DNA from: Allacma fusca
Lineage: Eukaryota > Arthropoda > Collembola > Symphypleona > Sminthuridae
Direction: 5' to 3'
Assembly (NCBI GenBank): GCA_947179485.1
Contig: OX359247.1
Location: 39,346,801 to 39,410,800, forward strand
Length of the DNA stretch: 64,000 nucleotides
Shown: positions 1-64,000 of the stretch, piece by piece
How positions within the stretch are numbered: the stretch's first letter is position 1
How the letters are laid out: each line of letters starts with the position of its first letter
The notes under the pieces: model-generated
Told to the model about the DNA's origin: nothing
The model's database searches: none
What the model saw: the letters and a program-made list of their open reading frames with translations, nothing else
Translations under genes and position numbers: made by a program

Positions 1-368
1 AAGTCCGGAGAATCCCACTTATCAGCATTATCAATCCACTCGATCACTTCCTATGTATTTGCAAAAGTTTATTTTTATTAATACGTAACCCCATGCTTCA
101 TGATGAAAGCCAACAAGGCTACACGTAATAAACGAAAATTAAAAATGTGCACTAGATTTCCAGTCACCTCGAATGTAAAATTCTTGAACACCTTGGAATT
201 CTTCATGTAACTATAAGCCTTTAGGTATACCCCATGAGGCAATCGGGTGTAGTTCGTCTCAATTGCTTCATGTATTTTTGAATCCAACGGTTTACTCAAA
301 TCTACCTCACTTTGAACCACCAGCACATGGAGGCATAATACTAGGGCTGCTATTTCTAAAATATGCAT
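1..368 (-). CDS. Secreted SEC14/CRAL-TRIO-like protein, 5' end (partial)
   Basis: First two exons of a minus-strand gene that leaves the window at position 1. Exon 1 (368-168) starts with ATG and encodes a hydrophobic signal-peptide-like start (MHILEIAALVLCLHVLVVQS), then a charged segment ending FKNFTFE at a GAG|GTGACT donor. Exon 2 starts at 50 after a CATAG acceptor in phase 0 and reads EVIEWIDNADKWDSPD before the edge. Exon order, splice phase and sequence match the first two exons of the complete gene at 11039-8637 (FNGFTLE, then DSKNWIDKHDQFVAP), so this is a paralogue of that lipid-binding-type family in tandem, same-strand arrangement. The CRAL-TRIO domain itself lies outside the window, so the family call rests on the paralogue. 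Confidence 0.7.
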
Positions 369-1723
369 TTTAGTATAATTTAATCTCTTATGATTTTAGA
401 GCTACTTGTCGCTACCTGGAAGTCTACTGGGCATTTACGACTTATTGTGGTTCATTCTGTATGATATTTTCAATTTCGCTTAAATTCAGAGACTATATTC
501 GTGAATGTCAAGAGGAAAAGATTTAAGGTTCTCAGGATGAGGTTTATGTTTTCCCTAATTAATCAACGACTTCCATTTTAATTTTAATGGAGAGGAAATT
601 TTAATGATCTAAAGAGTTGTTGAAAGCAAGTATGTGGAACAAATAAGTACGCTTCTGCATCATATTTCTAAGGTTAAGTAACTCCTGCGAGAAATATGTG
701 GTACACCTCGGGACATATTGTATGCAAGAATAATTACTAGACTACATGCAGATTCCCCTAAATACAAACTTCAAAACTGTCGCCTAAGCACATATAAATA
801 AATATCTATGCTCATTATGATATCAAGTAGGAAATGATACAGAAGCTTCTTCCTTTTGACTTGAAACTGAAGATTATTTACACTACTTCAAGTTCAGTGC
901 ACTTCAAAAAATACCTACGCTCATATGTACGTACAAGCGTCGAATAGTATCCACACGTTTAGTTATTTAATCCAAGCCATTACACCGAACGTCGTTTTTA
1001 ATAATTAAATATCATTGACTAAGCAGGTTGTAAAATATAACCGCTTTACAGAAAAAAATGAGCCACTACGAATTACGAACGAGTTATTTACTTGACCATA
1101 TGAAGGTCTTCAGTTATTCTTAATTGGAAGAACGTTTGCCAAATTAAATGTTTCTTGTTGAATAAAGAATAATGACAGTACGGTCATACATGCCCAAGGT
1201 AGAGTATTTATTTTTGCAAGGTGTGTTAGACTAAAATGAGATGAGGCTGTTCCTTCGTGCAGCAGAGTCTTTTCATTGTAATAAATGCATTTACGTGCGA
1301 GGAAGTAATAAATCAGAGTTAAAATCATGTTCTCACGTGTGGAAATTCCGAGATTAAGTTGTTCAGCTATACCATCAGTTAATTGTGTCGAGGTAAAAAG
1401 AGTTGTTGAAATTATTGACAGGAAATAATTATGACCAAGTAATACAGCATAACCTGAAGAACCATATCCTAATGTAAATTGTAGATTTACTTCAAGGTCA
1501 GAAGACGTTTTGCAACTTTGTCCATGATCAGTAAATGAAAAGTGAAATCTCGGCCCTCTTACATACAAGCATCAACAATAAGAGATGTTCTTCAGTTCAC
1601 CGCTTTAATTGTCTTGACCAAAGATGCACATATGTGTCCGCATTCCTATAACCTTCCTACAAATGGGAACTAAGAATACATCTTACATATCCTATTTAAA
1701 CTAATGGAAAACTCGATTCCTCT
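369..1723. other. Spacer upstream of the SEC14-like gene; one unassigned ORF
   Basis: No recognisable gene. The only sizeable open frame is 1568-1110 on the minus strand (152 codons, several hydrophobic stretches, no family I recognise and no clear splice context). It could be chance in AT-rich DNA or an exon of an unknown membrane protein. The stretch presumably includes the 5' flank and promoter of the gene starting at 368, but I see no decisive core promoter. Confidence 0.4.
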
Positions 1724-1952
1724 ATATATAGATATAAGAGGAGCGGGAAGTTTGAATCGTGCAGACGTACAAGTTTTACGGTCTGAACGGAATTTGGAAA
1801 AGTGAGTCAAAAGAGTGATCACAAGTTAGAAATCGGAGGGACAACCATACCATGGGACTAGGTCAAGGATCGAGTACCTCGGGAGGTAGTAAGTTTTAAG
1901 AAATATTTATTACAGGCATTAAAAATTCCGAAAGGAAGGACGGCATGGGGCT

Positions 1953-3359
1953 ATGGATTATATAGAACCATCTGTCATGGCTGTCTGCGACTTTACCATA
2001 GGGTGTACATATCGTGAATATGTCAAGGATCAAAGCGGGACCAACTCATGGACCGTGGCGATTAAAACAGGGAAGTACAGTAAAATATTGAAATTTTTGG
2101 GGGTAATGACGAGCCGAACAATCAGCAAACGAGTTACGAACCATAATAAGATAAAGAGAAAAGGAAATAAATCTGATTCAAGGGTGGGAAAGGACTCATT
2201 GCAATATCAATGCAGAACTACCGATATAAACCTGAGGAAAAGGAGGGAGAGAATGGGACAGGGAAATGATGTACACATGGGATTAATGGAACATTACAAT
2301 TGCTGCTACTTAGATAAATTAGAGGAGATGGAGCAAGAACAAGCTCAGATCCAGGAGGGGCATGGAGATCTGGATAAGGGAATCAACAGGATTCAATTAC
2401 AGTGCTCGGATTCGGTAGTAGAGAAAGCAGGGTGTTCGAAGAACGTCAATGAAGAACAGCTAACGACGGGAATGACAACTGCAGCCAAAGGTGAAATGGG
2501 GCAGGAGGATGGCTTCAAGAAGCCATGGAAAAGACCGTCGGGAGCACAACGAAGAAAGATGACAAGGATGGGTAAAGAAGTAAATGTGGAAGCAAAGGGT
2601 GCGGAAGGGAGGGAAGATGGAACGATCAAGAGAGGAAGAGAATCCGTTACATCATCAGAAGCCTCGCCGAAGAAACCTGTGATGAAGAAAAGAAGAGAGG
2701 TAGACGAGAAAGGAGAAAATGGGGAGCAGGTCAACACAGTCATTGTGACATTGGAAGACGACCCATTGGAAAATCTAAAAAGGGGTGCAGTGGAACAATT
2801 ACGGGAGCAAATTGACGACCTACTTGATGAATGCTGGAAACAAGGGGAAACCCATGTCGTCATGGGTACGAACCTAGTGGACGGCAGAGTGACAATTAAG
2901 TGCCAAACCAAGGAATCAACGGAATTCTTGAAAGAGAAGGTCGGGACAATGACTTGGACTCCACCGGACGTAAATGAAGGGAGGAGATTCAAAGGATGGG
3001 AGCCCCAGGAAGCTCCTAGTAAGAAGAAAATCATCTATGGTGTGAGTGTTAGGTCCAAGGGACTGTTAGACTGGGATGACTTCAGGAATCGTCTCAGGAG
3101 ACTGAACCAGGGACTAGCACTAAACACAGATCAATGGAGATGGTGGAACAAGGAGAAGATAGAGACAGCGGGATGGTTGTCAACCGGGGAGAACAAATTC
3201 CTGGTGATAGGTGTGGATAAGGAATCGGCAGAGGTACTACAGGGTTGTGGGGGGTTACTTTACTATAAGGCTGTCCCCCTACAATTCAGGGAACTTCTTG
3301 AAAGGAATAGAGGAGAAGGAGTAAGGCCGGAGGGTGGTGAAGGGGCTGGGACACTGTAG
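1953..3359 (+). CDS. LINE ORF1 protein (DUF4780-like)
   Basis: A 468-residue intact open frame. In LINEs the ORF1 product binds the element RNA and packages it. The first two thirds are very charged and Lys/Glu-rich (typical basic linker). Residues about 300-450 carry the features of the DUF4780 domain found in arthropod LINE ORF1 proteins: the FKGWEPQ block, a conserved-looking LNQGL-LNT--W stretch and a VIGVDKESAEVL block. I see no CCHC zinc knuckles, which many R1 and I ORF1 proteins have. The first ATG is used here; internal ATGs are possible. The stop codon TAG (3357-3359) abuts the start of the ORF2 frame, suggesting termination-reinitiation coupling. Confidence 0.85.
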   Translation: MDYIEPSVMAVCDFTIGCTYREYVKDQSGTNSWTVAIKTGKYSKILKFLGVMTSRTISKRVTNHNKIKRKGNKSDSRVGKDSLQYQCRTTDINLRKRRERMGQGNDVHMGLMEHYNCCYLDKLEEMEQEQAQIQEGHGDLDKGINRIQLQCSDSVVEKAGCSKNVNEEQLTTGMTTAAKGEMGQEDGFKKPWKRPSGAQRRKMTRMGKEVNVEAKGAEGREDGTIKRGRESVTSSEASPKKPVMKKRREVDEKGENGEQVNTVIVTLEDDPLENLKRGAVEQLREQIDDLLDECWKQGETHVVMGTNLVDGRVTIKCQTKESTEFLKEKVGTMTWTPPDVNEGRRFKGWEPQEAPSKKKIIYGVSVRSKGLLDWDDFRNRLRRLNQGLALNTDQWRWWNKEKIETAGWLSTGENKFLVIGVDKESAEVLQGCGGLLYYKAVPLQFRELLERNRGEGVRPEGGEGAGTL

Positions 3360-6300
3360 TGAACCAGAGGAAGGGGGGGTCACATTCAACAACCGGAGGG
3401 GTGAAGGGGGGACGTGGGACCCCCAGAACTCCAACGGGGGCGGGTGTGATCCAAATTAATGTGCACCATGCAAAATCTGGGTCCGCAAATCTATGCGGTC
3501 TCAGAGATAGCATGATGCTACAGACACCCCCCGGGGTGTCAAAAACATCGACACCCAAGCCTCACTCCTATATTGCATTGGTTCAAGAACCATATTATGT
3601 CAAACAGAAAATAAGAGGACTGGGAGCAAGTGACAATATTTTTGTCACCGATGATACCACACAAGGGGTACCAAGAACCTGTGTGGTGACATCGAAGAAC
3701 ATACCAGCCTCTCTAATACAACAATTCACAGATAGGGATCAAGTTCCAATATTAACGATGTGGGGAAACCGGAAGGTTATACTGGCATCGGTATACATGC
3801 CCCACGATGCAACCTCAGGACACCCTAGTGTGAAACTAAGGGAGCTAGTGGGGTACTGCGAAAGACACAAAATGCCACTAATAGTGGGTACGGACGCCAA
3901 CTCGCACCACGAAGAGTGGGGGAGTACGGATACCAACAAAAGGGGTGAAGAACTTATGGAATTTATTCTAGAGCATGATCTCAGAATAGAGAACATAGGG
4001 AATTCTCCAACTTTTGTCACAGCTAATAGGAGTGAAGTACTGGACATTACGCTAACCAACAGGTGGGCGGACGGACTGGTATATGGATGGAGAGTGCTAT
4101 CAGAGGAGAGTGGTTCCGATCATCAGTACATACGCTTTAGGGTGGAATTAAAGAAACCTAAAGCGGAGTACGGTAAAAGTATTAGAAATACGAACTGGGA
4201 CAAATATACGGAGGTCCTGCAAGAGGAACTGTGTATATTGGAACCAATAAAAGTAAATACGCTCAAGTATATTGAAAAGAGCACGAAGGACATCCAACGC
4301 GCTCTGACAAAAGCTTTTGAGGACGCCACACCTAGGAGACTAAAGCACCCCATGAGGGAGGCAGTGCCATGGTGGAACGATACTCTGACACAATTAAGGA
4401 GAAGGAGCAGGAAAGCTAGAAGAAGTACCAAGGGTGCCAACACAGGCGAACCATGGGAGTTTTATAAGAAAATTAGGAATGAATACAATAACGCGGTGCA
4501 AGAAGCCAAAAGGAACTCATGGCGCTCATTTTGTGAGAACATAGAGGATCTGGCGGAGACTGCAAGAATTTATAAAATAATCCGAAACGATGGTAGGAGG
4601 GAACCCAATACTATGAGCACCCCGGCGGGGCTTTTGCAGGATCCTAAGGGAATACTGCAAGTCCTACTGGAGCATAACTTCCCAGCGGACGAGAACTTTC
4701 GTGGACCGGTGGGAGACAATAAAAAGATGCATATAGAGGGGCTGGAGGACTGGGTTAATGAAGAGACAGTTCTGAGTGCACTGAAATCCTTTAACCCAGG
4801 GAAAGCACCTGGGCCAGACAAGATTTACCCAATCCAATTGCAGCGTGGGGGCAGACTTATTGCTAACCACCTAACGCAATTATACAGAGCGTGCATATCC
4901 CGAGGATATGTTCCCGAGGTATGGAGAGAAGCGAGGGTGGTCTTTTTGCCGAAGCCGGGAAAACCTGATTACAGACTGGCCTCGGCATGGAGACCAGTAT
5001 CGCTGACCTCATTCCTACTAAAAACCATGGAAAGGCTGGTGGACAGACACCTTAGGACTCATAGCCTAATGAAGAAACTAAGGTCGAATCACCAGTTTGC
5101 CTACATGAAGGCGGGCTCAACAGAGGCTGCCTTGCACAGAATTATAATACAAGCACAAAGTGCACTAGAGCATAAGGAGTATGCTCTGGGGGCATTTGTG
5201 GATGTGGAGGGTGCGTTCAACAATCTACTGTTAGAGGCGTTCGGAGATGCTCTACACAGATTCCATATAGATAAAGGAACGAGTAGATGGATTCTATTTA
5301 TGTTATATAATAGGACTGCCTACTCGGAACTTCGGGGTAATAGGTGTGAAAGAAAAATAACTAGAGGCTGTCCACAGGGGGGAGTCCTATCACCTCTGTT
5401 ATGGAATCTAGTTATAGATGAGCTAATGCATAAACTGCGGGAAATGGGTGGTCTGACCTCACAAGCATTTGCCGACGATGTGGCGATACTTGCGAGGGGG
5501 ATCGATGAGGAGGTCGTGACGGGCATAATTGAGAGAGGGCTTAAAGTAATCTCGAAATGGTGCCCCACGAAAGGATTGAAGTTAAATGCGGGAAAAACGG
5601 AACTTATTCCATTTACCCGTAGAATAAAACTACGGAACAGGACCATAGAAATCAATGGAACTCCAGTAGGATACAAAGGTAACACTACATATTTGGGGGT
5701 GACACTGGACTCAAAACTGTTGTGGAAACAGCATATTGAGAACAGAAGAACAAAAGCAGTAAGAGCTTTAAGCTTTTGTAATAGGCTAGTGGGGAAATCA
5801 TGGGGCCTTAAACCAAAGCAAATGCTGTGGATCTACAAGGCCGTGATTAGACCCGTAATCGAGTACGCATGTATCGTGTGGACACCGGCTCTACTGAAGG
5901 ACACGTATCGGGCGAGACTGGACACAGTACAACGCCTGGCGTGTCGACTAATTACGGGGGGCATGAAAAATACCCCATTATGTGCCATGGAATGTATGAT
6001 AGGACTGCTGCCATTAAAGCTTCACCTCAAAGGGGTTGCAATAATGACCATGCAGAGACTAATGAGGAACAACCAATGGAAGTATCAAGGTGGACTTTTG
6101 GGGCATGGAGGAATATGCACCGAATGGACCAGAGCAATTAGCATTTTGGAAATGCCAACTGATAATATCTATGAAGAATCATCCCGCAAGTACGGGGTGA
6201 GTATCCGAAGTAGATTGGATTGGGACAAGGAGGATATATCCCTACTTCACACAAATAGCGTGGTGTGCTATACCGACGGGGCCAAGGGGACTGGACCGTC

Positions 6301-6508
6301 GGGGTGTGGCGGGATTATAAACGATGGAGGGGAAACAAAGTGGGAGTACTCGATACCATTAGGGACGAACACCACAGTGTTTCAAAGCGAGTGCTATGCA
6401 GCAATAGTGGCCGCATGGTATCTGCAAATAGTGGGGACTGAAGGAAGGGAAGTACATCTGTACTCAGATAGTCAACAGATGATAAAATCTCTAGGGGAGG
6501 GGAAATAA
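3359..6508 (+). CDS. LINE ORF2 polyprotein: endonuclease, RT, partial RNase H
   Basis: About 1,049 codons open from the ORF1 stop. The first in-frame ATG is near 3511, so the true start is uncertain. Order: APE-like endonuclease (LVQEPYY near residue 75; GTDANSHHEEW; ITLTNR; GSDHQYI), a linker, then reverse transcriptase (KAPGPDKI; GCPQGGVLSPLLWN; catalytic FADD at about 5467-5478), then the start of an RNase H with its first three acidic positions visible (CYTDGA, QSECYA, YSDSQ). It ends prematurely at TAA 6506-6508. The rest of the RNase H and the Cys/His tail continue in a different frame, so a single-base loss is the simplest explanation. The RT core looks intact. Confidence 0.9.
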   Translation: MNQRKGGSHSTTGGVKGGRGTPRTPTGAGVIQINVHHAKSGSANLCGLRDSMMLQTPPGVSKTSTPKPHSYIALVQEPYYVKQKIRGLGASDNIFVTDDTTQGVPRTCVVTSKNIPASLIQQFTDRDQVPILTMWGNRKVILASVYMPHDATSGHPSVKLRELVGYCERHKMPLIVGTDANSHHEEWGSTDTNKRGEELMEFILEHDLRIENIGNSPTFVTANRSEVLDITLTNRWADGLVYGWRVLSEESGSDHQYIRFRVELKKPKAEYGKSIRNTNWDKYTEVLQEELCILEPIKVNTLKYIEKSTKDIQRALTKAFEDATPRRLKHPMREAVPWWNDTLTQLRRRSRKARRSTKGANTGEPWEFYKKIRNEYNNAVQEAKRNSWRSFCENIEDLAETARIYKIIRNDGRREPNTMSTPAGLLQDPKGILQVLLEHNFPADENFRGPVGDNKKMHIEGLEDWVNEETVLSALKSFNPGKAPGPDKIYPIQLQRGGRLIANHLTQLYRACISRGYVPEVWREARVVFLPKPGKPDYRLASAWRPVSLTSFLLKTMERLVDRHLRTHSLMKKLRSNHQFAYMKAGSTEAALHRIIIQAQSALEHKEYALGAFVDVEGAFNNLLLEAFGDALHRFHIDKGTSRWILFMLYNRTAYSELRGNRCERKITRGCPQGGVLSPLLWNLVIDELMHKLREMGGLTSQAFADDVAILARGIDEEVVTGIIERGLKVISKWCPTKGLKLNAGKTELIPFTRRIKLRNRTIEINGTPVGYKGNTTYLGVTLDSKLLWKQHIENRRTKAVRALSFCNRLVGKSWGLKPKQMLWIYKAVIRPVIEYACIVWTPALLKDTYRARLDTVQRLACRLITGGMKNTPLCAMECMIGLLPLKLHLKGVAIMTMQRLMRNNQWKYQGGLLGHGGICTEWTRAISILEMPTDNIYEESSRKYGVSIRSRLDWDKEDISLLHTNSVVCYTDGAKGTGPSGCGGIINDGGETKWEYSIPLGTNTTVFQSECYAAIVAAWYLQIVGTEGREVHLYSDSQQMIKSLGEGK

Positions 6509-7113
6509 ATTCCAGAATCCTCCTGGAGTGTCACGAAAGGTGGAACGAACTGGCCGAAGTGAACCGGGTGACCCTTAACTGGGTACCGGGGCATGCGGGC
6601 ATAAAAGGGAATGTAGAAGCGGATAAGCTAGCGAAAATGAATACTATAGAGGGTGTTGGAAGGGATGCTGTAGGACCAGAACCCTTTGTACCCCTAGCAG
6701 ATAGCAAAATAAAAAAGGTTGTGAGGGAAGAACTCAGGAACCAACATAAGGTATACTGGGGGAAGGCCCAAATAGCGGAAAAGAGATTCTTGTCAGGGCC
6801 TAGGTATGGAACTGACAACTTGATACAGGATAGAAGAAGAAGCATGCAGTGGCTAACGTATACCTACACGGGCCGGGCACCACTAAACAAAGACCTTTAC
6901 ACCATGGGTTGCAAGGATGTCCCGGGCTGCAAATGCGGACTGGGGGATGAGACAGTGGAGCACTTCATATGCGAGTGCCCACTGTACATCGACCAGCGAC
7001 TTGTATACCTGGGGGAAGGGAAAGCAACATTTGACATAATACAAGAGGCTCAGGCAAAAGACCTAGTGGCTTACATATATGCCACTGGGCGCTTTACCAG
7101 GAGCCAACAGTGA
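6509..7113 (+). pseudogene. LINE ORF2 C-terminal part in a shifted frame
   Basis: Downstream continuation of the LINE ORF2, out of frame with 3359-6508 by one base. From about 6512 this frame reads smoothly as RNase H again, including the last acidic motif (GNVEADKLAK at about 6610-6640), followed by a C-terminal segment with a Cys/His cluster (CKDVPGCKCG, then HFICECPLY), a feature of LOA/I/R1-type ORF2 tails. It stops at 7111-7113, about 100 bp before the 3' terminal ATAC repeats. It could only be made by frameshifting from ORF2, so I treat it as a broken part of the same gene. Confidence 0.85.
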
Positions 7114-7225
7114 ACATGTCTTTGGGGTAGAGTGCAATAAGTCTTTAGACTTGAGCGCCTCCGGAGGAGGATAAGAAATGACCGCCTCCGGACCCTGCCA
7201 ATACATACATACATATATAGATATA

Positions 7226-8636
7226 GGATTGTCAAGCCTACTCAAGCTGCCTACCTATTTCCTATAAAGGATACAATAGCAGCATACATGCCTATTCCTA
7301 TCCTATAAGTTTAATTCTGTGTATGAACAGCGTTCCTTTTGCGTCCGCACATTACTTATTTATTGTGTATTATACTTGAGTCAGTATAAAAATCCAACTA
7401 TCCCAGTAAGGTAATTACAGTGTGTTAAAGTGTAAGCAACATATTAGTAATTGATAATTTCCGCACTTTAAGCAAAATTATTAAAATACATTACCAAGAA
7501 ATAAGTTTATCAATTAATTTGTTCATTCATCTTTAAATACTTCCGACTCAACATAATAGTCTGTCTGGAAAATTAAATATTGCTGAAAGATTTCAAAATG
7601 AAATAACTAAGCAACAATCAGAAAAAGAAATTGAAAATTTAAAGCTGTTGAAAAGAATGAACGATGCTAATGAATGCTCATTCCGAAAGCGCAGAAACCA
7701 CATTGAATTTACAACATTGAAAGAGCCTGAGAATACTCCATAGAATCGCCCAAACATTTTGCATGTCTTGTTAGAAAATCATTTATTACCCACGGCTCCT
7801 CCAGTCGAAAATTGTCTTTTACATAAGCGCAAAAATCGTATCGCAATGGTTTCCATTTAACAAGGGAAGACATGCGATTCTGGAATGCGTTCAGTCTTGC
7901 TGACGTCATCATCATGGGTGGGTCCGTCACTACACTATTTGATGACAGTAAGTGATGGCAGTATGAGGGGGCCTTAAAACATACACAATTTTGATGACAT
8001 CATTTATGGACTCTCCCTTATTCGACATACATATACACTAAATCCGAGGATTCCTTCCTATATTTTAGGCAACATTGATATGAAGCCCAGTCCTGCCTAT
8101 ATTCCTTTATCCTTGCAGTACAAAAGGCTGCCTATCCTATTCCTATTTTTTCATGTTCAATTCAAGACTTCGGTTACTATCCTATCCTACCTACATAAGA
8201 AGCTTGATTTTAATGCCTATCCTGTTTATATGCCTATAAGCCCTATCCTTCGAGGAAGGATGTGCATCTTTGGTCTTGACAGTATTTATTGTAAACAATT
8301 TGCAAGGGCTAAGTGCAACATGTACATTATTACGGCAATACTCGAACAGTTACTCTGAATTTTGACGTATATTTAGATATACATTTATCTTATTGCTTGT
8401 AATTTGTAAGTAAGCACGTACGTGATTAATGTTATAGTCTCAGAGTAATAATGTTTCTGCAACAAAATTAACAATCTCTATGCAAGTAAAATACAATTTT
8501 CATGTTTTTGTATTCCTCAGTAATATTGAAACCAATGTGAATTATTTAATTGTAAAAATATTTTATTTACGAAATCACAAAGGGTTCAGCACATGTACGA
8601 ATTTGAGAGCTATGTTCAACACATTAGGCCGTACAT
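7226..8636. other. Intergenic region with CCTATCC-like repeats
   Basis: No assigned gene. Degenerate runs of CCTAT/CCTATCC occur at about 7240-7310 and again at 8085-8260, on either side of a short plus-strand frame (7563-7742, 60 codons, charged, no family recognised) and an unassigned minus-strand ORF (7930-7709). This layout is like the motif-rich ends of the hAT-like elements elsewhere in the window, so the block may be an old non-autonomous transposon, but I could not find its terminal repeats. Confidence 0.4.
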
Positions 8637-11039
8637 TTACCCATGAACAGCTACAGGTTTGAAATCCTTATCACCTCCGTACCAAGCCGGAATAGCATTT
8701 TCCAGCAAATATTTTTTCAAAGCAGGTTTCCACTCCTCCTGGTTGGTTCCATAAACTTCTCCCTTGTTTTGTACTCCGGGAAGAGCTGGGCGAATCAAGT
8801 CCACTGATATTTTTGCTCCTGGATTCACTACAAACAAATTTAACCACATAGCTGTCGGATTTACTATATAAAAATTTAATATAAAACGGTGTCATTATTT
8901 TCTGATGCGTCTTGTGGTTACGGGTCTAAACTTAAAGTAATAATTATTGGTTTAAACCAGGGACGAGAAGGGGCTTGAATACGAATACTTTTTTAAACCT
9001 TGAGATACGAAGGAAATACTTGACAAATGGCTTTGTATGGTCGAAACAAATTTTCAATTTTTGCTATTTTTTTCGGATACTAATTCCGATTCCGATTCCA
9101 ATACTTTTCTTTAAGCCCATTTTTTAGGTATTGTAAGTATTGTTAAGCCATACTTGTACTTTAAGAAAATATATTACATTGTATGTAAAGAGTAGCAATG
9201 AAGCCTCTTACTGTTAACTGTAACACGTAAGGAATATTACTTACATTTGTAAAGAAAAGAGAATCTTATTGTCTATTTTATCATGCTCAACTATTGGTTA
9301 AAAAAGGATGCTTCATCTAAGAAGCTTGGACTCTGTAGTCTGATTGGTATTAGCTCTGAATAAGAGTAACAATGTAAATGTAACGGAAACAAAACCAGTT
9401 TGAACTGGATAATTCCTGTTTTACAGCCAACCCTACAGTATATAAACCCAGCTCCTTCACACACTCGGGGAGTCTGGCTCGGATCTTCTCCATTGTAACT
9501 TTACTGTTACTCTGCCGGACTCCACTCCACTCCACTCTCCTTCTCTAGCTCTCACTCTTCCTCTCATTCTTTTTTGTACACTGAATCAATATCTCTATAA
9601 TTGGCAATACTCTCTTAATATTCTCCCACTTTATTATTTAACTATTAGAGCTACACTCCTTTAAGGTATAAGTTCAATTAGACCTTAACAGTATCGAATT
9701 TCAAAAATTCTTTTTAAATTCCAACTGCACTATCATTGATCTATTTGTTTATACTTACAACTAATCAATGCAACTGTTCATTTACATACAATCGAGGTAC
9801 AAAGGTTTTGGTTTTTGAAATTCCGATTCCGATTCCCGTCCCTGTTTTAAACGTAAATACAATGAAAGACAAATTTTCTTCCGACAAGATAATTATTGAG
9901 TGCTACCTTGTCTTTAATGCAAACTACTTCAGAAATAGAATAAGCTAATTTAATTTACCTTATGTCATGCACCGAAGAGACTTACCATTGATTAAAAGGC
10001 CAAAACCCCAAGCTTCCGTGAGTATGTCAGCGTAAGTCCGGAGTAATCGGAGAAGAAAGTTTAAAGCTGAGAAAGAGGCCGAATTATTACTATTATTTAC
10101 TGTACCAATGTTAATTACATGTACAGCACAGTTTGAGTTAAACTTACTAGGCAAACGCGCTAGATCCTTAACATCTGACTTGTCCCAATCAGCGATAAAG
10201 AAACCCGTACGAATCGGCTTCTCGGGAGTGTCCTTGAGCAGCATACTGAAACCAGAAAAAAATGTAATAATTTTAATGTCATTTCATGCGTACAGAAATT
10301 GCACTACGTAAATAAATACTACGTACATATAATTCACCGTACCTTTTACCCACGTTCAAAGCAGCCTTGTAAAAGTACTTTTCCAGCTCCGCTGTAACTT
10401 CTGGTCCTCTCTCAATAACTTTCCGAAGTTTGTACAGTATTTTCCAACTTCACCAATCCAAACTAGTAAAAATGTAAAAGATTCCCAATAATTAATAAAT
10501 GAGTCTCCAGTTAAAATTCAGTTGGCTATTAATTACTAGATCTGCAATTGGCTTAGTTTCGGTGTACAAAAGTTTTAAATTAAAAGTACCAACAAAGTAA
10601 AAAGACAAGCACCTGGCCTGTTCTCTTTATCGAATCCTGACTGGTAATAGGGAAAATTCTTCTCCAGCTCCGCTGGTGCTACAAATTGATCGTGCTTATC
10701 AATCCAATTTTTTGAATCCTGCAATTACCATCAATAAAATAATTATAAAGCAGCAGGAACATGTCAACAATTTAAGGATGATCTTGCTTTGCATATTAGC
10801 ACATATTGGTATATCATAGAAAGATAACCCAATCACAACTAGTAATCACATGTAATAAGTCCACAATAAAAATTTACCTCCAATGTGAAACCATTAAATG
10901 CTTTCGACTTGGTCATGAAGCTGTGAACATAAGCGTAAACTTTCTCGGCCAAAGGATGAACGCTATTTTCATTTGAATCATTTGTCACACATTGTCCACA
11001 AACCGCTAGTATGGAGAGAATTCCTGGTAATAACCACAT
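8637..11039 (-). CDS. Secreted SEC14/CRAL-TRIO lipid-binding-like protein, 5 exons, frame problem in exon 3
   Basis: Minus-strand gene with five exons at GT-AG borders: 11039-10878, 10718-10613, 10462-10343, 10245-9986, 8827-8637. Exon 1 gives a signal peptide (MWLLPGILSILAVCGQ). Exon 2 has the NWIDKHDQFVAP segment, exon 4 the lobe around IRTGFFIADWD and VINIG, exon 5 the CRAL-TRIO end (VNPGAKISVDLIRPALPG, later IPAWYGGD, like the family's P-EYGG). Predicted length is about 279 residues, normal for single-domain CRAL-TRIO proteins, which bind hydrophobic ligands. Exon phases agree except in exon 3: the frame fits VWIGEVGK at the 5' side and LRKVIERGPEV at the 3' side, but not both, so one base is missing near 10435. 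Either the allele is broken, the base is an assembly error, or a downstream acceptor is used. Intron 4 holds an hAT MITE. Exon 1 is also copied at 20531-20692. Confidence 0.8.
8958..9844. mobile_element. Non-autonomous hAT-like element in SEC14-like intron 4
   Basis: An 887-bp segment with short inverted ends starting CAGGGACG on both sides, flanked by 8-bp direct repeats GTTTAAAC (8950-8957) and TTTTAAAC (9845-9852), 7 of 8 matching. Right end carries repeated ATTCCGATTCC motifs and the left end similar ones near 9085. Eight-bp duplications and CAGGG ends are typical of hAT transposons. No transposase is encoded. The middle (about 9330-9690) contains a TATATAAA box and CT-rich sequence resembling an inserted LTR-like or promoter segment. 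It lies in the intron between exons 4 and 5 of the surrounding gene. Confidence 0.75.
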
Positions 11040-11570
11040 TGTAAAATTTATTTGAGCAAATGTAACACTTTAAACTTATAGATAATTATTACAACAGGAG
11101 ATTTGCAATCCCAGTAATTTTTGGGAAGATTCTCAGTGCAGCTTGCAACTGCACCTCGAACTAACAACTTTTACTTTTAAATATTCAGAAGTGAATCAAC
11201 TTATTTATATATGATGAAAAATTAGCCGTAGGCTTTAGGGAATTTCCTTACGAAAACAAACTTTTGTAATTCTTGGTAAAGAAATAGAATTTACCTGATT
11301 CTGCTGTCGGTTTTAAAAACTGGAAGCATCAGTTTGCTCCATGTCGGGATCCAGGACATGTCTCCAATTAAAAAAAATACGATTTTTTAATGGAAAACTG
11401 TGACTGTGAGACAAACCCAGAAATATATCCACATAATACGTTGTCCATATACATAACTATAATCAGGATTAGTCTGTTTGCATGTCATCAAGGTAAAAAC
11501 GTGAGGAATTAATGAGATATTTACTAGTTACTCTATTGCACATTTGAAATCGTGAGTCCCGACCAAAAAA
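11040..11570. other. Upstream region of the SEC14-like gene
   Basis: AT-rich sequence 5' of the minus-strand gene that starts at 11039. It probably contains its 5' UTR and promoter, though I see no distinctive element. No coding potential that I can support. The same sequence lies at 20693-21223 in the second duplication copy. Confidence 0.4.
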
Positions 11571-11578
11571 GCGCATCC

Positions 11579-13054
11579 ACAGCTTCGTTACGTTACGTTA
11601 CACTACCACGAAAGGTTTTAAAAGTGTCGTTAATTATCATTACGTTACTAAATATCGTAAGCAAAATTCAGCGTTACCGTTACGTTACTACAAGACAACG
11701 GTTATACTCCAGCGTTAGTTTTCGTTACCATTATAAAATATAAAATAACCGTTACTCTCCGTTATCGTTATTATTATTGTCCGCTCGTTATAAACTAAAA
11801 TGTCAAACTAGTGTTGCCAGACGTTCCTGGTATGCAGGAATTGTAGCGAAAAGGCAATTTACAGTTTCTGTGCAGTTTTTTATTCAGCTGCAATGTGATC
11901 CGCTTCCCGACTACCCGATATGGTAATCTCGTCATTTTCCTTTTTTGAAATTCCTTTTTTCTGCTTTTACTAGCAGCAGTATTCTCCATGATTACTAAAA
12001 ACTCCGTTAGCACCAAAACTTAATTCTTATGCCGATCACACATCATTTTTAGGGTGGCGTCAGCCCCGTAGTAAAATAGCCTTGTCCGTACGTCCGTACG
12101 TCCATGTGTCCCTACGCACGATTACGCAAAAACTACTGAACCGATTTCAATGAAATTTTTTATGGGCATTACTTGTATCAAACGTAAGGCTGAGTTCGTA
12201 TTTGGTTGAAATCGGCCCGATAGTTTTTTCGAAAAATTTCTTGAAATTTTGGACTTTATGTCAATGACTGTTATCTCTAAAACTACTGAATCGATTTCAA
12301 TGAAACGTTTTGTGAATATTGCTTATGTAAATAGTAATGGCTACCGTATATGACGTTGAAATCGGCCCAGTAGTTTTTTCAAAAACAAATCTTGAAATTT
12401 TGGACTTTATGTCAAATCACTTATCTCTAAAACTACAGAATCGATTTCAATGAAACTTTTTGTGAATATTGCTTATGTAAAACGTAATGGTTACTGTCTA
12501 TTTGGTTGAAATCGGCCCGATAATTTTTTCGAAAACAATTCTGAAATTTCGAAAAAAACGAAAAATTTTCCTACTTTGACGGCCGCGGCTGACGCCACCC
12601 TACGCGAAGCCTCAAATTATCGCGTAGCGATGATTTTTAGTGAGCAAAAGCGTGTGGATTGAGCAAACCAAAGAGCCAAAAACTTCCTATTGAAATTTCC
12701 CATGTTTTCAATAATGCACATAAATGATGTTCCGAGCTCAGGATGTCCACATCCAACTCAAGTTGTTAACATCCCCCCGTTTATTTGCATGCACAGGTAC
12801 TTCAAGCAAAGACAATAATAGATGCCAATGCGTAATGCAAAAATATATATGTACACGCATCTATTACTTTGATAGCGTTGCGTTACGTTACAATATCGTT
12901 TTCTGCTTACACAAGCTGGAACGCTATAGTTACTCCGATAAATGTTTAGCACACCCTAGTGCCGTTACCGTTACGTTATTATCTGCTCCAAATATAGGCC
13001 GTTACGTTAAAAACGGCGTTATTGCGTTATTGTTGGGTAAAAGTAACGTAACGG
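11579..13054. mobile_element. CGTTAC-repeat element (putative non-autonomous hAT)
   Basis: Both ends are crowded with degenerate CGTTAC/GTTACGTTAC motifs (11585-11770 and 12885-13050). The outermost motifs are inverted (CGTTACGTTAC at the left, GTAACGTAACG at the right). A possible 8-bp target repeat GCGCATCC (11571-11578) versus GCGCATTA (13055-13062) matches 6 of 8, so the borders are tentative. A DINE-1-like element sits inside it at 12045-12640. No transposase frame. Confidence 0.5.
12045..12640. mobile_element. DINE-1/Helentron-like non-autonomous element
   Basis: The 5' end begins GGTGGCGTCAGCC, and its inverse complement GGCTGACGCCACC lies at about 12588-12600, some 30 bp short of the 3' end. 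It is followed by a hairpin (CTACGCGA ... TCGCGTAG, 8-bp stem). Between them are three imperfect direct repeats of roughly 135-150 bp, each containing a conserved block (GATTTCAATGAAA ... TTGAAATCGGCCC). This order (5' terminal repeat, internal tandem repeats, asymmetric inverted repeat, 3' stem-loop) is that of Helentron-associated INEs such as Drosophila DINE-1. An 8-bp ATTTTTAG occurs at 12045-12052 and 12633-12640, which is not expected for a Helentron and could be chance or a true target duplication of another class. Confidence 0.6.
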
Positions 13055-13119
13055 GCGCATTACTGATATTAGCATCTGCTTTCTTTTGCTTATTAAATGG
13101 CTGTTTTTACATATATAAA

Positions 13120-13330
13120 CCAGACATGTCCAGCCTTCGAAGGCTAGCCTTCAATGAAGGCTTCATTGAAGGCGGAATATCAATTTTCCGGAGAGTTGGG
13201 AAGGGAAGGCGGGATGACTGAATTAATTCTGGAAGGCTAAAGAAAGCTTTCCTAGTATTAACAGAAAACGGAAGGCGAAGGAAGGAGTCTGTAAAGTAGT
13301 CTTCTGCTACTTAGAAGGCTTCACGCATAC
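13120..13330. repeat. GAAGGC/GCCTTC motif cluster
   Basis: Dense copies of GAAGGCT and its complement AGCCTTC, partly palindromic (AGCCTTCGAAGGCT), from 13128 to 13200 and then spaced to about 13310. It resembles the motif-rich ends of the other hAT-like elements here, but no target duplication could be assigned. Repeated in copy 2 at 22773-22983. Confidence 0.5.
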
Positions 13331-13356
13331 AATGAACGTTTCTACTGCTGTAGAGA

Positions 13357-13552
13357 GTACTCTCCCCTCCGCTCCAACTGTTCTGTCGAGTTGGGGGCAC
13401 CACGCACTAGTTGCGGATGCTTCAATAGGGAATCCTATTGAATTCCTCAATCCCTTTCAATAGGGATTCAATAGGATTCCCTATTGAAGCATCCGCAACT
13501 AGTGCGTGGTGCCCCCAACTCGACAGAACAGTTGGAGCGGAGGTGAGAGTAC
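13357..13552. repeat. Near-perfect inverted repeat (87-bp arms, 22-bp spacer)
   Basis: Arms 13357-13443 and 13466-13552 are reverse complements with one mismatch that I find (CTCTCCCC versus CTCTCACC near the outer end). A transcript across it would form a hairpin of about 87 bp. The outer end is GTACTCTC and the arms include CGAGTTGGGGGCACCACG. It could be a fold-back transposon or a small-RNA-producing locus. No coding content. Present again at 23010-23205 because of the duplication. Confidence 0.9.
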
Positions 13553-14118
13553 GTACGTATTAAATTTAAAATAGTAAATGGTGATTATAAATAAAATGTA
13601 TAGTATAAGAGTGTTATAAGTGAATACATTGTGTGTAAATGTTTGTGAGAATTATCATTATTGTCATGAGTAATAAGTATTAATTATTTGTATAGTAGAT
13701 TTCATGAAATTGGTTGGCGCCGTTGTGGATAGGAGTTATGTAGCTGCTAATTCATGGAGTCATGGAGAATTCTTCAGCTGGAGTTTCAGAGGACTATTCT
13801 GCAGAATGTAAATTTTTCTAGAACTCAAAAATATACATGAATTAGTATTATCTTTTGACTATAAAAATGTAACCCAGTATTTTTGTGTTTCTACAGGGTG
13901 ACAACAATTTTGGTGATTCTGATTTCATCACTGATGGAAAAACAGTTGTGACGAATTTCATCGTGATAGTTGTGTAAGATAGGGCGAAGGGTCTGCGGGC
14001 TGATACCCTTGCGGTCCGTAGATCCCGGGAATTTATCTATGATGCCGGTTATGGTGTAATGGGGTCGTCTTGCATTATGAACACTCGTTACTTGTGTGTC
14101 AAATTAATTTAAATTGCG
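13553..14118. other. Unassigned sequence between hairpin and MITE
   Basis: AT-rich to about 13710, then more balanced composition around 13715-13800 and 13980-14060 (GGCGCCGTTG, GATCCCGGG). No open frame or RNA gene that I can support. Could be flanking parts of an older element. Confidence 0.3.
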
Positions 14119-14126
14119 GTTCAAGT

Positions 14127-14642
14127 CAGGGTTGGTTTGGTTTAAACCATATGATTTAAACCATGGTTTAAACCATGGTTTAAACCAAACGGTTTTTTTG
14201 TAAAAACCAATGGTTTAAACCAAACACCTGAAATGTTAATATTTTCAATCCAAAATGCTTATATTTCGTTGAACACAAAACTTGTGATATTGTGTAGTTA
14301 AACTTTAGTGAAGTAAATAATACTATTAGCTTTTAGTCTTGTACATTTAGAAATTCGGAATCGTTTGTAAAATGAAAAATGCCAAACTTGTGTTTATGCT
14401 GCAAAGTTATCGTTAAAATTACATCTAAATTATTAAATATTTAATGCTTTGTGATACTTACTGAGTTTGGGAAATAAGTAAATTTGTTCAAATTCACATG
14501 TTTTTGCATATTAATGAATGTTTTGGATTGAAAATTTGTTTAAACCAAAAAACCTGGTTTAAACCAAAAGAAACCCGGTTTAAACCAAAAAAACCTGGTT
14601 GTTTGGTTTTTTTGAAAAAAACCAAAAAAACCCCCAACCCTG
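14127..14642. mobile_element. hAT MITE with GGTTTAAACC subterminal repeats
   Basis: A 516-bp element with inverted ends starting CAGGGTTGG, flanked by GTTCAAGT (14119-14126) and GTTAAAGT (14643-14650), an 8-bp duplication with one mismatch. Both ends are filled with repeated, self-complementary GGTTTAAACC motifs and GGTTTTTT runs. The middle is AT-rich and non-coding. Ends and duplication length indicate the hAT superfamily. Confidence 0.8.
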
Positions 14643-15023
14643 GTTAAAGTGCTCCGCGGGACTCGGAAACCTTTGCCCGTGCATGGTATTCTATTGCTTA
14701 ATAATGCTGGTCGGGTCCATTATACTTGGGGATAAGATGAATTACCGAGAATGGAATATTCTTGAGTTCCATAATTGTTCTTTTGATTTTCTATTAAAAT
14801 TGTGTTGAGTAAAATTTGGTCAGTAGGTCTGATGGAATTTATGAACACCGAATAAGCATTGAATGGAACAAATTTTCCACTGCAGCTGTATGATGTTTTG
14901 TAGATCTTCGAAATCCTTCGTCTTTTGGTGTATCAATATTTGAAGGAATTATTTTTTGAGTCTTCCTCTAAAAGTTGTCGTTGAGTTCTACAAACTCTTT
15001 TCGTAGGTAAGACTCTGAATGTT

Positions 15024-16895
15024 CTAAGAATTAAGTAGTGATGCTGGTTCAGACGTAGAATTTTCAATAAGAGCAGGCAGGTCATTAGATGCATCTTTAG
15101 AAGGGTTTAGCACCAATGGGGGAAGGTCACCTCTTGGGGGAGGGGGGCCTTCCATAGGGGGTGGGGGGTTTGTGGGTCCCCCGGAATCGTAAGGTCCTAT
15201 ACGGGTCATGCCCGATTTTTCTTGCTCTAAAGACTTTTTTCACTTTCCAAGGCAAATTTTCACGGTCAGGTGAGGTCACAGGACCTGTAGAGGCAATTGG
15301 ATCTTTTGTTAAATTTTGTAAACTTGTTGACGGCTCCGGAATTGGAGTCGGATGTGCTGTGCTCAATAAAGATGGTGGTTGGAACCAGTTGGGACGTTCA
15401 AAAAATGTCTTAAACCTTGATACGTGTACTGTCATTGTTTTTATAGCTGTGACGGTGAGCCGACTTATTGTATAATTAACTTCGGACGGAATGTCTATGA
15501 TGCTGAAAGGTCCCTTCCATCGGGGAAGAAGTTTTGTGCTTGTTTTTGGCTGAATTGAAGTATGCTCTAATAGCACATTATCTCCGATTTCATATGTATC
15601 TGTGAGTTTATTTTTGTTAACTCGTGCAGCATATTTTTCTCGATGGCATGTAAGAATGTCATGTGTTGATTTCCATAGTTCACCCATATTTTGGATATTC
15701 TGGTTTTCTGGTGAGTATGTGGGAAATGCATTTTTTAAAGGTGTGCGAGCATAGAACCCATGTAACAGAAAGAACGGGGTGTACCCGTGAGAGGTATGTG
15801 GCGTGTTATTGAGATGGAAGGTTAGAGCAGGTAGCGCCACAGGCCAGTCAGCCTTATCCTCAGCATTGTACATGGCGATAGAATCTCCAAAATTTTGATG
15901 TGTCCTTTCAACGAGCCCTTGGCTCTGCGGATGAAACGTAGTGGAAAATTGCATGTTAAACGCAAACATTTTGGAAAGTTCAGTGATCACGGAATTATTA
16001 AATTCGGTACCCTGGTCAGTCTGTATAATTTCGGGTAGTGAGTACAAACAGGCGAGTTTATTGCAGATAAAATTCGTAATTGTTTTGGCATCTGCTACTA
16101 AGACAACGTCAGTAACTAGAAATTTTGTCAAATAACAGATGGCTGTGATTATGTACCGTGGGCGGCCGACTTGATTTGTTAGTGGACCTTGGATGTCCAT
16201 TTGAACTCTCTCAAAAGGGCGGAGAGGAATTGGAATGTATTGGAATTCTCCTGGTAGTTTTTAACCTCTGGGTGCTTGTCGCTCCTGGCAGATTGTACAA
16301 GATTGAATGAATATGTGAAGGTCTTGAGACATGGTTCTCCAGTAAAAACGTTTTTGTAGGTTCTGTAAAGTCATGGTGTGTCCCATATGGCACACAGGAT
16401 TGTGATGATTTTGAATCATGTCAGGGACCATCTGCTTGGGTATGACAATGAGCGAGGTTTCACCTTGTTTTGAATCATATTTGTCCAAAATAGAGTCAAT
16501 TAAGGTATACTTTGACTTCAACTTCCAAGTTGTGGTAGTTTCGTAATTATTTTTTCAATGGCTGGGTCATTTAGTTGTTCTTCTAGGAGAGTAGAAATGC
16601 TGATGGCGTGGATGGTGAGACAGGCTTTATTATCTGTTTCTGAGTGTTCAGGCTCTGCAAATGGATTTCTGCTCAGACAATCAGCTACACTACGTGTGGT
16701 ACCTTTAACATATTGAATGGTTATGTCATAGGGCATAAGTAGTAACTGGAGACGTTGGAGCTTCGCGTCCAAGTCATCTTTGGTCTTCATGATGTAACAG
16801 AGGCTATGATGATCTGTCTTCACTGTGAAGGGAATGCCTAAGAGGAATTCTTTGAGCTTCATGGTAGCCCTTGTGATGGCTAATAATTCTAGGCA
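15024..16895 (-). mobile_element. Ty3/Gypsy remnant: RNase H to integrase, broken
   Basis: Minus-strand fragment of an LTR-retrotransposon pol. From 16895 downwards: end of RT/RNase H (LELLAIT, then TDHHSLCYIM and ADCLSRNP; frame 16862-16518), a frameshift, integrase zinc finger (HH-CC type, SCTICQERQ; 16521-16261), an in-frame TAA at 16261-16263, then the integrase core (16200-15127) with MDIQGPL, TDQGTEF and QSQGLVERTH giving the D,D,E triad, and a Pro-rich tail. A second frame (15209-15024) continues as Pro-rich sequence beyond the overlap. Gag, protease and most of RT are missing; similarity stops abruptly near 16895. No LTR identified. A dead copy. Confidence 0.85.
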
Positions 16896-17755
16896 ATCAA
16901 AAAAGGCCTTTGGTTATAAGACTGGTTTAAATCTCCCATTAAATGCCAGAACTGACTATTGTCAGAATATATACAAGAATGCCGTCACAACCAATACACA
17001 GTGTCAGGAGATTTTCTATATTTTGAAATCTGCGAGATATATAAGAACAGTATTTTAAATCCAGGCCCTGTTTTACACGTTCGAAGGAAAAGTACTTTCC
17101 CCCGCACCGTTACTCTAGGCGTTTTTAATAGAGTTCGAGCACATCAAGTCAACTGACTGCTTCCATAGCTTTTTAGTAAATCTAACAATGAGTAAATCTA
17201 ATTGAGCAATGTGTAATATTATATGAATATGCCCACTGAGCTAAATTTTTGCTTAGACTTACTGCACTGTTTTCATTTTCTGCTTCCTCATCCAAATCTG
17301 AATCCACATTTTAAACTTCAAACATATCGTAGTCTACAACTATATTATCTTGTTGTGTAATGGGACCAGCATTATTTGTAATAACTGACGAAAAATCTTC
17401 CACTAAACTCTTATCAATATTACGAACTGTTGCAAGTAACAAATCTCTTTCTTTATCAATTTTACGCTGTTTTGATCGAGTACTAATACAAAACCCCGTT
17501 TCTGTATTAAATAGTTATAATACACTTAGTTAATATAATTCACTAATTGTCAGACAGTTCTTCAACAGTGGGTTGATTAGATACTTGTTGTTGGCATGCT
17601 GGACGTTCTCCGCGTCGATCTCCGGAGCCACCAAACCACTTTGGCACACACTTGTCTACCTCCGATTCAGTTGGGGAGGTGGATTATGATTTCGGTCTCA
17701 AGCTCGCTAGAAACAAGTTATGTTTCAAAATGATTTACAACTGAATTTGCACAAA
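16896..17755. other. Spacer with weak minus-strand coding-like stretches
   Basis: No confident gene. On the minus strand about 17493-17282 reads as a Lys/Arg- then acid-rich segment (containing KIDKERDLLLATVRNIDKS) with one internal TAA and ends at a GTAAGT-like donor, and about 17655-17545 reads VPKWFGGSGDRRG before a stop. These could be extra exons of the adjacent DUF4806-like gene or parts of another decayed gene. The same sequence is at 26549-27408. Confidence 0.3.
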
Positions 17756-19277
17756 TTACCGTGCTTGATGTTTTTTACAAGTGCACTTATTAATATCCAA
17801 AGAATGATTGAATAGCGTTTTACCAATTAAGCATAGTCGCATACGATGACTCTTGAAGCTTATTTTCTCATTTGCTCCGGAACAATTTACATCACGAGCA
17901 AGCTCTGGGGAAACAATTCTCTCCAAAATCCGCCGAATACAATCTTTTAAGCTGGAACCTCCAATTCCCTTCAGATAATTTGACTGATTTTTTTGAAATA
18001 TTATTATAATTTTGTTTATTTTGATAATCCAGTGCAGTTGTAGTTCAAAACTAAATTTAGAAAGGCTCCAGTGGCTTGCAATTTTTCAAAGAAACAAATA
18101 AATCGACAACATTACACTCAAAATTAAAAATTGCAATCGTAGTAATACTAATAATAATTAGCAGGCGTTGGTAAGTCAATTAACCGAGAATCCTTACTTA
18201 AGTACTATCTTCGATTGTACTTTTAAAAAGTAATATTAAAATGATGAAAATATTCATCCGTAAAGCACAATATACATTTTGAAACAATTTTATGGGAATA
18301 TGGTATTTAGAATACATTAGGTAAGTCCAGAATTATTATCCAATATGAGCTCAAATTTAAAACACTTTTCATTTCTGCTGTGATAATTACCCTTAATCAT
18401 TATTTTTATTATAATGATGTTCGTACCAGTTTATTTTGATTCTCTGGCGACTGTAGCCAATTCTGAAGAATCGCAAAAGATTTCCCGTCAGAAAGAGGAA
18501 GTCCTACACCCAAGGGAAGGCCGAGATCTTTCACTGTTAGGGGCGACATCATACTCTAATTTTCCGAGAGCGATCTTTTCAAAATCTTAAGAAAAGAGTA
18601 ATTCCTATCAGCTGAGATATGTAGTAACAATATAATGCATATGTCATTCTAAAACATGTGAAAGTAGATACTATTTTACTTTGAAATTCCAAACGCAATT
18701 TTTCGAATTCATCGCCTAAAAGCTCCAGCCTTGTAACGACTTTCTGCAACGTCTGGTGGTCGTTATCAATACCGTTGTTGTCGGGTGTATTAGTATTTGA
18801 ATAAACATCTTCAGTAACCGTAAATACATTTGCGTCGGCCCAATTTCTGGATCAAGAACTACAAACTTATTGTCACATGTAGAGGGAAAATGATGTCATA
18901 ATGAAACAAAACAAGTAGCATTAAATAATTACTTTTATGCTACTATGATCGAGGAGAGAATTGTTTCAAGTCGTTTTGAGGAAACTACAATTCATTGCAA
19001 TTTAGGAAAACATGTTCCCAAACTGCGTGTTAAGTTGGTCATAGTTTTTAGAAATTCAATTCATTGCTGTTTCAATGATAAATTTCTGTATTTAAAAATA
19101 ATTTAGAAATTCCAAATCCGTTGCTTCAAAGATGTTCCCAATATTGGCGTGTTCTTCAGAAAGGGAATTGATTTCTGCAATGGCTGATATACTGCTCACA
19201 CTAACTGCAGCCAAATTGTTTTCGCCGTCAATTACTTTTCGCAAAGTTTTCTCGAGTTCAACGACTTTCAAGTCCTA
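17756..19277 (-). pseudogene. DUF4806-like gene, 3' exons only (duplication copy 1)
   Basis: Duplicate of the 3' half of the gene described at 27409-33863. Exon-like blocks at 19277-about 19212, 18846-18680, 18555-18427 and 17983-17756 are the same as in copy 2, ending with the DUF4806 core (YLKGIGGSSLKDCIRRIL). The 5' exons are absent because the duplication ends inside the Gypsy element that splits the gene, so this copy has no start and cannot encode the full protein. Confidence 0.7.
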
Positions 19278-19295
19278 TTTTCTTCACTTTTTAAA

Positions 19296-20528
19296 ATGGC
19301 AAATCCAGTTCCACCACCTCCAAATTCTTTATCCTTGCCTGACCCATTCCCCTACGATACTCCTACGGAATTGACGTCCTGGATACGAAGATTTCAGAGG
19401 TTTGTTAAATTAACAAAAATTACAGACGATGAAGAAAAGATAGAGTCCATGCTTTACCATATGAAGGGAAATGCGGATGACATCCGTGATGCATTTCAAC
19501 TGAGTAAAACCGACAATAAGGACTTTGATAAAGTTTGTGCAGCATTCCATGCTTATTTTATAGGCAAAGTGAACGTTTTAGTGGAACTTGTAGTGTTTAA
19601 CTCCCGAGTACAAAGGGAAGGAGAAACGATTGACGAGTTCATCACAGCGCTACATAAGTTAGCCAGCACCTGCAATTATCAGTCTTTACAAGATGAGTTA
19701 ATTCGTGACAGAATACTCACAGGGTGCCAAGATAGAACAGCGTCCATGCAATTACAAGCTAGGGACAAGCTTACTCTTGAAGAGGCAACCACTTATGTCA
19801 AAATGCAAGCAAAGCTAAAAAAACAACAAAATGTTATTTCGGGAAAAACTTCGGACGCGGACAGAGTCTTCATGAAGAAAGGCTCCCGGTTCAAAGGAAA
19901 ACCCAATAACAAATCTACAAACAAATGGGAATGCTACAACTGCGGTGGAGCGAATAAACATTCCAAAGAAGAATGCCCCGCTAAAGAGAAAAAGTGCAAC
20001 AATTGTGGCAAACTTGGCCATTATGCGAAGATGTGTAAATCCAAATCCAAATCTAAACCCAAAGTACATGAAGTTGCTGAGGAGGTTACGGAAATTACGG
20101 ATGACGACTCAGACAACAGTGCTTTTACGGGAGAAGTCAGCAGGATTAACGGGCGGTCAAGTACAACCCCCAACTTGGCTGAAGATCATCCCAAGCGTAG
20201 CTGGTCAACTGCAGTCACGGTGGGAAATGTCCCCATCATCTTCAAACTGGATACCGGTGCGGATTTTACAATAATTCCGGAACACATTTTCCAAACTTCA
20301 CTATCGAGGGCGATTCCTCACCTGAGACCTACAGACCGTGCATTTAGAGCAGCTAACGGTACAGCTCTGCAAATCACTGGTAGGTTTAAAGCTTTATTAT
20401 CTTACAAGGCCCACACAACCAAGGCAGACATTTACGTTGCCATGGGTCTTAGACAGCCGCTATTAGGGCGCAATGAATGCTTGGATTTGAAATTAATCAA
20501 GCTTACAAATAATTCAATTGATATGTGA
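19296..20528 (+). pseudogene. Truncated Gypsy gag-protease frame (copy 1)
   Basis: First 410 codons of the Mag-like Gypsy gag-pol frame, identical to the start of 28949-32017. It includes gag, two CCHC zinc knuckles (CYNCGGANKHSKEEC and CNNCGKLGHYAKMC) and the protease DTGAD motif. The frame ends immediately after the duplication break: the three non-templated junction bases TGA (20526-20528) form the stop codon. RT, RNase H and integrase are missing. Confidence 0.9.
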
Positions 20529-20530
20529 AC

Positions 20531-20692
20531 CTCCAATGTGAAACCATTAAATGCTTTCGACTTGGTCATGAAGCTGTGAACATAAGCGTAAACTTTCTCG
20601 GCCAAAGGATGAACGCTATTTTCATTTGAATCATTTGTCACACATTGTCCACAAACCGCTAGTATGGAGAGAATTCCTGGTAATAACCACAT
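20531..20692 (-). pseudogene. Orphan SEC14-like exon 1 (copy 2)
   Basis: Identical duplicate of exon 1 (signal peptide and N-terminal segment) of the gene at 11039-8637. The duplication break lies in its donor site: GAG|GTAAAT has become GAG|GTTCAC, and the downstream exons are replaced by antisense Gypsy sequence. It cannot encode the lipid-binding domain, but its promoter region (20693 onward) has been duplicated intact. Confidence 0.85.
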
Positions 20693-21231
20693 TGTAAAAT
20701 TTATTTGAGCAAATGTAACACTTTAAACTTATAGATAATTATTACAACAGGAGATTTGCAATCCCAGTAATTTTTGGGAAGATTCTCAGTGCAGCTTGCA
20801 ACTGCACCTCGAACTAACAACTTTTACTTTTAAATATTCAGAAGTGAATCAACTTATTTATATATGATGAAAAATTAGCCGTAGGCTTTAGGGAATTTCC
20901 TTACGAAAACAAACTTTTGTAATTCTTGGTAAAGAAATAGAATTTACCTGATTCTGCTGTCGGTTTTAAAAACTGGAAGCATCAGTTTGCTCCATGTCGG
21001 GATCCAGGACATGTCTCCAATTAAAAAAAATACGATTTTTTAATGGAAAACTGTGACTGTGAGACAAACCCAGAAATATATCCACATAATACGTTGTCCA
21101 TATACATAACTATAATCAGGATTAGTCTGTTTGCATGTCATCAAGGTAAAAACGTGAGGAATTAATGAGATATTTACTAGTTACTCTATTGCACATTTGA
21201 AATCGTGAGTCCCGACCAAAAAAGCGCATCC

Positions 21232-22707
21232 ACAGCTTCGTTACGTTACGTTACACTACCACGAAAGGTTTTAAAAGTGTCGTTAATTATCATTACGTTA
21301 CTAAATATCGTAAGCAAAATTCAGCGTTACCGTTACGTTACTACAAGACAACGGTTATACTCCAGCGTTAGTTTTCGTTACCATTATAAAATATAAAATA
21401 ACCGTTACTCTCCGTTATCGTTATTATTATTGTCCGCTCGTTATAAACTAAAATGTCAAACTAGTGTTGCCAGACGTTCCTGGTATGCAGGAATTGTAGC
21501 GAAAAGGCAATTTACAGTTTCTGTGCAGTTTTTTATTCAGCTGCAATGTGATCCGCTTCCCGACTACCCGATATGGTAATCTCGTCATTTTCCTTTTTTG
21601 AAATTCCTTTTTTCTGCTTTTACTAGCAGCAGTATTCTCCATGATTACTAAAAACTCCGTTAGCACCAAAACTTAATTCTTATGCCGATCACACATCATT
21701 TTTAGGGTGGCGTCAGCCCCGTAGTAAAATAGCCTTGTCCGTACGTCCGTACGTCCATGTGTCCCTACGCACGATTACGCAAAAACTACTGAACCGATTT
21801 CAATGAAATTTTTTATGGGCATTACTTGTATCAAACGTAAGGCTGAGTTCGTATTTGGTTGAAATCGGCCCGATAGTTTTTTCGAAAAATTTCTTGAAAT
21901 TTTGGACTTTATGTCAATGACTGTTATCTCTAAAACTACTGAATCGATTTCAATGAAACGTTTTGTGAATATTGCTTATGTAAATAGTAATGGCTACCGT
22001 ATATGACGTTGAAATCGGCCCAGTAGTTTTTTCAAAAACAAATCTTGAAATTTTGGACTTTATGTCAAATCACTTATCTCTAAAACTACAGAATCGATTT
22101 CAATGAAACTTTTTGTGAATATTGCTTATGTAAAACGTAATGGTTACTGTCTATTTGGTTGAAATCGGCCCGATAATTTTTTCGAAAACAATTCTGAAAT
22201 TTCGAAAAAAACGAAAAATTTTCCTACTTTGACGGCCGCGGCTGACGCCACCCTACGCGAAGCCTCAAATTATCGCGTAGCGATGATTTTTAGTGAGCAA
22301 AAGCGTGTGGATTGAGCAAACCAAAGAGCCAAAAACTTCCTATTGAAATTTCCCATGTTTTCAATAATGCACATAAATGATGTTCCGAGCTCAGGATGTC
22401 CACATCCAACTCAAGTTGTTAACATCCCCCCGTTTATTTGCATGCACAGGTACTTCAAGCAAAGACAATAATAGATGCCAATGCGTAATGCAAAAATATA
22501 TATGTACACGCATCTATTACTTTGATAGCGTTGCGTTACGTTACAATATCGTTTTCTGCTTACACAAGCTGGAACGCTATAGTTACTCCGATAAATGTTT
22601 AGCACACCCTAGTGCCGTTACCGTTACGTTATTATCTGCTCCAAATATAGGCCGTTACGTTAAAAACGGCGTTATTGCGTTATTGTTGGGTAAAAGTAAC
22701 GTAACGG
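21232..22707. mobile_element. CGTTAC-repeat element, duplicate
   Basis: Copy 2 of the element at 11579-13054, with CGTTAC clusters at both ends and the same nested DINE-1-like element. Borders carry the same uncertainty. Confidence 0.5.
21698..22293. mobile_element. DINE-1/Helentron-like element, duplicate
   Basis: Copy 2 of 12045-12640: GGTGGCGTCAGCC end, three internal repeats, inverted GGCTGACGCCACC and the CTACGCGA/TCGCGTAG stem. Confidence 0.6.
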
Positions 22708-23009
22708 GCGCATTACTGATATTAGCATCTGCTTTCTTTTGCTTATTAAATGGCTGTTTTTACATATATAAACCAGACATGTCCAGCCTTCGAAGGCTAG
22801 CCTTCAATGAAGGCTTCATTGAAGGCGGAATATCAATTTTCCGGAGAGTTGGGAAGGGAAGGCGGGATGACTGAATTAATTCTGGAAGGCTAAAGAAAGC
22901 TTTCCTAGTATTAACAGAAAACGGAAGGCGAAGGAAGGAGTCTGTAAAGTAGTCTTCTGCTACTTAGAAGGCTTCACGCATACAATGAACGTTTCTACTG
23001 CTGTAGAGA

Positions 23010-23205
23010 GTACTCTCCCCTCCGCTCCAACTGTTCTGTCGAGTTGGGGGCACCACGCACTAGTTGCGGATGCTTCAATAGGGAATCCTATTGAATTCCT
23101 CAATCCCTTTCAATAGGGATTCAATAGGATTCCCTATTGAAGCATCCGCAACTAGTGCGTGGTGCCCCCAACTCGACAGAACAGTTGGAGCGGAGGTGAG
23201 AGTAC
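23010..23205. repeat. 87-bp-arm inverted repeat, duplicate
   Basis: Copy 2 of the hairpin at 13357-13552, with the same spacer and arm mismatch. Confidence 0.9.
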
Positions 23206-23779
23206 GTACGTATTAAATTTAAAATAGTAAATGGTGATTATAAATAAAATGTATAGTATAAGAGTGTTATAAGTGAATACATTGTGTGTAAATGTTTGTG
23301 AGAATTATCATTATTGTCATGAGTAATAAGTATTAATTATTTGTATAGTAGATTTCATGAAATTGGTTGGCGCCGTTGTGGATAGGAGTTATGTAGCTGC
23401 TAATTCATGGAGTCATGGAGAATTCTTCAGCTGGAGTTTCAGAGGACTATTCTGCAGAATGTAAATTTTTCTAGAACTCAAAAATATACATGAATTAGTA
23501 TTATCTTTTGACTATAAAAATGTAACCCAGTATTTTTGTGTTTCTACAGGGTGACAACAATTTTGGTGATTCTGATTTCATCACTGATGGAAAAACAGTT
23601 GTGACGAATTTCATCGTGATAGTTGTGTAAGATAGGGCGAAGGGTCTGCGGGCTGATACCCTTGCGGTCCGTAGATCCCGGGAATTTATCTATGATGCCG
23701 GTTATGGTGTAATGGGGTCGTCTTGCATTATGAACACTCGTTACTTGTGTGTCAAATTAATTTAAATTGCGGTTCAAGT

Positions 23780-24295
23780 CAGGGTTGGTTTGGTTTAAAC
23801 CATATGATTTAAACCATGGTTTAAACCATGGTTTAAACCAAACGGTTTTTTTGTAAAAACCAATGGTTTAAACCAAACACCTGAAATGTTAATATTTTCA
23901 ATCCAAAATGCTTATATTTCGTTGAACACAAAACTTGTGATATTGTGTAGTTAAACTTTAGTGAAGTAAATAATACTATTAGCTTTTAGTCTTGTACATT
24001 TAGAAATTCGGAATCGTTTGTAAAATGAAAAATGCCAAACTTGTGTTTATGCTGCAAAGTTATCGTTAAAATTACATCTAAATTATTAAATATTTAATGC
24101 TTTGTGATACTTACTGAGTTTGGGAAATAAGTAAATTTGTTCAAATTCACATGTTTTTGCATATTAATGAATGTTTTGGATTGAAAATTTGTTTAAACCA
24201 AAAAACCTGGTTTAAACCAAAAGAAACCCGGTTTAAACCAAAAAAACCTGGTTGTTTGGTTTTTTTGAAAAAAACCAAAAAAACCCCCAACCCTG
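23780..24295. mobile_element. hAT MITE with GGTTTAAACC repeats, duplicate
   Basis: Copy 2 of 14127-14642 with the same flanking GTTCAAGT/GTTAAAGT. It arose by the segmental duplication, not by a new insertion. Confidence 0.8.
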
Positions 24296-24676
24296 GTTAA
24301 AGTGCTCCGCGGGACTCGGAAACCTTTGCCCGTGCATGGTATTCTATTGCTTAATAATGCTGGTCGGGTCCATTATACTTGGGGATAAGATGAATTACCG
24401 AGAATGGAATATTCTTGAGTTCCATAATTGTTCTTTTGATTTTCTATTAAAATTGTGTTGAGTAAAATTTGGTCAGTAGGTCTGATGGAATTTATGAACA
24501 CCGAATAAGCATTGAATGGAACAAATTTTCCACTGCAGCTGTATGATGTTTTGTAGATCTTCGAAATCCTTCGTCTTTTGGTGTATCAATATTTGAAGGA
24601 ATTATTTTTTGAGTCTTCCTCTAAAAGTTGTCGTTGAGTTCTACAAACTCTTTTCGTAGGTAAGACTCTGAATGTT

Positions 24677-26548
24677 CTAAGAATTAAGTAGTGATGCTGG
24701 TTCAGACGTAGAATTTTCAATAAGAGCAGGCAGGTCATTAGATGCATCTTTAGAAGGGTTTAGCACCAATGGGGGAAGGTCACCTCTTGGGGGAGGGGGG
24801 CCTTCCATAGGGGGTGGGGGGTTTGTGGGTCCCCCGGAATCGTAAGGTCCTATACGGGTCATGCCCGATTTTTCTTGCTCTAAAGACTTTTTTCACTTTC
24901 CAAGGCAAATTTTCACGGTCAGGTGAGGTCACAGGACCTGTAGAGGCAATTGGATCTTTTGTTAAATTTTGTAAACTTGTTGACGGCTCCGGAATTGGAG
25001 TCGGATGTGCTGTGCTCAATAAAGATGGTGGTTGGAACCAGTTGGGACGTTCAAAAAATGTCTTAAACCTTGATACGTGTACTGTCATTGTTTTTATAGC
25101 TGTGACGGTGAGACGACTTATTGTATAATTAACTTCGGACGGAATGTCTATGATGCTGAAAGGTCCCTTCCATCGGGGAAGAAGTTTTGTGCTTGTTTTT
25201 GGCTGAATTGAAGTATGCTCTAATAGCACATTATCTCCGATTTCATATGTATCTGTGAGTTTATTTTTGTTAACTCGTGCAGCATATTTTTCTCGATGGC
25301 ATGTAAGAATGTCATGTGTTGATTTCCATAGTTCACCCATATTTTGGATATTCTGGTTTTCTGGTGAGTATGTGGGAAATGCATTTTTTAAAGGTGTGCG
25401 AGCATAGAACCCATGTAACAGAAAGAACGGGGTGTACCCGTGAGAGGTATGTGGCGTGTTATTGAGATGGAAGGTTAGAGCAGGTAGCGCCACAGGCCAG
25501 TCAGCCTTATCCTCAGCATTGTACATGGCGATAGAATCTCCAAAATTTTGATGTGTCCTTTCAACGAGCCCTTGGCTCTGCGGATGAAACGTAGTGGAAA
25601 ATTGCATGTTAAACGCAAACATTTTGGAAAGTTCAGTGATCACGGAATTATTAAATTCGGTACCCTGGTCAGTCTGTATAATTTCGGGTAGTGAGTACAA
25701 ACAGGCGAGTTTATTGCAGATAAAATTCGTAATTGTTTTGGCATCTGCTACTAAGACAACGTCAGTAACTAGAAATTTTGTCAAATAACAGATGGCTGTG
25801 ATTATGTACCGTGGGCGGCCGACTTGATTTGTTAGTGGACCTTGGATGTCCATTTGAACTCTCTCAAAAGGGCGGAGAGGAATTGGAATGTATTGGAATT
25901 CTCCTGGTAGTTTTTAACCTCTGGGTGCTTGTCGCTCCTGGCAGATTGTACAAGATTGAATGAATATGTGAAGGTCTTGAGACATGGTTCTCCAGTAAAA
26001 ACGTTTTTGTAGGTTCTGTAAAGTCATGGTGTGTCCCATATGGCACACAGGATTGTGATGATTTTGAATCATGTCAGGGACCATCTGCTTGGGTATGACA
26101 ATGAGCGAGGTTTCACCTTGTTTTGAATCATATTTGTCCAAAATAGAGTCAATTAAGGTATACTTTGACTTCAACTTCCAAGTTGTGGTAGTTTCGTAAT
26201 TATTTTTTCAATGGCTGGGTCATTTAGTTGTTCTTCTAGGAGAGTAGAAATGCTGATGGCGTGGATGGTGAGACAGGCTTTATTATCTGTTTCTGAGTGT
26301 TCAGGCTCTGCAAATGGATTTCTGCTCAGACAATCAGCTACACTACGTGTGGTACCTTTAACATATTGAATGGTTATGTCATAGGGCATAAGTAGTAACT
26401 GGAGACGTTGGAGCTTCGCGTCCAAGTCATCTTTGGTCTTCATGATGTAACAGAGGCTATGATGATCTGTCTTCACTGTGAAGGGAATGCCTAAGAGGAA
26501 TTCTTTGAGCTTCATGGTAGCCCTTGTGATGGCTAATAATTCTAGGCA
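24677..26548 (-). mobile_element. Ty3/Gypsy RNase H-integrase remnant, duplicate
   Basis: Copy 2 of 15024-16895 with the same frameshift and in-frame TAA. It carries the one base difference I noticed between the copies (A at 25113 where copy 1 has C at 15460), just inside the integrase C-terminal part. Confidence 0.85.
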
Positions 26549-28948
26549 ATCAAAAAAGGCCTTTGGTTATAAGACTGGTTTAAATCTCCCATTAAATGCC
26601 AGAACTGACTATTGTCAGAATATATACAAGAATGCCGTCACAACCAATACACAGTGTCAGGAGATTTTCTATATTTTGAAATCTGCGAGATATATAAGAA
26701 CAGTATTTTAAATCCAGGCCCTGTTTTACACGTTCGAAGGAAAAGTACTTTCCCCCGCACCGTTACTCTAGGCGTTTTTAATAGAGTTCGAGCACATCAA
26801 GTCAACTGACTGCTTCCATAGCTTTTTAGTAAATCTAACAATGAGTAAATCTAATTGAGCAATGTGTAATATTATATGAATATGCCCACTGAGCTAAATT
26901 TTTGCTTAGACTTACTGCACTGTTTTCATTTTCTGCTTCCTCATCCAAATCTGAATCCACATTTTAAACTTCAAACATATCGTAGTCTACAACTATATTA
27001 TCTTGTTGTGTAATGGGACCAGCATTATTTGTAATAACTGACGAAAAATCTTCCACTAAACTCTTATCAATATTACGAACTGTTGCAAGTAACAAATCTC
27101 TTTCTTTATCAATTTTACGCTGTTTTGATCGAGTACTAATACAAAACCCCGTTTCTGTATTAAATAGTTATAATACACTTAGTTAATATAATTCACTAAT
27201 TGTCAGACAGTTCTTCAACAGTGGGTTGATTAGATACTTGTTGTTGGCATGCTGGACGTTCTCCGCGTCGATCTCCGGAGCCACCAAACCACTTTGGCAC
27301 ACACTTGTCTACCTCCGATTCAGTTGGGGAGGTGGATTATGATTTCGGTCTCAAGCTCGCTAGAAACAAGTTATGTTTCAAAATGATTTACAACTGAATT
27401 TGCACAAATTACCGTGCTTGATGTTTTTTACAAGTGCACTTATTAATATCCAAAGAATGATTGAATAGCGTTTTACCAATTAAGCATAGTCGCATACGAT
27501 GACTCTTGAAGCTTATTTTCTCATTTGCTCCGGAACAATTTACATCACGAGCAAGCTCTGGGGAAACAATTCTCTCCAAAATCCGCCGAATACAATCTTT
27601 TAAGCTGGAACCTCCAATTCCCTTCAGATAATTTGACTGATTTTTTTGAAATATTATTATAATTTTGTTTATTTTGATAATCCAGTGCAGTTGTAGTTCA
27701 AAACTAAATTTAGAAAGGCTCCAGTGGCTTGCAATTTTTCAAAGAAACAAATAAATCGACAACATTACACTCAAAATTAAAAATTGCAATCGTAGTAATA
27801 CTAATAATAATTAGCAGGCGTTGGTAAGTCAATTAACCGAGAATCCTTACTTAAGTACTATCTTCGATTGTACTTTTAAAAAGTAATATTAAAATGATGA
27901 AAATATTCATCCGTAAAGCACAATATACATTTTGAAACAATTTTATGGGAATATGGTATTTAGAATACATTAGGTAAGTCCAGAATTATTATCCAATATG
28001 AGCTCAAATTTAAAACACTTTTCATTTCTGCTGTGATAATTACCCTTAATCATTATTTTTATTATAATGATGTTCGTACCAGTTTATTTTGATTCTCTGG
28101 CGACTGTAGCCAATTCTGAAGAATCGCAAAAGATTTCCCGTCAGAAAGAGGAAGTCCTACACCCAAGGGAAGGCCGAGATCTTTCACTGTTAGGGGCGAC
28201 ATCATACTCTAATTTTCCGAGAGCGATCTTTTCAAAATCTTAAGAAAAGAGTAATTCCTATCAGCTGAGATATGTAGTAACAATATAATGCATATGTCAT
28301 TCTAAAACATGTGAAAGTAGATACTATTTTACTTTGAAATTCCAAACGCAATTTTTCGAATTCATCGCCTAAAAGCTCCAGCCTTGTAACGACTTTCTGC
28401 AACGTCTGGTGGTCGTTATCAATACCGTTGTTGTCGGGTGTATTAGTATTTGAATAAACATCTTCAGTAACCGTAAATACATTTGCGTCGGCCCAATTTC
28501 TGGATCAAGAACTACAAACTTATTGTCACATGTAGAGGGAAAATGATGTCATAATGAAACAAAACAAGTAGCATTAAATAATTACTTTTATGCTACTATG
28601 ATCGAGGAGAGAATTGTTTCAAGTCGTTTTGAGGAAACTACAATTCATTGCAATTTAGGAAAACATGTTCCCAAACTGCGTGTTAAGTTGGTCATAGTTT
28701 TTAGAAATTCAATTCATTGCTGTTTCAATGATAAATTTCTGTATTTAAAAATAATTTAGAAATTCCAAATCCGTTGCTTCAAAGATGTTCCCAATATTGG
28801 CGTGTTCTTCAGAAAGGGAATTGATTTCTGCAATGGCTGATATACTGCTCACACTAACTGCAGCCAAATTGTTTTCGCCGTCAATTACTTTTCGCAAAGT
28901 TTTCTCGAGTTCAACGACTTTCAAGTCCTATTTTCTTCACTTTTTAAA

Positions 28949-31900
28949 ATGGCAAATCCAGTTCCACCACCTCCAAATTCTTTATCCTTGCCTGACCCAT
29001 TCCCCTACGATACTCCTACGGAATTGACGTCCTGGATACGAAGATTTCAGAGGTTTGTTAAATTAACAAAAATTACAGACGATGAAGAAAAGATAGAGTC
29101 CATGCTTTACCATATGAAGGGAAATGCGGATGACATCCGTGATGCATTTCAACTGAGTAAAACCGACAATAAGGACTTTGATAAAGTTTGTGCAGCATTC
29201 CATGCTTATTTTATAGGCAAAGTGAACGTTTTAGTGGAACTTGTAGTGTTTAACTCCCGAGTACAAAGGGAAGGAGAAACGATTGACGAGTTCATCACAG
29301 CGCTACATAAGTTAGCCAGCACCTGCAATTATCAGTCTTTACAAGATGAGTTAATTCGTGACAGAATACTCACAGGGTGCCAAGATAGAACAGCGTCCAT
29401 GCAATTACAAGCTAGGGACAAGCTTACTCTTGAAGAGGCAACCACTTATGTCAAAATGCAAGCAAAGCTAAAAAAACAACAAAATGTTATTTCGGGAAAA
29501 ACTTCGGACGCGGACAGAGTCTTCATGAAGAAAGGCTCCCGGTTCAAAGGAAAACCCAATAACAAATCTACAAACAAATGGGAATGCTACAACTGCGGTG
29601 GAGCGAATAAACATTCCAAAGAAGAATGCCCCGCTAAAGAGAAAAAGTGCAACAATTGTGGCAAACTTGGCCATTATGCGAAGATGTGTAAATCCAAATC
29701 CAAATCTAAACCCAAAGTACATGAAGTTGCTGAGGAGGTTACGGAAATTACGGATGACGACTCAGACAACAGTGCTTTTACGGGAGAAGTCAGCAGGATT
29801 AACGGGCGGTCAAGTACAACCCCCAACTTGGCTGAAGATCATCCCAAGCGTAGCTGGTCAACTGCAGTCACGGTGGGAAATGTCCCCATCATCTTCAAAC
29901 TGGATACCGGTGCGGATTTTACAATAATTCCGGAACACATTTTCCAAACTTCACTATCGAGGGCGATTCCTCACCTGAGACCTACAGACCGTGCATTTAG
30001 AGCAGCTAACGGTACAGCTCTGCAAATCACTGGTAGGTTTAAAGCTTTATTATCTTACAAGGCCCACACAACCAAGGCAGACATTTACGTTGCCATGGGT
30101 CTTAGACAGCCGCTATTAGGGCGCAATGAATGCTTGGATTTGAAATTAATCAAGCTTACAAATAATTCAATTGATATGGTAGGAAGCTACACTAGCGTAG
30201 TTCCTCAGTCAGAATTTCCAAAATTATTTCAGGGTTTAGGGACCATGTCCCAACCTTATACAATTAGGCTTAAAGAAGGGGCACAGCCTTACGCTATAGC
30301 CCAGCCTAGAAAAGTTGCAATCCCACTTCTTGATAACCTCAAGGCAGAGTTAAACAAGTTAGTGAAGCAACAAGTAATTAAACCCATAGATGAGCCAACT
30401 GAGTGGTGCTCACCCATTGTGGTTGTTAAGAAACCCAATGGGGAGATAAGACTTTGTAAGGATTTCACAAAGTTAAATGAATCCATAGCTAGGGAATACC
30501 ACCCCATGCCAATAGTCTCAGAGACATTAGCTAAGATTCAGGGAGTAGTTATTTTCTCTAAAGGTGACAATCGTCAAGGATTTCACCAAATCAAATTAGC
30601 AGAGGCTAGTCAGAAGTTAACTACTTTTATCACTCCTTTTGGGAGATATTGCTGCTTAAGACTACCCTTCGGTATTAGCAGTGCTCCAGAGCACTACCAG
30701 AAGAGAATGTCAGAAGCATTAACTGGACTACCTGTCATACATCATACTGATGACTGGCTTGTGTGGGGACGCACACAAGAGGAACATGACCGAAACCTTA
30801 GACTGGTTTTACAACGTCTACAGGACAAAGGCATTACATTGAATGCCGACAAGTGTGAATTCGGCGCCAAGCAAGTTAAATTCCTAGGGCATATCGTAAC
30901 AGCCAATGGAATTAGCATTGATCCTAAACGGCTAAAAGCCATCAAGAATTTACCTACACCCAAGGACACTTCTGACGTTAGAAGTTTCGTAGGATTCGTT
31001 ATGTACGTGGGACAGTTCATTCCGAACTTGTCCGCAACAATGCAGCCCTTATACGCATTATTACAAAAGGATGCAGAGTTCAAGTGGGGGAGTATAGAAA
31101 AGCAAGCACATGCCACGTTAATAAGCCTATTAACGTCCGCCCCTGTGTTAGCGATCTATAACCCTAACTCTCCAACTACAGTCTCAACTGATGCTTCATC
31201 GTATGGCTTAGGCGCAATCCTCAAGCAGAAGCAACCAGATGGCAACTGGAGACTAGTGGCGTGTGCATCTCGCACACTCTCAGCCGCTGAGAAGAATTAT
31301 GCTCAGATCGAGAAGGAGTGTTTAGGAATAGTATGGGCCACCGAGAAATTCCAAGTATTTCTCACTGGTCTACAGTTTCAGGTCGAAACGGACCATAAGC
31401 CACTACTGGCGATACTGAAGACAAAACACTTGGACGAGTTATCACCTCGACTCCAAAGATTCAGATTACGTATGATGAGATACGACTTTACGATATATCA
31501 CACTCCAGGGAAGAACCTGATAGCAGCCGACTTTTTGTCACGGCACCCACTACCTACAGTGGGTAATCAAGACTTCACAGCAGATTGCGATGCCGCTATC
31601 TCATTATTTATTGATTCTCTACCAAGCACTATGCTTACCAAGCTTGAGGAAATCAAGGAGGCTCAACAGAAGGACGCTATATGTCAACAATTAGCGGAAT
31701 ACAGCCGTTCCAACTGGCCTCCCCTCAAGAAATTACCTGACAATTTGAGGAAATTTTACGCTCATAAGGAGGACATCACTGTCCAGGGAAACTTACTGAT
31801 GCGAGGCAACCGCCTCATCATTCCCAAGCTTTTGCATGCCGACATGCTCCAACGTGTCCATGCAGGGCACATGGGAATTTCCAAGGCAAGAGCCAGGGCC

Positions 31901-32017
31901 CGCACTTCCGTGTGGTGGCCCGGAATTTCAAGAGATATACGCAAGTTAATTAATAATTGTACAACTTGCATCCCTCATCGAAAGGAGAGGATGGAGCCAC
32001 TAATTTCTGATACTTAA
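28949..32017 (+). CDS. Gypsy gag-pol polyprotein (through RNase H and integrase zinc finger)
   Basis: A 1,022-codon open frame. Order: gag/capsid (about 1-200), two CCHC zinc knuckles (about 213-250), retropepsin (DTGAD near 322), RT (about 480-660), RNase H (DASSYGLGA near 748; ETDHKPLL near 812) and integrase H2C2 finger (HAGHMG ... CTTCIPH near 970-1010). The RT catalytic box reads HTDD instead of the usual YxDD (nt 30742-30753), so the aromatic residue before the Asp pair is His; both Asp are kept. The first-Asp box also deviates (KGDNRQGFHQ). The frame ends at TAA 32015-32017, just where the integrase core should begin. Probably an inactive copy despite the long frame. Confidence 0.9.
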   Translation: MANPVPPPPNSLSLPDPFPYDTPTELTSWIRRFQRFVKLTKITDDEEKIESMLYHMKGNADDIRDAFQLSKTDNKDFDKVCAAFHAYFIGKVNVLVELVVFNSRVQREGETIDEFITALHKLASTCNYQSLQDELIRDRILTGCQDRTASMQLQARDKLTLEEATTYVKMQAKLKKQQNVISGKTSDADRVFMKKGSRFKGKPNNKSTNKWECYNCGGANKHSKEECPAKEKKCNNCGKLGHYAKMCKSKSKSKPKVHEVAEEVTEITDDDSDNSAFTGEVSRINGRSSTTPNLAEDHPKRSWSTAVTVGNVPIIFKLDTGADFTIIPEHIFQTSLSRAIPHLRPTDRAFRAANGTALQITGRFKALLSYKAHTTKADIYVAMGLRQPLLGRNECLDLKLIKLTNNSIDMVGSYTSVVPQSEFPKLFQGLGTMSQPYTIRLKEGAQPYAIAQPRKVAIPLLDNLKAELNKLVKQQVIKPIDEPTEWCSPIVVVKKPNGEIRLCKDFTKLNESIAREYHPMPIVSETLAKIQGVVIFSKGDNRQGFHQIKLAEASQKLTTFITPFGRYCCLRLPFGISSAPEHYQKRMSEALTGLPVIHHTDDWLVWGRTQEEHDRNLRLVLQRLQDKGITLNADKCEFGAKQVKFLGHIVTANGISIDPKRLKAIKNLPTPKDTSDVRSFVGFVMYVGQFIPNLSATMQPLYALLQKDAEFKWGSIEKQAHATLISLLTSAPVLAIYNPNSPTTVSTDASSYGLGAILKQKQPDGNWRLVACASRTLSAAEKNYAQIEKECLGIVWATEKFQVFLTGLQFQVETDHKPLLAILKTKHLDELSPRLQRFRLRMMRYDFTIYHTPGKNLIAADFLSRHPLPTVGNQDFTADCDAAISLFIDSLPSTMLTKLEEIKEAQQKDAICQQLAEYSRSNWPPLKKLPDNLRKFYAHKEDITVQGNLLMRGNRLIIPKLLHADMLQRVHAGHMGISKARARARTSVWWPGISRDIRKLINNCTTCIPHRKERMEPLISDT

Positions 32018-32907
32018 TAGTCTCCGACTATTACTCAAGATACCCGGAGATAGTGCCATTATCGAGTACCACCTCAGATGCAATTATTCAACATTGCAAA
32101 TCAATCTTTGCCAGATACGGCATACCAGACATTGTCAGATCAGACAATGGGCCTCAGTTCCAAGAGGCATTTAAATCATTTGCAACCAAATGGGGATTCC
32201 AGCATACTACATCCAGTCCTCATTACCCACAAAGCAATGGGTTCATCGAAGTGATGGTCAAAACCATCAAACAATTGCTAAAGAAAATTCCTAAAGATTT
32301 TCAAGAAGCGTTACTAGAGTACAGGAGTACTCCACGGGACAACGGATACAGTCCATCTCAGTTATTGATGGGACGCCGCCTAAGGACAAGCTTACCCACA
32401 ACTCAAAAGCTACTTCAGCCCAAAGCAGTGAATGCAAAGAAAGTCAAAGACTTTGAAGCTTCTAAGAAACAGAAGAGCAAGGAGAACTTTGACCAGCGAC
32501 ACGGCGTCGTGGAAAAACCAGACCTGTCAATTGGACAACAAGTCTGGATCAAGGACAAACAACTTTGGGGAACAATTTAAAGCCCGACAAAGGAACCCAG
32601 GTCCTATAACGTACAAACTCCCCACGGCACATACAGGAGGAACACTTCACAACTATATCCCATGACAACTCCAGTCAAGAAACAAGAGTTTGTTACACCT
32701 CCTGAAGAACCACCATCAACGCCGAGCCCGGCGAAAACCGAGATCATCCCGTATAGTACGACTCCCAGTCCTTTCAAACAGGTCAAGAATCCGAGTCCTA
32801 TCCAAGCCAAGGCATCTACTCTCCCAAGACCAAGTAGATCCGAGCCAGTACAGAAGACCAGATCCGGAAGAATTACGAAAAAACCGGATAAATATATAGC
32901 GTCTTAA
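32018..32907 (+). pseudogene. Gypsy integrase core and C-terminal tail, broken
   Basis: Integrase sequence resumes out of frame at about 32015 (YLIVSDYYSRYPEI) and runs to 32580 with RSDNGPQF and QSNGFIEV, i.e. the second Asp and the Glu of the triad. The segment with the first catalytic Asp is missing between the zinc finger and this point, consistent with an internal deletion of a few dozen codons. A Pro/Thr-rich tail follows in other frames (32580-32907). Confidence 0.8.
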
Positions 32908-32978
32908 TTATTTTCACATGCTATGTTATTGTTTCAATTCTTTTACACTTACAGATTTTGCTATCTTAAAGGAGAGGA

Positions 32979-33352
32979 TGTGCGAAGATTACATATACAA
33001 GACATTATTATATGAGCACTCATGTATGTATGTACATTGGCACGTGTCATTTGCCCACACTTCCTACCTCGCCCGTTCCTGTCTATTCTTGTCTCAACAG
33101 GAATAATCCTGTCTCAACCTGCACTCACAATCCTTACCATTGCAGGGCCTGAGAATACACACTCTCATGCCCACGAGAACTCTTCCTCCGACTCTCACAC
33201 CTTACACATCTTATCTATCTCTTCTCTCCCTCTTTACACATTCGGACTTTCTTGAATAAATACTCTCTTCTTTCCTATTCTACAACGTCGTTATTCTCAT
33301 CATTCATTTCCATTCACGCTACCTCACGAGAATAATACACGAAGCATCGACA
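32979..33352 (+). repeat. 3' LTR of the Mag-like Gypsy element
   Basis: Begins TGTGCGAAG directly after the polypurine tract and ends CATCGACA at the junction with host exon sequence. Contains CTTGAATAAATAC near 33250, a likely polyadenylation signal. About 374 bp. No matching 5' LTR found by eye upstream of gag. Confidence 0.7.
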
Positions 33353-33863
33353 GGTCTTGAGCTGTTTCGACTTTATGCACTTGCTTCTGAATTTGGCTCC
33401 GCAAAACTCTAGTTTGAAGATCAGGAACTTCGATATCTGTTAACTCAAACTCAATTGTCTTGCTTTTAGCCGCCTTTTCTGCATCCTTCTTTGCGTGAAT
33501 GAATCTATCTGTAAAGTATAATTTAAAATAATATTGCTATCTAAAAACGTTTTTATAGAAGAGTACTAGAATTTATATGCAATTTTGTTAAGTACACTTG
33601 TAAGTACTACGGTTTGAATTTTTAAAACATTTATGTTCCCATTTAACGTTACCTGTGAAAAGTATAATTTCGCAGGCATGTGGTTTCCAGACAATCCTGG
33701 GATGATCACTGGGGTTTGATGCCTTTTGATTTAGGTTATTTAACTTGACTCTATCAGTTATTTCCTCAGGCCAATTACACTTTCTGTTACCGTCAAACAT
33801 TCACTTTTCAGGAACTACTTCGAAGCTACCCTCTTTAAGAAATTCCACAACGTAGTTACACAT

Positions 33864-34620
33864 TACTAGTACTATTTGGTCTTTAAAAAATGTTTACAAA
33901 CACCGCTTGATGTTTTACTGATATTTGCTTTACAAAAATTAACTGAAGAATCTCAAGTTAACCACTATGGCTCCTAGCACGCATCTAATGAACGTGCTTA
34001 GGCATGTGAAATTATAACGGCTTACAATTAGTATGGTTCACATGCTTGTACATATATACATTGAGAGCTTTGAACCAGCCCTGGTATAATTATGGCAAGG
34101 GATGCCGCGTTGCAGTATCCTACCAGCACTCTTTTGCTTGTTCTGGGAAGGTGCTGTCAAGCCAACATTGTTTTTGTGCTCTCATGCGGTCGGCAAGTCG
34201 GATATGACATTTCCCGGTGCCGGAGCGCTGCTGAAATTCAGCGTGAATCCTTAAGCGGCACAGAACCGTGAGTGCCATGTTCCGTACAGCGCTGAAACGG
34301 AACTGCTGGTTTGCTAGGATTTCACCGAATGTAAGATATTCAATTTTAGGTCGGAGAAAATGAAGTTTAATGCTCAAAAAATGACTTACTTCATATTGCT
34401 TTTATTGATAAGGATTATTAGATCTGGACTTTAAAGTGAATAAAGACAATATACTGTATATTAAGGTTATATACATATATTTACAATCATAATTGAAGTA
34501 AGTAACCATACACATTATTTGAAAACGGTTTCGAAACTTGAGTAACAGAATAATTTTGGTTACCGAAATAGAACAGGAATAGAATAGTAATAATTGTTGA
34601 AATATGGCTGAAATTTAATG
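33864..34620. other. Upstream of the DUF4806-like gene
   Basis: No gene I can support. A minus-strand open frame at 34377-34120 (85 codons, Arg/Gln-rich) has no recognised family. The sequence just right of 33863 should include the promoter of the broken gene. Confidence 0.3.
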
Positions 34621-35030
34621 TGCCGTCAGGAAGAAATTTTGGAGATACGATCTACGAAATGTCTTTTTATGCTTTTGATACGAATTTTTTTTTTGCGAAT
34701 TTTCCCTCATGTTCCGATTTTCGGTATGAATGTCGACAACAGTTTTAGTAATTATCTGGACGAGACAGGAATTTGGATCCTATGCCCCGATTTTCGGGAC
34801 CAAAGACAACGTTTTTTACAAATTGTTTGGACTGGACGGGGACAGGGGGTTTGTTCCCATGTCTCTACTATCAGGACGGGATCGGGGACAACGTTTTTTT
34901 AAAATTTGGTGGACGGAACGGGGTCGTGGTTTTTGTCACCCTGTCCCGATTGTCGGGGCGGGACTAGGGACAAAGGTTGTGAAGAAATATCGGGACGGGA
35001 CAGGAATTGGAACAGGTCCCCAATAGAAGC
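34621..35030. repeat. GGGACGGGAC-type motif cluster (one-sided hAT-like remnant)
   Basis: From about 34770 to 35020 the sequence is full of degenerate CGGGAC(A/G)GGG and TTTTCGGGAC motifs. It ends at 35020-35034 with AATAGAAGCTCTA, whose complement begins TAGAGCTTCT, close to the TAGGGCTTCT end of the small element at 52048-52232, which carries the same GGGACGGGG motif. I take it as a remnant of a related hAT-like family. The left end is unclear. Confidence 0.5.
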
Positions 35031-37770
35031 TCTAGTCTAAGAGTGGTGAAATACAGGTTGGATGCAATTCTGATGTGGTGTTCGGAAAATCTGGAAATAC
35101 CAAATCCGATGACGGTTGCAATTCTTGAGATTAGATAATCCACCGGGTTGATAGCAATAAAAAATAGGATATGCTTATATATGTACATTGTTCATATATT
35201 ATAATGATATTTATTCAGATGTTAAGAAATATATAAAACGTACATATGTGCTGAAGTACTATTTGTTTAAATAAATATTTAAGCAACCATTAAATAAAAA
35301 ACAAGGCGAAGTTTGATAAATTCAATGCATCGTTTGGTTGCTATATGGCATATGAATAATATAAGTATATGCGCAATAATACTGGATTATTATTTCATTT
35401 AAATACTTGTACTCATGCTTACATAAAAAAATTGTATGACACGAAATGTATGCACAACGAAATCTATGTAACATTTCCTACAGGTTGACAAAACAGCCAG
35501 TCTGAAAAACAATGATTCATCTCATGCATACGAGTTTTATAAACTACTAAAGTATGGAAATTTCATACTGTGATGTAACACATAAGGTGTTATTAGAGGT
35601 GTCGATTTGAGACAAAAGCGCTTATTTGAAGAAATTGAGCAAAAAACCACACTTATTATATTGCCGACATTTATGAACCATTCACGAATCTGAAAGCTTT
35701 GAACTTCCAATTAGATGAATCCTTGGGTGTTTGCAAATTTTTCAGGCACGAATATGTCAACAGTAGTTTTTGAAACGGGGTTGGTCAGTCGACAGAATTA
35801 TCCGTTGAAAATCGATTAGACTTTGCAGCTTGGTGTGTCTACTCAATACACAAACCCTTGAGGTAATTGTAAATGAACGTAAGTACAAGTGAACATCCGA
35901 AAGTGATAAAAATATCAATAGGCGCAGTTTTCAGTGTGCAATAAACAGGGGTGGAATCGGAGAAAACCCCGGGTTTCATTAAAATTTAGAAAAACGTCTA
36001 GTGAGTTATACTGTTCCTTAGAAAACGTTTTCGGAAAAACGACAGCGATAAGGGCAGCAAAGAAACAAAAAAGCTAAATGAAAGACGCACGAAGAAACGC
36101 ATAAAAACATCTATTCGTCTGAAGCTAAATGTACTGCCAACAACCGTTGCCACCCTAATTTTAACCAGGTGATTACGTTCACAAAACTATGCTTGAAAGA
36201 CCAAAAAAGGCATGCCTGGTAAGACTCACGTAAGAAGGTTTACATAAGTGAAAAAGATGAAAGGAAAGATAATATTTTTCGGGAAATCGAGGCGAATTAC
36301 TAATGGGGTTGATTTTATATCTTTGGACACTGACATGGTACTGAGACATTCAAAGGCGAATTTGAGCTGCACAACCACCGAAGGAACCTAGTGAAACTTT
36401 TCGGTTTCTCCTGGAGCAGTGACGCGATTGGAGAAAGTACGAAGAACACAGGAACAAGAACCTGAACAAGTACAACCTGTGAATTATTAAAAATCATATT
36501 ACAACCTCCAACCTTTCAAATACCTTTCCAATATATATGTTCGTTTGTCAATAATAGATTAGGATCCAGACTTCTTTATACTACGCATTCTAAGTGCAAT
36601 CGACTTTCACCAGATATATATCAAGAGTGTACCATGCAAGAACCAAATGATAATCTCCACCTCTTAGTCTTCTGCAGGATGTATAATTTTCCTGTAAACT
36701 CTTCTATTGAAATATAACATAAATCATGTTTCAAATGGCACACACAATTCACAATTGTTCAAATAGATTTTTTCAAATGTTGTACTGTCTTAATATTTAT
36801 TACTGTACTATTCAGTGCTCGGACCAGGTACAGAAACCGTGTACCCGTATCCGAATATCGAGTTCGATAGAATGCTGCACATATACCTGTAACCATACAC
36901 GAGTACCAGGGTAAATTATTTCAGCAACCGTACCCATACTTGAAACTACAATGTAGTACATGTACCCACAATGTACCCAAAACCTGTACCCGTACCCGAG
37001 TACCTATTGCTTGTTCACGGGTATTACTCGGGTCCTGGTAGTTTGGTAGATTAAAAATTCCAGAAGACATTTGCCTACCCGGGGGAAAATGTCCAATTTG
37101 TCAAATTTGTGACCTCTATTAAAATTCCAGAGAATTTTAGCATTTTCCCTAGGCGTTAAGGTTATCGTATTTAAAATGTTTTAAAAAATCAGGTCATTTA
37201 GGGTTTATTTGTAATAAAAACTGACGAAATTCAAATGCTCCTACGCCAAAATAATAACTTGCTGCATGAAATGTGTTCTGGCGAATTGGTTGTTGAACAA
37301 TTCTTGTATGGTGTAAGGATAGCAAATTGGGACGAATTCTTCAATACTAAACTCACCTTAACCGAAACCTTGCGTTTCAACTTCGAAAAATTTGTTCCAT
37401 CGTTTTCTCAAGTCTTTTGGCAAAGCCCGATTTAAGGTTAGTCCGAAGGTAAAGTATAAGGTAAGCTTCACTATGCTAAATCGTGAGATTCCCACGGCTT
37501 GCCGCAACTTCGAACACATGCCTTTTGCATATCTACAATAATTCTAATTCTACTAATTTCTAATAGTCGGAAGCCATAAAGATCCTCAGAAGCAACTTGT
37601 AAAAAGGTCCAGCTTTTCAAACATGAAGTTTGACAATAAGCTGGTACAAGTACATACATTCAATGATTATTGATAATAATGGTGACTTGCATATTTGATG
37701 TGGCTGTCGCGAGAGGACACAAGTTTTCGACACTATCTATGAACGTTTAATTAGGGAATTTAATTAAAAT
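35031..37770. other. Gene-poor AT-rich region with a GTACCC motif cluster
   Basis: No gene, tRNA or intact element recognised. Between about 36815 and 37050 there is a cluster of degenerate GTACCCGTACCCGAGTACC motifs, ending in CGGGTCCTGGTA, like the motif-rich ends of other elements here; borders not resolvable. A CAGGGGTGGAATCGG sequence at about 35947 could be one end of an old hAT, but no partner end was found. Confidence 0.4.
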
Positions 37771-37775
37771 ATACC

Positions 37776-38056
37776 TGTTATGCATAAAGTTATAGGTTAT
37801 TGTTACTATGATTTCATTTGTTGGTAGTATTTGGACTTTGTTTGTATTTGTGAAGATGTTTGGTGTAAATTGAATGTATGTAATAGAGTGGAGAAAAAGG
37901 ATTCATTCACTGTCGAGAGACAGTGTGAGGAAGGTGATTGTGTCAAAGTTGTATAAGGAAAATTAATAAAGAAAATTGCACATAAGTGCTGGTCCTTCCT
38001 AAAGTTATTTTGCAGAGGTAAAATTAAAGACAATTTGATATAAAGAGACCATAACA
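37776..38056 (+). repeat. BEL/Pao 5' LTR
   Basis: Starts TGTTATGCATAAAG and ends CATAACA. It is followed at once by TGGCCTTTCGATCC, a TGG-initial sequence in the place of the tRNA primer binding site. An AATTAATAAAG signal lies near 37960. Confidence 0.9.
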
Positions 38057-38101
38057 TGGCCTTTCGATCCGAATTAACTAGTCCTACGGACCACAGTTCA
38101 A

Positions 38102-39469
38102 GTGAAAGTGAAGGCGAAGTTCCAGTCACCGCTAATGGTGGTGCCACCATTCGGAGATGTCAGCGTTTACATGGGAGCGCTCGATTTTACTGGAATGAAA
38201 ACTCCAATAAGAAAGAAGTTAGATGGGAGCGAAGAGCAAGTAAGCAAAGCAATAATAGACGAAGTTTCATCCCTGCGATCATCGTCTAACAAGGTAATTG
38301 CTCGGGCAACAACAAGTAGTAGTAGCGATGTTGCACGAAGAAGGTTGGAAGCTGAGTTACGAGCTAAAAGAGAGTTAGACAAGCTGGAGCAGGAGAAAGA
38401 AGAGCAACTCAAAACGTTACTAGAGAAACGGCTTGAGCTTCAAGCAAAAATTGTTGAAAAAAACTTGGAGTTAGAGAAAGCGAAAATTGATGAAGAGATA
38501 GAAGATGACGATAATCTTTCACAGATAATCGACGATGTTTTGCCTAACAACATTGATGAATGGGTAAACAACAACAAAGAGAAATGTGCTAAGGGAACTG
38601 TAGCAACCGAACAAGCCGAAAATCATATTCAACCAACTGCATGTAAAAATGACGTTGTAGAGATGAAGATTGATACGTTCCTTGCAAGACAGTCAGTTCC
38701 AAAGGAGCTTCCAATATTCAACGGCGAAATTACTGAATGGCCTATATTTAAGTCACAGTATGAGAGAACAACAAAAATGCTGGGACTATCTGATGACGAA
38801 AACCTGTCAAGACTACAGAAATGTCTTAGAGGGAGGGCGCGCGAAGCGGTTGTACCGTTCCTGCTACTGCCAGAAAATGTTTCACAAGTAATGAAGAATT
38901 CGGAGCTGATGTTCGGTAGAGGAGACCAGATTGTGGATTCCATGGTGGAACAAGTAAAATGTTTTTAGGCACCCAAGGAAAGTAAGCCTGAAACTTTGAT
39001 TTCGTTTTCTAATCTAATTGCGAATCTTGTTGCCACCATGAAAGCTCTCAAGAAGAGTGGACACATGATGAATCCGCAGCTTATAAAAGATTTAATTCTG
39101 AAACTCCCATATCAACTACGGTTCCGATGGCGTGAAAAGGCGAGGACATTGGAGTTGGAACCATCGTTGGAAGAATTGGCAAGATGGATGTCTGACGTTG
39201 CTATGACCGCAAGTTTGATGCCGACACAAGTTACAATGGAGAGTAAGCAAACGAACAATTATAAAAATGATTTCAAAACTGATCGAAATAAAAAACATGT
39301 TTTGAGTATAAATGAAAAAAGTGAAACAACGTGTCTAAAATTTCAGAGCAACGATCATTGTCTGAGCGATTGTGAAACGTTTCGAGCAGAACAAATAAAA
39401 TCTCCAAGGGATTTTGTATTACAAAATCACTTGTGTGTGTTGCTTAATGAGGGGGCATATTGGGCGTAG
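38102..39469 (+). pseudogene. BEL/Pao gag region (DUF1759-like), interrupted
   Basis: One frame covers a long Glu/Lys coiled-coil-like stretch and the DUF1759 gag core (LPIFNGEITEWPIFKSQYE near 38700-38760). It is cut by an in-frame TAG at 38966-38968, then continues in the same frame to 39469. A short frame starting at the LTR edge (38056-38289) probably held the true N-terminus before a frameshift. The zinc-knuckle part (C ... HIGRSC, then CKKYH) continues beyond 39440 in another frame. Gag packages the element RNA in particles; this copy cannot make an intact one. Confidence 0.85.
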
Positions 39470-39613
39470 TTGTAATGAGAAACAGATTTGTGGGCTAGAG
39501 GAATGCAAGAAATACCACAATAGGGTATTACATAAGAAGTCCACCAAAATGTAACCAAACCAGACGATTCAATTACCAGCAACAACAGTTTCAATGGTCA
39601 TGTTTGGAATGGG

Positions 39614-41386
39614 ATGAGAGAGACTCTACTACGCGTACTGCCAGTCACGTTGTCAGGACCTAATGGGATGATCAAGACACACGCATTGCTGGATGAAGGA
39701 TCTACCTTGATATTAGTAGATGAACAAATTGCCGTTCGACTTGGTCTGGTAGGAGAAGTAGATCCGCTGTGTTTACATTGGACCAACAATGTTACTCGAG
39801 AAGAGCAGTATTCACGGAGAGTTTCCCTTAGAATTGCTGGTGACAACGAAAAGGCAAAGATGTTCACCATTAGTAGTGTGAGAACAATTAATAATTTACA
39901 ATTACCAGAGCACACCATTGATATGAAAGAGTTGCGCAGAGAATGCAAACACTTGGATGATATTCCCTTCAAGTCACAGAAAAAGGTCAGACCCATGATA
40001 CTGCTGGGACAAGATAATATCATTTTGTCAACAGCAAGAAAACTTGTTCGAGGATCATGGTCAAGGCCAGTAGCAACTTTAACCGCATTAGTCTGGGTAG
40101 TTCACGGAAGAGTTCCAATGAAGAAAAGATTAGATGAAGTGTTGATGCTACACAGTAACGACGGGGACCGAGAATTGAAACGTCTCCTCAAAGACTCATT
40201 TTCCACGGAAAACTTTGGCGTTCAAGTCTCACCTAGAAATCAACAGTCAAGAGACAATGAGGCAGCTTTAAAAATTATGACAAATACGACCCGAAGAGTA
40301 GGTGATAGATTTGAAACCGGACTGTTATGGCGAAAGGAGCATGTGTCCCTTCCTGACAGCAAGAATACGGCTCTTCGAAGATTGCAATGCGTCGAGCGGA
40401 GGATGGACCGGGATTCAGAATTTGCGGCTACTTACAAACCGAAGGTTCACGAATTTATTGACAAAGGCTATGCGGAGCTCTTTTCACCAGAAGATGCAAA
40501 AAATCGAGGCCCACGAACCTGGTATATACCTCACTTCGGGGTTACAAATCCAAATAAACCGGGGAAGGTCAGGCTGGTATTTGACGCAGCTGCAAAGACT
40601 GAAGGTGTAAGTCTGAATAGTTGTTTATACAAAGGTCCAGATCTATTAAATGCACTTCCTGCTGTACTTTGGAGATTTCGTCGGTACCCAATAGCTGCTG
40701 TAGGTGACATCAAAGAAATGTTCCCGCAGATTATCATTAAGGGTGCAGATCAAGTCGCGCAAAGATTCTTGTGGAGAGGCATGGATAGGAAATCGCCTCC
40801 AAAGGTGTACAAGATGGTGAGGATGAATCTTGGAGCAGCATCATCACCATCCTCAGCAAATTTGGTGAAGAATTTGAATGCTGCCGAATTTAAAGAAGAC
40901 TATCCACGAGTTTTCCAAGAAATAATGCAAAATACATACATGGACGATCATCTGGATGGAGGATCCGACTACGAAGATCCGAAGAAACATATTACAGAAG
41001 TCATAAATGTCTACAAACAAGCAGGTTTTACCATTTGTAATTGGCACTGTAGTTCTAGAGATGTTTTAGCTTCAATACCTCCTGACCTTAGAGCAAATGG
41101 AAACGTAGATCTTTCCGGGAGTGTAGCATTATCAACCGAAAGAGTACTTGGATTGTATTGGAATGCTGAACAAGACGAGTTTTGCTTCAACTTTAAATTC
41201 CATAAAGTCGACCAAACAGTTGTGGAAGGAAAGAAAATACCATCTAAAAGAGATGTGTTGAAATTCCTTATGTCACTTTTCGATCCTTTAGGATTTCGCG
41301 CAAATTATCTGGTACGGGTAAAATATTGTTCCAGAAGATATGGAGGTCTGGAGTTCAATGGGATGATCAGTTATCTGCAAATCTGA
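39614..41386 (+). CDS. BEL/Pao protease and reverse transcriptase fragment
   Basis: A 590-codon frame. It begins with the aspartic protease (LLDEGSTLI, the DEGS form seen in BEL/Pao A17-type enzymes), then RT with LVFDAAAKT, GDIKEMFPQI (first catalytic Asp) and YMDDHLDG (Asp pair, nt about 40939-40962). The frame ends at 41386 by frameshift, and RNase H continues in 41326-41838. This is the longest intact piece of the element. Confidence 0.88.
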   Translation: MRETLLRVLPVTLSGPNGMIKTHALLDEGSTLILVDEQIAVRLGLVGEVDPLCLHWTNNVTREEQYSRRVSLRIAGDNEKAKMFTISSVRTINNLQLPEHTIDMKELRRECKHLDDIPFKSQKKVRPMILLGQDNIILSTARKLVRGSWSRPVATLTALVWVVHGRVPMKKRLDEVLMLHSNDGDRELKRLLKDSFSTENFGVQVSPRNQQSRDNEAALKIMTNTTRRVGDRFETGLLWRKEHVSLPDSKNTALRRLQCVERRMDRDSEFAATYKPKVHEFIDKGYAELFSPEDAKNRGPRTWYIPHFGVTNPNKPGKVRLVFDAAAKTEGVSLNSCLYKGPDLLNALPAVLWRFRRYPIAAVGDIKEMFPQIIIKGADQVAQRFLWRGMDRKSPPKVYKMVRMNLGAASSPSSANLVKNLNAAEFKEDYPRVFQEIMQNTYMDDHLDGGSDYEDPKKHITEVINVYKQAGFTICNWHCSSRDVLASIPPDLRANGNVDLSGSVALSTERVLGLYWNAEQDEFCFNFKFHKVDQTVVEGKKIPSKRDVLKFLMSLFDPLGFRANYLVRVKYCSRRYGGLEFNGMISYLQI

Positions 41387-43486
41387 CGTTGGAATGGAGA
41401 TCTTGGTTGGAAGACCTAAATGAAGCTTGTAAGTTAAGGATACCCAGGTGTTATCACAAGAAGTGTGTAACGGGGAAGAAATTACAGCTTCACACATTTG
41501 TTGATGCAAGTGAAGCTGCGTTTGCTGCTGTATCTTATCTATGGATGGAAGCGGACGACAAAGTTGCGGTTGCATTTATAGCTGCAAAAACAAACGTTTC
41601 GCCTCTAAGACCCCTTTCCATTCCGCGTTTAGAGTTGCAGGCTGCTATTCTGGGAGTCAGACTGGCTAAAACTATCAAAGAAAAGTTACAATTAGAAATT
41701 GAGAGAAGTGTATTTTGGTCAGATTCAAGAACGGTTATTTGCTGGATCCGGTCAGACGCTCGAAATTATAAACAGTTGGTTTTCCATCGCTTTGGAGAGA
41801 TTTTGGAGTCTACGGATGTGGAGATGGGTTCCTACTGACAAAAACGTCTCAGACAATGCCAAAAGGTCAACATCTCAAGAAATTAATACTAGTAGGTGAT
41901 TGTTGGGACCAGAATTTTTAAAATTAGAAGAGAAATTTTGGTCAGTGGAAAAGAAAGAGGAAGTTGGTTTGACTGGCGAAGAATAGAAAGCCGAGTTTCT
42001 ATTGGTTATAAGGGAGGACGTCAATTGTTCCCAGCTAAAATTACTACCAGATGTGAGTCGCTTTTCCAAATGGTCTAGACTAGTTCGAGCTACAGCTTGG
42101 GTGCAGATTACCGCGGGAGTTTGGCGAAAGAAAAGAAGTCGGCCATAAATTTAGAGGATTTGTTATTTGCTGATATATGTTGGTGGCGAAAGGTACAACA
42201 TGATTGTTTCAGAGAGGAGTTACTGTATCTAAAAGCTAACAAACGAGTTGAAAGCAGTAGTCGAATTGGGAAACTGGACGTGTTTCTAGATACGGACGGT
42301 CTCATACGTACGCGCGGGCGAACAAGTGAAGCTGTAAAAGAAGTCACAGAAACAGTAAATCCAGTTGTTCTTGATCATAAGCACCCATAAACTAAATTAA
42401 TGGTTATTCATTATCATGTTCAAGCTGGTCATCAGGGAAGAGAGACCGTGGTAAATAATTTGCGACAAAATTTCCTTATCCTTGGAGCAAGATCAGCTGT
42501 AAGGAAGATATTTGCAGATTGCTGTTGGTTTAAAATGATAAAAGTCAAACCCCAGATTCCCAAGATGACGGACTTCCCTCATTCGCGAGTTACATATAGC
42601 GGAAGAGCCTTCATGCAGACGGGAATGGACTTTTTTGGACCATTATATATCAAGGTTGGGCGAAGGAGAGAATAGAGGTACGGAGTCTTGTTTACGTGAC
42701 TAGCTATAGGGGCTGTGCACTTAGAAGTAGCATCAAGTTTGACGACTGACTCGGCGATTAACGCAGTACGTCGTTTCATTGACAGACGTGGTAATCCTTC
42801 CCACCTTTTTACGGACAATGGAAGCAACATGATTGGAGCTGAGAGTTACGAGAGGCTATACAAGAGATGAAGCAGGAAGAAATCGGAGATTTTGCAATTG
42901 GAAGAGGCTTTGTTTGGCATTTCATTTCACCATGAAGTCCTCATATGGGGGAAGTTGGGAGCGTCTGGTAAAGTCAGCGATGTATGCAACTTTGACTGGT
43001 TCCGTTTCTGAAGAAGTTCTGTTGACTCTGTTTACGGAAGCAGAGGCAGTGGTAAACAGTCGGCCTCTTACCCATGTTCCAGTTGATCCAAAGGATGGAG
43101 AGTGTCTAACACCTAACCATTTGTTGATTGGCCCAAGCTGCATTATATTACCTCCAGGTAAATTCTCAAATGAAGGTATTCAGTTGCGGAGTCAATGGAA
43201 GTTCTGCCAAAGGTTGGCGGATCACTTCTAGAGCAAGTGGTTAAAGGAATACGTTCCTACATTAGCCCGAAGAACTAAGTGGCTTAAAGAAGTTACTCCA
43301 TTAAGTGTCGGTGACCTGGTCATAATTGCGGACAATACTCAACCGAGAATGACATGGACAAGAGGCGAAGTTTCTCAGGTATTTCCAGGGAAAGATGGTC
43401 AAGTTCGTGTGGTTGATGTGCGGACGGCCTACGGAGTTTACAGGATACCGGCAGCAAAATTGTGTAAATTAGATGTAAAAGTTTAG
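41326..43486 (+). pseudogene. BEL/Pao RNase H, integrase and DUF5641 tail, broken
   Basis: Pieces in successive frames: RNase H-like part with FVDASEAAFAAV and LRPLSIPRLELQAA (41326-41838); linker and integrase zinc finger (42097-42390; AGHQGRETVVNNLR and a Cys near 42520); integrase core start (GMDFFGPLYI near 42625, TDNGSN near 42820 in another frame); later core (42833-43231, with GSWERLVKS and LTPNHLLIG); and a DUF5641 tail (43250-43486, SVGDLVIIAD, VYRIPAAKL). At least four frame changes or stops separate them. Not functional. Confidence 0.85.
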
Positions 43487-43519
43487 TAATAAAAGTTGTC
43501 CTTTTATGAGGGGAAGAAA

Positions 43520-43798
43520 TGTTATACATAAAGTTATAGGTTATTGTTAGTATGGTTTCATTTGTTGGTAGTATTTGGACTTAGTTTGTATTTGTGAAGA
43601 TGTTTGTTGTAAATTGAATGTATGTAATAGAGCGGAGAAAAAGGATTCATTCACTGTCGAGAGACGGTGTGAGGAAAGTGATTGTGAAAGTTGTATAAGG
43701 AAAATTAATAAAACAAGTTGAACATAAGTGCTGGTCCTTCGTAAAGTTATTTAGCAGAGGTAAAATTAAAAACAATTTGATATAAATATACCATAATA
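43520..43798 (+). repeat. BEL/Pao 3' LTR
   Basis: Counterpart of 37776-38056, starting TGTTATACATAAAG and ending CATAATA, preceded by a purine-rich GAGGGGAAGAAA tract (43509-43519). Confidence 0.9.
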
Positions 43799-43803
43799 AT
43801 ACC

Positions 43804-44638
43804 CTTTAGAGGAATTGAAATCATCTCTCGATCATCAATGAATGCAGATCACGTTAAAATTTATGTGCATAATTCGAAACGCGTACTATTGTAAATGTCT
43901 GGTGTTTAATCAAAAGTATTGACCAGCTTGAATTGTCTTTCATGTGTGATTTTACGCAATACTGTCTTTTGAGTAGAACCTTAAAATTAGTTCTATTCCA
44001 TATGATGTAATCAAACTAATAATTTATTCTTGCAATGTCAAGTTTATGCCTGTTGGAATAAAAGGAACAAATATGCCATAGGCGTTTACTGATACTAATT
44101 GCTTATTTGTATTATCAGTTACATTCTCTCATAATAAAATTCAACTAGATCATGGGAATCTTGTTTAACGCGCAGAAAGTAATTGCTACTTACAATTAGT
44201 TTAAGGACTGTTGACATTTATTTTAGTTTTGTTTTCCAGAAATATGTAGCATTTTAATAAATGCGAAAAAGATCCATCCAAATACATATTTAACGAGAAT
44301 CAGAATTACTTTTATTCAAATTCGTTACTTACTAACAGTTTGTCCACATTAATATAACTAAATATTATTAGACCAAGGTGCATTACCATAATAAAAACTC
44401 CTAGATTCAGCTGTTGAAAGGAAACAACTCAAGATCAGTTTTTATAACTGAATTCGTTCGCCTAATATTGTACATAGTATCGTTAGTTATCTACCTGTAA
44501 TAATAGACCTGAGTAATGCCAGTTCCCAGTTTAGCCCTGTAATATCTTTAAAACGTGTTATCTGAGGCTACGCCTCTGGTTTCATCCTAATTATTGTTTT
44601 CATAAATTGCTATCGCAGATTTTTATTGTTTCCAAAAT
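43804..44638. other. Downstream region of the terpene-synthase-like gene
   Basis: AT-rich, no open frame of note. The part near 44622-44640 forms the 3' end of the minus-strand gene, with AATAAA overlapping its stop codon and a second AATAAA about 15 bp further on. Confidence 0.5.
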
Positions 44639-45829
44639 TTATTGTTGTTCAATCAAACTGAAAGTGGACTTTTCGAAATTAATTTCTAAGCGCGAATTGT
44701 ATCTGCGCATTAGAGCTTGGGACTGAATGTTACAAGCAACACATTCGCTCAGGCAGAAAGTAGACTTCACAAAAATTTGTTTCTCCTCTTCGGTGAGTTC
44801 GTACAAACAGTCGTATTGGTTAGTTTTAAAAGATTCAAACAAATCATAAAATTCTTTCAGAGCCAAGTTATGCTTTCTTATGGACTTAGACACGGCCTCC
44901 TCAAAGGAGCAGTTCGTAGTTTCCATGCGATGAAAGATGACATTATCCTGTCGCTTCCCGGTCCGTAGTGCTTCTTGCGATTCCCTCTCCGCCCCAATGA
45001 TATCATTCGCTCGGAGAATCAAGAATGCTGCAATTTCATAGATTCTGAGCCAGAACGGATTTATTCTCACAGATATCGGGATGTAAATTCGCTCAAGTAG
45101 GAATATAACTTCCTCGGAAAAGTTAATCCCACCCGTAAATATACGCAGATTATATTGTGTGTAAGAGTTGAGGAGATAGGACTGATCTTTATAGTTGCAC
45201 CAAGTTTGCATATTATAGGAATTGGCCGTGGTGCGGGCAAAATACTTTCCCAAGTCTTTGGTAACCCCATAATTTATCTTTAAATCCATTGCACAGTCAT
45301 GGAGTAGTTCCATGTAGAAGCTAACCGGTTCCGATATTTGGGCGATAAGCGGGTACAGTTCATCCTTTCGGACGTCATCAATAGTATCAAACTCAAGTTC
45401 TAATATTTTGTTTATAATCCTCCCAACGGATTGGACAAAAATGCGGTGATGGTTCTCACCCGCTTGCTCTTCCGCTAGATCGTCAACTCGAAAAAGCACA
45501 TGTACCACTTTGCTGTACAAGATCAGTTTTGAGAGAATGGCTGGTTCCTCTGCCCTTTGACGCCAGTATGACGGGCAGCTGTAGAAAGAAAAAACAACGG
45601 AGCTTTCAACATGTTGTAATGCGTTGTGTAAGAGTTCTTCGGAAAAGCGCGTTTGGAAAAAGTTTTTCAAAGTTTCGATGAGCTTTTGTATTATTTCCCA
45701 GTTTGTATGTTCTTCCCATACGTAGGGCCAACAAAACAAAAATTTCCCCTTTAATTTAGCCTCCTGAGTTCCTAAGGTCACATTCTTGTCAAACGTGGCA
45801 TGCAATAATTCGTCTTGGAGACCAGCCAT
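44639..45829 (-). CDS. Class I terpene synthase-like protein (microbial type), intronless
   Basis: A 396-codon single-exon gene. Residues 116-121 (DDLAEE) form the aspartate-rich metal-binding motif DDxx(D/E). Residues 275-283 (NDIIGAERE) form the second Mg-binding (NSE-type) motif, with Gly where Ser/Thr is usual. Arg229 lies exactly 46 positions before that motif, the known position of the pyrophosphate-sensor Arg, and an Arg-Tyr pair sits at 376-377 near the C-terminus. The segment after NSE (NVIFHRMETTNCSFEEAV) also follows the bacterial/fungal pattern. Such enzymes ionise prenyl diphosphates and cyclise them to volatile terpenes. Length is normal to slightly long. Lack of introns among intron-bearing neighbours suggests lateral origin. 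The substrate cannot be predicted. Confidence 0.8.
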   Translation of the reverse strand: MAGLQDELLHATFDKNVTLGTQEAKLKGKFLFCWPYVWEEHTNWEIIQKLIETLKNFFQTRFSEELLHNALQHVESSVVFSFYSCPSYWRQRAEEPAILSKLILYSKVVHVLFRVDDLAEEQAGENHHRIFVQSVGRIINKILELEFDTIDDVRKDELYPLIAQISEPVSFYMELLHDCAMDLKINYGVTKDLGKYFARTTANSYNMQTWCNYKDQSYLLNSYTQYNLRIFTGGINFSEEVIFLLERIYIPISVRINPFWLRIYEIAAFLILRANDIIGAERESQEALRTGKRQDNVIFHRMETTNCSFEEAVSKSIRKHNLALKEFYDLFESFKTNQYDCLYELTEEEKQIFVKSTFCLSECVACNIQSQALMRRYNSRLEINFEKSTFSLIEQQ

Positions 45830-46095
45830 TTTGTAAAAATAAAAATAGTTGCTCTTGACTAAAACCGATTTAAATCTCAGGAACGATTAGGACGACTACG
45901 AAATTTTGCGTAAAATCTCACAATTGTTTTCAATTTACTTGGAGATTGTAACTTTTTTAGGTGCCCGTAGTATTAAGTTACCTAAATGAAATATTTCTGA
46001 AATAGCGATTTACAAAGGAAGGAATTGACCTGTAGTGTCTACTTAGACTATTTTTCGGAAAGTGTTGGATTGAAATCTGCATCAGGTATTAATAT
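45830..46095. other. Short upstream region of the terpene-synthase-like gene
   Basis: About 270 bp between the gene start (45829) and the 334-bp tandem repeat; presumably the promoter. AT-rich, no clear TATA or initiator that I would defend. Confidence 0.35.
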
Positions 46096-47097
46096 ACCAT
46101 ATTGACAAATATGTACATATTTATACCCCAAGCTACGATTTTGCTCTTGATCACTTGATTACTCTTTTATTATTTTAAGCTTTATCTTATTTCTCGATTC
46201 AATCTTATTTGATTGCCGAAAAACAATTGGAAAGTTTCTTGAAATTTTAAATAGCCATAGTTCTTGTTTGTGATTTCGTAGGATTGAATGAAACATTCAA
46301 TGTATTTCTGGAATGTGGTCGAAATGAAAATTAATCAAAATGGCCAAAATTAAGGCACTCCATCAGTATTCAATGTGAAAGTTAAATCCATGATATCATT
46401 GTGCGAGCTGGACGAGTGTGTTTTAATTTACCATATTGACAAATATGTACATACTTATACCCCAAGCTATGATTTTGATCTTGATCACTTGATTACTCTT
46501 TTATTATTTTAAGCTTTATTTTATTTCTCGATTCAATCTTATTTGATTGCCAAAAAACAATTGGAAAGTTTCTTGAAATTTTAAATAGCCATTGTTCTTG
46601 TTTGTGATTTCGTAGGATTGAATGAAACATTCAATGTATTTCTGGAATGTGGTCGAAATGAAAATTAATCAAAATGGCCAAAATTAAGGCACTCCATCAG
46701 TATTCAATGTGAAAGTTAAATCCATGATATCATTGTGCGAGCTGGACGAGTGTGTTTTAATTTACCATATTGACAAATATGTACGTATTTATACCCTAAG
46801 CTACGATTTTGCTCTTTATCATTTGATTACTCTTTTATTATTTTAAACTTTATTTTCTTTCTCGATTCAGTTTTATTTGATTGCCGAAAAACAATTGGAA
46901 AGTTTCTTGAAATTTATAAGGTCATTGTTCTTGTTTTTGATTCCGCAGGTTGGAATGAAATTTTCATTGTTTTTCTGGAATGTGGACGAAATGAAAATTC
47001 ATGAAAATGAACAAAATAATGGTACTCCATTCGGATTCAATGTAACTTTTAAATCCAGGTTATTATTGTGCGAGCTGGAGCAGTTTGTAGTGATGCT
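46096..47097. repeat. Three tandem copies of a 334-bp repeat
   Basis: Units start ACCATATTGACAAATATG at 46096, 46430 and 46764. The first two are nearly identical; the third is clearly more diverged (for example TTTATACCCTAAGC and changes through its second half). No coding content. It sits directly upstream of the terpene-synthase-like gene. Confidence 0.92.
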
Positions 47098-48952
47098 CCT
47101 TGAATGAAATTTGTCAAACGCTTCCATTACATCAGGAAATGATTAGTAGACAAACTTTCAAAGAAATTGTTCTTTAAATTAAATTTGAGACAAAAGCAGA
47201 AACCAAACGTAGGCTCTCAGTTAGTGTCAAGGAACATCCTTTGTACATTTGGAACATTAATTTAGTTATTAAATTTAATTACTGGAAATATATGCATCGT
47301 CATCATATACCATAGTCCCCCTCTCTTTAAAATACGAGTGAGTAACTCAGGAAACATTCGAGACTCCTATTTACTAGCAAATTTAATTCAACGTTTCTTT
47401 CAAATGGGTCAATACATATTCCACCTCGCACGAAGCAAAGTGGAATCTTGCTTGGAATCTTGCTTGGAATCTTGCCGGGGATCTTGCTATGCAATTTCTT
47501 AGGATTACGTAAACTGTGTTCTAACAGATTTTTTCGGAAGTAGATTTCGTCTTAATTTTTTTTAATTCTTGATAGAACGTTTTGACACCAATTGTAAAGA
47601 TAGAGCCACATTCTTCGAGTACTTATATTACAAAAACATATTTCAGGAATATTAGAAATTCCAGCAGTCATCTCAACCAAATTTAAAGCGTCGCTGCATA
47701 CTCAAAATTTCAGTTTGTTTTGTCTGACACATGTTAAGTCACAATTTAATAGCCTTCCAAGAAATTAGCCTCAAAAACTGCTGTCAAAATAGAAGATGAA
47801 TCACTCGAAGACTGTTCGAAACCTTTGCCAGGTTTTGGGTTCTTGTTTCTAGAAATAGTTTTAAATAGTATTGTTATTTTATTCTATAGTTATTGGAACT
47901 ACTAATTTTGCATTTGTTGGGAATTATATTTGTGTGGAACATATATAACAAGAAGTTATAGGACCCTAAAAGAAAATGGCTAAAAACTAATGAAGTTCCA
48001 TCGTAATGGTACCTACGGGAACATAGGGGGAAAGTATATGAATCCGCCTGCATATCTTATACAGTTTTCTTCCTTCATTTTCATTTAATTTTCACGAAAT
48101 ATTCGCTTTTTGCTAATTTATACTTTGGGTTGACCTCAGAAGTAATGTGAATCTCGCGTGCTTTTCCTTTCATGTGCGAAGCAATAAATTGCTAAAAGTA
48201 TAAATTCATACTTTCAGTTCGGGCACGAAAGTGTCCTTTTATCTTCCTTTTCCTACAAGTTGAACTGGTTCAACTTCATGGCAAAGGAAAAAATAGGGAA
48301 CTACTGATTACACATTTATAAGTACTTATAAGACCAATTGAATCCTGTATTTCAGTGCTAAATATACCTGCTTGCATCTTGTAGCTAAATACATATAAAA
48401 ATATAAATTTGTATATAATTTTGTATATATTTGTAATATATACTTGCATAAAATTAATTACAAATTAATTATCCCGGAATTTTTCATACCTTAATGTAAG
48501 GGTTAAACGGTAATTGAATGGAATATTTTGTTCTTACTCTTTTTTAAGATGTAGCCTATGTATTACTTATACATTCTGCGATATATTTTAATTGTTTTGG
48601 CATGTATTTTTACATCATACTGTGTACTTGCCTAAATATTTTTGATGATACTTGGAATTCTCAATACCTCAGTCGTTCGCTAAAATTGATTCACCAATAT
48701 TTCGTTTACGAAATATTGGTCTAATTTACTTAAATCGTAATCCACTATTTTTGAATTTATAAATGTAATATGCAAGGAGATCCTTGTTAAAAACACCTTG
48801 ATCAAAATTCATGTTGACTACAGTACAACATGTAATCAGGTTTTACTTTCATACATTTATTAACGTGGGAACTAAAAGACAAACGAAACGCAAAAATCAC
48901 TTCTTGATCAGATGAGTAAAAATACGTGGAAGGAATTTCATTTTTGGCCCGC
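47098..48952. other. Non-coding region
   Basis: No gene recognised. Minor features: a short repeat of CTTGCTTGGAAT at about 47445-47485, and a small perfect palindrome ACCAATATTTCGT / ACGAAATATTGGT at 48693-48720. Confidence 0.4.
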
Positions 48953-49336
48953 AGCAGAAGTAGGGCTCCTCACAACTCAAGTTATCACGGTAGTTGAACT
49001 TGAAGTTGTACTTGAAATTGAATTTTCAACTCAATTTCGGCCTAATAGTTGTATTTGACCAAGTGTAAATCAATTTTTTAATTAACAATCAATTACTGAA
49101 AACCAACTTGTAGATTTAATATTTGAAGTTGACAATTACAAGTAGCAATATTTGTACAAATTGAAGTTGACTTGAAGTTGACTTGAAGTTGATTTAAATT
49201 GAGTCGAACAATTTAACATGCAATTAATTACTTATAGTTAATATTCAAGTAAAAAATATAATGGTATACATACTCGTTTATACCCTTTTAAATGGTAAAA
49301 TTACAAGCAACTAATCTTAATACTATTACATTACAA

Positions 49337-52300
49337 CTAATTGTAAGCTTCCCCGAAAAGCTTTTTAGAAACAGCAATTGATTTTTGCTTCAAAAACTCC
49401 AAATGATTTTCAAATTTCAGCCAACCTTTTAAGCAGAGACAAGTATTTATAGTAACTGCAAGCATGCTTAGTCTGTTTGAGGTCAAGAGGTCAGTCGCAG
49501 TTGAAAATAAGCATTCTACAGGAACTCCAGTTGCAGATGCGCCAAGAAAATCTCTTGCCATCTTCGAAAGATTTGGATAAGCATGGTCTTATTAAAGTGC
49601 CAAAAAATATGATTGACATTTTAAATTACTTTTTAAAAGCGTGTGCTTATATTTGAGCTCTAATAAATAGCACCTTCCACCAATTCAGCACTTCATTATT
49701 TAAATCTGCAGATTTTGTTGGAAGCTCAGAAAGATACCGCTCGAATTCATCCTTTGAATCTAATCTTATACGCTTCATTTGAATTTCAAAAAGATCATCG
49801 GATTCGCTATTCGACGGTTCATTATCCATACACGATTTGTAATGGGTTTTCCAGTGCTCAGTAGCTTTCCTAAAAAAAGTTTGTATTTTAAAAATTTTGT
49901 TTAAAAATAATTAAATCACTATTTGTTTGGTATTCTCTTACTTTCTTAACGTTGTTATAATTTTGTCGGAAAATCGTACAGACTTATACCATTTTAGCCT
50001 GCACCGAGGATCCAATATCAAACCCATTAGACATACGAGTCCGTCAGAGGTAGGATAATATTTTTACAGCTTTTCAATAGCCCTTTCAGCAGCCTCTTTC
50101 AAATCGGAATGACAACTTGTTGAAGTCTATATAATGCAGTAATGCAATTTTAAACCCAGAAATGGAATTACTCTTCATGTACATATATGCTAATACTTTT
50201 GTTCTTTAATTAGGTAAAATTCTACTATAATATTACCTTATATGATTCCAAATGTGAGAACAGCTGCTGGTATATCAAAGCAATTAAAGACAGCGTGGGC
50301 TTGTCTTGATTTGATATCTTCAACATCATGTCGTAAAACGGCTGCATTTAAAGAAATTAAAATAAACCTATTGTTATTTATACTTCTAAACGTATTTAAA
50401 AAATACCTTAAGAAAGTCCACAAATTGCTGAATTAATCCCCATTCACTTTCTAGTAGTAAGTAACCCGTCAGAGTTGCATTACGTTTGACAGTTTCATCT
50501 AGAGGCTGAAACGTAACCATGCGATTAATTTTTAAATTGTTGTTGTTTGAATGAATTAAAAGTCCGTGACTTGGTTTACCTTACGAAGGTGCAAACATCT
50601 TTGAAGAATAAGATATGTTGAATTCCAACGGACCTTCACGTCCTTAATTAGCTCCAACGGTTCAACGTTCAAAGTTTGGCAAAAGTATTTCAGTGAATCG
50701 CGGTGAAGCTGAGATTTTAGGATTTTTCGAACAGTATCTTTTAACTGTAAATTAAAAAACCATTTCAAAAGCAAATTCAATGAAAATACATCAATAATGT
50801 TTTACTTACTCGTCCATAAATAGAAAGTGTGCTGGGAATAATATCGTCTTCCAATTCATCATCACTTGAATCATTGTTGTCAAAGTTCCTCCTAGCTTTA
50901 TCTTCGCTTGTTACTTTCAATGTTTCCAGTGATGATTGACAGGTAAGGTTAAGAATGTGGGTTAAACATCTTACCCATTGATCATCTGGAATGAAGATTT
51001 GATTCTGGAAAGTCATAACTGTTATTATGTCAAAAATAACTATTTATATTAGAAATATTCAAAAATATAAACGAATTGACATATTTTTACCTTTTGGGCT
51101 AAGCGTAGGCTTAACTCTGTCATTAGAGATCCATTGTTGCTGGCATTATCCGTTGTAATAGCTAGAAGCTTATTGGTAATGCCAAACTCATTAAGTACAT
51201 TTAATATTGATGTAGCTAAGTCTTTCCCGGCGTGCTTTGTCAAAATGTCCATTTCCAGCACAACATGTTGTAAATTCCAGTCTGAGTCTATCCAGGAAGC
51301 AATAATTCCGTGAAAGGACTTTCTGTGCACGGAAGTCCACGAATCTGCAATGAGGGAAACTTTCCCGGGAGCTGCCTAAAGTTTAAGTTTCGATATTAAT
51401 TTTACTGATTATATTCAGTCTACTATTTTTATTACAATTATTTTACTTAGGCGAATATATTTGTAAGCAAAATTCTTACTTTTACTTTAGCTATTATTTT
51501 AGCCTTTTCATTTTCGTATAATGTTACAATTCTTCTTTTAATTGAATCCGCATTTGGAATTTCTGGTCGTTTCACTCTTCCGTGACACATAAGTTCTATG
51601 AATGAAGTTGTTTCCGTGACCGTGAAGGGCTGGTCTGTCAGTATTACAAATCGAGCTAGTAGTCTGTTCAATTCTTCTTGGTCGAATCCCTGTTAATTAG
51701 AACAGTAAATAAATGAAATTCTAATAATTATGTTACGACTATTCGCCCATAATACATAGTTTTATTGATTTAGTAATTAATTTTTAATATTATGTAAAAA
51801 TATGTAAACGTTTATTACATTCTTTTGTCGCTCAAAGGCTGATTCAATGTTTCCTTTTTGAGTCCCAACCTTTTTAATTTGGGTCAAAAATTTAATTGGG
51901 TGCTAACTTTTTAAGTGTGTCCACCGGTTGCTTGTGCCAGAGTTACTCTCCTTTTTAACTGATGTACTGTAATAGAAATTATATACTATTTTCACTATGT
52001 ATTAGGTTATTTAATGCAATAAAACAATAGTGGTACAATATAACTTGTAGGGCTTCTGTTCACGACATGACGTCATGAGATTTTCGGGACGGGGTCAAGA
52101 CTGGACATTTTCGGGAAAAAGGTTTTGTCCCCATGTTATTTCAGGACAGAATCGGGATGATAATGTTTATGGATTTTGGGATGGTACGGAAATGTCTTCT
52201 GGTGAAAATCATTATCCCGAGTAGAAGTCCTAATTCCTTAATAATTAACCTATTTAATGGTAATTAATTTAAAAATCAAGAACTTACGAGCAATATTTGC

Positions 52301-52430
52301 ATTTATACACTCCGTCGGTGAATACATAATGATTGTTTATGTCCGAGGATTTCTTTTTTGGTTTTAGTTGACTGCTTGGACCATCTCCAATGACAACTAA
52401 ATCAACAATTTGCTCCCTTTCCTCGCTCAT
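49337..52430 (-). CDS. hAT transposase, multi-exon, probably defective
   Basis: Exon-like blocks with GT-AG borders from 52430 down. First exon 52430-52288 (ATG; first half of a BED zinc finger, VYKCKYC, ending at GTAAGT). About 51965-51830 gives the second half (RWTHLKK) but changes frame. About 51693-51478 is the linker. 51372-51098 is the catalytic region (SWTSVHRKSFHGI; AITTDNASNNGS, Asp motif). 51006-50804 contains QWVRCLTHILNL. 50745-50580 contains VRWNSTYLILQR. Further pieces follow to the C-terminal dimerisation domain at 49561-49337 (VPVECLFSTATDLLTSNR). The gene would cut and paste the element using the TIRs. The frame change in the BED exon suggests this copy may not be active; exon borders between 50400 and 49600 are uncertain. 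Confidence 0.75.
52048..52232. mobile_element. Small MITE nested in the hAT element
   Basis: 185 bp with imperfect inverted ends (TAGGGCTTCTGTTC versus TAGGACTTCTACTC on the other strand) and internal GGGACGGGG/TTTTCGGGA motifs. Putative 8-bp flanks ATAACTTG and ATTCCTTA match only 5 of 8. Shares motif and end sequence with the remnant at 34621-35030. Confidence 0.5.
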
Positions 52431-52879
52431 ATTATCGACGGTTATTAAACTTATGGATTATATTAATGTAATTATAAATTGTGTATGAACGACATTGCTG
52501 GGTGAGGGGACATCTTTGCGTGCGAGCAGCGTGTCTGTTGCTCATTAAAAATACCGCGGGATTCCCGCAATTTAGTTCAAAGCTTCTTTCAACGCGCATA
52601 TTCCATTCATTCAGAAAGTGTCAATTTATCAACTTCAACTGTCAACTATTTGTACTTCAGCAACTTGAAGTTGACTTGAGTATGCTTCTCAAATGAAAAG
52701 CTTTATTTGGTAGTTGAATTGAAGTTGAAGTTGAATGTTCAACTAAATATTTGTTTCAAATTGAAGTTGACTTCAATTTACAATTTATTTTTTAACATAA
52801 ATTGAAGTTGACTTGAAGTTGTAATTGAAATTGGTAGTTGCAACTACTACTTGAAGTTGTGAGGAGCCCTAAGCAGAAG

Positions 52880-53243
52880 TAAGGGAAAGGCACGGCAAAA
52901 GGGGAACTAAATCCGGCTTTATACGTTACTACTTACGGAATCTTATGTGCGAGTCACGGTCGGAATGAGGTACTTCTTTTTGAAAACAGAAAATACTTGG
53001 GAGGCTTTAATTACTAAAATCGCACCTATGGATGAAATTTCTTTCAGAACGATTGCACAGTCTAGGTATAGAGTGATTCGCAAGTTCAAATCTGTAGATC
53101 AAAAGTGCGTGAAACGTTTTGACACGTTTTTGAACCCTTTGCTTATCCAAATACAGCTGTAGTTGACTTAAATAATTGGAGTAGCTAGTCAGCACCTTGG
53201 GAAAATTCCGTTTGAACCAATGCGGAAAACCCTCTGTATAAGA
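52880..53243. other. Short spacer between hAT elements
   Basis: No recognised gene. A 71-codon plus-strand frame (52947-53162) has no family I recognise. Confidence 0.3.
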
Positions 53244-54915
53244 TAGGGTTCCCAGACGTCCCGGAATGCCCAGGACAGTCCCGGAATGACAGTCGGTGTC
53301 CTGTGTCCCGGAAGGGTGTATTCCGGGACACGTAAATGTCCCGGAAACGTCGAGCTCAAAAAGTTATGAAAATTATTAGAGTTTTTAAGACAAAAATAAA
53401 ATATTTCCTTCTAGAGGAGCTCGATTCAAACGAGAACATCTACATCAAACTAATAAAATCATAAAAATGTGATTACAAGCGTAACAAAATCGCTTAGCAT
53501 CAGGCAATAATTAAAAAGGTCTAGGTTTTACCTATATGGGAAGAGGCTGTGAATTCAAAAAAATTGTTACGTCGAAATGGCAAAGATAACCAGACCCCTG
53601 CTAGGACTTTAGTGAGTAAAGCGACTTTCTCTGTGAAGTGTGACGAATTTTGGTTTGTTAAATCTCACATGTAAAGTTCCTAAAAACCTAGAGAAAGCAG
53701 GTGTTGAAACTAAAAAAGTTTCGATTTTTTTAACCGAAAAATCTGGAGACAATTAAAAATTCAGCATATTTGCTGTTACAATGCGACCGTAAATTACGGC
53801 CGCCAAAATCATGTGTTTTAGAAATTCCAGGAAGAAAATCCATCAATTATGGCTGCTAATTGCAAATATCACATTATACACAACGCTGTGAAAAATGCAT
53901 GCAACAAATTATTAATGGATGTTGAACGCTTAGTTTTAAAGGTTTTTAGCGAATCTAGCCCGTCTGTGCAGAGACTAGGCTTTAAAACAGTTATGTGAAT
54001 TTGTGGATGCGGCTTACCTTACTTCCAGCACTGGACTGATTCCTTTCTAATAGGTCAGCTTTGAAGTCATATTTTCTTTTGAAGGAACAAAGTGACTGGC
54101 CTGCTGTTAATCGCAAGGTTGTGTATATGAAGTTACTGCAAAAGTAGAATGCCTAACCGAATGTTACCTACACATATGTATATTGTGCACATTATTTTAC
54201 AATAAATGAATTCGCCCATTTTAATGTTGGAGTGTAATGATTGTTCTTCTACGGAAGTTTACGCCAAATGAAATCTCTTCCGGAAAGTTCTGTAAACCGA
54301 TATTATAAATTTTACGGAAATAGCGCTAATGCAATTCTGAAAAATTTACCCCCACAACAAAACAAAGGCGCTGAATAGGAAGCTTTGGATATTTTTGAAA
54401 TCACTGCACACATATTTAGGCAGACATTTTGATTTCAGTGATACTAAATTTGTTTGAAAATGGAACTACTAAATTTTAAATCCGAGGAATTCTTAGTATC
54501 CATGGCTTATTTACTAAATATTGCCGTTGCACTCCGGTATTAAATTAAACGAGGACCAACTGTACAATGAATTTTGCTTACTTCATCAAACTTGAGTTTT
54601 TTATTGTAATCGGTGATCGTGAGATCGGTCGGTGCAAAGTGGGCTGAGTTTTTTAAGAAAGATCAATGTCCTGAACTATTCAAGCTTGTATCGTTCGTGC
54701 TATTAATTCCTGTTAGCAACGATTTTGCAGAAAGTTACTTCAGCCTAATGAAAAAAGTTTGGACAGCCGAGAGAAACTTAATGTCAACAAAACTTGTGAA
54801 GGCAGAGCTTCAAGTCAGGCTTAATCTGCCCTTTTCATGTTGTGAATTGGTTTCTTTTTTGAACAAACCGGAAAACAAGAAAATGTTATTAGATGCCAAA
54901 AAGGCTGAAAAATAA
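53244..54915 (+). pseudogene. Decayed hAT element and transposase remnant
   Basis: Begins with TAGGGTTCCCAGACGTCCCGG-type sequence and repeated GTCCCGGAA motifs (53250-53350), resembling the motif-rich end of a hAT. Downstream on the plus strand are scattered transposase pieces: about 53850-53980 (NCKYHIIHNAVKNACNKLL) and an intact C-terminal dimerisation part at 54613-54915 (FKLVSFVLLIPVSNDFAESY, then AERNLMSTKLVKAEL). These resemble the KIAA1586-like branch of hAT proteins. Stops and frameshifts interrupt the rest, and no right-hand inverted repeat was found. Confidence 0.7.
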
Positions 54916-55853
54916 CACTAAATTTTGAGATTATTATCCAATAAAGTTATATTTAGGAATTATTAATTTGATACTCTGACACTCTATTGCACTCAAAATA
55001 TTTTATAGAAATTTTTTGCCTGAGTATAAAATGTTAATATCTTTGCATGATTTCTTTTAATAGCATCGCAAAAATTGCTTTTAACACTTTCACGCGCTGC
55101 TATACAATAATAATTCATCAAAATAGTATACTAATGGATTTCGAAGGACGACTCGTAGCATTGGAAAGGCACATCAAGAGTATTACGTTCAAAGCATAAT
55201 TCTTCACAATCTTTTACGACTACACCGAAATTTTAAAACCGATAATAAAACAAGTTTTTTAAAATGACTTAAAATATTTGCGAAATTACAATACCTTCCG
55301 TATTTATCTCTAGCAGCACTCCAAATACAATTATTATACTTGTTAAATCTTGTTTACAACCCCTCATCGACAAGACACAACTCTCTGAAGTAATTCCAAC
55401 TTCAAATCCATGCTTCCCCATTAGGTATAAAGTGGAAAGGAACGCGAAAGAGCGTTCAGAATATAAAACTATCTTAAAATATCGCTCTTGCAATTGTTGA
55501 ATAATATCCCTTCGAGACTCCAACAACCTCTTAAATCCTTTCGTAGGTGATAACCGGCTCGCATCCATTCAAAGTGAACTGAATTCCTTCCTGCAACCAC
55601 CATAACATCAATATTCCATCAAACTCACTGATTTCAAATTCTTTACAACTCTAACACAAAATTAATACAATTCCATATCCCTCCATGTTTGTACAACAAC
55701 TAATCATATTAACAATAAAATAACCTTAATCAAATTGGGAAGATCCGCCCAAAATGCGTAATGCGGAATCATTTCCACCCCTTCAGCACCTCTCATAAAG
55801 CGTCTGAGGAGGATCCCACCCCCAAAATAAATTTCTAGGGCTGTGAAGCACAG
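54916..55853. other. Spacer with one unassigned minus-strand ORF
   Basis: Minus-strand frame 55568-55269 (99 codons, starting MDASRLSPTKGFKRLLESRR) reaches a possible GAAG|GTATTG donor, so it could be a first exon. No family recognised; low confidence. The remainder is AT-rich without features. Confidence 0.3.
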
Positions 55854-56110
55854 TAAGGGGCCACTCAAGTAATTCATAACGCAAAATTGGTCAAAATTTC
55901 ACCCCCACCCACATGGTGTAACGTTAGGGTAACGCTGACTAAACTACCACCTACCCGACATAACGATTACATGTTTTTTTAAATGCTGCCTTAGCAAATA
56001 CATTAGATTAAATATATGTATGCCTGCTTAAAGACTACGATTCATCCGGTAAAACTAGGTTTATTCAATTTGTGACTTCAGCCTCACATTCAACAAATGG
56101 ACTTTTTAAC

Positions 56111-57394
56111 TAGATCATCTCGGCCGGTTAAAATTTGCGGGTAAGGCCGTAAAAACCCGGCCCGCCCGGGCTTCGGGCGGGTACGGGTAAAATTTATTAC
56201 ACTTGTCGGGTTACGGGCGGGTACGGTCTTTTCAATGCGGTTAAAAAAGACCGTGAAAGCCCGTAAAAGCCCGTGAAAAAATTCATATGTGGTGCATGCA
56301 GGATCAGGGGTTGTAAAAGTACGTAACTTGAATACATGGAACAAGTTTCAAATGTTTGCAATTTTAACTTTAAAACAAAGCACTGATCGGCGCACTCACG
56401 AGTTTTGAGAGCAAAACTCGCACTCAACTCGCACTCAGAACTCAAAATTTGAGTGCCGAGTGTGAGACCCGCGGCATTCTGAGCAGAACTCAGTTTGTGA
56501 GGCCGAGTGTCATAAAAATAGATTACAGTCATTGAGCGCGAGTGTGAGGGCAGTATTTGGAACTCGTATATTCCATAACGGAATGCATGTTGCCCCCATC
56601 TACACTTATAAATTTAGTACATTTTGCCTGCATTTAGCGTGCCGATGATTTTATTTCCGCTAAAAATGTGAGCTGTCGTCAGTACAGTGGACGGCTTCAG
56701 CGTTATTCTTTGGCGGATTCCTTGAAATGGCGCTAATTTTAATTTGTTACTGAGAGTTCCTGAGTGCGAGTTTGAGTGCAAGATTTCATCACGGTCACTC
56801 ATGAGTGCGAGTGCGAGCTCTTGTTTGATTCAGAATTTGAGTTCCTGAGTGAGTTCTGAGTGCCGTTTAGAGACTCCTAGCACTCTTGAGTGCGAGATCG
56901 AGTTCACAAATTTTGCCGATCAGTGAAACAAAGCCTTGACATTCAATGTCAACGAATTAAATTACAGGAAATAATCGGAAGATTGCAAGTTTGAAAAACA
57001 CTTAAACAGAAACTAGTTGAACATAGGTGTTTATTAATTATGTGAAGTGAAATGAGTGCAGGGATATTTTAGCAGGCAATCGCGCCAATGAGAGACATCA
57101 ACTCTGGCCAAACATAATTGTAAGAATTCTGAAGTGGAAGCAACCCCAGCTCTTACCAATTTCACTCAAACAAAGGCGAAAATGAAAAATTGAATAAGAA
57201 AATTGTTCTGGGTCTATAGCTATGAATTTACAAGCTAGACTGGTATAAGCGGGCGGGCTAGGTGCTTTTTAAAATTTTACGGGCCTGGCCGGGCTTTATT
57301 GTTGAACTTTAATTTCGGGCCGGGCGAGCACGGGTAAACTTTTACGGGCCGCGGGCGGGTACGGATCTAAAATATCCCACGGGGTGATACTCTA
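56111..57394. mobile_element. hAT-like element with GCCCGGGC motifs, nested
   Basis: Flanked by a perfect 8-bp duplication TTTTTAAC (56103-56110 and 57395-57402). Ends are weakly inverted (TAGATCATCTC versus TAGAGTATCAC). Both ends hold GC-rich degenerate motifs such as CGGGCGGGTACGG, strikingly GC-rich against the AT-rich background. Contains a further nested element at 56381-56925. No transposase. Confidence 0.75.
56381..56925. mobile_element. hAT MITE with CTCGCACTCA motifs, nested inside 56111-57394
   Basis: 545 bp with perfect inverted ends CACTGATCGGC and a perfect 8-bp duplication AAACAAAG (56373-56380 and 56926-56933). The first and last 150 bp are filled with degenerate (A/G)CTCGCACTCA / TGAGTGCGAG motifs. 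Non-coding. Youngest layer of this nest, because it interrupts the surrounding element. Confidence 0.88.
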
Positions 57395-57753
57395 TTTTTA
57401 ACCAGTCAGGAATACTTTCATTAACTTCAATGTCACTGTCTTTATCATCACTGTCTGCATACCCTTGTACAACACATTCAATAATGTCCTGTGGTTAAAT
57501 TTTCAATTGCTTGAAAACCTGAAGAAGGCAGAATTTATGAAGTAAATGTCCACAGCTTAAAGCTATAGCGTGATATTCACTTCCTTGATCCCCCTCCGGG
57601 GAACCCCAAAGGGGTTCGAAACATACTCCACATCGTGTCCGGCCAACTGCCACCCCCACAACAACCACCGCGGCCAACTGCCACCACCTCACGAATTCGA
57701 GGCCAACTGCCCCTAAGCCCAACTGCCCCTAGGCCAACTGCCTCATAATTCCT

Positions 57754-58770
57754 CAAGTCACATTATAAAAACCTATGCTCAGTCACAGGTTAAAGTCCTA
57801 TGCTCAGTCACATGTTAAAGTCCTATACTCAGTCACATGTTACAGTCCACTGCTCAATCACATTTTACAGTCCTATGCTCAGTCACATGTTAAAGCCCTA
57901 TGCTCAGTCACATGTTAAAGTCCTATACTCAGTCACATGTTAAAGCCCTATGCTCTGTCACATATTACAGTCCTATGCTTAGTCACATGTTACAGTCCTA
58001 TGCTCAATCACATGTTAAAGCCCTATGCTCAGTCACATGTTACAGTCCTATGCTCAGTAACATGTTAAAGTCCTATGCTCAGTCACATGTTACAGTCCTA
58101 TGCTCAGTAACATGTTAAAGTCCTATGCTCAGTCACATGTTACAGTCCTATGCTCAGTCACATGTTAAAGTCCTATGCTCAGTCACATGTTAAAGTCCTA
58201 TGCTCAGTCACATGTTAAAGTCCTATGCTCAGTCACATGTTAAAGTCCTATGCTCAGTCACATTATAATGTCCTATGCTCAGTCACATGTTACAGTCCTA
58301 TGCTCAGTCACATGTTACAGTCCTATGCTCAGTCACATGTTACAGTCCTATGCTCAGTCACATTATAATGTCCTATGCTCAGTCATGTTACAGTCCTATG
58401 CTCAGTCACATTGTCATGTACTATGCTCAGTCACATTATAATGTCCTATGCTCAGTCACATTATAATGTCCTATGCTCAGTCACATTATAATGTCCTATG
58501 CTCAGTCACATTATAATGTCCTATGCTCAGTCACATTATAATGTCCTATGCTCAGTCACATTATAATGTCCTATGCTCAGTCACATTATAATGTCCTATG
58601 CTCAGTCACATTATAATGTCCTATGCTCAGTCACATTATAATGTCCTATGCTCACAATCAGTCCAATTATAATGTCCTATGCTCAGTCACATTATAATGT
58701 CCTATGCTCACAATCAGTCTAATTATAATGTCCTACGCTCACAATCAGTCATATTATAAAATCATATGCT
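57754..58770. repeat. Minisatellite A, 25-bp unit, about 40 copies
   Basis: Unit core CTATGCTCAGTCACA followed by a 10-bp variable part: ATGTTAAAGTC-like or TTACAGTC-like in the left half, and the homogeneous TTATAATGTC form from about 58430 on. The zoned distribution of variants indicates local expansions. Reads as open frames only because the period is not a multiple of three and stops are rare in some frames. Confidence 0.95.
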
Positions 58771-58775
58771 CGTTC

Positions 58776-59015
58776 TCTACCATGTGCATTAGCATGGGTT
58801 TCTACCATGTGCATTAGCATGGGTTTATACCATGTGCATTAGCATGGGTTTCTACCATGTGCATTAGCATGGGTTTATACCATGTGCATTAGCATGGGTT
58901 TCTACCATGTGCATTAGCATGGGTTTCTACCATGTGCATTAGCATGGGTTTCTACCATATGCATTAGCTTGGGTTTCTACCATGTGCATTAACATGGGTC
59001 TCTACCATGGGCATT
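58776..59015. repeat. Minisatellite B, 25-bp unit, about 10 copies
   Basis: Unit TACCATGTGCATTAGCATGG plus five bases, degenerating towards the right end. Adjacent to minisatellite A and of the same period but unrelated sequence. Confidence 0.95.
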
Positions 59016-59535
59016 TGTATGAGACTTTAACAATGAAAGTGGCAGTTGGTCATGGTGGCAGTTGGCCAGGAGGCAGTTGGCCAAAATTTTCTGTTTTAAA
59101 GGAAGGGCCAATTGGCCTAGTGGCAGTTGGCCAGGTGGCAGTTTTGTAGGTGGCAGTTGGCCTAACATCACTCCACATGCAATAAATTGTGCCATTTACA
59201 ATTTTCAAATTAATAAACAAAATTCAATAAATGATGCACAATACGTGAAATCTTTAAGGCGAATATGGTTTTTCCTTGCACAAATGTTTTCAAGTATATA
59301 TGTGCAAAATCGTATATGTATGAAATTTACGTTATGTACTTGTGTCTATAATAGAACCACCAACTCGTCGTAAATCAAAGCTTTAAAAACGAGTCATTTA
59401 ATTTTCAGAGGTAAGAAAACATTGCGTTACGTACCAAGGTGATCTACAACCCCCCGTTGCACGTAACAACGCATAACGTTACTTTGTAAGGCCACCCACT
59501 ACCCCTGCGTTATGAATTACTTGAACGGCCCCTAA

Positions 59536-60112
59536 GGTAAAGACAGATCCTCCGGATAAACTGTCATCCAGAATAATCGGTATCGGAGCCACAGTTGTTA
59601 ATAGTGTCGTTGCGGTAGACACTAGTAGACAGCGTGGTCGTACTCGTTGTCGACGTCGACGTTGAACTACTAGTAGTAGTGTCATTCCCTGCAGGAGTAC
59701 TCATGATCCTTGATTTAATTTGTCTCCCCTAAAATTCAAAAAAAAAATTCTAAAAACTATAAGATAGGTATAGCTGTTTGAAAATGTGTATTGCAAATTA
59801 GCTTAAAAAAAGATTGAATTATTGCGTTGAACTTCATTTGTAAACACACAAATAAACGTAATTTAATATTAATAGAACACATGCACGTGCATAGAACTTT
59901 ACATTTTTAGCAACATGAACTCATTGAAAACCATTATTTCATTTTTTACAGAAATACGATATTAATTTAAAGTTTGCACAGCAAACTTGCAAATATTGTT
60001 AGGTATGTATATAGAAATTACATAAATTAGTTAAGTCTCACATGAATAATTAATTAAGTTGTGAAACACACAACCTTAGGTAAAGTCAGTTCAAAGTTAC
60101 TTAAACACTTAT
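59536..60112. other. Spacer left of the right-hand Gypsy element
   Basis: A minus-strand ATG at 59703 opens a Ser/Thr-rich frame of 47 codons (MSTPAGNDTTTSSSS...), which could be the start of a mucin-like exon or chance. Otherwise AT-rich, featureless. Confidence 0.3.
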
Positions 60113-60513
60113 TGTAAAAGTGCAATGTAAGCACTTCCCATCGGCTAAAGCCGACGAGTGTCAACGTCCCGTTACATCCGTAATGATGTAACGTCTAGAC
60201 TTAAGATTGTAAAAATAGGCTCAAGTAGCCACTTGTTAAGTTTAAGATTCTTCTAGACTCTTCAGTGAATAACTGAGAGTCATTCCAATCACACCTATCT
60301 TTAGTTGTTAATCTTCATTTCCTTTTCCTTTTGATTTCAATTATAAATAAAAGCAATTAGTCTTCGGATTAATGTAAAATCACACTCAATCGTTTATTCA
60401 GAATCATTCCTTTCATCAGCACGATTTCCAATTATTTACAATTTCTTGACAATTACATAAGTAAATAATCCAGGAGTTAGGATTTCATGGTATGACCATA
60501 ACCTACTCTTACA
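60113..60513 (+). repeat. 5' LTR of the right-hand Gypsy element
   Basis: Starts TGTAAAAGTGCAATG and ends CTCTTACA, with TGTAA/TTACA terminal inverted bases; 401 bp. ATTATAAATAAAAGC near 60340 could serve as TATA-like and/or polyadenylation signal. The 3' partner lies outside the window, so the borders rest on the terminal bases and the following primer site. Confidence 0.75.
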
Positions 60514-60531
60514 TGGTGGCCTTTGTAAAAC
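60514..60531 (+). promoter_or_regulatory. Putative tRNA primer binding site
   Basis: TGGTGGCCTTTGTAAAAC directly abuts the LTR end; TGG complements the CCA end of a tRNA. The tRNA species was not identified. Confidence 0.6.
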
Positions 60532-61033
60532 ATTGCCAAAATATTATTTCCCTGGCGATGCTCCCGAATCACTCTCAATTATCACTCCCCTTGGGAAACA
60601 ATCGATTTACTTTAAGAATTGATTTCATTACCAGGCAAGTTTGAATAATGTGTCATATTTCGTGAGAATTTTTGAGAATTACAGTTTTGGCCACGCAGAG
60701 GTTACATTCCTGCATTTTTGACGTTGCAACACGCACAGCTCATTCGGGACTACCCCCAGAGGAGTCAACCTTTATTGACTGTGACCGGTCGAAGAACCCC
60801 TCGTAAGTTTTATTGATAAACGGGGTTATTATTTCTTGTCTACGGAAGGCAGACGGATTTACCTGCGCTTCACCGACCGATGCCCTGAGGATTTGGGTAT
60901 ACTCAACGGACAGCCACGGAGCTCAGTACCGTTCCCACCTCATCCAGGAGGAATTTTATAAAGTAAATGCACAGTGTTAAGTTTCATATCCATGAACCAC
61001 CGTCACGGTACGTACATACTTACGTTATAATTT

Positions 61034-62662
61034 ATGTCAGATAAAAAGAAACCCTCAGCATCCAAATCTGACCCTAAGCCTTCTACAAGTCGCGTCACTC
61101 GTAAAAATTCTGACCCTGATTTAAAAGACGCTTCTGAATTAGCCAAGGTTTTACAACAAGCAAAAGCCAAAGCAAAAGCTACCACTAGTAGTAGTAAAAA
61201 GTTACCTCTATTACCTCCGCCATTACCTATAAACACACCACCTACACCGCCAGTTCCTCCAGTAGTCCCTCCCGCACAAGCTTCTCCTCCGAGAACTCCC
61301 AGTCCACAATATTCTACTCCACCAGGCACTCCACCGCCAATCTCTTTACCTCCACCACTCCCTCCACCGTTACCTGCTCTCCCATTAGTTACTCCAGTTA
61401 CACGAACCGTTCCCTCTTTTAAGCGACAAATATTAAAAGCCCGTAAAATCCAACATTTTTCACGTCACGGACCCTCTACCAAAACTCGCAAAGTTAAACC
61501 ATTCAAAATGGCCGCCGCAGCAGCAGCAGCAGCAGCAGCAGTAACCCCAGTCAATGTCACGGTAAATACCGCACCCATTCATTCCATTGTTGACTTTCAA
61601 AAGATTAAACAATTCCTTCCCGCAACTCATGATGTTCATGATTTTATTATTGACGTTCAACGTGTCGTGGCCCAATACCAGTGGGATTGGCCCACTCTCC
61701 AAGGACACACTCCCAATTTATTAGCTCGTGACCCCTTCCAATGGCTGCAAACCCAACTAGCCATAGCGCCACCCACTATTGTTAGTATTGATACATTCTT
61801 CACGGCTCTCCGTGAGCGCTATGCCAAACCTCGACAGGTTTATCTCAATCAGTTAATTTCCCGTAAGCAAAAAGACAATGAATCGAGTGCCAAATTTTTG
61901 TATGATGTTGATAGTATTTGCACTCGCTATGACCCAACCATGACTCAACCTGACCGTGTTGCTTGGGGAATGGAAGGCCTCCTCCCCAAGTATAAATCTG
62001 CAGCGGCAGGTTTTCCATTTACGAGCATAGCTGCTCTCGTTCGTTTTTGCGAACAACGCGAATTTGCAGATACAACTGCTGGACCTTCAGATATGGCTGC
62101 AAAAGTTAAGTCTTTGGAAGAAACCATCCAAAAACTTACCTTGTCTGATGCGCCAAATGCCCAAGCTAATTTTGCTTTTGTCCCTGGCCGCGGACGAGGT
62201 CGTGGCAATGGTCGCGGCAACTCACATAATAATAATAATCACCGCGGTAATCAAGGCAACATTCATCAACCAGTTCCCCATCAGCCCCGAGGTAATAATA
62301 ATAATAATAATCATAATAATAACAATAATAACAGAGGACAAAATCAAAATCCCCACAAAGGCATGCAATGCTATAATTGTAATAAGTTTGGTCACATCAG
62401 TCGTGACTGCCGTTCGGGAAACCAACAGAGGGGGCCCAACCAACGTGGTCAGGGTCCCCGCCCGAACTTTCGGAACAACAATTTCCGCGGAAACAACAAT
62501 GGCTTCCGCAACAATCAACAAAACCACGGCAACAATCGCCGGAACGACCAAAATGCCCACAGATTGGAAATTTCATTCAATCCCAATCCGCCCCAAAACA
62601 ATCAAGCTCCCCAGAATCACTTTGCGAATCTTCAATATCCCTCCATAACTTACCCACAATAA
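61034..62662 (+). CDS. Gypsy gag protein
   Basis: A 542-residue intact frame. Lys/Ser-rich start, a long Pro-rich region (about 55-120), a short Ala run (near 160-168), the capsid-like part (about 180-360, with NQLISRKQKDNESSAKFLYD), an Arg/Gly/Asn-rich basic stretch and one CCHC zinc knuckle (CYNCNKFGHISRDC, near 445-458), then an Asn-rich tail. AAT repeats at about 62225-62330 code the poly-Asn. The product would form the particle and bind element RNA. The stop at 62660-62662 lies inside the region where the pol frame is already open. Confidence 0.9.
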   Translation: MSDKKKPSASKSDPKPSTSRVTRKNSDPDLKDASELAKVLQQAKAKAKATTSSSKKLPLLPPPLPINTPPTPPVPPVVPPAQASPPRTPSPQYSTPPGTPPPISLPPPLPPPLPALPLVTPVTRTVPSFKRQILKARKIQHFSRHGPSTKTRKVKPFKMAAAAAAAAAAVTPVNVTVNTAPIHSIVDFQKIKQFLPATHDVHDFIIDVQRVVAQYQWDWPTLQGHTPNLLARDPFQWLQTQLAIAPPTIVSIDTFFTALRERYAKPRQVYLNQLISRKQKDNESSAKFLYDVDSICTRYDPTMTQPDRVAWGMEGLLPKYKSAAAGFPFTSIAALVRFCEQREFADTTAGPSDMAAKVKSLEETIQKLTLSDAPNAQANFAFVPGRGRGRGNGRGNSHNNNNHRGNQGNIHQPVPHQPRGNNNNNNHNNNNNNRGQNQNPHKGMQCYNCNKFGHISRDCRSGNQQRGPNQRGQGPRPNFRNNNFRGNNNGFRNNQQNHGNNRRNDQNAHRLEISFNPNPPQNNQAPQNHFANLQYPSITYPQ

Positions 62663-62682
62663 ATCTGTCACCCGCTTCATCA

Positions 62683-64000
62683 ATGTGCCCATATATTATG
62701 TGCTATTTTGATGATGTCTCCATTGATGCATTAATTGATACAGGAGCCTCTCATAATTTAATACAAAAGAATCACATCCCCTCCAGTGCAGTCATCACTC
62801 CTTGCCCACAAAGATTTGTTATCACAGCAGATAAAGCTCGCATTCCTACGTCCCATATAGCCTCCTTAACGTTCCAACTTGATAACTACTTTTACACAAC
62901 AGAAGCCCATGTCCTTGAAACGCTCACTCCTCCACTCATTCTTGGCTGTAAGTTTATTACACAATTTGACTTTCATATACATCTGAACTCTAACTCACTA
63001 TACAACTCTCACGTATGTCATTACTTTCGTAAGCATTCATACTCGGCCACTTGCTCATCTGAGTGTGGCTGTTCCTCTCCCGTCAAAACATTATTTACTA
63101 TACAACTTCCCCCTCGACACCAAATGTATGTACCTACTACTCCACTACACACGTCTCACACGACATTTTTCAACCCTCATCCACTCATCGAAAAACAATA
63201 CAAAGTTATCTTTCCTCCCGTCATCAACCCAGCGAAAAATGTTTTGCTAGCCACAAACATTTCCACATCTACCCAGATTATTCCCGCAGATACTCTCTTA
63301 GGTCATGCTCAACGCTATGATTTTACCCAAAGCTTAAACACAGCTCCGGTAATTCCTCAGAATTCCACCCCTTTTACTCCTGAACAACTTCAATCCTTAA
63401 ATATTAATCCTAAATTAAGGCCAGCTGAACGCGCCTCGATCATTAGTCTCCTTAATAAGTATTCATATTTATTTGCATGGACACTTATGGATCTTCAAGT
63501 TTGCACCCTCCCCCCCATGCGAATTACGTTAAATTCTGACACTCCAGTTCAGGCTAAACCCTACCGCTTGAGCACCACGGAGCGTGAGATTTTAAAGCAA
63601 GAATTAGATAAATTAATTCAAGCAGGTATAATTGTTCCCTGTGAAAACTCCAATTATTCCACCCCTGTATTTTTAGTCCGCCAAAAATTAGGTAAATGGC
63701 GACTCGTCTGTGATTTTCAAAAACTAAATAAAATCACAGTAGACGAAATATTCCCTCTCCCAAGGATTGATGACTTGCTTTTTCAGTTACGAAGTGCTGC
63801 ATATTTTTCCCCCTTAGATTTATTTAGCGGTTATTACCAAGCCCTCATCCACCCGGATGATCAGCATTTAACTGCTATAGTCACTGAATTCGGATTATAT
63901 ATGTACCTACGTGTATGTTTTGGTCTGAAAAATGCCCCTGCCTACTTTCAAAGGCTAGCTGCTCGTACTCTCGGTACTTTAAGATATACACACGCTGTAT
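62683..64000 (+). CDS. Gypsy pol: protease and reverse transcriptase (partial)
   Basis: Open frame from 62407 (first ATG 62683) to the window end. Retropepsin motif LIDTGASHN at about 62730-62757 and the ILGCKF flap-side motif near 62940. RT starts near 63480 with PYRLSTTER, YSTPVFLVRQK, RLVCDFQKLNK, and the first catalytic box PLDLFSGYYQALIHPDD near 63810-63860; FGLKNAPAYFQRL follows. The YxDD box should lie just beyond the edge. No damage visible. Relative to gag it is in the -1 frame with a 256-nt overlap. Confidence 0.9.
   Translation, partial: MCPYIMCYFDDVSIDALIDTGASHNLIQKNHIPSSAVITPCPQRFVITADKARIPTSHIASLTFQLDNYFYTTEAHVLETLTPPLILGCKFITQFDFHIHLNSNSLYNSHVCHYFRKHSYSATCSSECGCSSPVKTLFTIQLPPRHQMYVPTTPLHTSHTTFFNPHPLIEKQYKVIFPPVINPAKNVLLATNISTSTQIIPADTLLGHAQRYDFTQSLNTAPVIPQNSTPFTPEQLQSLNINPKLRPAERASIISLLNKYSYLFAWTLMDLQVCTLPPMRITLNSDTPVQAKPYRLSTTEREILKQELDKLIQAGIIVPCENSNYSTPVFLVRQKLGKWRLVCDFQKLNKITVDEIFPLPRIDDLLFQLRSAAYFSPLDLFSGYYQALIHPDDQHLTAIVTEFGLYMYLRVCFGLKNAPAYFQRLAARTLGTLRYTHAV

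Follow-up and report, generated by a model that had tools for sequence, protein, structure and literature searches.

A probable class I microbial-type terpene synthase gene of the springtail Allacma fusca and its family of related proteins

Introduction

Terpene synthases of the canonical type reportedly occur in fungus gnats, springtails and mites; Chen et al. are said to have described them in PNAS in 2024, with activity for selected enzymes. By that account, those enzymes are of the same kind as the gene described here, springtails included. Trombidid mites possess terpene synthases of probable microbial origin, likewise as a multigene set in an arthropod genome (PMC6275457), and five terpene synthase genes of fungus gnats were apparently derived from mites (PMC12051294). 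Our literature search returned nothing that pairs "terpene synthase" with "Allacma", and the family of Allacma fusca may nonetheless have been published already.

To our knowledge, no enzyme has been assigned to the higher terpenes of springtails. Such compounds were reported on 16 of the 23 springtail species analysed in one study, which proposed a ubiquinone-pathway source for them and has a main text from which "terpene synthase" is absent as words (PMC11321324).

Here, we describe a gene in a 64-kb stretch of DNA, which we call the window. Judged from its sequence and a predicted model, the gene encodes, with a probability of about 0.9, a class I microbial-type terpene synthase residing in the nuclear genome of A. 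fusca (Symphypleona, Sminthuridae) or a close relative and belonging to a family observed nowhere else to date.

An intronless reading frame with class I motifs

The gene is a single open frame of 1191 bases, comprising 396 codons and a stop (Table 1). The coordinates given for it in the first-pass annotation are correct; the coding strand is the minus strand, stops being numerous in the plus strand from 44639 on. When the whole 64-kb window was subjected to 200 mononucleotide shuffles, the longest stop-free run in any frame was 211 codons, as opposed to the 397 codons including the stop at this locus. The frame is therefore not due to chance, and a chance reading frame was rejected. The gene had also been described as intronless, which agrees with the unbroken frame and with the equal length of the best public protein, P0001 from A. 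fusca (396 residues).

Table 1. Features located in the 64-kb window, with residue numbers referring to the 396-residue product.
Feature	Position	Strand	Basis
Terpene synthase ORF, 396 aa, no intron	44639..45829	-	reading frame, Pfam, best public protein, predicted model
Phe57, in window copy only; Trp in P0001 and in 11/11 further rows	45659-45661	-	alignment
Aspartate-rich motif DDLAEE, residues 116-121, first metal site (role by analogy)	45467..45484	-	sequence, alignment
Arg229, putative diphosphate sensor, 46 residues before second motif (role by analogy)	45143..45145	-	sequence, alignment
NDIIGAERE, residues 275-283, second metal motif, Gly279 replacing Ser/Thr	44981..45007	-	sequence, alignment
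Ser284; Trp in P0001; in 12 further covering rows Trp 11, Leu 1 (P0014)	44978..44980	-	alignment
C-terminal R376-Y377 pair	44699..44704	-	sequence, alignment
AATAAA directly past stop codon, possible polyadenylation signal	44622..44627	-	read from sequence
BEL/Pao retroelement, LTR-like direct repeats 37776-38054 and 43520-43796	37776..43796	+	Pao peptidase PF05380, E 3.3e-40
Three tandem copies of 334-bp unit, starting 257 bp upstream of ATG	46086..47079		repeat comparison
SEC14/CRAL-TRIO-like gene (plausible), short introns	8637-11039	-	six hand-found exons

An Arg located 46 residues before the second metal motif and a C-terminal RY pair are features of class I terpene synthases. The window protein has both, together with a first motif of the form DDxx(x)D/E, and every motif residue listed in the first-pass annotation was found (D116-D117...E120, N275-D276...G279...E283, R229 with 275-229 = 46, and R376-Y377). 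Their conservation was counted in a 15-row alignment (A3) of the window protein and 14 A. fusca proteins, considering only the rows that cover each residue. D116 is kept in 13/13 rows and D117 in 14/14, and N275, D276 and E283 are each kept in all 14 covering rows. E120 is found in 13 of 14 rows, the remaining one having Asp, and R229 likewise in 13 of 14, with a single Cys. The RY pair is kept in all nine rows that reach it.

A family of related proteins in A. fusca

Three protein searches returned 9, 11 and 14 homologues, all of them from A. fusca. This supports a springtail genome as the seat of the gene, which the first-pass annotation had placed in an arthropod. One contig is listed for each of the 14 proteins, among which there may be alleles or fragments. 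The nearest, P0001, is 97% identical to the window protein over its full length, and identities for the remaining 13 lie between 25% and 77%. P0001 to P0014 share the family and the motifs of the window protein, and five of them are named "Terpene synthase" or "Terpenoid synthase" at source. The most distant member, P0014, at the 25% end of this range, keeps a Ser in the second motif. Several family proteins, P0003, P0004, P0006 and P0007 among them, are short or have internal gaps, which may reflect gene-model faults or decay. With nine of the family proteins (P0001 to P0009) as tblastn queries, matches in the window were confined to this locus, and none pointed to a further terpene synthase copy.

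Up to E 10, the protein searches linked the family to no homologue outside Allacma, neither to a mite protein when the A. fusca family profile was used nor to any other arthropod. Because only proteins with exact 5-residue words in common come within reach of such a search, mites, gnats and other springtails may still harbour relatives.

The first-pass annotation had drawn attention to Gly279, which takes the place of the usual Ser/Thr metal ligand and was thought to alter metal binding or activity. The glycine is indeed present, but its special importance is weakened by its distribution: the column has Gly in 11 of 14 rows, Ser in two (P0005 and P0014) and Ala in one (P0006). We classed the second motif by the broad form (N/D)DXX(T/S/G)XXXE, a consensus quoted for plant synthases (PMC5333544), which the window protein fits while departing from the strict Ser/Thr form. 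The same source describes an active enzyme with Gly at that position and Val replacing Glu, for which water at the metal was invoked (PMC5333544). Because Gly prevails among the A. fusca proteins and occurs in an active enzyme, Gly279 is not unique and does not indicate inactivity. The family tree requires at least three changes at this residue, the minimum for three states being two. P0005, with Ser, groups as the well-supported sister of a Gly-type protein, and the placement of P0014 is unsure because of its long branch.

Differences between the window copy and P0001

Ten amino-acid differences separate the window protein from P0001; the two may be alleles, paralogues or counterparts in different species. 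Apart from residues 57 and 284 (Table 1), the window copy has Ser100 where 9 of 11 further rows have Ala. At column 166, where 10 of 11 further rows have Ser, it is P0001 that departs from the family. The remaining six differences fall at variable or less clear columns. The end branch leading to the window copy measures 0.019 in the family tree, compared with 0.0035 for P0001.

To judge from these substitutions, the window copy may be under relaxed constraint or functionally altered. Taken further, the gene could be a paralogue in decay or with a changed function, whose frame is still open while its synthase activity is being lost or altered. The departures of the window copy at the conserved columns 57, 284 and 100, while P0001 clearly departs at 166 only, would fit such a course, as would its longer end branch and the short or gapped proteins elsewhere in the family. 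However, the frame is of full length, every metal and diphosphate residue is retained, and the high identity to P0001 extends across the whole protein. We therefore consider loss or change of activity unlikely, albeit worth bearing in mind, and prefer to regard the gene as encoding a class I microbial-type terpene synthase.

Profile and fold of the window protein

The terpene synthase assignment, initially made from motifs, is borne out by profile and fold. The Pfam profile PF19086 matches residues 166-325 with an E-value of 3.1e-7 and 30.8 bits, above its cut-off of 23.7; up to E 1, the only other Pfam match is a phage model below its own cut-off. The predicted model adopts the all-helical class I terpenoid synthase fold, with a β-hairpin near the N-terminus (residues 7-30) and a strand near the C-terminus (residues 383-389), and fold searches with it return synthases, the nearest being bacterial and fungal ones. 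Identity to the solved synthases among these fold matches is only about 10-16%. The bacterial enzymes CyS (7y88), selinadiene synthase (4okm) and T-muurolol synthase (9hqd) are 12-15% identical to the window protein and have Ser/Thr at metal site B, whereas the window protein has Gly.

Matches by sequence are fainter. The best match of the window protein alone to a solved structure reached an E-value of 0.067, which is not significant, and that obtained with the A1 profile 0.0006; P0014 gave no match to the sequences of solved structures up to E 1. In NCBIfam, the window protein alone picked up four models at E 1 or better, two of them for bacterial sesquiterpene synthases and two for unrelated proteins, but each fell well short of its cut-off, and no more than three of the 15 members of alignment A3 match any one terpene-related model. 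Profile, predicted-model fold and motifs together support a microbial-type terpene synthase.

The gene might instead descend from an isoprenyl diphosphate synthase, as terpene synthases of the insect style do, and not be of the canonical microbial type. Such arthropod enzymes are known in flea beetles (PMC6275457) and termites (PMC13143122), and the synthases of the springtail Folsomia candida resemble beetle ones, being closer to those of flea beetles than to non-animal enzymes (PMC6275457). The polyprenyl synthetase family (PF00348), however, has no Pfam match at E 1 or better, the second motif reads NDxxGxxxE and not DDxxD, and the nearest folds are those of bacterial and fungal synthases. 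Since the Pfam result speaks against it, we rejected an isoprenyl diphosphate synthase origin, which appears very improbable, in favour of the canonical microbial type.

Genomic setting

The terpene synthase gene is surrounded by mobile elements. Its stop codon is 0.84 kb away from the end of a BEL/Pao retroelement, which belongs to an animal group of elements; hAT fragments occur at 49.3 kb and 54.6 kb, and Gypsy-like and LINE-like frames, named from their domains, are found elsewhere in the window. In 2-kb bins, the GC content is 0.40 (42-44 kb), 0.37 (44-46 kb) and 0.32 (46-48 kb), with no island at the gene. Of the three 334-bp units upstream of the ATG, the nearest is matched by the two farther ones at 98% and 87% identity, and the 64-kb window contains no further copy. 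When A2 was run against bacterial and archaeal genome contigs, five stretches fitted the single peptide pattern employed, with no relative among them, and tblastn of P0014 against plasmids gave no match.

Given the neighbouring BEL/Pao and hAT elements and the lack of a GC island, contamination is unlikely. Although soil bacteria and fungi eaten by springtails typically have terpene synthases, the idea that contaminating microbial DNA was joined to an arthropod contig is barely credible and was rejected on base composition, on the BEL/Pao and hAT neighbours, with Gypsy-like frames in the same 64 kb, and on homologues that are exclusively from A. fusca, 14 related proteins against zero microbial ones up to E 10, the single-pattern contig scan having likewise produced no bacterial or archaeal relative. 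As to the two outcomes that might have spoken against a resident terpene synthase gene, HMM and fold matches exist and nothing indicates contaminating DNA.

The first-pass annotation had contrasted the intronless gene with intron-bearing neighbours, a contrast that is weakly supported: the DUF4806-like neighbour did not turn up in a cursory look, and the SEC14-like one has the weak support of a hand splice. A first rough join of the SEC14-like exons had no Pfam match; the splice of six exons with short introns scored 18.1 bits with CRAL_TRIO, below the cut-off of 22.6, and its third exon contains an apparent frame break. From the sequence, such a gene is plausible.

Other parts of the window are repetitive. 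A stretch of 9653 bp occurs twice head to tail (10876-20528 and 20529-30181), with an exact run of 4584 bases and identities of 0.998 to 1.0 in 500-base bins. It is rich in retroelements, contains the first exon of the SEC14-like gene, and represents either a very recent duplication or an assembly artefact. A tandem array of about 38 copies of a 25-bp unit occupies 57756-58710, followed by a second 25-bp array from 58776 to at least 58999.

Discussion

In class I terpene synthases, the Asp-rich motif and the second metal motif hold three Mg2+ ions, which bind the prenyl diphosphate. By analogy, the Asp-rich motif of the window protein and its motif with Asn, Gly and Glu would hold three Mg2+ and bind the diphosphate of GPP, FPP, GGPP or a longer substrate, while Arg229 and the RY pair would sense and hold the diphosphate group. 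Ionisation would then give an allyl cation, from which a terpene would arise by cyclisation or quenching. Going by work on plant enzymes, water probably substitutes for the absent Ser/Thr hydroxyl at metal site B.

The type of enzyme, together with the literature on the family, points to an old lateral transfer followed by duplication as the likely origin. Arthropod terpene synthases are already known, those of springtails and fungus gnats by report. Those of mites, which belong to a different arthropod class from springtails, are in print (PMC6275457). The A. fusca locus is real but, given the mite precedent and that reportedly set by springtails, not unprecedented.

More speculatively, the A. 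fusca proteins might form a separately acquired, fast-diverging canonical clade, mostly of the Gly type, that radiated in globular springtails for lineage-specific terpenes and possibly cyclises long prenyl diphosphates into surface lipids. The surface lipids would possibly be akin to those cyclic higher terpenes of other springtails that still lack an explanation. We hold this extended reading to be doubtful, because Sminthurides aquaticus, the sole species of Symphypleona in the published survey, is listed there as having no terpenes except a compound abbreviated "ch" (PMC11321324). The products of the family may serve at the body surface, in defence or as signals.

The fourteen full or partial canonical synthases of a single species constitute a concrete gene set for assay. 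The occurrence of Gly, Ser and Ala variants within this one species also offers a natural comparison of metal-site types. As springtails are often coated with unusual higher terpenes, the A. fusca family may bear on the enzymes behind such compounds.
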